From the NCBI GenBank assembly GCA_025354825.1, contig JANXMC010000072.1, positions 1 through 42,093 of the forward strand: DNA of 42,093 bases. The letters are read 5' to 3'. The position numbers were made by a program, and so were the translations under genes. The DNA comes from Myxococcales bacterium. Lineage in GTDB: Bacteria > Myxococcota_A > Polyangia > Polyangiales > Polyangiaceae. The first letter of the stretch is position 1; each line of letters begins with the position of its first letter. Positions 1 to 42,093 of this stretch are shown piece by piece. The notes below the pieces were generated by a model, which had not been told where the DNA came from, ran no database searches, and was given only the letters and a program-made list of their open reading frames with translations.

Positions 1-1572
1 AAAGCGAAGGCCCGTGGTCGCAACCGTCGCCGCGCTCGGCGATGCGGTCGCCGCACGGTCGCCGGTGAAAACACTGGCGACGAAGTCCGCCGCCGACGCG
101 CCACCCGCCACGCGCGCGCCGAGAGCCACGAGGGCGAGCGGCTCGCGCTCATGCACGGGCGTACGCGTGAGGGCGCCCGGGACGAAGGCGAGCGACGCGG
201 GCTCGGCGCGGTACTCCTCGAGAACGAGGTGCGCATTGTTGCCACCGAAGCCGAATGCGCTCACGGCCGCGACGCGCGGCGCGTCGCCCGCGCGCCACGC
301 CGACGGCGTCTCGGTCACGCGGAACGGCGACGCGCCGTCGAGCCCATCGAGGCGCTCGCTGCAGCTCGGCGTGGGCGGCGCGGTTTCGTGGGCGAGGGCC
401 GCCAATACCTTCTGCAGCCCCGCCACGCCGGCCGCCGTGATCAAGTGGCCGAGGTTCGCCTTGAGCGATCCCACGTGCACGCTCCCGGGCGCGCACTCGG
501 CGAAGACGCTGGCCATACTTTCGAGCTCGGTGCGATCGCCCACGGGCGTCCCCGTGGCGTGGCACTCGACGAGCGACACGCGCGAAGGGTCGATCCCCGC
601 TTGCATGTAGGCTGCACGCATCGCGCGAACCTGCCCGGCCGACGCCGGCGCGAGGAGACTCTTGCTCCGGCCGTCGTTCGAGAGGCCGACGCCGCGCACG
701 ACGCCGAGCACGCGGCGACCGTGGGCAACCGCGTCCGAAAGGCGCATGAGGGCGACCATGCCGGCCCCTTCGGCGGGGACGAGACCGTCGGCGCGACGAT
801 CGAAGGGGCGCGGCACGCCGGTGGGAGACAGCGCGGTGAGCGCCGAGAACCCAACGTGCAAGAAGAGGCTGTCGGCGCGGTTGGCGGCGCCCGCGAGCAT
901 CACATCGGCGCGCCGCTCGTGGAGCGTGTCGCAGGCGAGGCGAATGGCGTAAAGCGACGACGCGCAGGCCGCATCGATGCACATCGCTCCGGCGCCCAGC
1001 CGCAGCGCACGCGCGAGCACGTGAGCGGGAAGCCCGGACATGAACCGGTTCGCGGCGTGGGGCTTTTCGAGGCCGAGGAGCGCGCGCGCGCGGGCGCCGC
1101 CGCCGAGAAAGGCGCTGGGTTGCCCGTCGAGGAAGACGGCCTCGCCCCACTGCGCCATCGCCTCGGTGGGGAACGAGAGGTTGCCGACGACGGCACCGAT
1201 GCGCGCGCGGTTGGAGGGCGATGCCGCGAGCGCGTCGAAGCCCGCGTCGGCGAGCGCGTCGCGGCCCGTGGTGACGATCCACTGAAACAGAGGGTCGAGC
1301 GCGCGAAGCTCGTCGGCCGACACCGCGAGGCCTGCGCCGTCGAACACAGCCCCTTCGACGTAGCCGCCGCGTGTCGAGTAGGTCGCATCGACCGAAGACG
1401 TCGGGGTGCCGGCGACGAGGCGCGGGTCGATTCGAAAGCGCCCTTCGGGCACGTCGCGAACGAGCACGCGGCCGCGCGCGACGTTGTCCCACAGCGCTTC
1501 GGGAGAGAGCGCGCCGGGCAGGTTGCACGCCTGCCCGACGATGGCGATGGGCTCGAACGCGCGCGTCGTCAC
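1..1572 (-). CDS. pfa3: Pfa3 PUFA synthase, N-terminal ketosynthase (partial, 3' end off window)
   Basis: The reading frame is open from a GTG at 1572 to the window edge (524 codons) and is absent from the ORF track because it has no stop. It encodes a complete type I ketosynthase domain. The active-site Cys is about residue 203 (DAACASS), the first His about 338 (ECHATGT), and the Lys/His motif (KANLGHLITAAG) and FGFGGNNAH follow. The N-terminus (EPIAIVGQACNLPGA) is typical of a KS start. In myxobacterial PUFA synthases Pfa3 carries KS, chain-length factor, AT, two DH domains and often an acyltransferase; only the KS is seen here. The GTG overlaps the pfa2 stop (GTGA), so translation is probably coupled. 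The role is iterative condensation and dehydration steps of PUFA assembly in the cytosol. Domains beyond the KS are expected, not seen. Confidence 0.93.
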   Translation of the reverse strand, partial: MTTRAFEPIAIVGQACNLPGALSPEALWDNVARGRVLVRDVPEGRFRIDPRLVAGTPTSSVDATYSTRGGYVEGAVFDGAGLAVSADELRALDPLFQWIVTTGRDALADAGFDALAASPSNRARIGAVVGNLSFPTEAMAQWGEAVFLDGQPSAFLGGGARARALLGLEKPHAANRFMSGLPAHVLARALRLGAGAMCIDAACASSLYAIRLACDTLHERRADVMLAGAANRADSLFLHVGFSALTALSPTGVPRPFDRRADGLVPAEGAGMVALMRLSDAVAHGRRVLGVVRGVGLSNDGRSKSLLAPASAGQVRAMRAAYMQAGIDPSRVSLVECHATGTPVGDRTELESMASVFAECAPGSVHVGSLKANLGHLITAAGVAGLQKVLAALAHETAPPTPSCSERLDGLDGASPFRVTETPSAWRAGDAPRVAAVSAFGFGGNNAHLVLEEYRAEPASLAFVPGALTRTPVHEREPLALVALGARVAGGASAADFVASVFTGDRAATASPSAATVATTGLRF

Positions 1573-4500
1573 GTGAGCTGGCGCGTCGCGCTCTCGCGAG
1601 CGCCGGCGACGAAGGACGAGTCCTCCGGCAGGCGGTGCGCTTCGACGCCGCGCATCTCGGCGACGACGCGCCCAGACGCGTCGACGAAAAACACGTCGGC
1701 CGTCACGCGCGAGGCCGTCGGCGGATCGGCGAGGAGAATCGCGCGAAGCTCCCCCTCGAGCGCGCCCGGCGTATGCAGAATCACGGCGCCCACGCCCGTT
1801 GGAAGGAACGACCCGCGCGCCGCGTGGCGCGCCCACAAGAGCACCAGCTGAAGCCCTGCATCGAGGGCCGCGGCATCGAGGCGCCACGGGTGCTTCGGCC
1901 ACGTCGTCGCGACGACACCGCGCACGCGCGCGACCATCGCCCGCGGCGCGACGCCTTCGATCGACTCGATGAGATGAAAGCGCGGACCGTGGAAGAGCGC
2001 GTCTTGGTAGATGCCTCCGCGCGGAACGGCGTAGGGCTCGAGGCTCGGCACCGCAGGCGCCGCCGTCGGCGGGAGCGCGCTCGACGCGAGGTCGAGCGTT
2101 GCCGTGTAGTGCGGCGCCGCAGCGTCGCGGCCACGGATTTCGGCGCGAACCGTGCCGCCCTCGGAGGCGCCGCGGACGATGGCGACCTCGAGCTCGGTCC
2201 CCGCGCCGGTAAAGCTTGCGAGGCGTACGCCGCGAAGCACTTTCACGTCGCGCAATGCCGTCACGACGAGGTCCGGCCGGAGCGCGCCGGCAGCTTCGGC
2301 CATGAGCTCCAACGCGATCACGACGGGGAGCACCGGCACACCTTGAACGGCGTGATCGGCGAGGTAGCCGTGGGTCTTCGCGTTCACGTGCTGACGCGTG
2401 ATGGCGACGGACGGTTCGTCCGCGGTTTTGATCGCGGGCGACAGGGCGCCGCCAAAGACGACTTCGACCGTCGTTCCGAAGGCGCCGGCCATGCGGCGCG
2501 CGGCGAGCTCGTCGACGAAGAAGCGCGCCCCTTCGGCGTGGGTGAGAACGTGCACGCCGCGCTCGACGAAGATCGCGTGAAGCGCGGGCGTGACCATGCC
2601 GCCTTCCCACGGCCCCCAGTGCATCGCCTTCACGACGACGTCGCTGCCGCGCCGCTGCTGCTCGGCCTGGAGCATCTTGCTCATCGCCTCATTCGCCATC
2701 GCGTAGTCGACCTGCCCCACGTTGCCGAACCGCCCGGCGACGGACGAGAATGCGCACAAGAGATCGAGCGGATCGGACGCGGTGGCATCGAGGAGCGCGC
2801 GAAGGCCACGCACCTTCGTGTCGACGACGCGGTCGACCTGCTCGCGGGTTTTGTCTTCGATGCGCTTGTCGGCGAGGACGCCCGCGCCGTGGACGATGCC
2901 GGTGATCGGCCCGAACGCGCGGCGCCCTTCGGCCACGGCGGCGGCCACGGATTTCTCGTCGCGAATGTCGGTGGCGACGTAGATGGCCTTGGCGCCGAGC
3001 CCTTCGAGCTCGCCGAGGAACGCGCGAATTTCGCGGGCTGCGACGATGCGCGCCGCCCATTGGCCTATCTCCACGAGCGACAGCGCGCGCCCTTCGGCTT
3101 TGGCGACGGCGATGAGCGCAGGCTTCAGCTTCGCCTCTTCGGCAATCTCGGCGCAGCTCGCAGGCTCCGCGGCGACGATGTCGGTGCGGCCGAGGAGGAC
3201 GATGCGCGGCTTGCACGCGCGGGCCAGCGCTCGGAGCGTCGTCGCCGTTACGCCGCGCGCCCCGCCGCTCGCGACGATGACCGAGCGTGGCGAGACGAGC
3301 GACTGCCCTGTCGCCGCGAGCGCTTCGGTGACGACGATGGGCTCGACGCGGTGCGCGCCGCGACGACCGACTTCAACGCCATCGAAGCCGGAGGCGAGCT
3401 CGTCGATGACGATGCGCGCGGCGTCGAGGGCCGCCATCCCCGTGAGGTCGATGTCGAGCGCTTTGCACGCGACCGTCGGCCATTCGAGGGCCGCCGTCTT
3501 CACGAGCCCCGCGAGGCCCCCCGTGATTGCGCGCACCGCATCCACGCGCGTCGTGCCGAAGTCGCCGCCCGTGTCGAAGGCCGCGAGAAAGAATGCGCCG
3601 GGCGCGCCGCGCAGATCCGAAGCGACGCCGCGAACGGTGACCAGGGCGTCCTTCAAGTGCGCAACGGCGTCGTCGCTCGACGCCACGTCACCCAATGCCG
3701 ACACGTCGACGAGGCCGCCGACGGCTACGCCGCGCTCGGGCTGATCGCCGCGGGCGAGAACGACCGCGTGCATCCCGCGGTCTTCGAGAAGCGCCGCGAC
3801 GGCCGATGCGACGCCGCGACCGTCGTCGACGACGATGATCACGCGCCCTGCGGGAGGCGCGAAGGGGCGTCGGGCGCGCTGCGGAATCTCCTGAATACGG
3901 AGGACCCCTCGCTGCGCCATCGTCGCTTTTGGCGCGGCCTTCATGGGCGAGAGCGGCGTCTCGCGGCGGGCATGGGGCGACGGCTCGCGCTGGGTTGCCG
4001 GAGGCTCGGACGCGATCTTCGCCGGCGCGCTCGTCGTCGTCGTCGCTGACGCAGGCGAGAGCGCGCGGGCGATCTCGCCCAGGGTCGCCAGCTGCGCGAG
4101 CTTCAGCGGATCGATTTCCGGCGCCACGGGGACTCGCTCTTTGAACGCCCCGAGGATCTCGACACGCTTGATAGAGTCGATGCCGAGGTCGGCTTCGAGG
4201 CTCATCTCGAGGGCCAAGGCGTCGCGCGGGTAGCCCGTTTTCTCGGCGACGATGGCGAGGAACACTTCCGCCGCGTCGACCTGGCTCGAAGCCGCTGCAG
4301 CTGCGGGCGCCGTCGCGGGAACCCGAGCGCCGGCCGGTGTGAGGGCCTTCGCGATGTCGCCGAGGGTCGCGAGCTGCGCGAGCTTCAGCGGGTCGAGCTC
4401 GATGCCGTCGGGCATCCGCTCTTTGAACGCGCCCAAGATTTCGACCCGCTTGATCGAGTCGATGCCGAGGTCGGCCTCGAGGCTCATCTCGGGGGCGAGC

Positions 4501-7500
4501 GCTTCGACGGGGTAGCCCGTCTTCTCGCTCACGACGGCGAGGAGCAGCGCCGCCGCATCGATTGCAGGCGGTGCTGCGCGAGGCGGCGCAGGGGCGACCG
4601 GCGCGGGCATCCGTGCGGACGCGACCTGCACCGCGGGCGGCGCGTGCGCGGGCGCGGGCGCAGGCGGCGGAACGTAGGCCGCAGGTGCGGGCGGCGCCGC
4701 GGCGAGGGCCGGGCGCGGTGCCGCGTGGGCTGCGATCGTCAGCGTCGGCGCGTGCCCCGCGAGGAGCGCGGCGAGGGCCGTCGATGTCGCCTCGGACGCT
4801 TGCAAATACGCAAGATGCGCATCGGTCATCGCCTTCTGAAACGCGGCATGGGACTCGGCGGTCTGCCGCTGCCCTTCGCGAAAGACATCGAGCCACCCCG
4901 CCGCAGCCGGCACGGCCGTCGGTGCGGCGTGCTGCTGCGTCGGCACCGTCGCGGGCGCGGCAACCGCGTGGCCGTTCGCGCCGTTCGTGTAGCCCCGGCT
5001 GTCGTTCGTGCGTGTCGTCATGGTCCGTGCGTCCTTCGGCGAAACGGTAGCGGCGGCCTGCATCGTCGGTGCGGGCGCGGGAGCGAGCACTGGCGCGCGC
5101 GGCTGCGCAGGCATCGGCGCCGGGAATGCCGGTTTGCCGTAGTTCACGCCGCGCAGCCCCACGCGCGACTTCGACGGCGCAGCCTTCGCCTTCGCGGGCT
5201 CGGCGCTCCGCGGCAGCTTCGTCACGTCGACGCCCGCGCCCACGGCGACGAGGCGTGCGAGGCACGCGAGCATCGCGAGGGCGCCGTCTTTCTTCGGAGC
5301 GTCCGTCGCGAAGGCGACCGCCTTGTCGCCCAGAATGCGCGCGACGAGCGGCGTGAGCACCGCGCCCGGTCCGACCTCGACGAAGACGCGCGCACCCGCG
5401 TCGTACATCGCACGCACCTCGTCGACGAAACGCACGGGGCGGGCGACCTGCTCGGCCACGACGTTTCGAAGCGCATCGGCGTCTCCTTCGTAGCGGCTCG
5501 CCGTCGTGTTCGCGAAGACCGCAATCGTCGGCGCCTTCACGTCGATCGTCGCCAGAAACGCGCGGAGCGGGGCCGTCGCATCGGCGACCAGGGGCGAGTG
5601 GAAGGCGGTCGAAACGGCGAGGCGCTTCGTCGTGACCTTCGCCTCGTCGAGAGCACGCGCGACCGCATCGATGGCGTCGCGTTCGCCCGATAGGACGACC
5701 TGATCGGGCGCATTGTGGTTGGCGACGACGACCTTTCCGACGACGCCAACGCGCGCGATCGCGCTCTCGGCAAGCTCCGCGCTGGTCACCGCCGCGAGCA
5801 TCGCGCCGGGCGTTCCGCTCGCCGCCGCCATCAGCTCGCCGCGCTTCCGTGCGAGCTTCATCAGCGAGGCGAAGTCGAGGCTCCCCGCCGCATGGAGCGC
5901 GACCAGCTCGCCGAAGCTGTGGCCGGCGACCATGGCGGGAACGACTCCGAAGAGTGCGAGCACGCGAAGGCTGGCGACGCTCGCCGCGCCGAGCGCCGGC
6001 TGCGCCCACTCGGTCGCCGTGAGCGTCGCCGACTGCGTCGCGCGCGCTGCCGCGTCGAACGTCGACGGCGGGAAGATGATCCGCGACAGCGGCGTCTCCG
6101 CGAGGGCAAATCCGTCGGCCTCGTCGAAGGCGCTCCGGGCTTCGTCGAAGGCCATCGCGAGGGCGCCGCCCATTCCGAGGCTCTGGCTCCCCTGCCCTGG
6201 AAACACGAAGGCGACGTCGCCGGCGACCGCGCCTGCACCGGCGAAGATACCGGGCGGCATCGCGGTTCCCGCCGTCACGGCGGCCCGCGCCTTCGCGAGG
6301 AGGGCGCGCGCGTCGTCCTCCGTCGTCGCCACGAACGCGACGCGGCGCCCATCAACGTGCGCGCCTGCCGGGTAGCGATCGATGGCGGCGCCCGCAGCTT
6401 CCGCGAGGGTCATCCCGCCCGCGAGATCGCTCTCGACCGCCGCGACGGATGTGGCCAGCGTCGCGGCATCGCCGCCCGCCGCGAGCAGCACGAACCCCGG
6501 CGACGCTGCGAGGCGCGGCGCCTTCCGCCCGGCGCCCACGTACTCTTCGAGGGTCAGGTGGAAGTTGCTTCCGCCGAAACCGAACGAGCTCACCGACGCA
6601 CGCCTCGGGTGGTCCGTCGCGGGCCGTATCCAGGGGCGCGCTTCGGTCGCGATGTAGAACGGGCTCGCGGCAAAATCGATCGCCGGGTTCGGCTCCGTCA
6701 CGTGCAGCGTCGGCGGGATCACCTTCTGATGCAGCGACAGCGCCGCCTTCAAAAGCCCCGCCGCCCCCGCCGCCGACTTCGTGTGACCAATTTGGCTCTT
6801 CACCGAGCCCACGGCGCACCACTGGCGATCCTTACGACCGCTCTCTTCGAACGCGATGCGCAGCCCTTCGAGCTCCGCGGCGTCGCCTGCGCGCGTCCCG
6901 GTTCCGTGGGCCTCGACGAGCTCCACGGTCGATGCCGAATACCCCGCGGCCTCGTACGCACGACGCAGCGCTTTCGCCTGCCCCTCGGGCACCGGCGCAT
7001 ACACGCTCTTCGCGCGCCCGTCGCTCGACGTACCCACGCCGCGGATCACGGCGTAGATCTTGTTCCCGTCCCGTTCGGCGTCGGCGAGGCGCTTCAGCGC
7101 CACCATGCCGAGCCCTTCGCCGAGGAGCGTGCCGTCGGCGCTCTTGTCGAAGGGCCTGCAGCGACCCGACGCGGAGAGCGCCGGCGTCTTGCTGAAGCAC
7201 ATGTACATAAAGATGTCGTTCATCGTGTCGACGCCGCCGCTCAAGACGACGTCGGCGCGCCCGAGAACGAGCTCGTCGATCCCCATCGCGATGGCCGCGA
7301 AGGAGCTCGCGCACGCGGCATCGGTCACGGCGTTGGTGCCGCCCGTGTCGAGGCGGTTGGCGATGCGCCCGGCGATGACGTTGCCGAGGAGCCCGGGGAA
7401 TGTCGCCTCGGTCCACGGCGCAAAACAGGCTGAAATCTTCGCGCACGCCGCCTGCACCTCGGCCTCGGGAATGCCCGCCGCGCGCATGCCGGCTTCCCAC

Positions 7501-7949
7501 GCGGGCCGCTGGAGGCGCGACGCCATTTGGCCGAACAGCTCCTGCCCGCTGGTCGCACCGAGGAGCACGCTCACGCGACTTCGGTCAGCCGCTTCGAGCT
7601 TGCCGTCGAAGCAGTCTTCGAGCGTCGTGCGCGCCACCAAAAGCCCCAAGAGCTGGGACGTGTCGGTCGACGAAAGCATGCTTGGGGGGATGCCATTGGC
7701 GAGCGTGTCGAACGGCACCTCGGGCAAGAACGCGCCACGCCGGCAGTAGGTCTTGTCGGCGATCTTCGGATCGGCGTCGAAGTAGTCCTCGAGCTTGAAG
7801 TGCGAGTCGGGCACGTCGGTGACGAGGTCGATGCCGCGCACGACGTTCTGCCAGAACGCCGCGACGTCGACGGCGCCGGGAAAGAGCCCGCCCATGCCCA
7901 CGATGGCGATCGCCACGCTCTCTTGGTCCTTCGTCGTCTTCGTCGTCAT
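1569..7949 (-). CDS. pfa2: Pfa2 PUFA synthase: KS-MAT-ACP-ACP-KR-DH
   Basis: A 2126-residue multidomain synthase of the PfaA type. The order is KS (active-site Cys about 213 in DAACASS, then AHGTGT and a GHTKSAAG motif), malonyl transferase (FPGQGSQ, Ser about 678 in GHSFGE), an Ala/Pro-rich linker, two tandem acyl carrier domains (LGIDSIKRVEIL, phosphopantetheine Ser about 1165 and 1259), ketoreductase (ASGGARGVTA near 1560, a serine-tyrosine region near 1740) and a C-terminal hot-dog dehydratase with HxxxGxxxxP (His about 1866) and DxxxQ (about 2030). All catalytic residues expected for these domains are visible. It loads malonyl units, condenses them and reduces the keto group during PUFA synthesis. 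The ATG overlaps the pfa1 stop and its own stop overlaps the pfa3 GTG. Only two ACPs are present, which is few for this family. No phosphopantetheinyl transferase gene is in the window. Confidence 0.96.
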   Translation of the reverse strand: MTTKTTKDQESVAIAIVGMGGLFPGAVDVAAFWQNVVRGIDLVTDVPDSHFKLEDYFDADPKIADKTYCRRGAFLPEVPFDTLANGIPPSMLSSTDTSQLLGLLVARTTLEDCFDGKLEAADRSRVSVLLGATSGQELFGQMASRLQRPAWEAGMRAAGIPEAEVQAACAKISACFAPWTEATFPGLLGNVIAGRIANRLDTGGTNAVTDAACASSFAAIAMGIDELVLGRADVVLSGGVDTMNDIFMYMCFSKTPALSASGRCRPFDKSADGTLLGEGLGMVALKRLADAERDGNKIYAVIRGVGTSSDGRAKSVYAPVPEGQAKALRRAYEAAGYSASTVELVEAHGTGTRAGDAAELEGLRIAFEESGRKDRQWCAVGSVKSQIGHTKSAAGAAGLLKAALSLHQKVIPPTLHVTEPNPAIDFAASPFYIATEARPWIRPATDHPRRASVSSFGFGGSNFHLTLEEYVGAGRKAPRLAASPGFVLLAAGGDAATLATSVAAVESDLAGGMTLAEAAGAAIDRYPAGAHVDGRRVAFVATTEDDARALLAKARAAVTAGTAMPPGIFAGAGAVAGDVAFVFPGQGSQSLGMGGALAMAFDEARSAFDEADGFALAETPLSRIIFPPSTFDAAARATQSATLTATEWAQPALGAASVASLRVLALFGVVPAMVAGHSFGELVALHAAGSLDFASLMKLARKRGELMAAASGTPGAMLAAVTSAELAESAIARVGVVGKVVVANHNAPDQVVLSGERDAIDAVARALDEAKVTTKRLAVSTAFHSPLVADATAPLRAFLATIDVKAPTIAVFANTTASRYEGDADALRNVVAEQVARPVRFVDEVRAMYDAGARVFVEVGPGAVLTPLVARILGDKAVAFATDAPKKDGALAMLACLARLVAVGAGVDVTKLPRSAEPAKAKAAPSKSRVGLRGVNYGKPAFPAPMPAQPRAPVLAPAPAPTMQAAATVSPKDARTMTTRTNDSRGYTNGANGHAVAAPATVPTQQHAAPTAVPAAAGWLDVFREGQRQTAESHAAFQKAMTDAHLAYLQASEATSTALAALLAGHAPTLTIAAHAAPRPALAAAPPAPAAYVPPPAPAPAHAPPAVQVASARMPAPVAPAPPRAAPPAIDAAALLLAVVSEKTGYPVEALAPEMSLEADLGIDSIKRVEILGAFKERMPDGIELDPLKLAQLATLGDIAKALTPAGARVPATAPAAAAASSQVDAAEVFLAIVAEKTGYPRDALALEMSLEADLGIDSIKRVEILGAFKERVPVAPEIDPLKLAQLATLGEIARALSPASATTTTSAPAKIASEPPATQREPSPHARRETPLSPMKAAPKATMAQRGVLRIQEIPQRARRPFAPPAGRVIIVVDDGRGVASAVAALLEDRGMHAVVLARGDQPERGVAVGGLVDVSALGDVASSDDAVAHLKDALVTVRGVASDLRGAPGAFFLAAFDTGGDFGTTRVDAVRAITGGLAGLVKTAALEWPTVACKALDIDLTGMAALDAARIVIDELASGFDGVEVGRRGAHRVEPIVVTEALAATGQSLVSPRSVIVASGGARGVTATTLRALARACKPRIVLLGRTDIVAAEPASCAEIAEEAKLKPALIAVAKAEGRALSLVEIGQWAARIVAAREIRAFLGELEGLGAKAIYVATDIRDEKSVAAAVAEGRRAFGPITGIVHGAGVLADKRIEDKTREQVDRVVDTKVRGLRALLDATASDPLDLLCAFSSVAGRFGNVGQVDYAMANEAMSKMLQAEQQRRGSDVVVKAMHWGPWEGGMVTPALHAIFVERGVHVLTHAEGARFFVDELAARRMAGAFGTTVEVVFGGALSPAIKTADEPSVAITRQHVNAKTHGYLADHAVQGVPVLPVVIALELMAEAAGALRPDLVVTALRDVKVLRGVRLASFTGAGTELEVAIVRGASEGGTVRAEIRGRDAAAPHYTATLDLASSALPPTAAPAVPSLEPYAVPRGGIYQDALFHGPRFHLIESIEGVAPRAMVARVRGVVATTWPKHPWRLDAAALDAGLQLVLLWARHAARGSFLPTGVGAVILHTPGALEGELRAILLADPPTASRVTADVFFVDASGRVVAEMRGVEAHRLPEDSSFVAGARESATRQLT

Positions 7950-9649
7950 GCAGTGTCCTCAAAGCGCCGAGGGGTGAACGCAAAGGCGGCGTCGGGAACG
8001 GGCACTCCATAGGAGCGTAGCTGCTGCGCGCGCGTGATGGCGGCCGCGCCTTCGAGGAAGTTCAGCCCTATCTGCGCGACGGTTCGGCTCGCGAGCGGCT
8101 CTAAAAAAGAGCCTTGGGCCCATGCGTTGAACGCGCCCATCGCCGGCCCGCACCAGATTTGAAAATCGGTCGCGCGCGCGTCATCGCCCGCGATCGCCCA
8201 CTTGCTCGCCTGGCCGAGGTACGCGCGAAAGACGAGGGCCATCCGGTGCTTCTCGTCGCGCGCCGCGCGCTCGTTTTCTGCGGGGGCGCGCGTTTCGAAG
8301 AACGCATGCGTCGCGCGCCAGAGGTCGTCGATCGACCCCTTGAACACGTCGCGTTCGAGGCGCTCGCGGTCGCCTTTCGGGATCGCGTCGAGCGATGCGT
8401 GGGCCTTGTAGAGCTCGTACAATTTGTGCGCGCGGACCGCGAACAGGGTGCCCCGTTTGAGCACCTGCACCTTCACGCCCATCTCGAACATGTCGGCGGC
8501 GGGCGCCATCATCACGTCGCCGAGACGCGCTTCGGCGAGGAGCGCTTTGCCCCGCGGCGAGAGGCCGCTCTCGACGGCAGCTTGGTTCACCGACCCGGTC
8601 ATCACGTACCCCGCGCCCATGGCGAAGGCCGAAGCGACCGATGAGGGCGTGCCGAGGCCGCCCGCCGCGCCGACACGAATCGCCTCGACGTAGCCCCGTG
8701 CGCGCGTGATGTCGTCGCGCAGGCGAAGCACCGTGGGCAACACCGCCGGGAGCGCTTGGTTGTCGGTGTGGCCGCCCGAGTCGGCTTCGACGGTGATGTC
8801 CGACGCGACCGAGATGCGCGCGGCGAGGCGCGCTTCGTCGGCCGTGATGGCGCCGGTGCGGGCGAGCTCCTCGAGCATGGCCGTAGGCGCAGGCTCCATG
8901 AAGCGCCGCGCGACTTCGGGACGGGAGACCTTCGCCATGACGAAATTCTTCCGCACGACGCGGCCGTCGCCGTCTTGTGTGAGGCCGCTTGCCGCGTAGC
9001 GCACGACCATCGGCGTGAGATCCATGTAGGCCGACGCCGAGACGCACGTGACGCCGCGCGCGAGGTAGAGCGCGACGACCGCGGCTTCCAGATCGGCTTC
9101 GTGGGGGCTGTGAATCAAGTTCACGCCGTAGCTGAGCGCGCCGTCGTGGCCGTGGTTCCGGTCGCCGAGCGCGTTCGAAATGGTGTCGAGCTCGCGCGCG
9201 ACCCTTTCGATCGACAGCCCCGCCGCGCCGAAGAACCCAAGCATCCCCGCGCGCGCCGCGGCGATCACCATCTCGGCGGTCGCGATGCCGTTGGCCATTT
9301 CACCGACGACGTAGGCGAAGCGCACACGGTGCGCCTCGTTGAACGCACGATCGCCGAGCCATTCCGGATAAAGCGGCGGTAGCGCGCCGAGCAGGTTCAA
9401 ACGCGACGCGCTCGACCCGTTCGCCGCGTGGGATCCGAACGTCGCCTCGCCTCCGAACGCCACGCCCACACCGCCCTCGTCGTTCGCCACCACGAACGCC
9501 GTCTCGCGCGCGCGCGCCGCGGCACGGCCGATTTCACCGCGCGTGAACGACGCCGGCTCACGACCTGCCGTCCATGTGCCGAGCACACCCAAGCTCGAGT
9601 CCGCTCTTATCGAACCGCTCACAGAGCCACTCCTCTTCGATGACGGCAT
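7946..9649 (-). CDS. pfa1: Pfa1 (PfaD-type) FMN-dependent enoyl reductase of PUFA synthase
   Basis: A TIM-barrel enoyl reductase of the PfaD/2-nitropropane dioxygenase family. It reduces selected enoyl intermediates in trans during PUFA assembly. Visible motifs are a YGVNLIHSP segment near the centre, VEADSGGHTDN near residue 290 (conserved His region), and a nucleotide-binding stretch GAAGGLGTPSS followed by TGSVNQAAVESG near 340-355. I chose ATG 9649 (567 residues, start MPSSKRSG) over the upstream ATG at 9730, because the extension would run through the divergent promoter region and into oleA. It is the first gene of the pfa operon and ends in an ATGA overlap with pfa2. A TATAAG hexamer 12 nt upstream of the ATG is a possible -10 element. 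Confidence 0.93.
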   Translation of the reverse strand: MPSSKRSGSVSGSIRADSSLGVLGTWTAGREPASFTRGEIGRAAARARETAFVVANDEGGVGVAFGGEATFGSHAANGSSASRLNLLGALPPLYPEWLGDRAFNEAHRVRFAYVVGEMANGIATAEMVIAAARAGMLGFFGAAGLSIERVARELDTISNALGDRNHGHDGALSYGVNLIHSPHEADLEAAVVALYLARGVTCVSASAYMDLTPMVVRYAASGLTQDGDGRVVRKNFVMAKVSRPEVARRFMEPAPTAMLEELARTGAITADEARLAARISVASDITVEADSGGHTDNQALPAVLPTVLRLRDDITRARGYVEAIRVGAAGGLGTPSSVASAFAMGAGYVMTGSVNQAAVESGLSPRGKALLAEARLGDVMMAPAADMFEMGVKVQVLKRGTLFAVRAHKLYELYKAHASLDAIPKGDRERLERDVFKGSIDDLWRATHAFFETRAPAENERAARDEKHRMALVFRAYLGQASKWAIAGDDARATDFQIWCGPAMGAFNAWAQGSFLEPLASRTVAQIGLNFLEGAAAITRAQQLRSYGVPVPDAAFAFTPRRFEDTA

Positions 9650-9721
9650 CGGACGCGTCGCCTTATAGACCGTTTGACATCCGAGGCGCCATGGGCGCGA
9701 ATCCGGGCGCCAAAGGTGCGC
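9650..9721. promoter_or_regulatory. Divergent promoter region between pfa1 and oleA
   Basis: Only 72 bp separate the pfa1 start (9649, minus) from the preferred oleA start (9722, plus). On the plus strand a consensus TTGACA lies at 9674-9679; 17 bp further the hexamer GCGAAT is a poor -10 match. On the minus strand TATAAG (complement of 9662-9667) is a good -10 match but no clear -35 is seen. The two putative promoters would overlap, so expression of the two operons could be linked or mutually exclusive. The elements are read by eye and no operator dyad is obvious. Confidence 0.5.
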
Positions 9722-10741
9722 GTGATCCATTTCGAACGTGTTTCAATCCTGAGTCTCGCCCACGTAGACGCGCCCGTCCGCGTGTCGACGTCGTCGCTCG
9801 AGGCACGCCTCGCGAGCACGCTCGCGCGCCACGGTTTCGCGCGCGGCATCCTCGAGTCGCTCACGGGCATCCGCGAGCGTCGCTTCTGGGACGAGGGCGT
9901 CATGCCGAGCGACGCCGCGACCAAGGCCGCCGAGCGCGCTCTCGAGTCCGCACGTGTCGATCGAACCCGCATAGGGCTGCTCGTGAGCACCTCGGTGTGC
10001 AAAGACTTCATCGAGCCCTCCGTTGCCGCTCTCGTGCACGGAAACCTCTCGCTCGGTCCGCACTGCCAGAACTTCGACATCGGCAATGCGTGCCTCGCCT
10101 TTCTCACCGGTATGCAAGTCGCGGGCGATATGATCGAGCGTGGTCACCTCGACTACGCCCTCATCGTCGACGGCGAGAATAGCCGCCCTGTCGTGGAGGC
10201 AACGCTCGCGCGTCTCGAGCAGCCTACCTGCGACGCGAAGACCGTTCGCGACAGCATCGCAACGCTCACGCTCGGCTCGGGCGCGGCCGCGATGGTTCTC
10301 GCGCGGCGCGACCTTGCACCCCGTGCGCCGCGCCTTTCGTCGATCGTATCGCGCGCGGCCACCGAGCACCGTCACCTGTGCCGCGGCCAAGTCGACGGCA
10401 TGGTGACCGACGCGGGCGGCCTGCTCACCGCGGGCGTCGCCCTCGCCGAAGCCACGTGGAACGAAGGGCGCGAATCGCTCGGGTGGGACGCCGACGTCTT
10501 CGACGAGCTCGTGCTCCACCAGGTGAGCTCGGTGCATACCGCCAAGCTGCTCGAGCGCCTCGGCCTCGACGCGACCAAGGTGCTCCCCCTTTTTCCAGAG
10601 TTCGGAAACATCGGCCCAGCGTCGATCCCCATCGTGCTCGCAAAGGCGGTCGAAGCGGGCCGCGTGCGCGCCGGAAGCCGCGTGGCGTTGATGGGAATCG
10701 GTAGCGGCCTCAACTGCTCGATGATGGAGCTCGTATGGTGA
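9722..10741 (+). CDS. oleA: OleA, thiolase-fold head-to-head acyl condensing enzyme
   Basis: A 339-residue OleA. It performs a non-decarboxylative Claisen condensation of two acyl thioesters to a 2-alkyl-3-ketoacid. The sequence aligns by eye with Xanthomonas OleA throughout: VSILSLAHVDAP at the N-terminus, the OleA-specific Glu in FIEPS (about 98), active-site Cys in NACLAFLTG (about 124), His in LHQVS and Asn in GNIGPASIP, ending in GIGSGLNCSMMELVW. The track starts at a TTG (9674) which is itself the putative TTGACA box. GTG 9722 is preferred because it reproduces the Xanthomonas N-terminal length and has AAAGG upstream. GTG 9716 is an alternative. It is first in the ole operon, divergent from pfa1. 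Confidence 0.95.
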   Translation: MIHFERVSILSLAHVDAPVRVSTSSLEARLASTLARHGFARGILESLTGIRERRFWDEGVMPSDAATKAAERALESARVDRTRIGLLVSTSVCKDFIEPSVAALVHGNLSLGPHCQNFDIGNACLAFLTGMQVAGDMIERGHLDYALIVDGENSRPVVEATLARLEQPTCDAKTVRDSIATLTLGSGAAAMVLARRDLAPRAPRLSSIVSRAATEHRHLCRGQVDGMVTDAGGLLTAGVALAEATWNEGRESLGWDADVFDELVLHQVSSVHTAKLLERLGLDATKVLPLFPEFGNIGPASIPIVLAKAVEAGRVRAGSRVALMGIGSGLNCSMMELVW

Positions 10742-11736
10742 TGGGAAGCGACGTTCAAACGGGGCGCGCAACGCCGCCCACCGCCGTCTCGAAGGCTCTC
10801 TTCCCCTTCGACGGCCACTACTTCGATCGCGGCGGCGGCATTCGTATGCACTACCTCGACGAAGGAGCCGGCGATCCGGTCGTCATGGTCCACGGCAACC
10901 CGACCTGGTCGTTTTACTACCGCAACCTCGTGCGCGAGCTGGCTCGCGGGGCGGGCGGCGCAGGCGCAAGCTACCGCTGCATCGTCCCCGATCACGTCGG
11001 CTGCGGCTACTCCGACAAGCCGAGCGACGCCGCGTACACGTACACGCTCGAGCAGCGCATCGACGACCTCGAAGCGCTCCTCGAGCACCTCGGTGTGCGC
11101 GAGCGCGTCACCCTCGTCGTCCACGACTGGGGCGGAATGATCGGCATGGGGTACGCGACGCGTCACCCCGACCGCGTCGCCCGCATCGTGCTCCTCAACA
11201 CGGGCGCATTTCATCTCCCCGCGAGCAAGTCGTTCCCGTGGCCGCTCTGGCTCGCCCGCGATACGCGCATCGGCTCGCTCTTGGTCGAGAAGCTCAACGC
11301 CTTCAGCCTCACCGCCACGCGCGTCGCTGTCACACGCCACGCGATGCCAAAAGAGGTCCGCGACGCGTACATGGCGCCCTACGCCGCGCCCGGCGACCGC
11401 ATTGCGACGCTCCGGTTCGTGCAAGACATCCCGCTCAGGGCGTCCGATCGCGCGTGGCCTGTCGTGAGCGGCATCGAGGCGAAGCTCCCGACCCTCGCGA
11501 AGAAGCCGATGCTCATTTGCTGGGGCGGCAAAGACTTCGTATTCGATAAACACTTTCTCGCGCGCTTCCGCGAGCTCTTCCCCGACGCAAAGGTCTTGGA
11601 TCTGCCCGACGCCGGCCACTACGTCCTCGAAGACGCGGCCAAAGAGATCCTCCCCGCAGTGCGCGCGTTCCTCGAGGCGAACGCTCTGCCGACCGGCCCG
11701 ACGAGCTCCGCGACAACGAGCAAGGGCGTGGCGTGA
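10735..11736 (+). CDS. oleB: OleB, alpha/beta-hydrolase beta-lactone decarboxylase
   Basis: A 333-residue alpha/beta-hydrolase of the haloalkane-dehalogenase-like OleB family. OleB removes CO2 from the cis-beta-lactone formed by OleC and yields the internal cis-olefin. Visible are HGNPTWSFYYR (oxyanion region, about 53), the nucleophile Asp about 131 in VVHDWGGMIG, and the catalytic His near 295 in DAGHYVLED. An Asp nucleophile in place of Ser fits OleB. The ATG lies inside the last codons of oleA (7-nt overlap); ATG 10741 is a nearby alternative start. The stop overlaps the oleC GTG, so the operon is translationally coupled. Confidence 0.94.
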   Translation: MVMGSDVQTGRATPPTAVSKALFPFDGHYFDRGGGIRMHYLDEGAGDPVVMVHGNPTWSFYYRNLVRELARGAGGAGASYRCIVPDHVGCGYSDKPSDAAYTYTLEQRIDDLEALLEHLGVRERVTLVVHDWGGMIGMGYATRHPDRVARIVLLNTGAFHLPASKSFPWPLWLARDTRIGSLLVEKLNAFSLTATRVAVTRHAMPKEVRDAYMAPYAAPGDRIATLRFVQDIPLRASDRAWPVVSGIEAKLPTLAKKPMLICWGGKDFVFDKHFLARFRELFPDAKVLDLPDAGHYVLEDAAKEILPAVRAFLEANALPTGPTSSATTSKGVA

Positions 11737-13394
11737 GCGCACGCTCCGCCAACATCGCGAGCGCCCTCACGTCGATGGCCGATCGAATGCCGCGATCGAC
11801 CGCCATTTACGTGCCGACCGGGCGCGGCGGTGACGGCGTGCAGCGCTACGTGGAGCACACCTACGAAGCGCTCGACGGCGACAGCACCACGATCGCAAAA
11901 GGGCTGTTGGCGCTCGGCTTCGAGTCGGGCAGCCGCGCCGCGCTCATGGTGAAACCGAGCTACGAGCTCTTCGCCGTCACGTTCGCGCTGTTCAAAGCCG
12001 GCATCGTCCCTGTGCTGGTCGATCCGGGCATCGGTATCCCGGCCCTCGGCACCTGCCTCGCCGAAGCCGCGCCGTCGTCGTTCATCGGTATTCCCCAAGC
12101 CCACGTCGCGCGCATGGTCCTCGGCTGGGCACGCCCCACGATTCGCCGCCTCGTCACCATCGGCCGCAAGCTCCTCTGGGGCGGCGCGACGCTCGACGAC
12201 GTGCGCCGCGCGGGCGGCGCGAAAAACGCCCCTGCGCTCCCTACGGCCCGTGAGAGCGACATGGCCGCCGTTCTCTTCACGAGCGGCAGCACGGGCATTC
12301 CAAAAGGTGCCGTCTACGCGCACGGCACGTTCGCCGCGCAGGTCGAGATGATTCGCACCACCTACGCCATCGCGCCGGGTGAAATCGACCTGCCCACGTT
12401 CCCGCTCTTCGCGCTGTTCGATCCGGCCCTGGGGATGACGACGGTTCTACCCGAGATGGATTTCACGCGCCCGGCGCGCGTCTCTCCGAGAAACGTCATC
12501 GAGCCCATTCGCAAATTCGGAATTACCAATATGTTCGGCTCCCCGGCGCTACTGAATCGCGTCGGGCGGTATGGCGACGAGCAGAACGTATCGCTCCCGT
12601 CGCTCCGCCGCGTCATCTCGGCGGGCGCGCCGGTGCCTGCGAGCGTGCTCGCGACGTTCTCGAAAATGCTCAAGGGCGACGCCGAAATCGTGACCCCTTA
12701 CGGCGCCACCGAAGCGCTCCCCGTCGCCACCATCGGCAGCCGCGAAATTCTCACGTCGACCCGCGCGAAGACCGACGGCGGAGCGGGCGTCTGCGTCGGC
12801 CGCACGGTCGCGGGCGTGCGCCTCGAGATCATCCAAATTCGCGACGAGGCCATCGCCCACTGGTCCGACGATTTGCACGTACCGCCCGGTGAAATCGGCG
12901 AAATCGTCGTGGCGGGCCCCAATGTCACCCACAGCTATTTCCACCGCGACGAGGCGACGCGCCTCGCGAAAATCGACGACGGCCGCGGCGGCGTCATGCA
13001 CCGCATGGGCGACGTCGGGTACCTCGATAGTGACGGTCGCCTGTGGTTCTGCGGGCGCAAAGCCCACCGCGTGATCACGACGGCGGGGACGCTCTTCACC
13101 GACCCCTGCGAAGCGATCTTCAGCACGCACCCCGGCGTCTATCGAGCAGCCCTCGTCGGTGTAGGCTCGGGAGGGACGAAGCGACCCGTGATTTGCATCG
13201 AGCTCGAAGAGGCTGCGCGCCATCGCGATAAGGGCGAACTCACGAAAGAGCTATTGGCCCTCGCCGCGAAAGTGCCAATGACGAGCAGGCTCGATACAAT
13301 TCTTTTTCACAAATCGTTCCCCGTCGACATTCGGCACAACGCAAAAATCTTCCGCGAGAAGCTCGCCGTCTGGGCCGCGGGAGAGCTTTCATGA
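11733..13394 (+). CDS. oleC: OleC, ATP-dependent beta-lactone synthetase (ANL superfamily)
   Basis: A 553-residue adenylate-forming enzyme. OleC activates 2-alkyl-3-hydroxyacids with ATP and closes them to beta-lactones. The P-loop-like motif FTSGSTGIPKG lies near residue 187, YGATEALP near 321, GDVGYLDSDGRLWFCGRK near 427, and the C-terminal Lys region RHNAKIFREKL near 535. The start is GTG in a GTGA overlap with oleB, and the stop overlaps the oleD ATG. Long-chain acyl-CoA ligases share the fold, but placement between oleB and oleD makes OleC the better call. OleB, OleC and OleD form one large complex in characterised systems. Confidence 0.94.
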   Translation: MSARSANIASALTSMADRMPRSTAIYVPTGRGGDGVQRYVEHTYEALDGDSTTIAKGLLALGFESGSRAALMVKPSYELFAVTFALFKAGIVPVLVDPGIGIPALGTCLAEAAPSSFIGIPQAHVARMVLGWARPTIRRLVTIGRKLLWGGATLDDVRRAGGAKNAPALPTARESDMAAVLFTSGSTGIPKGAVYAHGTFAAQVEMIRTTYAIAPGEIDLPTFPLFALFDPALGMTTVLPEMDFTRPARVSPRNVIEPIRKFGITNMFGSPALLNRVGRYGDEQNVSLPSLRRVISAGAPVPASVLATFSKMLKGDAEIVTPYGATEALPVATIGSREILTSTRAKTDGGAGVCVGRTVAGVRLEIIQIRDEAIAHWSDDLHVPPGEIGEIVVAGPNVTHSYFHRDEATRLAKIDDGRGGVMHRMGDVGYLDSDGRLWFCGRKAHRVITTAGTLFTDPCEAIFSTHPGVYRAALVGVGSGGTKRPVICIELEEAARHRDKGELTKELLALAAKVPMTSRLDTILFHKSFPVDIRHNAKIFREKLAVWAAGELS

Positions 13395-14404
13395 AGGCGC
13401 TCGTCACGGGCGGGGGCGGCTTCCTCGGCAAAGCCATCGTCGCGCGGCTGCGCGCCCGTGGCGACGAGGTCACGAGCTTCGCGCGCGGCGCGTACCCCGA
13501 GCTCACGGCGATGGGCGTCACCGTCGTGCGCGGAGATCTCGCCGACACCGAAGCCCTCCGGAGAGCCGCCGCGGGGTGCGACGTCGTCTTCCACGTCGCG
13601 GCAAAACCCGGGGTTTGGGGCTCGTTCGACGAGTTTCACCGCGCCAACGTCGAAGGAACGCTCCACGTCATCGACGCCTGCCGCGCAGCTTCGGTCACAC
13701 GCCTCGTCTACACGAGTACGCCCAGCGTCGTCTTCGGGACGGTGGGGCACGAGGGGGTCGACGAGTCGGTCCCCTACCCGCGCGACGACGAGTTCATCGC
13801 CGACTACCCGCGCACGAAAGCCGCTGCCGAGCGCGCGGTCCTCGCCGCCAACGGCCCCGACCTCGCCACCGTAGCGCTTCGCCCCCATCTCATTTGGGGT
13901 CCGGGCGATAACCACTTGGTCCCGCGCATCGTCGCCCGCGCAAAGGCGGGCCGACTTCGCAAAGTGGGGACTGGCAAATACGCCGTCGACTCGGTCTACA
14001 TCGACAACGCGGCCGAAGCCCACGTCCTCGCCGCCGACGCGCTCTCCCCGGGCGCGCCCCACGCGGGCAAAGCCTATTTCATCTCCCAGGGCGAGCCGGT
14101 CGCCATCGGGGATCTCATCGACCGCATCGTCGAAGCGGCGGGCTTGCCCAAGGTCACGCGCTCGATCCCCGCGGGCGTCGCCTACGCGGTAGGCGCGATC
14201 TCCGAAGTGCTCTACCGCGCCGTCGGCGCGAAAAACGAGCCTCTCCTGACCCGCTTCGTCGCAAAGCAGCTCTCGACCCCTCACTGGTTCGACATCGGCG
14301 CCGCGAAACGCGACTTCGGCTACACGCCCACGATATCCCTCGACGAAGGGATGAAGCGCCTTGGCGTATGGCTACGATCCGGCGCCCCCGCGACTGCCTA
14401 CTAG
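13391..14404 (+). CDS. oleD: OleD, NAD(P)H-dependent 2-alkyl-3-ketoacid reductase (SDR)
   Basis: A 337-residue extended short-chain dehydrogenase of the 3-beta-hydroxysteroid dehydrogenase-like group. OleD reduces the OleA product to the 3-hydroxyacid. The dinucleotide-binding motif TGGGGFLG is at residues 6-13, the Ser region YTSTPSVVFG near 107, and the catalytic pair YPRTK near 140. The ATG overlaps the oleC stop (ATGA). It is the last ole gene and ends 13 bp from a convergent gene, so no separate terminator is seen. Order A-B-C-D matches the classical ole operon. Confidence 0.93.
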   Translation: MKALVTGGGGFLGKAIVARLRARGDEVTSFARGAYPELTAMGVTVVRGDLADTEALRRAAAGCDVVFHVAAKPGVWGSFDEFHRANVEGTLHVIDACRAASVTRLVYTSTPSVVFGTVGHEGVDESVPYPRDDEFIADYPRTKAAAERAVLAANGPDLATVALRPHLIWGPGDNHLVPRIVARAKAGRLRKVGTGKYAVDSVYIDNAAEAHVLAADALSPGAPHAGKAYFISQGEPVAIGDLIDRIVEAAGLPKVTRSIPAGVAYAVGAISEVLYRAVGAKNEPLLTRFVAKQLSTPHWFDIGAAKRDFGYTPTISLDEGMKRLGVWLRSGAPATAY

Positions 14405-14417
14405 CGCGTTCGCGCGG

Positions 14418-14837
14418 TCAGGCTCGCCCGAAGAACGCCTTGGTCTCGGGCTTCAGCCAGAAGATCAAAAGCGGAATCGAAATCGGCATACAGCAGACGC
14501 TCGTCATTCCCACCGAGATAAGCACGATATGGTAAATCCACGCCCAAGGCGCCTTGGGTAGAAAGGGCGCCGCGAGAAACGGAATCCCGAGAACGACGCC
14601 CACGACGACGAAGAGCCCAGCCGGCATGGGCGGCTGCCCGGGCTCCGGAGCCATGAACGTTCCGGACGACGCGATCACGACCCCCACGACCGCAACAAGC
14701 AGATAAAGCACGGCCATCGAGATGGCGTAGCCGAGGTAATAGCGCCACACCTGCGGCGGCTGCGGCGGCTGCGCGCCGTTGCCGTAATAGCTCGGAGGTT
14801 GGGGCGCATTGGGGCCCGCATAAGGGTTGTAATTCAT
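14418..14837 (-). CDS. Small multi-spanning membrane protein with Pro/Tyr-rich N-terminus
   Basis: A 139-residue protein with a hydrophilic Pro-, Gln-, Tyr- and Asn-rich N-terminus (about 30 residues), then about three hydrophobic stretches (near 33-55, 72-92 and 96-122) and a short polar tail. I do not recognise the family. Pro-rich heads on small inner-membrane proteins are common in Actinobacteria and Myxococcota. It is convergent with oleD. The ATG at 14837 begins MNYNPYAG. Confidence 0.7.
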   Translation of the reverse strand: MNYNPYAGPNAPQPPSYYGNGAQPPQPPQVWRYYLGYAISMAVLYLLVAVVGVVIASSGTFMAPEPGQPPMPAGLFVVVGVVLGIPFLAAPFLPKAPWAWIYHIVLISVGMTSVCCMPISIPLLIFWLKPETKAFFGRA

Positions 14838-14932
14838 GGCCGGCAGCTACCATGGGCCTTCCAGCCGAGCCATGGGCGCCAAACGCGATTGGCGGCCCTT
14901 TCGCGTCTCGCGCGAATGGCAACTACGAGTCG

Positions 14933-15277
14933 TCACCGCCGCGGCGGGCTGGCGTTGCGAAAACGCTTCTCGATCACGAAAAATTCGGCCTCCGAGAGCT
15001 CGCCGGCATCGGTCAGCTTGCGGACGAGCGTCATGAAGAGCAGCCGTTCGGCCAGCGACGAGAACGGAGGCACGCTCCAGCCGTCCATGAAGGTCGCGAA
15101 GCGCCCATGCACGGCGCGCCCCGGGTGATCTTCGGGAAGCACCTCGGCGGCGAGCGCCTTCGCACCGGCGAGCGTCGCAGCCCCAATTAGCCGCGGGCGA
15201 AAGACCTGCACGAAGTAGGCATTTTCGAGACCTTCGCGTTCGTATCGCCGATCACGTGCGGTAACTGCGCGGTCCAT
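14933..15277 (-). CDS. Hypothetical protein, 114 residues
   Basis: The track gives a 450-residue minus ORF (14933-16285), but only its last 114 residues read like protein (from MDRAVTARDRR to a basic tail). The rest is antisense to another gene and Arg/Gly-rich. ATG 15277 fits a divergent arrangement with the plus-strand gene downstream. The product is soluble, with no signal peptide, and has a hydrophobic core stretch (SLAERLLFMTLVRKLTDAGEL). No family is recognised. Confidence 0.6.
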   Translation of the reverse strand: MDRAVTARDRRYEREGLENAYFVQVFRPRLIGAATLAGAKALAAEVLPEDHPGRAVHGRFATFMDGWSVPPFSSLAERLLFMTLVRKLTDAGELSEAEFFVIEKRFRNASPPRR

Positions 15278-15385
15278 CGCGGTGTCGTAGCAGCTTCTCC
15301 ACGCCACGGCGCGCGCGCCTCTTCCCCGAGCATGCGACACTTCATGGAGGCCAAGCTCGCGCGAGCAGAAGCCCGCAACCCGCGA

Positions 15386-16135
15386 ATGAACTTCGTTTTC
15401 CATCACCACCTGGCGCTGCGCGATCTCGCCTCGCCCCTCGCAGGCGTGGGGGCGATGCTCCCGGACTTGTGGCGCATGGCCGACCGGCGTGTCCATGCGC
15501 TCCCCCGCGCCGGCGCCGATGCTGCATTCGAAGGCGCCACGGGGGCGACGCGCGAAGTCCTCGCGGGCATCTGCCACCACATCGCCGTCGACGCGTGGTT
15601 CCACGCCGCTCCGGTCTTTCGCGACGGCGAGCGCGCCGCCGCCGCTGCGATCCGCGCGGCCGCCCCAAACGCGCCGCGCATCGGCCTTTTCGCCCACCCA
15701 CTCTGGGAAATCTGCCTCGACGGCGCGCTCCTCCACAACGCCGGCGCCGATCATGTCGTGAGCGCCCTTCGCCACAGCTTGGCCGTCGCACGCGAGAGCG
15801 CCGCAATGGGCGAGGCCGCCGAGGTCCACCACTTCCGCCGCATCGCACGGGACCAAGCGGCCCGCGAGGCGTTCGCCCGAAGGCTCGAGAAGCTCGAGTC
15901 CGCCATCACCGACGGCCCGTGGGTGAGCGGCTACGCGAACGGCGCGGGAATCGTCGATAGGCTCGACGGCATGCGTGCGCGCTTCGAATTTCCCCCCATC
16001 GAAGGGCCCGAACGGGCCGCCCTCGCGAAGGCGCTCGACGGGCTCTTGGCCATCGCCGCCGAGCCCGTTCGCGCGCTCCTCGCGTGCGGAACCTTCAGCC
16101 CGGCCCCATCTCCACAGTCTTGTCGAGCTTGCTGA
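15386..16135 (+). CDS. Hypothetical protein, possibly AcpH/DUF479-like
   Basis: About 249 residues, no signal peptide. The N-terminus MNFVFHHHLALRD followed by GAMLPDLWRM, and a later CHHIAVDAWFHAAPVF, recalls the acyl-carrier-protein phosphodiesterase (AcpH) family, where His and Asp residues bind metal. The match is only by eye. The track start is ATG 15332. ATG 15386 is preferred because the family begins MNF and the extra 18 codons have lower GC at third positions. Neither start has a clear ribosome site. The 3' end overlaps the convergent TPR gene by 41 bp. An AcpH-like enzyme near PUFA-synthase ACPs would be notable, but the assignment is weak. Confidence 0.6.
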   Translation: MNFVFHHHLALRDLASPLAGVGAMLPDLWRMADRRVHALPRAGADAAFEGATGATREVLAGICHHIAVDAWFHAAPVFRDGERAAAAAIRAAAPNAPRIGLFAHPLWEICLDGALLHNAGADHVVSALRHSLAVARESAAMGEAAEVHHFRRIARDQAAREAFARRLEKLESAITDGPWVSGYANGAGIVDRLDGMRARFEFPPIEGPERAALAKALDGLLAIAAEPVRALLACGTFSPAPSPQSCRAC

Positions 16136-16523
16136 CCAGCTCGCCGGTGAGGCGCCTTTTCCAGTCTTCGACCTCGGTCGCGTGCGCGCCGTGCGGGAAA
16201 ACACCCTTGTAGCGCTCGAGCCTCGCGACGCCGTCGCGAACGGGCTCTTGCCGCGCCGTCGCCAGAAGCGCGCTGAAGTACGCATCGTCGACGAGATCGC
16301 GCTCTAAAAGCTTCTCGGTGGCGTCGAGCTCCATGGCCTTCTCGAAGTCGGTCACGGCCTCGGCGTACTGCTCCAAAAGCTCGTAGGCCGTTGCGCGATC
16401 GACCATGATTTCCGGGCCGGCGCTGCCGCCATCGATCTCCTCCGTCGCCGATGCGACGGCTTCGTCGTACTTCCCCTGCTCGATGAGCTTGCGTGCGAAC
16501 GACATCCCGTAGCGACCGCCCAT
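16095..16523 (-). CDS. TPR-repeat protein, 142 residues
   Basis: A short soluble helical protein with TPR-like spacing: FARKLIEQGKYDEAVASATEEI near 9-30 and ATAYELLEQYAEAVTDFEKAMELD near 44-67, the latter a clear A/Y/A TPR pattern. The remaining C-terminal half is also helical. A GGGAGGT ribosome site six bases before ATG 16523 supports the start. It is probably a protein-interaction adaptor; partners are unknown. It is divergent from the repeat element and sigma gene upstream. Confidence 0.75.
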   Translation of the reverse strand: MGGRYGMSFARKLIEQGKYDEAVASATEEIDGGSAGPEIMVDRATAYELLEQYAEAVTDFEKAMELDATEKLLERDLVDDAYFSALLATARQEPVRDGVARLERYKGVFPHGAHATEVEDWKRRLTGELVSKLDKTVEMGPG

Positions 16524-16994
16524 AACGACCTCCCGCAGGCGCCCGTGAGCCGGGCGCGCGTCCGCGTTCTAGTCGATGCGCCGCCGGGGCGTCGCGGGCG
16601 CTTCGTCGCTTCGTGCCGGCTCAGAGCTTCAGGAGGCGCTCGCGGGCGGCCTCGACCGAAACATACCGGGACAAAAAGAAACGGCGTCCAAGGCTGGGGG
16701 GGGATGCCTCGAACGCCGACAGCCACTAAAGCATGCGTCGTGCCACGCACACTTCGTGTCTTCACGGGGGGTTAGCAACGCCCCTGGAGACAACTTTTTC
16801 AATTATGAAAGAACTGCCGTGCATTCGCGGAAGCGCGCCCTGCGAAGCGGCGGTGGCAGTGCCAGGTGCTTGGAACCTGTGAACAAAAAAGTCGAACGAT
16901 GTTTTCGACGATAGGGACTTTCTGTGACATTAGGCGCGCCTCTACATTTTCTCACTCCTCACCGGCACGGGGACCGAATGAGGAGCGCCCGCGA
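16524..16994. other. 471-bp intergenic region upstream of the sigma gene
   Basis: No convincing gene. It holds the structured repeat copy A (16670-16746), then a short hairpin ACAC-TTC-GTGT, a GGGG...CCCC hairpin at about 16766-16784 followed by TTTTT, an AT-rich stretch with TTTCA-ATTA-TGAAA, a GTCGAA/TTCGAC hairpin near 16890-16908, and the palindrome AGGCGCGCCT near 16933-16942. The AT-rich stretch near 16791-16815 is the best place for a promoter of the sigma gene. The ORF track covers it with low-quality frames only. Confidence 0.6.
16670..16746 (+). repeat. Structured repeat copy A with G8 loop (partner at 37261-37339)
   Basis: About 77 bp, matching the reverse complement of 37261-37339. 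The core CGGCGTCCAAGGCT is identical in both copies. It folds as an outer stem CGGCGT/ACGCCG, an internal loop CCA/CGA, an inner stem AGGC/GCCT and a loop dominated by eight G residues. A second block ending GTCGTGCC follows. The stem and flanks are conserved while the G-run differs by one. This suggests selection on structure or a recent common origin. Function is unknown. Confidence 0.75.
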
Positions 16995-18497
16995 ATGCAC
17001 GGAGCCAGCATGACCAACGAGCGAGAAGCCGACGAGTTCGAGAGCCCCCGTTCCGGAACGCAGGCGCGTGAGCCTGCCTTGGTAGCGGACGCCGGCGCCA
17101 TCGAAGACGATCCCGAAGACATCGGGGAGATCTTGGACGGTAAGAGCCGCGTCGACGGACGGTTGAATGGGGCCCTGCCGCAGCGCGTATTCGACGCGCC
17201 CCGGCCGCGCACCGCGGCACCGCGTCCGAGCGGTGACGAGGCGGAAGAGAGCTCGGCTCCTTCCCTCGACCCGCTGCGTTTTTATTTGAACCGCATGGCG
17301 AAGACGCCGCTCCTCACGCGTGAGGGCGAAGTCGAGCTCGCGCGCCGTATCGAGCAAGGCGAGATTGCCGTCCTCCACTCGATCGTCGGGTCCCAGGCGG
17401 CGCTTCGCGAAGTGTTGGAGCTCGGGGCCAAGCTCCGTCAGCACAAGCTCCGCGTCCGCGAGGTCGTGAAGGTCGAAGCCGACGAAGAGGTCGATTTCGA
17501 CGAGCAGACGGAAGAGCGTCGCGTCCTCGGGCTCATGGGCCAGTTGAAGCGGTCGCTCACGGTCGGCAACACGCCGGACATCACCGCCCTCGAGAAGATG
17601 CGCCTCAACAAGTCGGCGGTCGATCACGTCGTTCGTGGTCTTCGCAGCCAGCTTCGCAAGGCCGAGCGCTTCGAGCGCCGCGACGACAAAGCCCCGGCCA
17701 CGAAGCCGACGGCCGACGTGGTTGCTCTTCGCGAGACGGAAGCGTCGATCCGCACGGCCGAGCGCCGCATCGAGATCGCCAAAGCCGACCTCGTGAAGGC
17801 GAACCTTCGCCTCGTCGTCTCGCTCGCCAAGAAGCACACGAACCGTGGCCTTCAGTTCCTCGACCTGATTCAGGAGGGGAACATCGGCCTCATGCGCGCC
17901 GTCGAGAAGTTCGACTACAAGCGCGGCTACAAGTTCAGCACGTACGCCACGTGGTGGATCCGTCAGGGCATCACCCGCGCCATCAGCGACCAGGCGCGGA
18001 CCATTCGAGTGCCGGTGCACATGACGGAAGTCATTCACAAGGTTCGCCGCACGAGCGTTCTCCTCTCGCAGGAGCTCGGTCGCGAGCCGACGCCCGAAGA
18101 GCTCGCGGCGAAGATGGAGATCCCGGTCGAGCGCGTGCGCACGGCCCTCCGGTGCACGCGCGAGCCCGTGAGCCTCGAGACGCCGGTCGGCGATGAAGGC
18201 GACTCGGAGCTTGGTGACTTCGTCGAAGACACGACGTTCCCGTCGCCGGAGACCGCCGTTCACGATGCGCGCGTCGCATCGCAGACGCGCGAGCTTCTCA
18301 AGACGCTCACGCCGAAAGAGGCGAAGGTCCTCCGTATGCGCTTCGGCATCGAAGAGCGCAGCGAGCACACCCTCGAAGAGATCGGCGCAATGTTCTCGGT
18401 CACCCGCGAACGCGTTCGTCAGATCGAAGCCAAGGCGCTCAAGAAGCTCCGCCACCCCGCGCGCGCGCCGCAGTTGAAGCGGGTCGCCGAGGCCTGA
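16995..18497 (+). CDS. RpoD-type sigma-70 family RNA polymerase sigma factor (group 1 or 2)
   Basis: About 500 residues. After a disordered acidic N-terminus without an evident region 1.1, region 1.2 starts at SLDPLRFYLNRMAKTPLL. An insert of about 120 residues (non-essential region) follows. Region 2 is intact (LRLVVSLAKKHTNRGL, FLDLIQEGNIGLMRAVEKFD, YKFSTYATWWIRQ), then region 3 (RTIRVPVHMTE) and region 4 with the helix-turn-helix (TLEEIGAMFSVTRERVRQIE). It directs RNA polymerase to -10/-35 promoters. The track start (16866) is too early. ATG 16995 has AGGAG nine bases upstream; ATG 17010 has GGAG at five and is equally possible. Whether it is the housekeeping sigma or a group 2 paralogue cannot be told here. 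Confidence 0.93.
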   Translation: MHGASMTNEREADEFESPRSGTQAREPALVADAGAIEDDPEDIGEILDGKSRVDGRLNGALPQRVFDAPRPRTAAPRPSGDEAEESSAPSLDPLRFYLNRMAKTPLLTREGEVELARRIEQGEIAVLHSIVGSQAALREVLELGAKLRQHKLRVREVVKVEADEEVDFDEQTEERRVLGLMGQLKRSLTVGNTPDITALEKMRLNKSAVDHVVRGLRSQLRKAERFERRDDKAPATKPTADVVALRETEASIRTAERRIEIAKADLVKANLRLVVSLAKKHTNRGLQFLDLIQEGNIGLMRAVEKFDYKRGYKFSTYATWWIRQGITRAISDQARTIRVPVHMTEVIHKVRRTSVLLSQELGREPTPEELAAKMEIPVERVRTALRCTREPVSLETPVGDEGDSELGDFVEDTTFPSPETAVHDARVASQTRELLKTLTPKEAKVLRMRFGIEERSEHTLEEIGAMFSVTRERVRQIEAKALKKLRHPARAPQLKRVAEA

Positions 18498-18504
18498 TCA
18501 CGTG

Positions 18505-18524
18505 CACCAGGCTGCTGCCTGGTG
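18505..18524 (+). other. Perfect 8-bp hairpin just after the sigma stop codon
   Basis: CACCAGGC-TGCT-GCCTGGTG forms a perfect 8-bp stem with a 4-nt loop, seven bases after the sigma gene stop. No U-run follows, so it is not a terminator by itself. It may protect the 3' end of the transcript or act with the terminator downstream. Confidence 0.6.
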
Positions 18525-18557
18525 AACGCGCTCAAACCGGATCCCTAGGACAAAAGT

Positions 18558-18592
18558 AAAAGAGCGTGGCCCTTCGAGGGTCACGCTCTTTT
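18558..18592 (+). terminator. Rho-independent terminator of the sigma gene
   Basis: A 15-bp stem (AAAAGAGCGTG pairs with CACGCTCTTTT, one G-T pair, then CCC/GGG) with a TTCGA loop ends in TTTT. The A-run on the 5' side and T-run on the 3' side let it work in both directions, so it also separates the minus-strand membrane gene that ends at 18635. Confidence 0.9.
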
Positions 18593-18634
18593 GCGTTTAA
18601 ACGGCTGGGAGAAGGTCTACGACGAAGGCGAGGC

Positions 18635-19240
18635 TCACGCCTCGGCGGGCGCGCGCCCCTTGCGGAGGATTAGCTCCAGCGAGACGACGGCGCCGTAGAC
18701 GGCTGCGCCCGCGAGCATCGGTACGAACGGAACGTGGGGGGCGAGCCACGGCGCGGCGACGGGCACGACGAACGCCTGAAGCAGCGTCCACGCCGCCGGG
18801 AAAAAGACGAGCGACCAGAAGAGCAGCGGCGCGAACCTTCGAAGGTGACGCGTCACTTTGGCGAACACGACCCCAATGACGGCGCCGGCGACGAGCGCCG
18901 CGACAAAGCCTGCCACCTGCGCTTGCAGCCCCAGGAGGGCGCCGTTGGAGACGAGCCTGCCCGCAAACTGGGCCAGGTCGACATGGCCTCCCCGCGCCAG
19001 CAGCACGCGGTCGGCGGTGGCGAGCATTGCCGCACCTGCCGCGGCGCCCGCGAGGAAGCCCGCCGTGGCGGGGCGGAGGCGGTCGTAGTGCTCGGCGAGG
19101 TCGGTTCGGACCTCGGCCGTGACGACCTCGTCGTCGTCGACAGAAGCGACGTCGGACCAGCTCAGGTTCTGGACCGACACCCGGCGTAGCGCGCGCGCCG
19201 ACTTGCGTTCGAGCTCGAGAGTGGAATCGCTGAAGTTCAT
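18635..19240 (-). CDS. Membrane protein of unknown function, 201 residues
   Basis: A soluble N-terminal part of about 65 residues, rich in charged residues, precedes about four hydrophobic segments (near 67-90, 105-125, 135-165 and 172-193) and a short basic tail. The hydrophobic pattern suggests an integral inner-membrane protein. Start ATG 19240 has GGAGG eight bases upstream. The track start (19324) lacks a ribosome site and adds an unlikely N-terminus. No family is recognised. Confidence 0.75.
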   Translation of the reverse strand: MNFSDSTLELERKSARALRRVSVQNLSWSDVASVDDDEVVTAEVRTDLAEHYDRLRPATAGFLAGAAAGAAMLATADRVLLARGGHVDLAQFAGRLVSNGALLGLQAQVAGFVAALVAGAVIGVVFAKVTRHLRRFAPLLFWSLVFFPAAWTLLQAFVVPVAAPWLAPHVPFVPMLAGAAVYGAVVSLELILRKGRAPAEA

Positions 19241-19502
19241 CGGACGTCCTCCGCGCGAGTGACACCGCGCCTCGACGTAAACTCTGACCCCGGCCCGGTG
19301 GGATGGCCAACCATTCCACCACACATTGTAGGCGAGGGGTCGCGAGCGTACGCTTCGGTCGCCAGGTCAAGCAAGGCGGGTGCCGGTTCGGCTGGCGCCC
19401 TTGGCGCACTCGAGGCGAAGGGACAGGCGCCGCGGCTTTGGGTTGCAAACGCGTGCTGCCGCGCCGATGACGCGCTCGCTGCTGAGACTGGGCGCCGCAA
19501 CC

Positions 19503-19521
19503 GCCGGCCGAGCTGGCCGGC
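19503..19521 (-). other. GC-rich hairpin just downstream of the SDR gene
   Basis: GCCGGCC-GAGCT-GGCCGGC is a perfect 7-bp stem four bases beyond the stop of the minus-strand SDR gene. There is no U-run, so it is at best a factor-assisted stop or a 3' stabiliser. The rest of 19241-19502 shows no gene. Confidence 0.45.
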
Positions 19522-19525
19522 CCTC

Positions 19526-20545
19526 TCATGGCGCGGGTGAGCGAAAGCGCCACACCCGGCCACGTGCTCGGGCGGCGGCAACCTCCCTTAGCCCCGCGTC
19601 GAAGCTTCGGGGTGACCAGCCGAGCTCACGGCGGGCCCTTTCGCCCGAGAACGCCCAGTGCTGGCCGTCGGACATGGCCGCCGCGTCCCTAAGGAGGCGA
19701 ACGGCGCCGCCGGCAAAAGGGAGGTCTGCCGGCGCGCCCGCCGCGAGTCGCCCCAGCGCGTCGACCCACGACGACGGCAGGTAGAGCCTGGGCGCGCTGC
19801 GGCCGCTGGCCCTTGCGAACGCGTCGAGCCACCCGCGCAAGGTCACGACATCGGCCGCGAGCGTGTACTCCCCTCCGTCCACGCCCGCGTCGGCGACACG
19901 CACCACGCCGTCGGCGCAGTCGGCGACATGGACGAAGCAAAGCTGCATCCCCGGCCGCACGCCGATGCGCAACGGGCTCTTCATGAGGAACGCGTGGGCG
20001 CGCCCCACCATGCTCGGATCGCCGGGCCCGTAAATCGTCGCCGGCATCGCAATCCGCAGCCGCGCCCCCCGTGCAATGAGCCCACGCGCCACCTCGTGGG
20101 CACCACGCTTCGTGGCTTCGTACGCCGACCTCGGCGCCACGCGCGACCAGTGGTCCTCCCCCACGAGCGCCTCGCCCGTGGCGCCAAGCGCCGCCACGGA
20201 GCTCACGTGCACCGCGGGGATCCCAAGGTCGAACGCCCGCCCAAGTACGTTCGCCGTACCCCCCACGTTCACGCGCTCCATCAGTATCGGATCGCGCGTC
20301 CCGAGCTCGTAAAGCGCCGCCACGTGCACCACGCGCGAGACGCCGACCATCGCCCGCGCAACATCGTCCGCCACCGTGATGTCGCCACGAACGACGTCGA
20401 CCTCGACCCCCGCAAGGCGCGCCGCGCTCACCCCCGGGAGGTCGAGCCCCCGCACGCGCTCGCCGCGTTCCACCAGCAGGCGCGCCACGTGACTCCCTAA
20501 AAATCCAAGCGCGCCCGTCACCAACGTCGTCCGGGTTTCGAACAT
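19526..20545 (-). CDS. NAD(P)-dependent epimerase/reductase, extended SDR family
   Basis: A 339-residue extended SDR. The Rossmann motif TGALGFLGSHVA lies at the N-terminus and the catalytic pair is in SAYEATKRGAHE near residue 140. A downstream segment TIYGPGDPSMVGRAH is typical of the dihydroflavonol reductase/3-beta-HSD-like subgroup that also includes OleD. The substrate is unknown. ATG 20545 (MFETRTTLVTG) fits the family start; ATG 20563 is the track start. The start codon lies inside a 36-bp dyad, which may be an operator. It is separated from the next minus gene by a long inverted repeat. Confidence 0.88.
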   Translation of the reverse strand: MFETRTTLVTGALGFLGSHVARLLVERGERVRGLDLPGVSAARLAGVEVDVVRGDITVADDVARAMVGVSRVVHVAALYELGTRDPILMERVNVGGTANVLGRAFDLGIPAVHVSSVAALGATGEALVGEDHWSRVAPRSAYEATKRGAHEVARGLIARGARLRIAMPATIYGPGDPSMVGRAHAFLMKSPLRIGVRPGMQLCFVHVADCADGVVRVADAGVDGGEYTLAADVVTLRGWLDAFARASGRSAPRLYLPSSWVDALGRLAAGAPADLPFAGGAVRLLRDAAAMSDGQHWAFSGERARRELGWSPRSFDAGLREVAAARARGRVWRFRSPAP

Positions 20546-20570
20546 TCTACAAACATAGAACATTCGAAAC
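20535..20570. promoter_or_regulatory. 36-bp dyad over the SDR gene start, candidate operator
   Basis: Arms of 15 bp (GTTTCGAACATTCTA at 20535-20549 and its near-complement at 20556-20570) match at 13 of 15 positions around a 6-nt loop; the outer GTTTCGAA/TTCGAAAC is perfect. It covers both candidate start codons of the SDR gene. A repressor bound here would block initiation. The regulator is not identified. Confidence 0.6.
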
Positions 20571-20589
20571 GGGAGCAGGCAACAGACTC

Positions 20590-20727
20590 AGAGCCCAGAG
20601 TAAAGAAAGGGGGAAAGGCGAGAGGAAGGGAAAGAGTTATTTGTAGACCGCACGTACGTGAGGCAAGCCCCAAATCCCCCCCTTCCTCTCCCCTTCCCAC
20701 CTTCCCCCCTTTCTTTCTCTGGGCTCT
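20590..20727. repeat. Long purine/pyrimidine inverted repeat between two minus genes
   Basis: The left part 20590-20636 is almost all purine (AGAGCCCAGAG, then AAAGAAAGGGGGAAAGG) and the right part up to 20727 is its near-complement (CTTTCTTTCTCTGGGCTCT). The outer arms of 11 bp are perfect, and the pairing extends with small gaps to about 45 bp each side. The loop holds the palindrome CACGTACGTG (20651-20660). Transcripts from the zinc-ribbon gene would form a very long hairpin here. Confidence 0.75.
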
Positions 20728-20743
20728 CGCTCCTCGTCGCTGT

Positions 20744-20792
20744 TTGCCAATCGTGAAGTGGCCAATTGGCAATCGGCTACTTGCCAATCGTG
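20744..20792. repeat. Cluster of three TTGCCAAT motifs
   Basis: TTGCCAATCGTG occurs at 20744-20755 and again at 20781-20792, and the same octamer in inverted orientation lies between them (ATTGGCAA near 20766-20773) next to the palindrome GCCAATTGGC. The second copy encodes the C-terminus of the zinc-ribbon gene. It may be a partial duplication of the gene end or a small binding-site cluster. Confidence 0.5.
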
Positions 20793-21061
20793 TTGGCGAG
20801 GATTGCGACGAAGATGAAAAGCACGACGAGCGGGGCGATGAGCCACCAGGCGACGGTGAGCCATGCGCGGTGTAGCGAGGCGCCCCCACGGTCGCGGCAG
20901 CGGAGGCAGACTGCCCACACTTTCGCGCTGCCTTCGGTGAGGACGCAGCAGTCGCCGCAGACCGGCGATCGGCAGCGGGCGCAGGGGCCGACGGCGGTGG
21001 CACCGCAGTGACCACATCGTGCGTCTCCGCCGTCGCCGCTGTCTTGCTGATGCAGGCTCAC
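20777..21061 (-). CDS. Zinc-ribbon/B-box-like membrane protein, 94 residues
   Basis: The N-terminal half has a cysteine array: CGHCG, CARCRSPVCGDC and CLRC, which would bind one or two zinc ions in a B-box- or zinc-ribbon-like fold. The C-terminus is one hydrophobic helix (LTVAWWLIAPLVVLFIFVAILAN) that would anchor it in the membrane. Start is GTG 21061, next to a palindromic TATACT element shared with the divergent lipoprotein. The function is unknown; a redox or metal-sensing adaptor is a guess. Confidence 0.75.
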   Translation of the reverse strand: MSLHQQDSGDGGDARCGHCGATAVGPCARCRSPVCGDCCVLTEGSAKVWAVCLRCRDRGGASLHRAWLTVAWWLIAPLVVLFIFVAILANTIGK

Positions 21062-21068
21062 GAGGCGG

Positions 21069-21076
21069 AGTATACT
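21069..21076. promoter_or_regulatory. Palindromic AGTATACT, possible bidirectional -10
   Basis: The 8-bp palindrome lies in the 27 bp between two divergent GTG starts (21061 minus, 21089 plus) and gives TATACT on each strand. As a -10 it would place transcription starts within a few bases of both start codons. No good -35 at 16-18 bp was seen on either side. Confidence 0.4.
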
Positions 21077-21088
21077 TGGCTAGGCACC

Positions 21089-21835
21089 GTGGTCCTTTCG
21101 AGCCTTCGACTCTCGCCTCGTGGTGGCAGCCGCGCTTTCGCGTTGGCGGGCGCAGCCTTCGCGATAGTGGCGTGCAGTGGCGCGACGCCGACGGAGCTTT
21201 TCACGCCGTCGTCGACGACGGCGGGCGTCGCCGATGCGAGCCGCGCCGACGGCTCCGAGACGACGGACAGCGGCGGCGAGCCGGGGGACGGCGGATCGGT
21301 GCCGGTGGTCGACGCGGGGCGCGATGCGACGACGGCCCCCATCGACGCGAGCACCGACGCGTCGCTACGCGATGCTTCCATCGACGCCGCGCCCGTGGTC
21401 GACAGCGCCGTCGACCGCATCGACTGCCCGGGCGCGCCCACGGGGTCGACGTCCCTCGCTTGCACCGTCGGGAAGCAAACGTGCTGCCGACGCGGCGCTG
21501 CCGCTTCGTACACGTACGCGTGCGAGAGCCCGCCGCCCGCCGGGTGCACGTCGTCGGGCATGGGGTCGGCGCCGCTCTCCGTCACCTGCGACGACGCCCG
21601 CGACTGCGCCGCGCTCGGCCGCCCCACCACGGTGTGCTGCGGCGACTACGTCACCGACGCGCAGAACCAACCGTCGGTCGTGTCGGTGAGCTGCGTCTTG
21701 GCCGCTCGATGCCTCAAGACCCAATCGCGGGTCGTGCTTTGCGGCGACGGCGATGGCGCGCAGTGCCCCGCCGCCACGCACTGCGACGTGAGCCAGACGG
21801 CGCTCCCCGGCTTCCGGATCTGCGTCGCGAACTAA
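21089..21835 (+). CDS. Cys-rich secreted lipoprotein, 248 residues
   Basis: From GTG 21089 the N-terminus is a basic signal peptide with lipobox IVACSG, so the protein is likely lipidated and exported. A low-complexity Ser/Thr/Asp/Ala/Gly linker of about 80 residues follows (repeated DAS, DAG), then a Cys-rich domain with about a dozen cysteines (CPGAP, QTCCRRG, VTCDDARDCA, TVCCGDYV, HCDVSQ). Such Asp/Ala linkers are usual in Polyangia lipoproteins. The track start (21008) would precede the signal peptide and overlap the divergent gene. No enzymatic motif is seen. Confidence 0.8.
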   Translation: MVLSSLRLSPRGGSRAFALAGAAFAIVACSGATPTELFTPSSTTAGVADASRADGSETTDSGGEPGDGGSVPVVDAGRDATTAPIDASTDASLRDASIDAAPVVDSAVDRIDCPGAPTGSTSLACTVGKQTCCRRGAAASYTYACESPPPAGCTSSGMGSAPLSVTCDDARDCAALGRPTTVCCGDYVTDAQNQPSVVSVSCVLAARCLKTQSRVVLCGDGDGAQCPAATHCDVSQTALPGFRICVAN

Positions 21836-21952
21836 GTCTCTCGGGCGCGCCGCACGGGCGTTTCCGGGCGGCTTCGCGTTTCCCGTGACCGTAACTCATT
21901 AATGCGTTACGTCCCCCGTCCGGCATCTCGAGCCGGTCGGAAGGGGAGCGCG

Positions 21953-23731
21953 ATGGTCAAGGTCAAGGTTCGGAGCATTGGAGTAGGGCTTGCCGGCGCA
22001 TCGGGCTTGATGGCCCTCGGCCACGGCGGGCTAGGCTGCGCGGCCGACGCAGTCCCCCCCGGCGCCTCGCAGTCGCGCGACGGCGAGACCGGGTCGACGT
22101 GGAGCGCCGTGACGGCGTCCGCGGGGAGCGCGACGCTCGATTTTGGCTACGGGTACGGCTACGGCACCTGGCCCAATTACGAGCTCGCGGTTGGAAGCTC
22201 GACCACCGACGAGTACCTTCGCGCCGGCGAGAGCGTCACCGTTCGCTTCCCCGCATCGCTCCTCTGGTCGCTGCTGTACCCGTCGGCGAGCTACCCGGCA
22301 GACACGGCACGCGCGAAGCGCCTGCGTGTAGCCGTCACCGCCCACGCGTTTCGAAACGGCGCCGAGGTCGCGACCCATGCCGTGGGTGCGGGCGCGTCCG
22401 ATCCGTGGACCGGCGACGAATTTTGGACGCTCACCCTCGAGGCCTCGAGCTTCGTCCTGGACAGCCACGCCGACGCCATCGGCTTTAGCGCCGTCGTCAC
22501 CGATCTCGACGACGCGACGGTCACGGCGACGATCGACGCCGACCACGTGCGCCCGATGCCGGTGCTCGGCTCGGACATTCCGAACAAGACCTGGCTCTTG
22601 GACAGCGACGGCTCTCTCAAACGGCAGCGCGTTCTCGAAGGGGGCGCCCCCGTCCGCAGCGCGGCTCTCGCTGTCGCGTATACCGATTATCGCGCAAACA
22701 CGGTCGCGGACGCGTCGTCGATCAACCGCGAGATCGGCACGTATACGGCCTTCACGCGATTCGGCACGATGGTCGCGCCGATTTACGGGCTCATCGTTCA
22801 CGAAGTGGCCATCGGCATCGACCAGGGGGCGGGGTTTCACGACGAGCAGCCGATGGCGCCGAACAGCGCGTCGCGCCTCGTGCCCCTGGGGCGCACGGCC
22901 TACGAATCCCGCATCGCGGTCGACGCGAAAGCGACGACACTGCGCGCGTACGTTCACGTAAAAACATACGTCGTTGCAGACTACACGCCGTACGGGACGG
23001 TTCTCTCGCGCACCTATGCGCAAGGCGAGCGGCGCCTCGTACGCGAGACGTGGGACCAGCCCGGCGGCGTTGGAAGCAATTACGAAGTATCCACCGAAGA
23101 GCCCAGTGCGAATGCCTCGTTCGAGCGAACGGTCATTTTCGTGAAAGGCGTGACCAACGCAGGGCAGAATCTCTTTTTGCGCGGCGGTGTCGATCAGGTG
23201 GTCGCCACGCGCGATCTCGGGCGCACCTGCGCCGACGCCGCTGGGCGACCAACCTACGACTGCGCGATGCCGCTCGTCATTCTGCAATACCGAAATACGA
23301 CGACGGCGCCGTGGAAGGGGCTCGATCTGTTCTTGGATTGGTATGGCCGCGAAGGTGCGCAAAAGCTCGCGGGGGGCGACGGCGTGCTCGCCGAGGGGAC
23401 GGCTGCGGACTGGACGACGGACACGTGGCCTGCAGCGTGGGGCGACACGAAGACCGTGGCGCGCGACGGCTACGGCGTGACGCCGCTGAATGTGTACGGC
23501 GCACACTACTGGATGGTGGACGCCGCGATCGACTGCACGAAGGCGTTCCGCGCGAGCGACGGCACGCGATGGTTCGAGGTGAAGAGCTTCATCACCGGCG
23601 GCCCGGGGTGGGAGGCCGATGTGGCCCAAACCGGCGCGCCCTATGCGTCGACGAACCATGTCGCAAAGTGCGGCGCCGTAAGCGTTTTCGAGCGCGGCGT
23701 CGCTACCGCGAGGTTCGCCACGCTGCCGTGA
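21953..23731 (+). CDS. Secreted lipoprotein with C-terminal alpha-amylase-associated module
   Basis: 592 residues. ATG 21953 has an AAGGGGAG ribosome site; the track start (21902) lacks one. The signal peptide ends in a lipobox-like LGC. The middle part is beta-rich and unrecognised. The last ~180 residues resemble the module found after the catalytic barrel in some bacterial alpha-amylases: ERTVIFVKGVTNAGQNLFLR, LGRTC, then WKGLDLFLDWYG and DWTTDTWPAAWG. No GH13 barrel or catalytic residues are present, so it probably binds glucan or another ligand at the cell surface and does not hydrolyse it. The module match is from memory of the family, by eye. Confidence 0.75.
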   Translation: MVKVKVRSIGVGLAGASGLMALGHGGLGCAADAVPPGASQSRDGETGSTWSAVTASAGSATLDFGYGYGYGTWPNYELAVGSSTTDEYLRAGESVTVRFPASLLWSLLYPSASYPADTARAKRLRVAVTAHAFRNGAEVATHAVGAGASDPWTGDEFWTLTLEASSFVLDSHADAIGFSAVVTDLDDATVTATIDADHVRPMPVLGSDIPNKTWLLDSDGSLKRQRVLEGGAPVRSAALAVAYTDYRANTVADASSINREIGTYTAFTRFGTMVAPIYGLIVHEVAIGIDQGAGFHDEQPMAPNSASRLVPLGRTAYESRIAVDAKATTLRAYVHVKTYVVADYTPYGTVLSRTYAQGERRLVRETWDQPGGVGSNYEVSTEEPSANASFERTVIFVKGVTNAGQNLFLRGGVDQVVATRDLGRTCADAAGRPTYDCAMPLVILQYRNTTTAPWKGLDLFLDWYGREGAQKLAGGDGVLAEGTAADWTTDTWPAAWGDTKTVARDGYGVTPLNVYGAHYWMVDAAIDCTKAFRASDGTRWFEVKSFITGGPGWEADVAQTGAPYASTNHVAKCGAVSVFERGVATARFATLP

Positions 23732-23774
23732 GGCTGCCGGGAAAGGTTGCGGCGCGCTAAGCTCCGCGACCTCC

Positions 23775-24083
23775 ATGGATGAACCCCTCTTCGTCAAAGG
23801 CGGCACGGTCAAGGGCGAGGTCGCGATTGCGATCCCGCCCGGAACCCTTGCGGCCGAATGCGATCGCGTGATCGCAAAGTCCCTCGCAAACATTCTGACG
23901 GACGCCGCCAACAAGCTCGGCGTCGTGCTCGCGGCCCCTTCCAACAAATACGCGCGCCCGCTTCCGGGGAAAAACGCCGAAGGGAAGACGCGCTACGAGA
24001 TTTCGGGGCGCGTCGAAGGCGGTGCGCTCTTGCCGGCGTTCAACCAGCCTCAAACGAAGAAGCGCGGTCGCAAAGAGCGCTAA
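23775..24083 (+). CDS. Hypothetical protein, 102 residues
   Basis: A small soluble protein, mixed hydrophobic and charged, ending in a lysine/arginine tail (KKRGRKER). No family is recognised. ATG 23775 follows a TAAGCT element at 23758. It is convergent with the CNB gene: its TAA and the CNB TAG overlap at 24080-24083. Confidence 0.6.
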   Translation: MDEPLFVKGGTVKGEVAIAIPPGTLAAECDRVIAKSLANILTDAANKLGVVLAAPSNKYARPLPGKNAEGKTRYEISGRVEGGALLPAFNQPQTKKRGRKER

Positions 24084-25555
24084 CCAAGTCGCTCGAGGGT
24101 CGCGACGACGTTCTCGGGGCTCCGCTGCGCCAAGTCTCGAAGGCGCTCGGCATCGAAGAAGACGACCGTCGACCCGCGTTTGGCGACGGCGGTGCGGGGC
24201 GACGCGATCTTATGAAGGGCGTCGCGTAGCCCGAAAAACTGGTCCGACCCCACGGTCGCGAGGGGCGCTTGGGTCATCTCGGGAATCGCTTCGGCGAACA
24301 GCGCAAGCTCGCCCCGTGCGACGAGGCAGGCGAAGTCGGGCGCCTCGCCGGCGGTGATCGCGACCGAGTCTTCTTCGATGACCTGAATCGAGTGGAGGCA
24401 GCCGAGGATCTCGTCGCGAACGGCGACGTCGAGCTGCCCGAGCGACTCGTGCATCGAGAAGAACGAGTCGATGCGATGAATGTGCTTCGTCGCGGAGATG
24501 CGCATTTTGAGGCCGTCGTTCTGCCCCATGATCATGGCGAGAACGCCGGCGTCGATCGCCCAAACCTCGGTCGTTCGTTCGGCGCGCAGGCTCGCGGTAC
24601 AACGTGCACCTTTCTCGCCGAGCACGCTCGATTCGCCAAGCAGCCAGCCCGGGTAGCAGCACCGAACCATCCGCGGCGGGCCGCTCGCGGTCTCGAGGAG
24701 CACCGAGACGAGGCCGCTCTTCACGACGAAGACGGTGAGCGACGGATCGCCCTCTTTGACGAGGACGTCGCCGGGCTTGAGCGCGCGAAGGACAGCGTTG
24801 TTCTCGAGCCAGTACTGCTGATTCTCGGTGAGACCACGAAGCCCTTGGGCGTCGAAGAGCTGCGTGAGCGGGTGGAGGCGCGCGAGGTTTTGATCGAGCA
24901 GCGTCGCGATGGTCGAGCGCGCGTAAGCATCGGCGCCGAGGAGATCGCTCGCGGCGAGGGCGCAGAGCTCGAGCTGCGCGATGTCGAAGCGATCGGCAAA
25001 GTCGCGGGCGGCGGCCTCCAAGTAGCTCGCCGCGAGCCCCGGCTCGCCGAGGAGGCGCTCGATGTCGGCCATGAGCATCAGCGTCTGCCCGCGCACCTCG
25101 GCTTCGGCGAGGAAGCGCGGGAGGATGTCGCGGGCGCCACGCAGCGAGGCCTTATCGCCGCGGGCGACGGCGCGCTCGTGAACGACGGCAGCGGTGCTGG
25201 CGCTGTCGTCGGGGTCGGGCACGGCGAGGCCGATGCGCGAGTCGACCATCATGTCGGCGAACTCGTCGAGCTCGATGGGCACGGCCTTTTTAGCGCCTGC
25301 CGCAGCGCTCTCGGCGCGTTGGCGAATCGCCTCGACGATTCTGTCGACGGACGGCGGCGCGACCATCGCTCCGTCGTCGTCGACCTCGAACTCGCCGACG
25401 ACGATGTCGGCGGCCGTCGATGCAACGATGATCGAGGCGATCCACGACTCGCCCGCGACGCGGCGGCGGCGTCGAACGTCGCGGACCGCGAGAACGGCCC
25501 CGAAGTCGCGACGCAGGTGCGCTTTCAAGGCGTCGAGGATGTGCTCGCGACTCAC
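24080..25555 (-). CDS. Cyclic nucleotide-binding (CNB) domain protein
   Basis: 491 residues. The N-terminal ~240 residues are helical and unrecognised. A CNB/CRP-like domain spans about 255-370: ENNAVLRALKPGDVLVKEGD, then a phosphate-binding-cassette-like GESSVLGEKGARCTA in which the Glu and Arg are kept. A second, more degenerate copy follows (about 385-490), where the Glu of the cassette is replaced (FFGLRDAL). There is no DNA-binding domain, so it is not a CRP-type activator; a cAMP-responsive scaffold is plausible. The start is GTG 25555, seven bases after a TATACT element on the minus strand. Confidence 0.85.
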   Translation of the reverse strand: MSREHILDALKAHLRRDFGAVLAVRDVRRRRRVAGESWIASIIVASTAADIVVGEFEVDDDGAMVAPPSVDRIVEAIRQRAESAAAGAKKAVPIELDEFADMMVDSRIGLAVPDPDDSASTAAVVHERAVARGDKASLRGARDILPRFLAEAEVRGQTLMLMADIERLLGEPGLAASYLEAAARDFADRFDIAQLELCALAASDLLGADAYARSTIATLLDQNLARLHPLTQLFDAQGLRGLTENQQYWLENNAVLRALKPGDVLVKEGDPSLTVFVVKSGLVSVLLETASGPPRMVRCCYPGWLLGESSVLGEKGARCTASLRAERTTEVWAIDAGVLAMIMGQNDGLKMRISATKHIHRIDSFFSMHESLGQLDVAVRDEILGCLHSIQVIEEDSVAITAGEAPDFACLVARGELALFAEAIPEMTQAPLATVGSDQFFGLRDALHKIASPRTAVAKRGSTVVFFDAERLRDLAQRSPENVVATLERLG

Positions 25556-25562
25556 CCGCCCA

Positions 25563-25568
25563 AGTATA
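25563..25568 (-). promoter_or_regulatory. TATACT -10 element, CNB gene
   Basis: The minus strand reads GTATACTTGG just upstream of GTG 25555, the same 10-mer as on the plus strand at 21070-21079 before the Cys-rich lipoprotein. With only seven bases to the GTG, the mRNA could be leaderless. No clear -35 is seen. Confidence 0.4.
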
Positions 25569-25571
25569 CGG

Positions 25572-26057
25572 TCAGTTCACCGCACTCACGAAAGGGCTCT
25601 TTTTCCAGAACGCCATCGCGCGCCCGATTCGCCAGCGCGAGGCCGCGTTTGCGCCGCATTTGCCCATTGTGTAAACGCCCAGCCGCTCGTTGAACGGCAG
25701 CGCGTGGCAGGCGGTGAACGACTCACGCATCCTTTCGCGGCCGATTCGGAGGCATTCGAGCCTGTCCGCACAGGCCTCGCCAGGTCTCAGCCATACCTGC
25801 ATGAGCCCGAGCGAGCGCCCGTGATCCCCCTTCACCTTGAATGCGTCGATGTCAGCGCGATAGGTCGACTCGTACGAGGCGATGGCTGCCATAAGGAGCG
25901 CTGTCCGCGCCGTGCCGTCCGCAGACGGGAACACGGGCGCTTCCGCAGCGACGTTTGCGATGTCTTCCGCGATGGATTCGTAACGGCCCGAATCGGCCGC
26001 TCCCGGGGGAACCCAGGTCATCATCGCGGAGACTAACCATGCGGTAAGTTCGTGCAT
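25572..26057 (-). CDS. Lytic transglycosylase-like (SLT) protein
   Basis: 161 residues from ATG 26057, which has GGAGG five bases upstream; the track start (26081) has none. Glu about 63 in ASYESTYRAD and the GLMQ motif at about 84-87 match lysozyme-like transglycosylases that cut peptidoglycan. The protein is short and its N-terminus is only weakly signal-like. The two Cys pairs in the C-terminal half may form disulfides. It could be a cell-wall remodelling enzyme or a phage-derived lysin; no phage genes surround it. Confidence 0.78.
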   Translation of the reverse strand: MHELTAWLVSAMMTWVPPGAADSGRYESIAEDIANVAAEAPVFPSADGTARTALLMAAIASYESTYRADIDAFKVKGDHGRSLGLMQVWLRPGEACADRLECLRIGRERMRESFTACHALPFNERLGVYTMGKCGANAASRWRIGRAMAFWKKSPFVSAVN

Positions 26058-26210
26058 GCGTGCCTCCAGAGCCAAGGACAATGCCCGGGGGCTTCATTAA
26101 GCGGAACCCGGGAACGCCGGCTCCTAGCAATTGGCGTGCACCGTTCGGCACCTAGGGTTAGCCATACCCCCAGGACGCGAGGTCAGTGGCCGAAGTACCG
26201 CGAGGTCCCG

Positions 26211-26232
26211 CCTATGGAACACGTTCTATAGG
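26211..26232. promoter_or_regulatory. 22-bp dyad CCTATGGAAC/GTTCTATAGG, candidate operator
   Basis: Ten-base arms match at 9 of 10 positions around a 2-base centre; the inner GAAC-AC-GTTC is perfect. The spacing differs from the Gram-positive LexA box (GAAC-N4-GTTC). It may control the minus-strand lysozyme-like gene. The regulator is unknown. Confidence 0.5.
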
Positions 26233-26301
26233 TAAAAACGTGAGTGCTTCAAGACGTGAGCAACCAAGGGTTGCCACGAGGCCCGAGTGTCCTGAACATC
26301 G

Positions 26302-26359
26302 GCCCCCGTGACCTAAACGCCCTCTTGCGAAAGGGTCGCTTTCCACGGGGGCGACCCTT
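26302..26359. other. Two mutually exclusive hairpins after the small membrane gene
   Basis: GCCCCCGTG (26302-26310) pairs perfectly with CACGGGGGC (26344-26352), and AAGGGTCGC (26331-26339) pairs perfectly with GCGACCCTT (26351-26359). The two stems share 26351-26352 and interleave, so both cannot form fully at once. On the minus strand the second one follows the stop of the 107-residue gene and could be its terminator. Confidence 0.6.
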
Positions 26360-26383
26360 CTGCGCAGGGCTCTACGCGCCTCG

Positions 26384-26707
26384 TCAGTCGATGTACGCAG
26401 CCACGATCAGCAGGCACGAAGCGAGGGCCGTGGCAAGTGCGACGAGCCCTAGCCCGAGGCGCGCGGCCTTGGTTCGACCGCCGTACTTCACGAGCGTCCC
26501 GCCGAGAAAGCTCGCGGCGAGGCCGACGAGCGCGACGACGGCGAAGGTCATGTGGGCGTAGCGACCGAGGCCGAACCGAACGAAGGTGCGCCAGGCGAAG
26601 AGCGTCAAGAACGCGAAGTGCGCAACGAAGCCGGCGCTCGCGAGGGCGATGGCGACGGTGTCGAGAGTGCGCGTCGGGCGGCGAAAAGCCATGGGAGAAG
26701 CGTGCAT
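26384..26707 (-). CDS. Small membrane protein, 107 residues
   Basis: Three hydrophobic helices are visible (near 18-40, 52-72 and 82-105), separated by short basic or polar loops. The first is followed by aromatic-rich AWRTFVRFGLGRYAH. It is probably an inner-membrane protein; the family is not recognised. The next ATG in frame (MAFRRP, five codons in) is an alternative start. Confidence 0.68.
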   Translation of the reverse strand: MHASPMAFRRPTRTLDTVAIALASAGFVAHFAFLTLFAWRTFVRFGLGRYAHMTFAVVALVGLAASFLGGTLVKYGGRTKAARLGLGLVALATALASCLLIVAAYID

Positions 26708-26813
26708 TCACAACGGTGCGCGCGCCAGGGGGATGCGCTAGAAAGGCGTCGCGCTCCGAGCCGCGCCCTCCCCCTCTCTCTCGCTTCGCAGTACCGCGGC
26801 CCCTCTCTCGCTT

Positions 26814-27782
26814 TCACGCGCTCGGAGCGCGTTTTCCGCTCAGCGCCTCGCGGGCTAGGTCGTCGAACGACATCCCTTCCACGCGGGCCACGTCGGCGTC
26901 GTCGTAAAGGCGCGTCATGAGCTCGGGGTGAACGCCGCCCACGCGCGCGATGGCGCTCCCGAAGAGCGCGCCCGTGGCGGGGTGGTTGAACATGTCTTGA
27001 AGCACCGTCATGAACTTCGCGAAGGGGCGCTTCACGCCGGGCTTGAGACTCAAAAGCTGAAACCGCTTAAAGGCCTCGCGAAGGCGCTCACCCGACGGAT
27101 CTACGCGCTCCATCGGGGTGAAGAACACGTCGCGAAAGAACGGCTGTGCGCGAAAGAGCAGATTGGCAAATATCCATGCCGCTTCGGCGCGCTGGGCGAG
27201 CGGCGGCGAGGGGCGCGCCGCGAGCTCACGCGAATAGGCCTCGGAGCCGTAGTGCTCGACCATGTGGTAATCCACGGCAATGTGGCGCGATTCGTCGCGG
27301 TTGATGAGGCGCATCGCCTTGGCGCTCATCGGATCATCCACGTAATCGTCGATCGATCGCAAAAGCGCGATATCCAAAATGAGCTCGCCCCCCGTGACGT
27401 ACGAATTGGCGACGTCGTCGGACAAATACGCGATAGCGCGTAGAAACGGCGGGACGAACTTCTCCAAGCTCGTATTCGTGCGGTACGTTCGATACCGATG
27501 AACGTCGTAGTAATCGGCGAGCATTTGCGCGACGTGGGAGTGCCGCACCTCGTCGCCCACGAAGGTATGGAAGATCTCTTTGAGCGTCGGATCCGCCACG
27601 CGGCGCTCCTGCTCCACGAACAGCGCCGCGGCGATGCGCTCGATACCGGCCATATCGGTAAAGAGCTGCACGATGGCCATCTCGTCGTCGCGCGACATCG
27701 GGCGCGGCGTGCCGCTGAAGTCGAGATCGGCCACTTGCCACTGGTCGCGTCGGCACATCGTCAGCATTCGCTCGAGGTCCAT
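26814..27782 (-). CDS. Ferritin-like diiron protein, AurF-type oxygenase candidate
   Basis: 322 residues, all helical. Two ExxH pairs (DEVRH, Glu about 78 and His about 81; DESRH, Glu about 164 and His about 167) plus Glu near 48 (GIERI) and near 133 (GGELIL) make a diiron four-helix bundle. This pattern fits the AurF/CmlI group, which oxidises amines to nitro compounds, or other diiron hydroxylases. The substrate is not inferable. ATG 27782 (MDLERML) is chosen; the track start (28106) runs antisense into the kinase. It is divergent from the hybrid kinase, 90 bp apart. Confidence 0.82.
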   Translation of the reverse strand: MDLERMLTMCRRDQWQVADLDFSGTPRPMSRDDEMAIVQLFTDMAGIERIAAALFVEQERRVADPTLKEIFHTFVGDEVRHSHVAQMLADYYDVHRYRTYRTNTSLEKFVPPFLRAIAYLSDDVANSYVTGGELILDIALLRSIDDYVDDPMSAKAMRLINRDESRHIAVDYHMVEHYGSEAYSRELAARPSPPLAQRAEAAWIFANLLFRAQPFFRDVFFTPMERVDPSGERLREAFKRFQLLSLKPGVKRPFAKFMTVLQDMFNHPATGALFGSAIARVGGVHPELMTRLYDDADVARVEGMSFDDLAREALSGKRAPSA

Positions 27783-27872
27783 GGGCGTGCTCGCCTCCGC
27801 GGCCGAAGACTGCCACGGCGTGCGGGTGGATTCGAGGCGGATGGTGCGGGGACGGAGTAACCTTCGGCGTCG

Positions 27873-30800
27873 ATGACTAGGCTTGCGGCGCGGCGGCTCC
27901 TGCTCCTCGCTTTCCGAGGCGTCGTGCTCGCAGTCTACGGGGTCGCGCCGATACTCGTGTTTCTCGCCGCGCGCGACGCAATTGCGCAGTCGACGGCGCA
28001 CAGCACGCCGTGGGAAATGCAGTGGGCGCCCCGCGGGCAGGCCCCCTCGAGCGGCGGCTGGAAGGCGACGGCGTCGACCTTCGCCCCGCACCCGCAGGCG
28101 GCGCACGACGCGCTATGGCTGCGGATGCATCTCCCAGCGACGCTGCCCGATCGCCCGGCGCTGCTGCTTCGAAGCGAAGGGCGCTTTCGCGCGCAGTGCG
28201 GCGACGAAGCGCTCACGTCGATTCGCGCGATCGAGCCCGACGAAGGGTATTTCCACGGGTGGGCGCCGTACATGCTGGGCGTGCCGGCGCGCTGCGTGGG
28301 GGGCGCCGTCACGTTCGAAGTGCTCGACGAAGATGCGGTCGCCGGCATTGCCGTGAAGCTCGGCGACGCCTCGGCGATGGAGACCACCCTCGTCCATCGC
28401 TACGTACCCCACGTCGCCATTGCGGCGATCGTCGTTCTCCTCGGTCTGCTCGTTCTCGGCGTGGGACTCATTCGAAAAGGGGGCCGCGAGTTCCTCGGCT
28501 TTGGCGCATTTCTCATTTCGGGCGGGGTTTACGTCTTCGTCCGGTCGCGCTTTCCGGGCTTCTTTTTCGGTTCGAAACCGTGGGCGTGGGATTCCGTCGA
28601 GCTTCTAACCCTGTATGCGATTCCGCCGCTCTATATCGTTTTTCACCGCGCGACCTTCGGCTCCGGACTACGAAATAGCCTCCGGGTCGTCGCCTGGGTC
28701 TCGGGGCTCTATTTCGCAGTGGCGGCAGCCATCGCGCTCACGGGCGCGATCCCCCTCGACCGCACGCTGTCGCCGTTTCAGTGCCTACTCACGCTGGTGC
28801 TGGTGGCCGTTCTCGCCGACGCGATTCGACTCACGGCGAAAGGCAACGCCGACGCGCGGCTCTTCATGGGCGGACTCGGGGCCGCGTGCCTCGTGTTTCT
28901 CGTGCAGGTGCTGGCCGATCTCGAAGCGCTCCCCGAGAGCATGGTCGACGTCGTTCGCGGGCTCCCCCTCGTCCCGATGGGGTTCTTCGTTCTCATCGTG
29001 TTTCTCGGCGCCATCGTCGTACGGCGAACGGTCGACGTGTACGACCTTTTGCAAGTCTACGCGCGGGATCTCGAGCGGCAAAACACGGCCCTCGCCGAAT
29101 CGAAGGTGGCCCTCGAAACGCAGTCCCACGAGCTCGACAAGAAGAATACCGAGCTCTCGCGCATCAATACCCTCAAAGACGAATTTCTCGCGAATACGTC
29201 CCACGAGCTTCGTACGCCGCTCAACGGCATCATCGGCCTCGCGGAATCGGTCTTCGAGACGACGCGCTCGCGCCTCGTCGCCTCGGAGCGGGCGCACCTT
29301 CGCATGATCATGATGAGCGGCAAGCGCCTCGCGACGCTCATCAACGACATCCTCGATTTTTCGAAGCTACGTCATAAATCAATCGAGCTTTCGCGCCGCG
29401 CCGTCGACGTTCACGGCGCGGTGGACGCGATCGTCGAGCTTTCGCGGCCGCTCGTCGGCGCACGCAGCGTGACCCTTTCGAACGACGTGCCGCAGTCGAT
29501 CGCCAAAGTCGCCGCCGACGAGAACCGCCTTCAGCAGATTCTCCATAACCTCGTGGCGAACGCCATCAAGTTCACCCACGCGGGCTCCGTTCGCATCGCG
29601 GCGACCCTCCAAGGTGACTCGGTACGCGTGACGGTGCGCGATACGGGAATTGGGATCGACGCGTCGAAGCTCGATCGCATCTTCGAGTCGTTCGAGCAGG
29701 CCGACGGGAGCACCGAACGGGAATACGGCGGGACCGGCCTCGGCCTCGCGATTACGAAGAAGCTCGTCGAGCTCCATGGCGGTCGTCTCGACGTCACCTC
29801 CGAAGTGGGCATTGGGTCGACGTTCTCCTTTACGCTTCCCCGCGCGACGGACGAAGCGGCGTCGGTCCCGGCGCCGGCGTTTCGCCCCGAGCCCGAGGAC
29901 GACGACGCGGGCGCACCGCTCTCGACGCGCGTGAGCGCCCTTCCGGTACCGCGACGTCGGTACCGCGTTCTCGCCGCCGACGACGATCCGGTGAATCTCG
30001 CAGTTCTGGGCGCGCAGTTGAAACAAGAGGGGTTCGACATCGTGCAGGCGGCCGACGGCTTCGAAGCGCTGGCGCGCCTCGACGGGCCTACCCGCTTCGA
30101 CGCACTGCTGCTCGACGTGATGATGCCGCGCATGTCGGGTTACGAAGTTTGTCGACGTGTTCGGCGAATCGCGGCGACGAAGGAGCTCCCCGTGCTCCTG
30201 CTCACGGCGAAGAACCAGCCCGACGACATCGTCGAAGGATTCGACGCCGGCGCGAACGACTATTTGACGAAGCCCTTCTCACGAAAAGAGCTTCTCGCGC
30301 GCGTGCAAACCCATATTTGGATGGCGCAGAAGAATACCGCTTTCGGCCGCTTCGTTCCGCGGGAGTTCTTGGACCTTCTCGGCAAGCGCGACGTGGCCGA
30401 CGTGCAGCGTGGCGACTGCGTTCTTCGAGATATGAGCGTCCTCTTTTCGGATATCCGTGGCTTCACGACGATGTCCGAGCAAATGGCACCGGACGAGACC
30501 TTTCGTTTTTTGAACCGCTGCCTCGAACGGATCGGCCCGCGGATTCGTGAGCACAACGGATTCATCGACAAGTACATCGGCGACTCGGTCATGGCACTGT
30601 TCCCCAACGACGCGACCGACGCCGTTTCTGCGGCGCTTGCGATCGCCCGCGAGATCGAGATCTACAGCGCGTCCCTCGTGAAGCTCGGGGGAAGCGCCAT
30701 GGCCGTGGGGACGGCGATTCACCGCGGCCCGCTCATGCTGGGGACGATTGGCGAGGAGCACCGCATCGAGGCGACGGTCATCGCGGACACGGTCAACGTC

Positions 30801-31211
30801 GCCTCGCGCCTCGAGGGGATCGCAAAGGCGCTGTCGGTCTCGGTGCTCATCAGCGAGGACATCGCCCGCGCCCATGCGCAGCCGTCCGAGCTCGGCCTGC
30901 GATCCCTCGGCCGCATTCGGGTCCGCGGACGTCTGCGCCCCATGGCCGTTTTCGAGGTGACCGCCGCGTGCACGGACGACGTTCGCAACGCACGCGTCAA
31001 AACGAAAGACGCATTTGCCGAAGCGCTCGCCGTTTACGAAAAAGCGGATTTCAGGCAGTCGGTGAAGCTCTGCGAGGCGCTCCTCACCGAAACGCCGAGC
31101 GACGGACCCGCTCGCTTTTTGCTGACGCAATCCCGCGAAATGGCGCGGAGCGTAATCCCCGATTCGTGGGACGGAACGCTCGACGTCGAGATGCGCGTCG
31201 AGACGCGCTAA
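27873..31211 (+). CDS. Hybrid histidine kinase - receiver - class III adenylate cyclase fusion
   Basis: 1112 residues. After an N-terminal hydrophobic segment and an extracellular ~140-residue domain there are about seven membrane helices (about 180-385), a 7TMR-DISM-like layout. A coiled coil follows (about 390-430), HisKA with SHELRTP (His about 445), HATPase (NLVANAIKF, DTGIGI, GGTGLGLAI), a receiver with AADDD and LLLDVMMP (Asp about 748) and a TAKNQ/Lys end, then a class III cyclase (FSDIRGFT, DKYIGDSVMA, ADTVNVASRLE). The Lys in DKYIGD and Asp in IADTV favour ATP over GTP. It senses an outside signal, phosphorylates itself and probably controls cAMP formation in the same chain. It is not overlapped by the neighbouring GH31 gene. 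Confidence 0.94.
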   Translation: MTRLAARRLLLLAFRGVVLAVYGVAPILVFLAARDAIAQSTAHSTPWEMQWAPRGQAPSSGGWKATASTFAPHPQAAHDALWLRMHLPATLPDRPALLLRSEGRFRAQCGDEALTSIRAIEPDEGYFHGWAPYMLGVPARCVGGAVTFEVLDEDAVAGIAVKLGDASAMETTLVHRYVPHVAIAAIVVLLGLLVLGVGLIRKGGREFLGFGAFLISGGVYVFVRSRFPGFFFGSKPWAWDSVELLTLYAIPPLYIVFHRATFGSGLRNSLRVVAWVSGLYFAVAAAIALTGAIPLDRTLSPFQCLLTLVLVAVLADAIRLTAKGNADARLFMGGLGAACLVFLVQVLADLEALPESMVDVVRGLPLVPMGFFVLIVFLGAIVVRRTVDVYDLLQVYARDLERQNTALAESKVALETQSHELDKKNTELSRINTLKDEFLANTSHELRTPLNGIIGLAESVFETTRSRLVASERAHLRMIMMSGKRLATLINDILDFSKLRHKSIELSRRAVDVHGAVDAIVELSRPLVGARSVTLSNDVPQSIAKVAADENRLQQILHNLVANAIKFTHAGSVRIAATLQGDSVRVTVRDTGIGIDASKLDRIFESFEQADGSTEREYGGTGLGLAITKKLVELHGGRLDVTSEVGIGSTFSFTLPRATDEAASVPAPAFRPEPEDDDAGAPLSTRVSALPVPRRRYRVLAADDDPVNLAVLGAQLKQEGFDIVQAADGFEALARLDGPTRFDALLLDVMMPRMSGYEVCRRVRRIAATKELPVLLLTAKNQPDDIVEGFDAGANDYLTKPFSRKELLARVQTHIWMAQKNTAFGRFVPREFLDLLGKRDVADVQRGDCVLRDMSVLFSDIRGFTTMSEQMAPDETFRFLNRCLERIGPRIREHNGFIDKYIGDSVMALFPNDATDAVSAALAIAREIEIYSASLVKLGGSAMAVGTAIHRGPLMLGTIGEEHRIEATVIADTVNVASRLEGIAKALSVSVLISEDIARAHAQPSELGLRSLGRIRVRGRLRPMAVFEVTAACTDDVRNARVKTKDAFAEALAVYEKADFRQSVKLCEALLTETPSDGPARFLLTQSREMARSVIPDSWDGTLDVEMRVETR

Positions 31212-31264
31212 AGACCCACACGCAACGCCCGTTCGCCGGCGCGGGGGCCGCATACTTTGAAGAG

Positions 31265-33871
31265 ATGCGATCCAATCGCCTTATCTCGGTTGCCCTTATG
31301 TCGTCGGTTCTCGCGCTCTTCGGTGCGCTCGGGCCGTCGTGCGAAGACGACGACGTGCGCGCCACGCGCGCGACCTACGCGGGGCCCGAATCGGCCGTGC
31401 TCACGGCCAACGGCGCGCGCGTGAAGCTCGATTTGCGCCGCTTCCGAATGCAAATCGAGACTACGGCGGGAAAGCTTCTTCTCGATACGTTGACCGAAGA
31501 TCCAAAGGTCGAAGGCGACGACGTGCACGCCTACGGCGCTCTCGCGACGACCCACAATGAAACCGAGATTCGCGCCACCGCCATCGAGGGGTACGACCAC
31601 CTCTCGTCGACAGAATCGCCGTGGATTCATGGGTGGAGCGTGGCGAGCGCGGCCCTCACCGACGCCTCGGCGAAGGTCGACCTCTTCGACGCGCGCACGC
31701 CGACCGTCACCCTGCATCTCTCGATTGCGCTTTCCGACCGTGAAGTGAAAGTCGACGCCACCGTCGACGACGCACGCCCGGCTCCGCCGCCAAACGCCGA
31801 CCCGCCGGCGAATCCACCGCTCAATATGGTCGGTCAGTCGTTTCATCTCACGCCCAACGAGCACTTTTTCGGCCTCGGCGAACGCGAAGGGTCGGTCGAT
31901 CACCGTGGCCGACACTACGAGTGCTGGACGGAAGAAGGAGGCCTCGGGGGCGGAGAGAGCACGCCGCCGGGCCCCACGAATCCCACGCCCAACGGCCCGG
32001 GGATGACCCACCTGCCAATTCCCTTTTTCATTTCGACGTTGGGCTACGGGCTATGGCTCGACACGTCTTACCGCACGGGGTTCTCCCTCGGCGCCGATAC
32101 CGAAGACGCCTTTCGCATCTATTCGAACGAAGCGGCGCTCCACTACCGCGTCCTCGTCCACGACGATCCGATGGAGACGATTGCCCACTTCACGTCGCTC
32201 ACCGGGCGCCCGCCGCTCCCCGCGCCGTGGGTCTTCGGGCCCCGGCGTCGCGTCGACATGGGGACGATGGTCGCAGGAATCCCCGAAGCCGACGCCCTGC
32301 GTGTGCATCACGTGCCGACGACGATGGCCGACGACACCACGCATTTTCTGCCCAATGCCGAACAGGTGGGGCGCGAGGCTGCGCTCTCGGCGTGGACTAC
32401 CAAGCTTCACAATCTCGGCTACAAGCCTATCGCCTATTTTAATTCGTACGTCTCGGCGACGCTGCCGAACGCGGCGGCTCTCCTCGCCTACGGGCGAGCG
32501 CACGACCTCTTCGTGCGCCTCGACGACGGCTCCGAGTTTCTCACGTATATGATTTCCGGCGGCGGCCAAGAGGTCGCCACAATCGATCTCACGAACCCCG
32601 CGGGCGTGACCTGGTTCGAGTCACTTCTCAAAGGCGCTCTCGACCTCGGATACGACGGATGGATGCTCGATTTTGGGGAGTATTTGCCCGTACGCGCGAA
32701 GCTTCACGACGGTACGAGCGGCTACGAAGCGCACAACCGCTTCCCGGTGATCTACCAAAAAGCGACCTTCGATTACATGAAACGCGTTCGCGGGGACGAC
32801 TTCATGTTCTTCGCGCGAAGTGGGTATACGGGCACGCAGTCGTTCACCCCGGTCGTCTGGTCGGGCGATCCGTCGGCAAGCTTCGACGATGCACGCGGGC
32901 TTCCGGCGCAGGTGCGCGCGGGGATCAACGCGGGGATTTCGGGTATTCCCTTTTGGGGGAGCGACATCAGCGGGTTCACCTGTTTGCACGATGCGCCGGC
33001 GGATAAAGAGGTTTACCTGCGTTGGGCAGAATTCGGCGCGCTCTCGACGGACATGCACGACGAGAACGCGTGCGCGGGGGCGCACCCCGGCTCGCCGCCC
33101 AAGTGGACGCTGTGGAGCGACACCGAAACGACGGCGGTCTATGGCAAATACGCGCAGCTCCACACGCGGCTCTTCCCCTATTTGTACGCGGCGGCGAAGC
33201 ACGCAACGGAGACGGGCGCCCCCGTGATGCGCCATCCGATCCTCGTGCATCCTGGTGAGGCCGAGGCGCTCGCCGTGCGCGAGGACTACTACTTTGGCGA
33301 CGCGCTCTACGTGGCGCCCGTCGTGCGGCGAAACGACCGCACGCGCGACGTGTGGCTCCCGCCGGGCGAGTGGCTGGACTTCTGGACGCTCGCGCCGTTG
33401 CACGGCGGCGCGCATGTCACGCGCGAGGCGCCGCTCGATACGCTACCGCTGTTTTTGCGGGCGGGGCAGCTCGTTACGATGCTGGATCCCGACGTCGAAA
33501 CCCTCGCGGCGGCACCTTCGGCCGATGTCGTGGGGATGGCCGAGCGCGACGGCGTGCTCGATGTCCGCGCGCTTCTCGTGGGCGATGCAGACGCCGCCAC
33601 GGCGAAGGCGCAGACGGCGCTCGTCGACGGCACGCAACTGGGCATTGTGCGCTCGGGCGCGGTGACCGACCTGTCTGCCGATGTGCCGTTGGCCGCTTCG
33701 GAGGGCGACCTCGCAACCTGCGCGCGCTGCGTGCGAACCGATCCGGCCCCCGGCGGCGGCACCCGCGTGCGCCTTTCGGCGACGGGTGCGGCGACCGCCG
33801 CGGGAATTGCAATTACGAGCGCGCGCGCGTCATCCCCCGTCAGGGTGCGGTGGGACGTCGTCGTTCGGTAG
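31265..33871 (+). CDS. GH31 alpha-glycosidase lipoprotein, sulfoquinovosidase-like motif
   Basis: 868 residues. ATG 31265 begins a signal peptide ending in a lipobox-like GPSC; the track start (30968) lies inside the kinase gene. The GH31 barrel is clear: nucleophile Asp about 469 in WMLDFGEYLP, followed by KLHDG, then ARSGYTGTQ, and acid/base Asp about 535 in WSGDP. DFGEYLP with KLH(D/N)G and a GYTG(T/S)Q stretch is shared with sulfoquinovosidases such as YihQ. The substrate-binding Arg/Trp region cannot be confirmed by eye, so an alpha-glucosidase or related glycosidase is equally possible. It acts at the cell surface or in the periplasm. Its 3' end overlaps uvrA by 32 bp. A CATACT element lies eight bases before the ATG. 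Confidence 0.87.
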   Translation: MRSNRLISVALMSSVLALFGALGPSCEDDDVRATRATYAGPESAVLTANGARVKLDLRRFRMQIETTAGKLLLDTLTEDPKVEGDDVHAYGALATTHNETEIRATAIEGYDHLSSTESPWIHGWSVASAALTDASAKVDLFDARTPTVTLHLSIALSDREVKVDATVDDARPAPPPNADPPANPPLNMVGQSFHLTPNEHFFGLGEREGSVDHRGRHYECWTEEGGLGGGESTPPGPTNPTPNGPGMTHLPIPFFISTLGYGLWLDTSYRTGFSLGADTEDAFRIYSNEAALHYRVLVHDDPMETIAHFTSLTGRPPLPAPWVFGPRRRVDMGTMVAGIPEADALRVHHVPTTMADDTTHFLPNAEQVGREAALSAWTTKLHNLGYKPIAYFNSYVSATLPNAAALLAYGRAHDLFVRLDDGSEFLTYMISGGGQEVATIDLTNPAGVTWFESLLKGALDLGYDGWMLDFGEYLPVRAKLHDGTSGYEAHNRFPVIYQKATFDYMKRVRGDDFMFFARSGYTGTQSFTPVVWSGDPSASFDDARGLPAQVRAGINAGISGIPFWGSDISGFTCLHDAPADKEVYLRWAEFGALSTDMHDENACAGAHPGSPPKWTLWSDTETTAVYGKYAQLHTRLFPYLYAAAKHATETGAPVMRHPILVHPGEAEALAVREDYYFGDALYVAPVVRRNDRTRDVWLPPGEWLDFWTLAPLHGGAHVTREAPLDTLPLFLRAGQLVTMLDPDVETLAAAPSADVVGMAERDGVLDVRALLVGDADAATAKAQTALVDGTQLGIVRSGAVTDLSADVPLAASEGDLATCARCVRTDPAPGGGTRVRLSATGAATAAGIAITSARASSPVRVRWDVVVR

Positions 33872-36773
33872 CCTTGCCCGGCGGGAGCGCCCTTGCGGCC
33901 TTGAGCATCGGCGCGAGGAACTGCCCCGTGTACGACGCTTTCACCTTCGCGACCTGCTCCGGCGTCCCCTCCGCGATCACGCGGCCGCCGCCATTTCCCC
34001 CTTCGGGCCCCATGTCGACGATCCAGTCCGCGCACCGAATGACGTCGGTGTTGTGCTCGATGACGACGACGCTGTTGCCGCTTTCGACGAGCTTTCGCAA
34101 CACGATGAGCAGCTTGCGAATGTCTTCGAAGTGAAGCCCCGTCGTCGGCTCGTCGAGGACGTAGAGCGTTCTCCCCGTCTGCGATTTCGCAAGCTCGCGA
34201 CTGAGCTTCACGCGCTGCGCCTCGCCGCCGCTGAGGGTCGTCGCGGGCTGCCCTATTTTCATATACCCGAGACCGACCTCGACCAGCGTCTCGAGGATTC
34301 GGCGCAACGGCGTATGGGCTTTCCACAGCTCGAGGCATTCGTCGACGCTGGTATCGAGAATGTCGGCAATCGATTTATCGCGATACCGAACTTCGAGCGT
34401 CTGCGCGTTGTACCGCTTCCCTTGGCAAATATCGCAGGGGACATACACGTCCGCGAGAAAATGCATCTCGACCTTCACGACGCCGTCGCCCTTGCACGCT
34501 TCGCAGCGGCCGCCCTTCACGTTAAAGCTGAATCGCCCTGCGTCGAAGCCACGCGCGCGTGAATCGGGCAGCTGCGCGAACGCCTCGCGGATGATGTCGA
34601 ACGCCTTCGTGTACGTGCCCGGGTTGGACCTAGGCGTGCGCCCAATGGCCTTTTGATCGATGGCAATCACCTTGTCGAGCGCTTCCAATCCCGTGAGCGC
34701 GCGGTGGGCGCCGACTTCGCCCTCGGCGCGGTTCAGCGCGTTGGCGCAGGCCGGAAGCAGAATGCCACTTACGAGAGAGCTCTTCCCGGCGCCGCTCACA
34801 CCGGTCACCGCCGTAAAAACGCCGAGAGGAATCTTCACGTCGACGTCTTTCAAGTTGTGCTCGGTCGCCCCTTCCACCGTGAGAAACGCCCGCGGCGCGC
34901 GCCGTTCGGTTGGCGTCGGGATGCGCACGCGGCCCGACAAATAGGCCCCCGTGAGGCTCTCGCGGCACTCTTCGAGGCCCTCTGGCGTGCCGCTGTAAAT
35001 CACCTTGCCGCCGAGATGCCCCGCGCCCGGGCCGAAGTCGACGACGTGATCCGCCGCGCGCACGGTCTCTTCGTCGTGCTCGACGACGACGACCGTATTC
35101 CCCAAATCGCGCAGGTGGCGCAGCGTCGCGATGAGCCGCTGGTTGTCGCGCGGGTGGAGGCCGATGCTCGGCTCGTCGAGCACGTACATGACGCCCGACA
35201 GCTCGCTCCCGAGTTGGCTCGCGAGACGAATACGCTGCGCCTCACCGCCGCTCAAGCTTTGAGCGCCGCGCTCGAGAGAGAGATACTCGAGGCCGACATC
35301 GAGAAGAAACCGGAGGCGGCTCGTAATTTCGATGAGCGCCCCCGCGCAGATCGTCTTTTGGCTGGGTGAGAGCTTGATCGCCATGAAGTGCGAATGGGAC
35401 TCCTTCACCGTGCTTCGCGTCACGTCCGATATCGATTTTCCGTCGACGAAGACGTTGAGGCTCTCGACGCGAAGGCGCTTCGCATCGCAGGCGTCGCACG
35501 CCTGATCGCGAAAGAACTTTCGGTACTGCTCGCGCATCGCGTCCGAGCTCGTATCGTGGAAGAGTCGAACCAAGTTGGGAATCACCCCTTCGAACTTCAT
35601 GTCCCACGTGCCGTGGCTGGTGCTCCCCTCTTTGCCCCAACTCACAGCGACCTTTTTCCCCTCGAGGCCGTGAAGCACGAGCTCTTGCTTCGCCTTTCCG
35701 AGCTTCTTCCACGGCGTGTCGAGGTTCACTTTGCAGGCGCGGGCGACGGCATCGATGATGCGGAACGTCCACCCCTCGCCCCGCGCCATCGACGCGGCCC
35801 ACGGCGCGATGGCGCCGCCGCGAATCGACAGCGACTCGTCGGGGACGACGAGGCCGGGGACGACCTCGGCGCGCGTTCCCAGGCCATTGCACGCGGGGCA
35901 CATGCCGAGCGGGCTGTTGAACGAAAAGCTCTGGGGCGTGAGCTCGGGGAAGCTCTTACCGCAACACGCACGCGCCTCGCTGAACACCAGCGGAGCGCCG
36001 CCGTCTTGCAAAACGCGCATCTCCCCCTTCCCTTCGCGGAGCGCCGTTTCGACGCTCTCGACGATGCGGCCACGATCGCGCGCTTTGATGACGACGCGAT
36101 CGATGACGACTTCGAGCGTGTGCTTTTTGTTCTTGTCGAGCGTTGGCAGCGAATCGAGATCGAACACGTCTCCGTCGATCGCGACGCGCAAAAAGCCGCG
36201 CTGCGCGAGCTCGGCGAACAGCTCTTTGTGCTCGCCTTTGCGGTGCGTCACGAGGGGCGCGAGCAGCGTCGCCTTCGTCCCCTCGGGCAGCGTTAGAACT
36301 TCGCGTGCGACCTCTTCTGCGCTTCGCGCACGAACAGCCTTGCCGCACGTGGGGCAGCGCTGCTCGCCTGCGCGTGCATAGAGCACGCGGAGGTAGTCGT
36401 ACACTTCGGTGATTGTCCCGACAGTCGATCGTGGATTGCCCGAAGCGCTCTTTTGCTCAATCGCAATCGTCGGCGATAGGCCACGAAGGTGGTCGACTTT
36501 CGGGCGCTCCATTTGCCCCAAGAACTGCCGCGCATAGGAGCTGAGAGTCTCTACGTAACGGCGCTGCCCTTCCGCGTAGAGCGTGTCGAAAGCGAGGCTC
36601 GATTTCCCCGAGCCGCTCACGCCCGTGAAGACGACGAGCTTCCGTTTTGGGATATCGAGGCGATCGACATCGAGATTGTGCTCGCGCGCTCCGACAATTT
36701 GAATCGAATCGGGCTCGCGAGCGGCTTCGCGGAGGGCGCTCTTTGCGGACTTCGACGAGGGGATACGCGTCAT
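33840..36773 (-). CDS. uvrA: UvrA, excinuclease ABC subunit A
   Basis: About 977 residues, slightly longer than the usual ~940. It scans DNA for lesions as a dimer with UvrB. Visible are the first Walker A (GVSGSGKSSLAFDTL), the zinc module CPTCG, the CPACNGLG zinc region, the first signature (LSGGEAQRIRLASQLG), the second Walker A (GVSGAGKSSLVSG), a C-terminal zinc module (CEACKGDG, CDICQGKRY) and the second signature (LSGGEAQRVKLSREL). ATG 36773 (MTRIPSSK) is preferred over the track start 36851. The N-terminal extension of about 20 residues before IQIVGAREHNL is family-variable. It is convergent with GH31 (32-bp overlap) and divergent from the small TPR-like gene. Confidence 0.97.
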   Translation of the reverse strand: MTRIPSSKSAKSALREAAREPDSIQIVGAREHNLDVDRLDIPKRKLVVFTGVSGSGKSSLAFDTLYAEGQRRYVETLSSYARQFLGQMERPKVDHLRGLSPTIAIEQKSASGNPRSTVGTITEVYDYLRVLYARAGEQRCPTCGKAVRARSAEEVAREVLTLPEGTKATLLAPLVTHRKGEHKELFAELAQRGFLRVAIDGDVFDLDSLPTLDKNKKHTLEVVIDRVVIKARDRGRIVESVETALREGKGEMRVLQDGGAPLVFSEARACCGKSFPELTPQSFSFNSPLGMCPACNGLGTRAEVVPGLVVPDESLSIRGGAIAPWAASMARGEGWTFRIIDAVARACKVNLDTPWKKLGKAKQELVLHGLEGKKVAVSWGKEGSTSHGTWDMKFEGVIPNLVRLFHDTSSDAMREQYRKFFRDQACDACDAKRLRVESLNVFVDGKSISDVTRSTVKESHSHFMAIKLSPSQKTICAGALIEITSRLRFLLDVGLEYLSLERGAQSLSGGEAQRIRLASQLGSELSGVMYVLDEPSIGLHPRDNQRLIATLRHLRDLGNTVVVVEHDEETVRAADHVVDFGPGAGHLGGKVIYSGTPEGLEECRESLTGAYLSGRVRIPTPTERRAPRAFLTVEGATEHNLKDVDVKIPLGVFTAVTGVSGAGKSSLVSGILLPACANALNRAEGEVGAHRALTGLEALDKVIAIDQKAIGRTPRSNPGTYTKAFDIIREAFAQLPDSRARGFDAGRFSFNVKGGRCEACKGDGVVKVEMHFLADVYVPCDICQGKRYNAQTLEVRYRDKSIADILDTSVDECLELWKAHTPLRRILETLVEVGLGYMKIGQPATTLSGGEAQRVKLSRELAKSQTGRTLYVLDEPTTGLHFEDIRKLLIVLRKLVESGNSVVVIEHNTDVIRCADWIVDMGPEGGNGGGRVIAEGTPEQVAKVKASYTGQFLAPMLKAARALPPGKATERRRPTAP

Positions 36774-36856
36774 GGCAGCGGGGGGTTTTACTACACGTAC
36801 GTTCAGATGACGAGGGGCGGAATGCGGATGGCACGGAGCTCGCTCGTCCAATCCCC

Positions 36857-37207
36857 ATGACCTCGCGTGGGCGAATGTCCAAACCGATGAATCTCGACGC
36901 GCCGACCCAGGCCGCGCGAGTGGCGCGTGCGCGCCAGATGGGCAAAAAGGGCGAGTCGCGCAAGATGCTCGTGGCCCTTCGCGAGGCCTGCGTGCGCGAC
37001 GAAGGGGCCGCGTGGCTCTGGACGCTCTACGGCGCGCGCCTCGCCGAAAATGGGCGTCTCAGTGACGCCGAGCACGCGCTGCGTCACGCGCTCTGGCTGC
37101 GTCGGACGTCGGGCGACGCACCTCGCGTGCGCACCACTCAAGCGTTGATCGACGAGCTGGGGACGAGGGATTCATCCCACCTTCGCACGAGTCAATTTCA
37201 GTTTTGA
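36857..37207 (+). CDS. Small TPR-like helical protein, 116 residues
   Basis: A basic N-terminus is followed by helical repeats that look like half-TPRs (ARQMGKKGESRKMLVALREAC, WTLYGARLAENGRLSDAEHALRHAL). Starts at 36857, 36875 and 36887 are all possible; none has a good ribosome site. The function is unknown. It is divergent from uvrA (83 bp apart). A 9-bp inverted repeat AGTTTTGAA/TTCAAAACT starts in its last codons (37200-37208, 37246-37254). Confidence 0.65.
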   Translation: MTSRGRMSKPMNLDAPTQAARVARARQMGKKGESRKMLVALREACVRDEGAAWLWTLYGARLAENGRLSDAEHALRHALWLRRTSGDAPRVRTTQALIDELGTRDSSHLRTSQFQF

Positions 37208-37260
37208 ACGACGATCTCGCGTATACGATTGCCAAGTAGCTGAAATTCAAAACTCGAGCG

Positions 37261-37339
37261 GCGGCACGACTCGTGCGTAAGTGGTTGGCGGCGTTCGAGG
37301 CTATCCCCCCCCCAGCCTTGGACGCCGTTTTCTTTTGTC
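37261..37339 (-). repeat. Structured repeat copy B with G9 loop (partner at 16670-16746)
   Basis: Read on the minus strand, this ~79-bp element keeps the same stems as copy A (CGGCGT/ACGCCG and AGGC/GCCT), with nine G residues in the loop. The 3' part holds GCACGA-G-TCGTGC, a nearly perfect palindrome. It lies directly downstream of the ribbon-helix-helix gene on the same strand, while copy A lies upstream of a sigma gene, so the genomic context differs between copies. Confidence 0.75.
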
Positions 37340-37370
37340 GTCTCGCCGGCGTTGAGCAGCGCGTTCCCGC

Positions 37371-37598
37371 CTAGCTCCGCTTCCGAGACTTCGGCCCGGT
37401 GGGCGCCCCCGAATCGGGCGCCGACTCTGTTGGCTCCTCCGAGCGCCTCGAGGCGCTGCGGCCGGCTTGGTCGAGGGCGCGCCGCAACAGAAACTCGATT
37501 TGGCCGTTCAGGCTGCGGAGGTCGTCGGCTGCCCAACGCTGCAAGGCGTCGAGCAGCGACGGATCGACCCGAAGCAAGAACGGTTTACGTTCGGCCAC
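37371..37598 (-). CDS. Arc/MetJ-type ribbon-helix-helix DNA-binding protein
   Basis: 75 residues. The N-terminal PFLLRVDPSLLDALQRWAAD followed by SLNGQIEFLLRRAL is a typical ribbon-helix-helix of the Arc family; the strand KPFLLRV would sit in the DNA major groove as a dimer. The C-terminal ~30 residues are a Ser/Pro/Lys-rich tail. It lies 15 bp after the SPFH gene, in one operon, and no toxin gene follows. It is a good candidate to bind the palindrome upstream of the SPFH gene. Confidence 0.85.
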   Translation of the reverse strand: MAERKPFLLRVDPSLLDALQRWAADDLRSLNGQIEFLLRRALDQAGRSASRRSEEPTESAPDSGAPTGPKSRKRS

Positions 37599-37613
37599 AA
37601 CCCGCTCCCACGC

Positions 37614-38489
37614 TTATGTGTAGAGGGAGCCCGTATTCAATACGGGCTGCGTGCCACGCTCGCCGCAGAGAACGACGAGCAGGTTCGACACCATCGCCGC
37701 TTTGCGCTCTTCGTCGAGCTCTACGACGTTGTTGCGCGCGAGGCGCTCGAGGGCCATTTCGACCATGCCGACCGCGCCGTCGACGATCTTCTGACGAGCG
37801 GCGATGATGGCCCCCGCCTGCTGCCGCTGAAGCATCGCCTGGGCGATCTCCTGGGCATAGGCCAAGTGGCTAATCCGCGCTTCGATCACCTCGACACCCG
37901 AGAGCTCGACGCGCTCCTGAATCTCCTTCTTCAAGTGCTCGGCGACGAGGGCCGTGTGGCTTCGAAGCGAGGTGTGCGAATCGTCGTGGGCGTCGTAGGC
38001 ATAGCTCGTCGCGAGGTTGCGAAGCGCCGCTTCGCCCTGCACTTGAACGTACTGCGCGTAGTTGTGAACCTGAAACGAGGCCTTGGCGGTATCGACGACT
38101 TTCCAGACGACGATGGCCGCAATCTCGATGGGGTTGCCGTCGAGATCGTTCACCTTGAGGCGCGTCGATTCGGCGCTCACGACGCGTAGGCTGAGAGGGC
38201 GCTTCGAATAGAACGGGAGCGCCCACGAGAGCCCCGGCGTTTTGACCGAGCCGATGTAGCGGCCGAACAGCTGAAGAACCTTGGCTTCGTTGGGATTTAC
38301 AATGAAGAAGCCGCTGCCGACGAACGGCACGACGACGCTTAACGCCACGACGAAGGTGACGGTAAACGAGGCGAGCGCGTGGTCTTGCGCCGTGCCTACG
38401 ACACCGAGGCAGAGCGCGAGTGAAACGACAATTAGGCCAAGCAGCACAAGGCCGCCGGGCGTGGCGGTACGAACCTGTTCGCGAATCAT
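37614..38489 (-). CDS. SPFH/Band-7 domain membrane protein
   Basis: 291 residues. Two N-terminal hydrophobic segments (near 12-32 and 41-63) are followed by an SPFH domain ([45 protein letters not shown]), then a coiled region ([22 protein letters not shown]-like). SPFH proteins scaffold membrane microdomains and often control proteases. ATG 38489 has a strong AGGAGGT site. The C-terminus is shorter than eukaryotic flotillins but normal for bacterial SPFH. It shares an operon with a ribbon-helix-helix regulator. Confidence 0.9.
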
Positions 38490-38505
38490 GACGTAACCTC
38501 CTGAT

Positions 38506-38535
38506 GGGTATCAAAGTGATATCACTTTGATACCC
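38506..38535. promoter_or_regulatory. Perfect 30-bp palindrome, candidate operator of the SPFH operon
   Basis: GGGTATCAAAGTGAT is followed by its exact reverse complement with no spacer. It contains repeated TATCA/TGATA half-sites, as expected for tandem binding of ribbon-helix-helix dimers. It lies immediately upstream of the ribosome site and ATG of the SPFH gene. The downstream Arc-type protein is the likely ligand (inference). Confidence 0.8.
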
Positions 38536-38595
38536 CGTCAAGAGATAAACGTCGGGAGATCGTGGCGCCCTCGAACGGAGAGCGCGCCGGAGCTG

Positions 38596-38823
38596 CTACC
38601 CGCGGGACATCGACACGAGCTCGCGCTCGGCCTGGAGCCAGTCTTCCTCGTAGAGGCCGTCGACGAAGCCGCGGCTCTCGAAGAGGGCATAGGCGCGTTT
38701 GGCAATTTCGTCGTGGCTGGGTGCCGTGACGGCGTTCATCGTCGCGAGCGCTGCGGGCTCTGTCTTCTTCTTCGCGGCCTTGCGCGGCGTCGCGCTCGAG
38801 GTCGGGCTCTTCGTGAGACTCAT
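38596..38823 (-). CDS. DUF2934 family protein, 75 residues
   Basis: The C-terminal part (HDEIAKRAYALFESRGFVDG followed by DWLQAERELV) is the DUF2934 signature, an uncharacterised bacterial family. The N-terminus is a basic, Ser/Pro/Lys/Ala tail. ATG 38823 with GAGGAGG eight bases upstream is chosen; the track extends to 39087 without a ribosome site and with an unlikely sequence. Confidence 0.85.
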   Translation of the reverse strand: MSLTKSPTSSATPRKAAKKKTEPAALATMNAVTAPSHDEIAKRAYALFESRGFVDGLYEEDWLQAERELVSMSRG

Positions 38824-39152
38824 GGGCAATCCTCCTCTCGGTCGGAACGCTGCCCGGCGTAACGGCTCTCGAGCAGGAGTGCCAACTATTCGGCCGTCAA
38901 CGTGGAGCGCCACGGCAACCTGCGCACCGAATGCCGTAAATGCGATCATGGACTGCCCAATAGCGACTCCCGTGCCGCCTTCCCGAACGGCCGTACTACC
39001 GAAATCCACGGCCGAATACGAATAAGCCCCAACGCCCCGTCGCCAGCTTGGCGGCGCGCAACCGTTTTGCGCCATAGGCAACGTCAAGGTGTCAACGCTC
39101 GTTGCGGACCTACCGCCGTGGAGGACGGGCGGCCTGGATCGGGCTACGCTTC
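38824..39152. other. 329-bp intergenic region
   Basis: No gene is supported. The minus-frame extension of the DUF2934 ORF through here lacks normal codon bias. A 7-bp inverted repeat CGGCCGT/ACGGCCG (38988-38994, 39008-39014) is visible. TTGACA occurs on the minus strand at about 39085-39090 without a matching -10. A TACGCT element sits just before the lipoprotein start. Confidence 0.5.
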
Positions 39153-40097
39153 ATGGCGATGAGCCGAACCCGCGCCGCACTCTGCATGGGCGCGCTTTGC
39201 GTGCTTCTCGCAGGCTGTGCCGCGCTGGTCGACTTCGGCGGGCTCGAAGGGGGCTGCCACGCGCCCTGCGTCGACGGCGCCAGCCCGGTCGACGGCGAGG
39301 GGCCCCCGCTCGACGGCAGCGTCGTCGGTGATGCGGGTGGAGAGGCCTCGGCGGCGGTCGATGCCGGCGTCGACGGCCCTCCGACCATCGAGCCCGACGC
39401 GGGGCCGTGCCCCGGAAAGGCGGGCCCGGTCGGTGTTCGCATCCCGGTCCGCGCGGGCAAGAGCTTCTGCGTCGACCCCACCGAAGTGACGAACGCCGAG
39501 TACCAAGCCTTCGTCGAAGCTGCCGTCCTCCCCGATGGGGGCACCACCGCCGCGGGGGCAGGCGTCTGCAGCTGGAACGCCGACGTGAGGCCCGCCGCTG
39601 GCTACCCGCCGGCGGCCGGTCGCGAGAAGTACCCGGTCACCTACGTCGATTGGTGCGACGCGCGCGCGTACTGCGCGTGGGCTGGAAAGCGCCTCTGTGG
39701 CGCCGTTGGCGGCGGCGCCCTCGCGTTCCCCTTCCCTCCCGGGCGTCCCAACGACCAGTGGCTGCTCGCCTGCGCGGGCGCGAACGCCACGAAGTACCCC
39801 TACGGCAATGCGTACGTCGCGAAGACGTGCAACGGCCTCGAGAACGGCGCCGGCGTGACGCTGCAGTCGCTCGCCACGTGCGTGGGCGGCTACAGCGGCG
39901 TCCGCGATATGAGCGGCAACGTTTGGGAGTGGGTCGACGCGTGCGACGGCGCCGTGGGAGCCTCGGACTTGTGCTTCAAAGCCGGCGGCTCGTTCAACTC
40001 GCCCGAGCCCGAGCTCGTATGCGACTTCCCGAGCGGCGCCGAGCGGCGCGACACGCACTTGCCGAATGTCGGGTTCCGCTGCTGCAGCGAGCCGTGA
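39153..40097 (+). CDS. Lipoprotein with SUMF1/FGE-sulfatase-type domain
   Basis: About 314 residues. Signal peptide with lipobox LLAGC; an Asp/Gly/Ala-rich linker follows, then an SUMF1-like domain: FCVDPTEVTNAEYQAFV near 125, YPVTYVDWCDARAYCAWAGKRL near 170, and GVRDMSGNVWEWVDAC and VGFRCC at the end. SUMF1-like domains are C-type-lectin-like folds that bind metal or ligands; few are true formylglycine enzymes. No neighbouring sulfatase gene is seen. ATG 39159 is an alternative start. Confidence 0.88.
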   Translation: MAMSRTRAALCMGALCVLLAGCAALVDFGGLEGGCHAPCVDGASPVDGEGPPLDGSVVGDAGGEASAAVDAGVDGPPTIEPDAGPCPGKAGPVGVRIPVRAGKSFCVDPTEVTNAEYQAFVEAAVLPDGGTTAAGAGVCSWNADVRPAAGYPPAAGREKYPVTYVDWCDARAYCAWAGKRLCGAVGGGALAFPFPPGRPNDQWLLACAGANATKYPYGNAYVAKTCNGLENGAGVTLQSLATCVGGYSGVRDMSGNVWEWVDACDGAVGASDLCFKAGGSFNSPEPELVCDFPSGAERRDTHLPNVGFRCCSEP

Positions 40098-40110
40098 GCG
40101 TGCGGGCGGT

Positions 40111-41049
40111 TTAGAAGCGAAGGCCGAGCGACGCCGCGCCACCGCCGGGCAACGGCGCAGCGCCGACCGTGACCGCAGGCGCGCGGTGCGCTTCGGTGGG
40201 GCGCGTGAGGAAGAGAACGACCGCCGTCACCATCGCGGCGCCGCCAACGCCGGCCGCGATGTTGGCGTAGGTGACCTTATGGTGGGCGGGGGCGAGCTCG
40301 TCTTCCGTGCAGCCGGGGGCGCATGTGCCGCGCACGTCGGCAACGTCGCTGCGGGCGGCGAGGACGAGGCCCAGCGACGCGCCGAGCCCCGCGACGCCGA
40401 TGGCCGCTGCAACGATGCTCGACGTTGGAATAGGGCGATGCTCTTCGACGACGTCGGGCGCGCGCGCGGGCGCCGTCGTGGCGGGCGGCGTCTTTCCGCG
40501 CGTGACGACCGGCGCAACGGGCGCAGGCGCGGCGACGACCGGCGGAGGGTTGGACGCGAAGCTCACATCGAGGGATCGGTTCTTCTCGCCCGTTCGCAAG
40601 AGGACGCGCTGCTCGATCGCCGGCGCTCCGGCCGTCTCGAAGCGAAACGTGTGCTCGCCCGGATCCATTGGCAACGGTGCGCCGTCGAGGCGCGTCGCGA
40701 GCACGGCGCCGTCGGCCGTGACCTTCACGTCGACCACGTCGCCGCCCGATGCGTCGCGCGCGCGCACGACAACGGTCGGCAGCGCACGTTCGACGTCGTC
40801 GATGCGAACCGCGCAGAACGATCGCACGATCGAAGGGCACGCCGCGCGCGCGCAAGAGACGAACTCTTGCCGCGCCGCACGGAGCTTGCCGCTGTCGCGA
40901 AGCTCTTGCCCGCGGTCCGATGCGCGCACGCAGGCGTGCTTATCCTCGGCATGGGCGACGCCAGGTAGGGCGACGAGGGCAGCCGCTGCGACCGCGAGCG
41001 CGCCCAAAACACTGCTACGTCGCGCGCACGAATCGAAGCTCGGTCTCAT
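40111..41049 (-). CDS. PEGA-like exported membrane protein, partner of the Ser/Thr kinase
   Basis: 312 residues. A signal peptide ends at VAHAED. A Cys-containing helical N-terminal part follows (GQELRDSGKLRAARQEF), then a PEGA-like beta domain (TVVVRARDASGGDVVDVKVTADG, DPGEHTFRF). After a Pro/Ala linker there are two hydrophobic helices. The ATG overlaps the stop of the upstream kinase gene (ATGA). Kinase-PEGA pairs are common in myxobacteria; binding to the kinase is inference. Confidence 0.82.
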   Translation of the reverse strand: MRPSFDSCARRSSVLGALAVAAAALVALPGVAHAEDKHACVRASDRGQELRDSGKLRAARQEFVSCARAACPSIVRSFCAVRIDDVERALPTVVVRARDASGGDVVDVKVTADGAVLATRLDGAPLPMDPGEHTFRFETAGAPAIEQRVLLRTGEKNRSLDVSFASNPPPVVAAPAPVAPVVTRGKTPPATTAPARAPDVVEEHRPIPTSSIVAAAIGVAGLGASLGLVLAARSDVADVRGTCAPGCTEDELAPAHHKVTYANIAAGVGGAAMVTAVVLFLTRPTEAHRAPAVTVGAAPLPGGGAASLGLRF

Positions 41050-42093
41050 AGGCATTCCACTTTGAAGTGACGACGGCCGGCCGAGTCGACGGTAAACGGC
41101 GGATCGCATCGCGGCCCGGGCTTGCGCCACTTGTTCGGCTTGCGCACCGACGGATCGACCGACGCGTCAGCGGTCGTATCGCTCGCGGCTGACGGCATGG
41201 CCGACGCCATCGGCGCGACGTCGACGGGCGTCGCCGAGCCCGCCATGTCGGGCGTGCCTGCCGCCGCATCGAGGGCGCCCGCCGCCTGCGCGGCCTGCAG
41301 CTCGGTCATCGCCCGGACGTCGGGGCTCAGCCCCTCCGACCGCTTCAAGCGCACCCCCACCATGGCCGCCGCCGACGCGAGGCCGACGGCCGCGAGGATC
41401 GCGCCGCGGCGTCGCGAGCGGCGCATCGGACTCGCCCGCGGCAGCGACACTTCGACCGCCGCGCGGTCGCGCAGAACGTCGCCCGCGACGAGCTCGACCC
41501 ACGCGCCGACCTCGGCCGGCGTCGCAAGCTCGATAACCCCTTCGAGCGCCTCCGCCATCGCCCGCGCGGTCGCGTAGCGCCACTTCGGATTTCGCACGAG
41601 CCCGCGCAGCGTGACGGCGTCGAGCCCCGCGGGGACGCCCGCAGCTTGGGAGCTTGGCGGCGGCGCCACGGCGCGCGCGACCTTGCCGATGACCTCGGCC
41701 TCGGTGTCGCCGTCGAAGAGGCGCGTCGCCGTGAGCCCCTCCCACAGCACGATGGCCGCCGCGTAGACGTCGGTTCGGCGCGTGACCGGCTCGCCGTGAA
41801 GCTGCTCCGGCGCCATGTAGCCAAGCTTGCCGCGAATCTGCCCATCGCGCGTCGTGCGCGATCGCCCTTTGGCCTTGGCGACGCCGAAATCGAGCACCTT
41901 GGCGATGCCGTCGGCGCCGACCAGGATGTTCTGGGGCGACACGTCGCGATGCACGATGTGCAGCGGCTCGCCCGCTTCGCTGACGGCCTCGTGGGCCGCG
42001 TGGAGCCCTTGCAGAACGCCGTGGACGATGGCGGCGGCGATGCGCGGCGGGATGACCTCGTTGCGCTTGCGCGCGGCTCCGAGGAGACGCGAG
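41046..42093 (-). CDS. Ser/Thr protein kinase with C-terminal transmembrane helix (partial, 5' end off window)
   Basis: The frame is open to the window edge. The visible part begins inside the kinase N-lobe and continues through the C-lobe: VHRDVSPQNIL (catalytic Asp), VLDFGVAKAKG (DFG), GYMAPEQLHGEP and a Pro-rich substrate-binding region. A hydrophobic helix (GAILAAVGLASAAAMVG) and a Pro/Ala/Asp-rich external tail follow. The stop (41046-41048) overlaps the next ATG. The track's 41954 start is inside the kinase domain and is not a real start. Confidence 0.9.
   Translation of the reverse strand, partial: SRLLGAARKRNEVIPPRIAAAIVHGVLQGLHAAHEAVSEAGEPLHIVHRDVSPQNILVGADGIAKVLDFGVAKAKGRSRTTRDGQIRGKLGYMAPEQLHGEPVTRRTDVYAAAIVLWEGLTATRLFDGDTEAEVIGKVARAVAPPPSSQAAGVPAGLDAVTLRGLVRNPKWRYATARAMAEALEGVIELATPAEVGAWVELVAGDVLRDRAAVEVSLPRASPMRRSRRRGAILAAVGLASAAAMVGVRLKRSEGLSPDVRAMTELQAAQAAGALDAAAGTPDMAGSATPVDVAPMASAMPSAASDTTADASVDPSVRKPNKWRKPGPRCDPPFTVDSAGRRHFKVECL

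Follow-up and report, generated by a model that had tools for sequence, protein, structure and literature searches.

The window, i.e. the whole stretch of 42,093 nucleotides analysed here, contains two inverted copies (A and B) of a short element which, judging from their sequence, are probably paralogous genes for Pxr-like small RNAs (sRNAs), controlled by sigma-54 and a PxrR-type activator and carrying a poly-C loop whose probable partners are G-tracts in mRNAs. Copy A (16670-16746) and copy B (37261-37339) lie 20.5 kb apart, share 87% identity across 75-77 nt in a pairwise comparison (blastn), and form the longest inverted pair within the window, the match segments I1 and I3 being two pieces of this one match. 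The inverted partner about 20 kb away, announced in the original prediction, is thus real. The flanks, described there as different, are so only in part, since both copies have the motif of a sigma-54 promoter and, upstream, a dyad (Table 1).

The original prediction was made on the + strand of copy A, on which the loop is G8, and proposed a poly-G loop able to form a quadruplex or to pair with a C-rich target. On the G-rich strand, folding is no better than that of dinucleotide shuffles (z of +0.93 for A and +0.31 for B); for the C-loop strand, z is -2.4 (A) and -3.1 (B) for a longer element. The U-tract is present on the C-loop strand only, where it follows an uninterrupted 13-bp stem (CGGCGUUCGAGGC/GCCUUGGACGCCG, G·U pairs included). 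The internal loop formerly placed within the hairpin closes on this strand into G·U pairs, giving one continuous stem, and in form hairpin and U-tract look like an intrinsic terminator. The G8/G9 loop is a non-functional reading, the wrong strand having been taken. A G-quadruplex element, in DNA or RNA, on the G-rich strand can hardly be sustained: the G8/G9 tract does exist there, but a single G-tract alone cannot form the usual four-tract structure, the hairpin on this strand equals shuffled sequence in folding, and both the promoter and the U-tract point to the opposite strand. As the RNA strand bears poly-C, a partner would be G-rich rather than C-rich, which leaves the poly-G loop, the quadruplex and the C-rich target unsupported.

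Both copies have a promoter of sigma-54 form in the element's conserved 5' third, its GG and GC lying twelve positions apart. In copy B, the -24 box reads CGGC where TGGC is expected, and this counts against the reading as sRNA genes. Since the first stem base is located 12 nt past the -12 GC, the predicted RNAs would consist of the hairpin and U-tail alone. Comparison of the copies within the source genome revealed a common dyad further upstream, also found in three more divergent members at -66 (TTTCAGATCTGAAG, C329), -67 (TTTCAGATCTGCAT, C579) and -55 (TTTCAAATCCGAAA, C540).

Table 1. Features of copies A and B, neighbouring genes and divergent members in the source genome (window positions, except in the last three lines, where contig and position are given)
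Feature	Position	Strand	Basis and remarks
Copy A activator (UAS) dyad TTTCATAATTGAAA, TTTCA-N4-TGAAA	16797..16810	-	10/10 match; at -65, i.e. 65 bp upstream of the -24 box
Copy A sigma-54 promoter TGGCACGACGCATGC	16731..16745	-	motif match; -24 TGGCACG, -12 TGC
Copy A predicted 49-nt RNA	16670..16718	-	fold, -23.5 kcal/mol
Copy A 13-bp stem	16706-16718 paired with 16682-16694	-	fold
Copy A loop AUCCCCCCCCA	16695-16705	-	fold
Copy A U-tract UUUCUUUUUGUC	16670-16681	-	sequence
Copy B UAS dyad TTTCAGTTTTGAAC	37196..37209	+	9/10 match; at -66, i.e. 66 bp upstream of the -24 box
Copy B sigma-54 promoter CGGCACGACTCGTGC	37262..37276	+	GG and GC intact, first T replaced by C
Copy B predicted 51-nt RNA	37289..37339	+	fold, -24.4 kcal/mol; 13-14-bp stem, C9 loop (UAUCCCCCCCCCA), U-tract UUUUCUUUUGUC
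Sigma-70-family factor (regions 1.2, 2, 3, 4)	16866..18497	+	Pfam; divergent from copy A
TPR protein, next co-directional ORF 3' of copy A	16095..16523	-	Pfam; start ~147 nt past the U-tract
Small ribbon-helix-helix (RHH) protein	37371..37598	-	weak RHH_5 match below the curated cut-off; convergent with copy B
Divergent member	C540:23990-24068	+	pattern / covariance model
Divergent member	C329:5096-5165	-	pattern / covariance model
Divergent member	C579:17549-17626	-	pattern / covariance model

With regard to neighbouring genes, the sigma gene at A and the RHH gene at B are as originally described (Pfam; the RHH match is weak). The window contig gave no match to a sigma-54 activator domain. 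In relatives, the genes next to the elements are miscellaneous and several are convergent, with no consistent bacterial enhancer-binding protein (bEBP) neighbour. These surroundings bear on the possibility that a longer sigma-54 transcript has the hairpin in its leader as terminator or attenuator, the C-loop switching read-through to a downstream gene. Hairpin and U-tract would make a good terminator, the TPR gene is co-directional with copy A and begins about 150 nt downstream, and some elements of relatives likewise precede a co-directional gene (e.g. L097). We nevertheless consider this reading unlikely, given that copy B has no close co-directional downstream gene and is faced by the RHH gene, that the neighbours vary so widely among relatives, and that one genome (G032) carries at least eight head-to-tail units, each with its own promoter.

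In the source genome (8.98 Mb in 859 contigs), no third close copy of A/B was found by blastn, and promoter/C-run patterns together with a covariance model revealed the three divergent members, bringing the total to at least five copies, A and B included. The stem is invariant between A and B themselves, and covariation among the four own-genome relatives amounts to one double change, which is not significant alone. The exact A/B hairpin pattern had no match in 85,000 genomes, the stem sequence not being found beyond the source genome, and blastn of A/B against 59 relatives returned weak partial matches only. A small mobile repeat had also been proposed, which would be a REP- or MITE-like sequence duplicated in the opposite orientation; the 87% identity and the sharp outer ends, with the same TTTTGTC in A and B, are in its favour. 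It is very unlikely, considering that A and B each come with a promoter and activator site, that no target duplication was seen, that no transposase-like gene is present among the ORFs scanned between the two copies, and that only two copies are close. Moreover, relatives keep the promoter, dyad and C-loop but not the stem sequence, and this retention of architecture with unrelated stems indicates selection on the architecture, not copying.

The covariance model, built from copies A and B only, gave weak matches in 22 of 108 family genomes, with the same plan and different stems, so that the search advised in the original prediction extended the set both within the genome and among its relatives. 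A plain pattern (sigma-54 box, C7 run and T4) matched 55 of the 108 genomes, representing 28 of 48 genera, compared with two genomes for a reversed-pattern control. Shifting the -12 element yielded 12 rows in nine genomes, of which ten were true elements or overlapped one and two were chance matches; this control used SW, not GC, two bases downstream, and was looser than intended. It indicates that the promoter boxes must be correctly spaced. In a phylum sample, matches came from this family, from further families of its order and, elsewhere within the class, from family f17; the few beyond the class look like background. The promoter positions left free by the search follow the sigma-54 consensus in the 77 predicted elements, with G in 74% after TGGCAY, T in 56% before GC, and A/T in 96% after the -12 GC, against a GC-rich background.

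Among the fetched loci, 35 of 47 distinct poly-C-loop hairpins with U-tracts are preceded by a TGGC(A/G)(C/T)-N7-GC box. Between the -12 GC and the beginning of the stem, distances of 12-13 nt are the most frequent, so that +1 falls on the stem base. In the best-sampled subfamily (16 distinct sequences), all cells of the 16 pairs are standard pairs (100%), and double-sided changes occur in 6 of these 16 pairs, a number reached by none of 500 shuffles; relatives thus do display the compensatory changes whose absence would have spoken against the element. The C-run of the loop ranges from C7 to C10 across the family. Rfam 15 gave no match at gathering score within the window, and ten related loci yielded no credible match at E<=1. 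With many relatives, covarying stems, a promoter and terminator, and no Rfam match, the early suggestion of an unnamed small RNA family has strong support from the sequence evidence.

The dyad, too, recurs among relatives. Its full form, TTKCR-N4-YGMAA, is present in 36 of 76 elements (mean 0.26 and maximum 2 in block shuffles), and allowing one mismatch raises this to 61 of the 76 (5.2 in block shuffles). Dyad positions cluster near -56, -66, -77, -88 and -98, i.e. with a spacing of about 10.5-11 bp that corresponds to one helix face; the Rayleigh test for this phasing gives p ~3e-9 at a period of 10.7-11 bp, an optimistic value as the period was scanned and related genomes are not independent. 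When the search was run with the dyad and promoter, leaving out the C-run, a poly-C-loop hairpin was present close to +1 in 19 of the 30 loci read.

Among the sRNAs of myxobacterial development, Pxr has received the most study. It blocks fruiting-body formation in Myxococcus and undergoes Pxr-L/Pxr-S processing, its synthesis requires the sigma-54 regulator PxrR, a C-to-A change in its C7 loop abolishes its function, and its direct targets are not known in the literature (PMC5684412, PMC5568312, PMC11928866). An exact pattern built on published primer and probe sequences located pxr in 13 records; the titles of 12 name Myxococcaceae or one of its genera, and the remaining title names Comamonas. 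This last record (BNCN01000002.1, 'Comamonas sp. KCTC 72670') bears a typical Myxococcus pxr locus, which makes a wrong name or contamination probable. A Pxr DNA query, put together from the published primers and probe, had no match in 284 phylum genomes, a sample of uncertain Myxococcaceae content whose negative outcome is therefore uninformative.

Comparison with pxr revealed a shared control region and loop. The M. xanthus pxr promoter (TGGCACGGCGACTGC) is, as in A and B, directly upstream and of the form TGGCACG-N6-GC. Two perfect dyads are located at about -111 and -92 upstream of pxr in all 12 loci with enough flank (TTTCACTTATGAAA and TTGCAGTCATGAAA in M. xanthus), compared with a single TTTCA-N4-TGAAA dyad in each of A and B, that of B with one mismatch. 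The first stem-loop (SL1) of Pxr carries UUCCCCCCCA in its loop, i.e. UUC7A, against AUC8A in A and AUC9A in B, although the loop has been shown to be essential in Pxr only, and all these RNAs have a U-rich 3' end. In contrast, Pxr is about 108 nt long and has three stem-loops, with its C-loop hairpin near the 5' end and a separate terminator hairpin (SL3), whereas the single hairpin of the 49-51-nt A and B RNAs is itself the terminator and makes up the entire RNA but for the U-tail. Furthermore, the SL1 stem (CTGAAGGNGG...CCCCTTCAGC) is unrelated to the CGGCGUUCGAGGC stems of A and B, and pxr adjoins pxrR, while A and B are far from the pxrR orthologue (contig C42). Lacking the three stem-loops, the SL1 stem sequence and the adjacency to pxrR, A and B are Pxr-like genes and not Pxr orthologues.

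The source genome encodes about 70 sigma-54 activator domains, with one clear PxrR orthologue (C42:17717-19051, 54% identity, 481 bits, the second best scoring 372). PxrR orthologues (463-498 bits, 53-56% identity) were found in all genomes searched but two of genus g13, and these two also have no element by pattern. The orthologues have a recognition helix in common, TTLWRKM, and many genomes have a dyad, perfect or nearly so, within about 300 nt 3' of the pxrR orthologue (pxrR stop positions being approximate for G097, G263 and G086). In G048, the dyad, the sigma-54 box and a C7-loop hairpin are all located 3' of this gene. From these features, we infer that PxrR-type regulators bind the dyad and that A and B may belong to their regulon. 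Genera g15 and g63 possess a PxrR orthologue and no element by pattern. In g15, a dyad and a TGGAAC-type box precede a second response-regulator gene, which indicates that regulon content varies. The same order (pxrR orthologue, dyad, sigma-54-like box, second response-regulator gene) is observed in the source genome and suggests a PxrR-driven cascade.

The complete genome G032 contains at least eight head-to-tail sigma-54 sRNA genes in one array (C1:9568000-9582000), each with its own promoter, about 110 nt long and with two poly-C-loop hairpins, the poly-C length varying between near-identical copies. Most of them have dyads such as TTGCAAGGATGCAA at -66, and they show an intermediate form between A/B and Pxr. 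In g14 genomes, the dyad and sigma-54 promoter are followed by a conserved structured RNA that has no long C-loop hairpin and may be another sRNA of this regulon.

Taken together, the comparison suggests that the control region and functional loop of Pxr are part of a far broader system, which has several members per genome and extends to a minimal form of one hairpin. Such a system would offer a comparative handle on the role of the C-loop, a testable PxrR binding site, and natural loop and stem variants. In the literature, with reference to Chen et al. 2014, pxr is considered to have arisen within Cystobacterineae and is reported to be confined to them. In a broader proposal, which we regard as evenly poised, a class-wide regulon of Polyangia would comprise one PxrR-type activator driving paralogous one-hairpin RNAs that act by their poly-C loop on G-tracts, Pxr being a later, elaborated member. 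If true, Pxr would not be a recent invention of Cystobacterineae but a branch of an older system, and RNAs of about 45-60 nt would be among the smallest trans-acting bacterial sRNAs proposed.

With regard to the mechanism, a PxrR-type sigma-54 activator would bind the TTTCA-N4-TGAAA dyad and remodel the sigma-54 polymerase on the -24/-12 promoter into the open complex, transcription then presumably beginning at the stem base. While being transcribed, the RNA would fold into one hairpin of 13 bp, its 11-13-nt loop including C8-C9, and this same hairpin, with the U-tract, would end transcription. A free RNA of about 50 nt would result, with poly-C as its only long unpaired sequence besides the U-tail; a terminator hairpin serving as the whole regulator would be a notable minimal design. 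Most likely, the C-loop would act in trans on G-tracts of mRNA leaders (ribosome-binding regions) and repress translation.

Pairing with G-tracts is favoured because Pxr needs the intact C7 loop of SL1 and because of the precedent of RepG from Helicobacter pylori. The latter reportedly uses a C/U-rich terminator loop to target a G-repeat. It is a regulatory RNA aimed at a homopolymeric G-repeat in an mRNA leader (PMC8295292). A C-rich terminator loop is present in A and B; RepG differs in phylum, in promoter class, in its greater length and in having a known target, tlpB. In the source genome, G7 precedes ATG at 64 sites and C7 at 46, which is no clear enrichment and gives no real support, so that the target step is put forward as a proposal. 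About one third of 20 G7-ATG sites read start plausible ORFs. As a lead only, GGGGGGGGACGGAAACTATG (C57:8284-8303 of the source genome) precedes a Ser/Thr-kinase-like ORF and may be a candidate target leader for the C8 loop.

The main rival for this step is that the C-loop binds a protein, acting as a sponge instead of by base pairing. A homopolymer as the sole conserved unpaired sequence, the variable loop length (C7-C10), the many paralogues per genome and the missing enrichment of G-tract targets would all suit a sponge. We know of no poly-C-binding regulator in these bacteria, however, and the phenotype of the Pxr loop point mutant is compatible with either model, so that we hold protein binding to be doubtful and retain pairing with G-tracts as the preferred reading.

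Other known sRNAs share single traits with this family. To our knowledge, sigma-54/UAS control is not part of the sX13 family. The regulatory sRNA sX13 of Xanthomonas has been described with C-rich loops (PMC3771888). It differs from A and B in being longer, with several loops, and in belonging to another lineage. The Qrr sRNAs of Vibrio occur as several paralogues per genome under one sigma-54 activator, and in this respect resemble the Pxr-like RNAs; unlike them, they are Hfq-dependent, with several stems and no poly-C loop.

Elsewhere in the window, positions 9674-14404 (and 1569-9730 on the other strand) encode a ketoacyl synthase III, an alpha/beta hydrolase, an AMP-ligase and a 3beta-HSD reductase in order. 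The gene order at 9674-14404 looks like an oleABCD olefin cluster, adjoining a PKS/FabD-like pair, a combination found in polyunsaturated fatty acid or olefin synthesis. The PKS gene, in which Pfam recognises two phosphopantetheine attachment domains, also contains a tandem 229-nt repeat (4051-4279 and 4333-4561, 79% identical).
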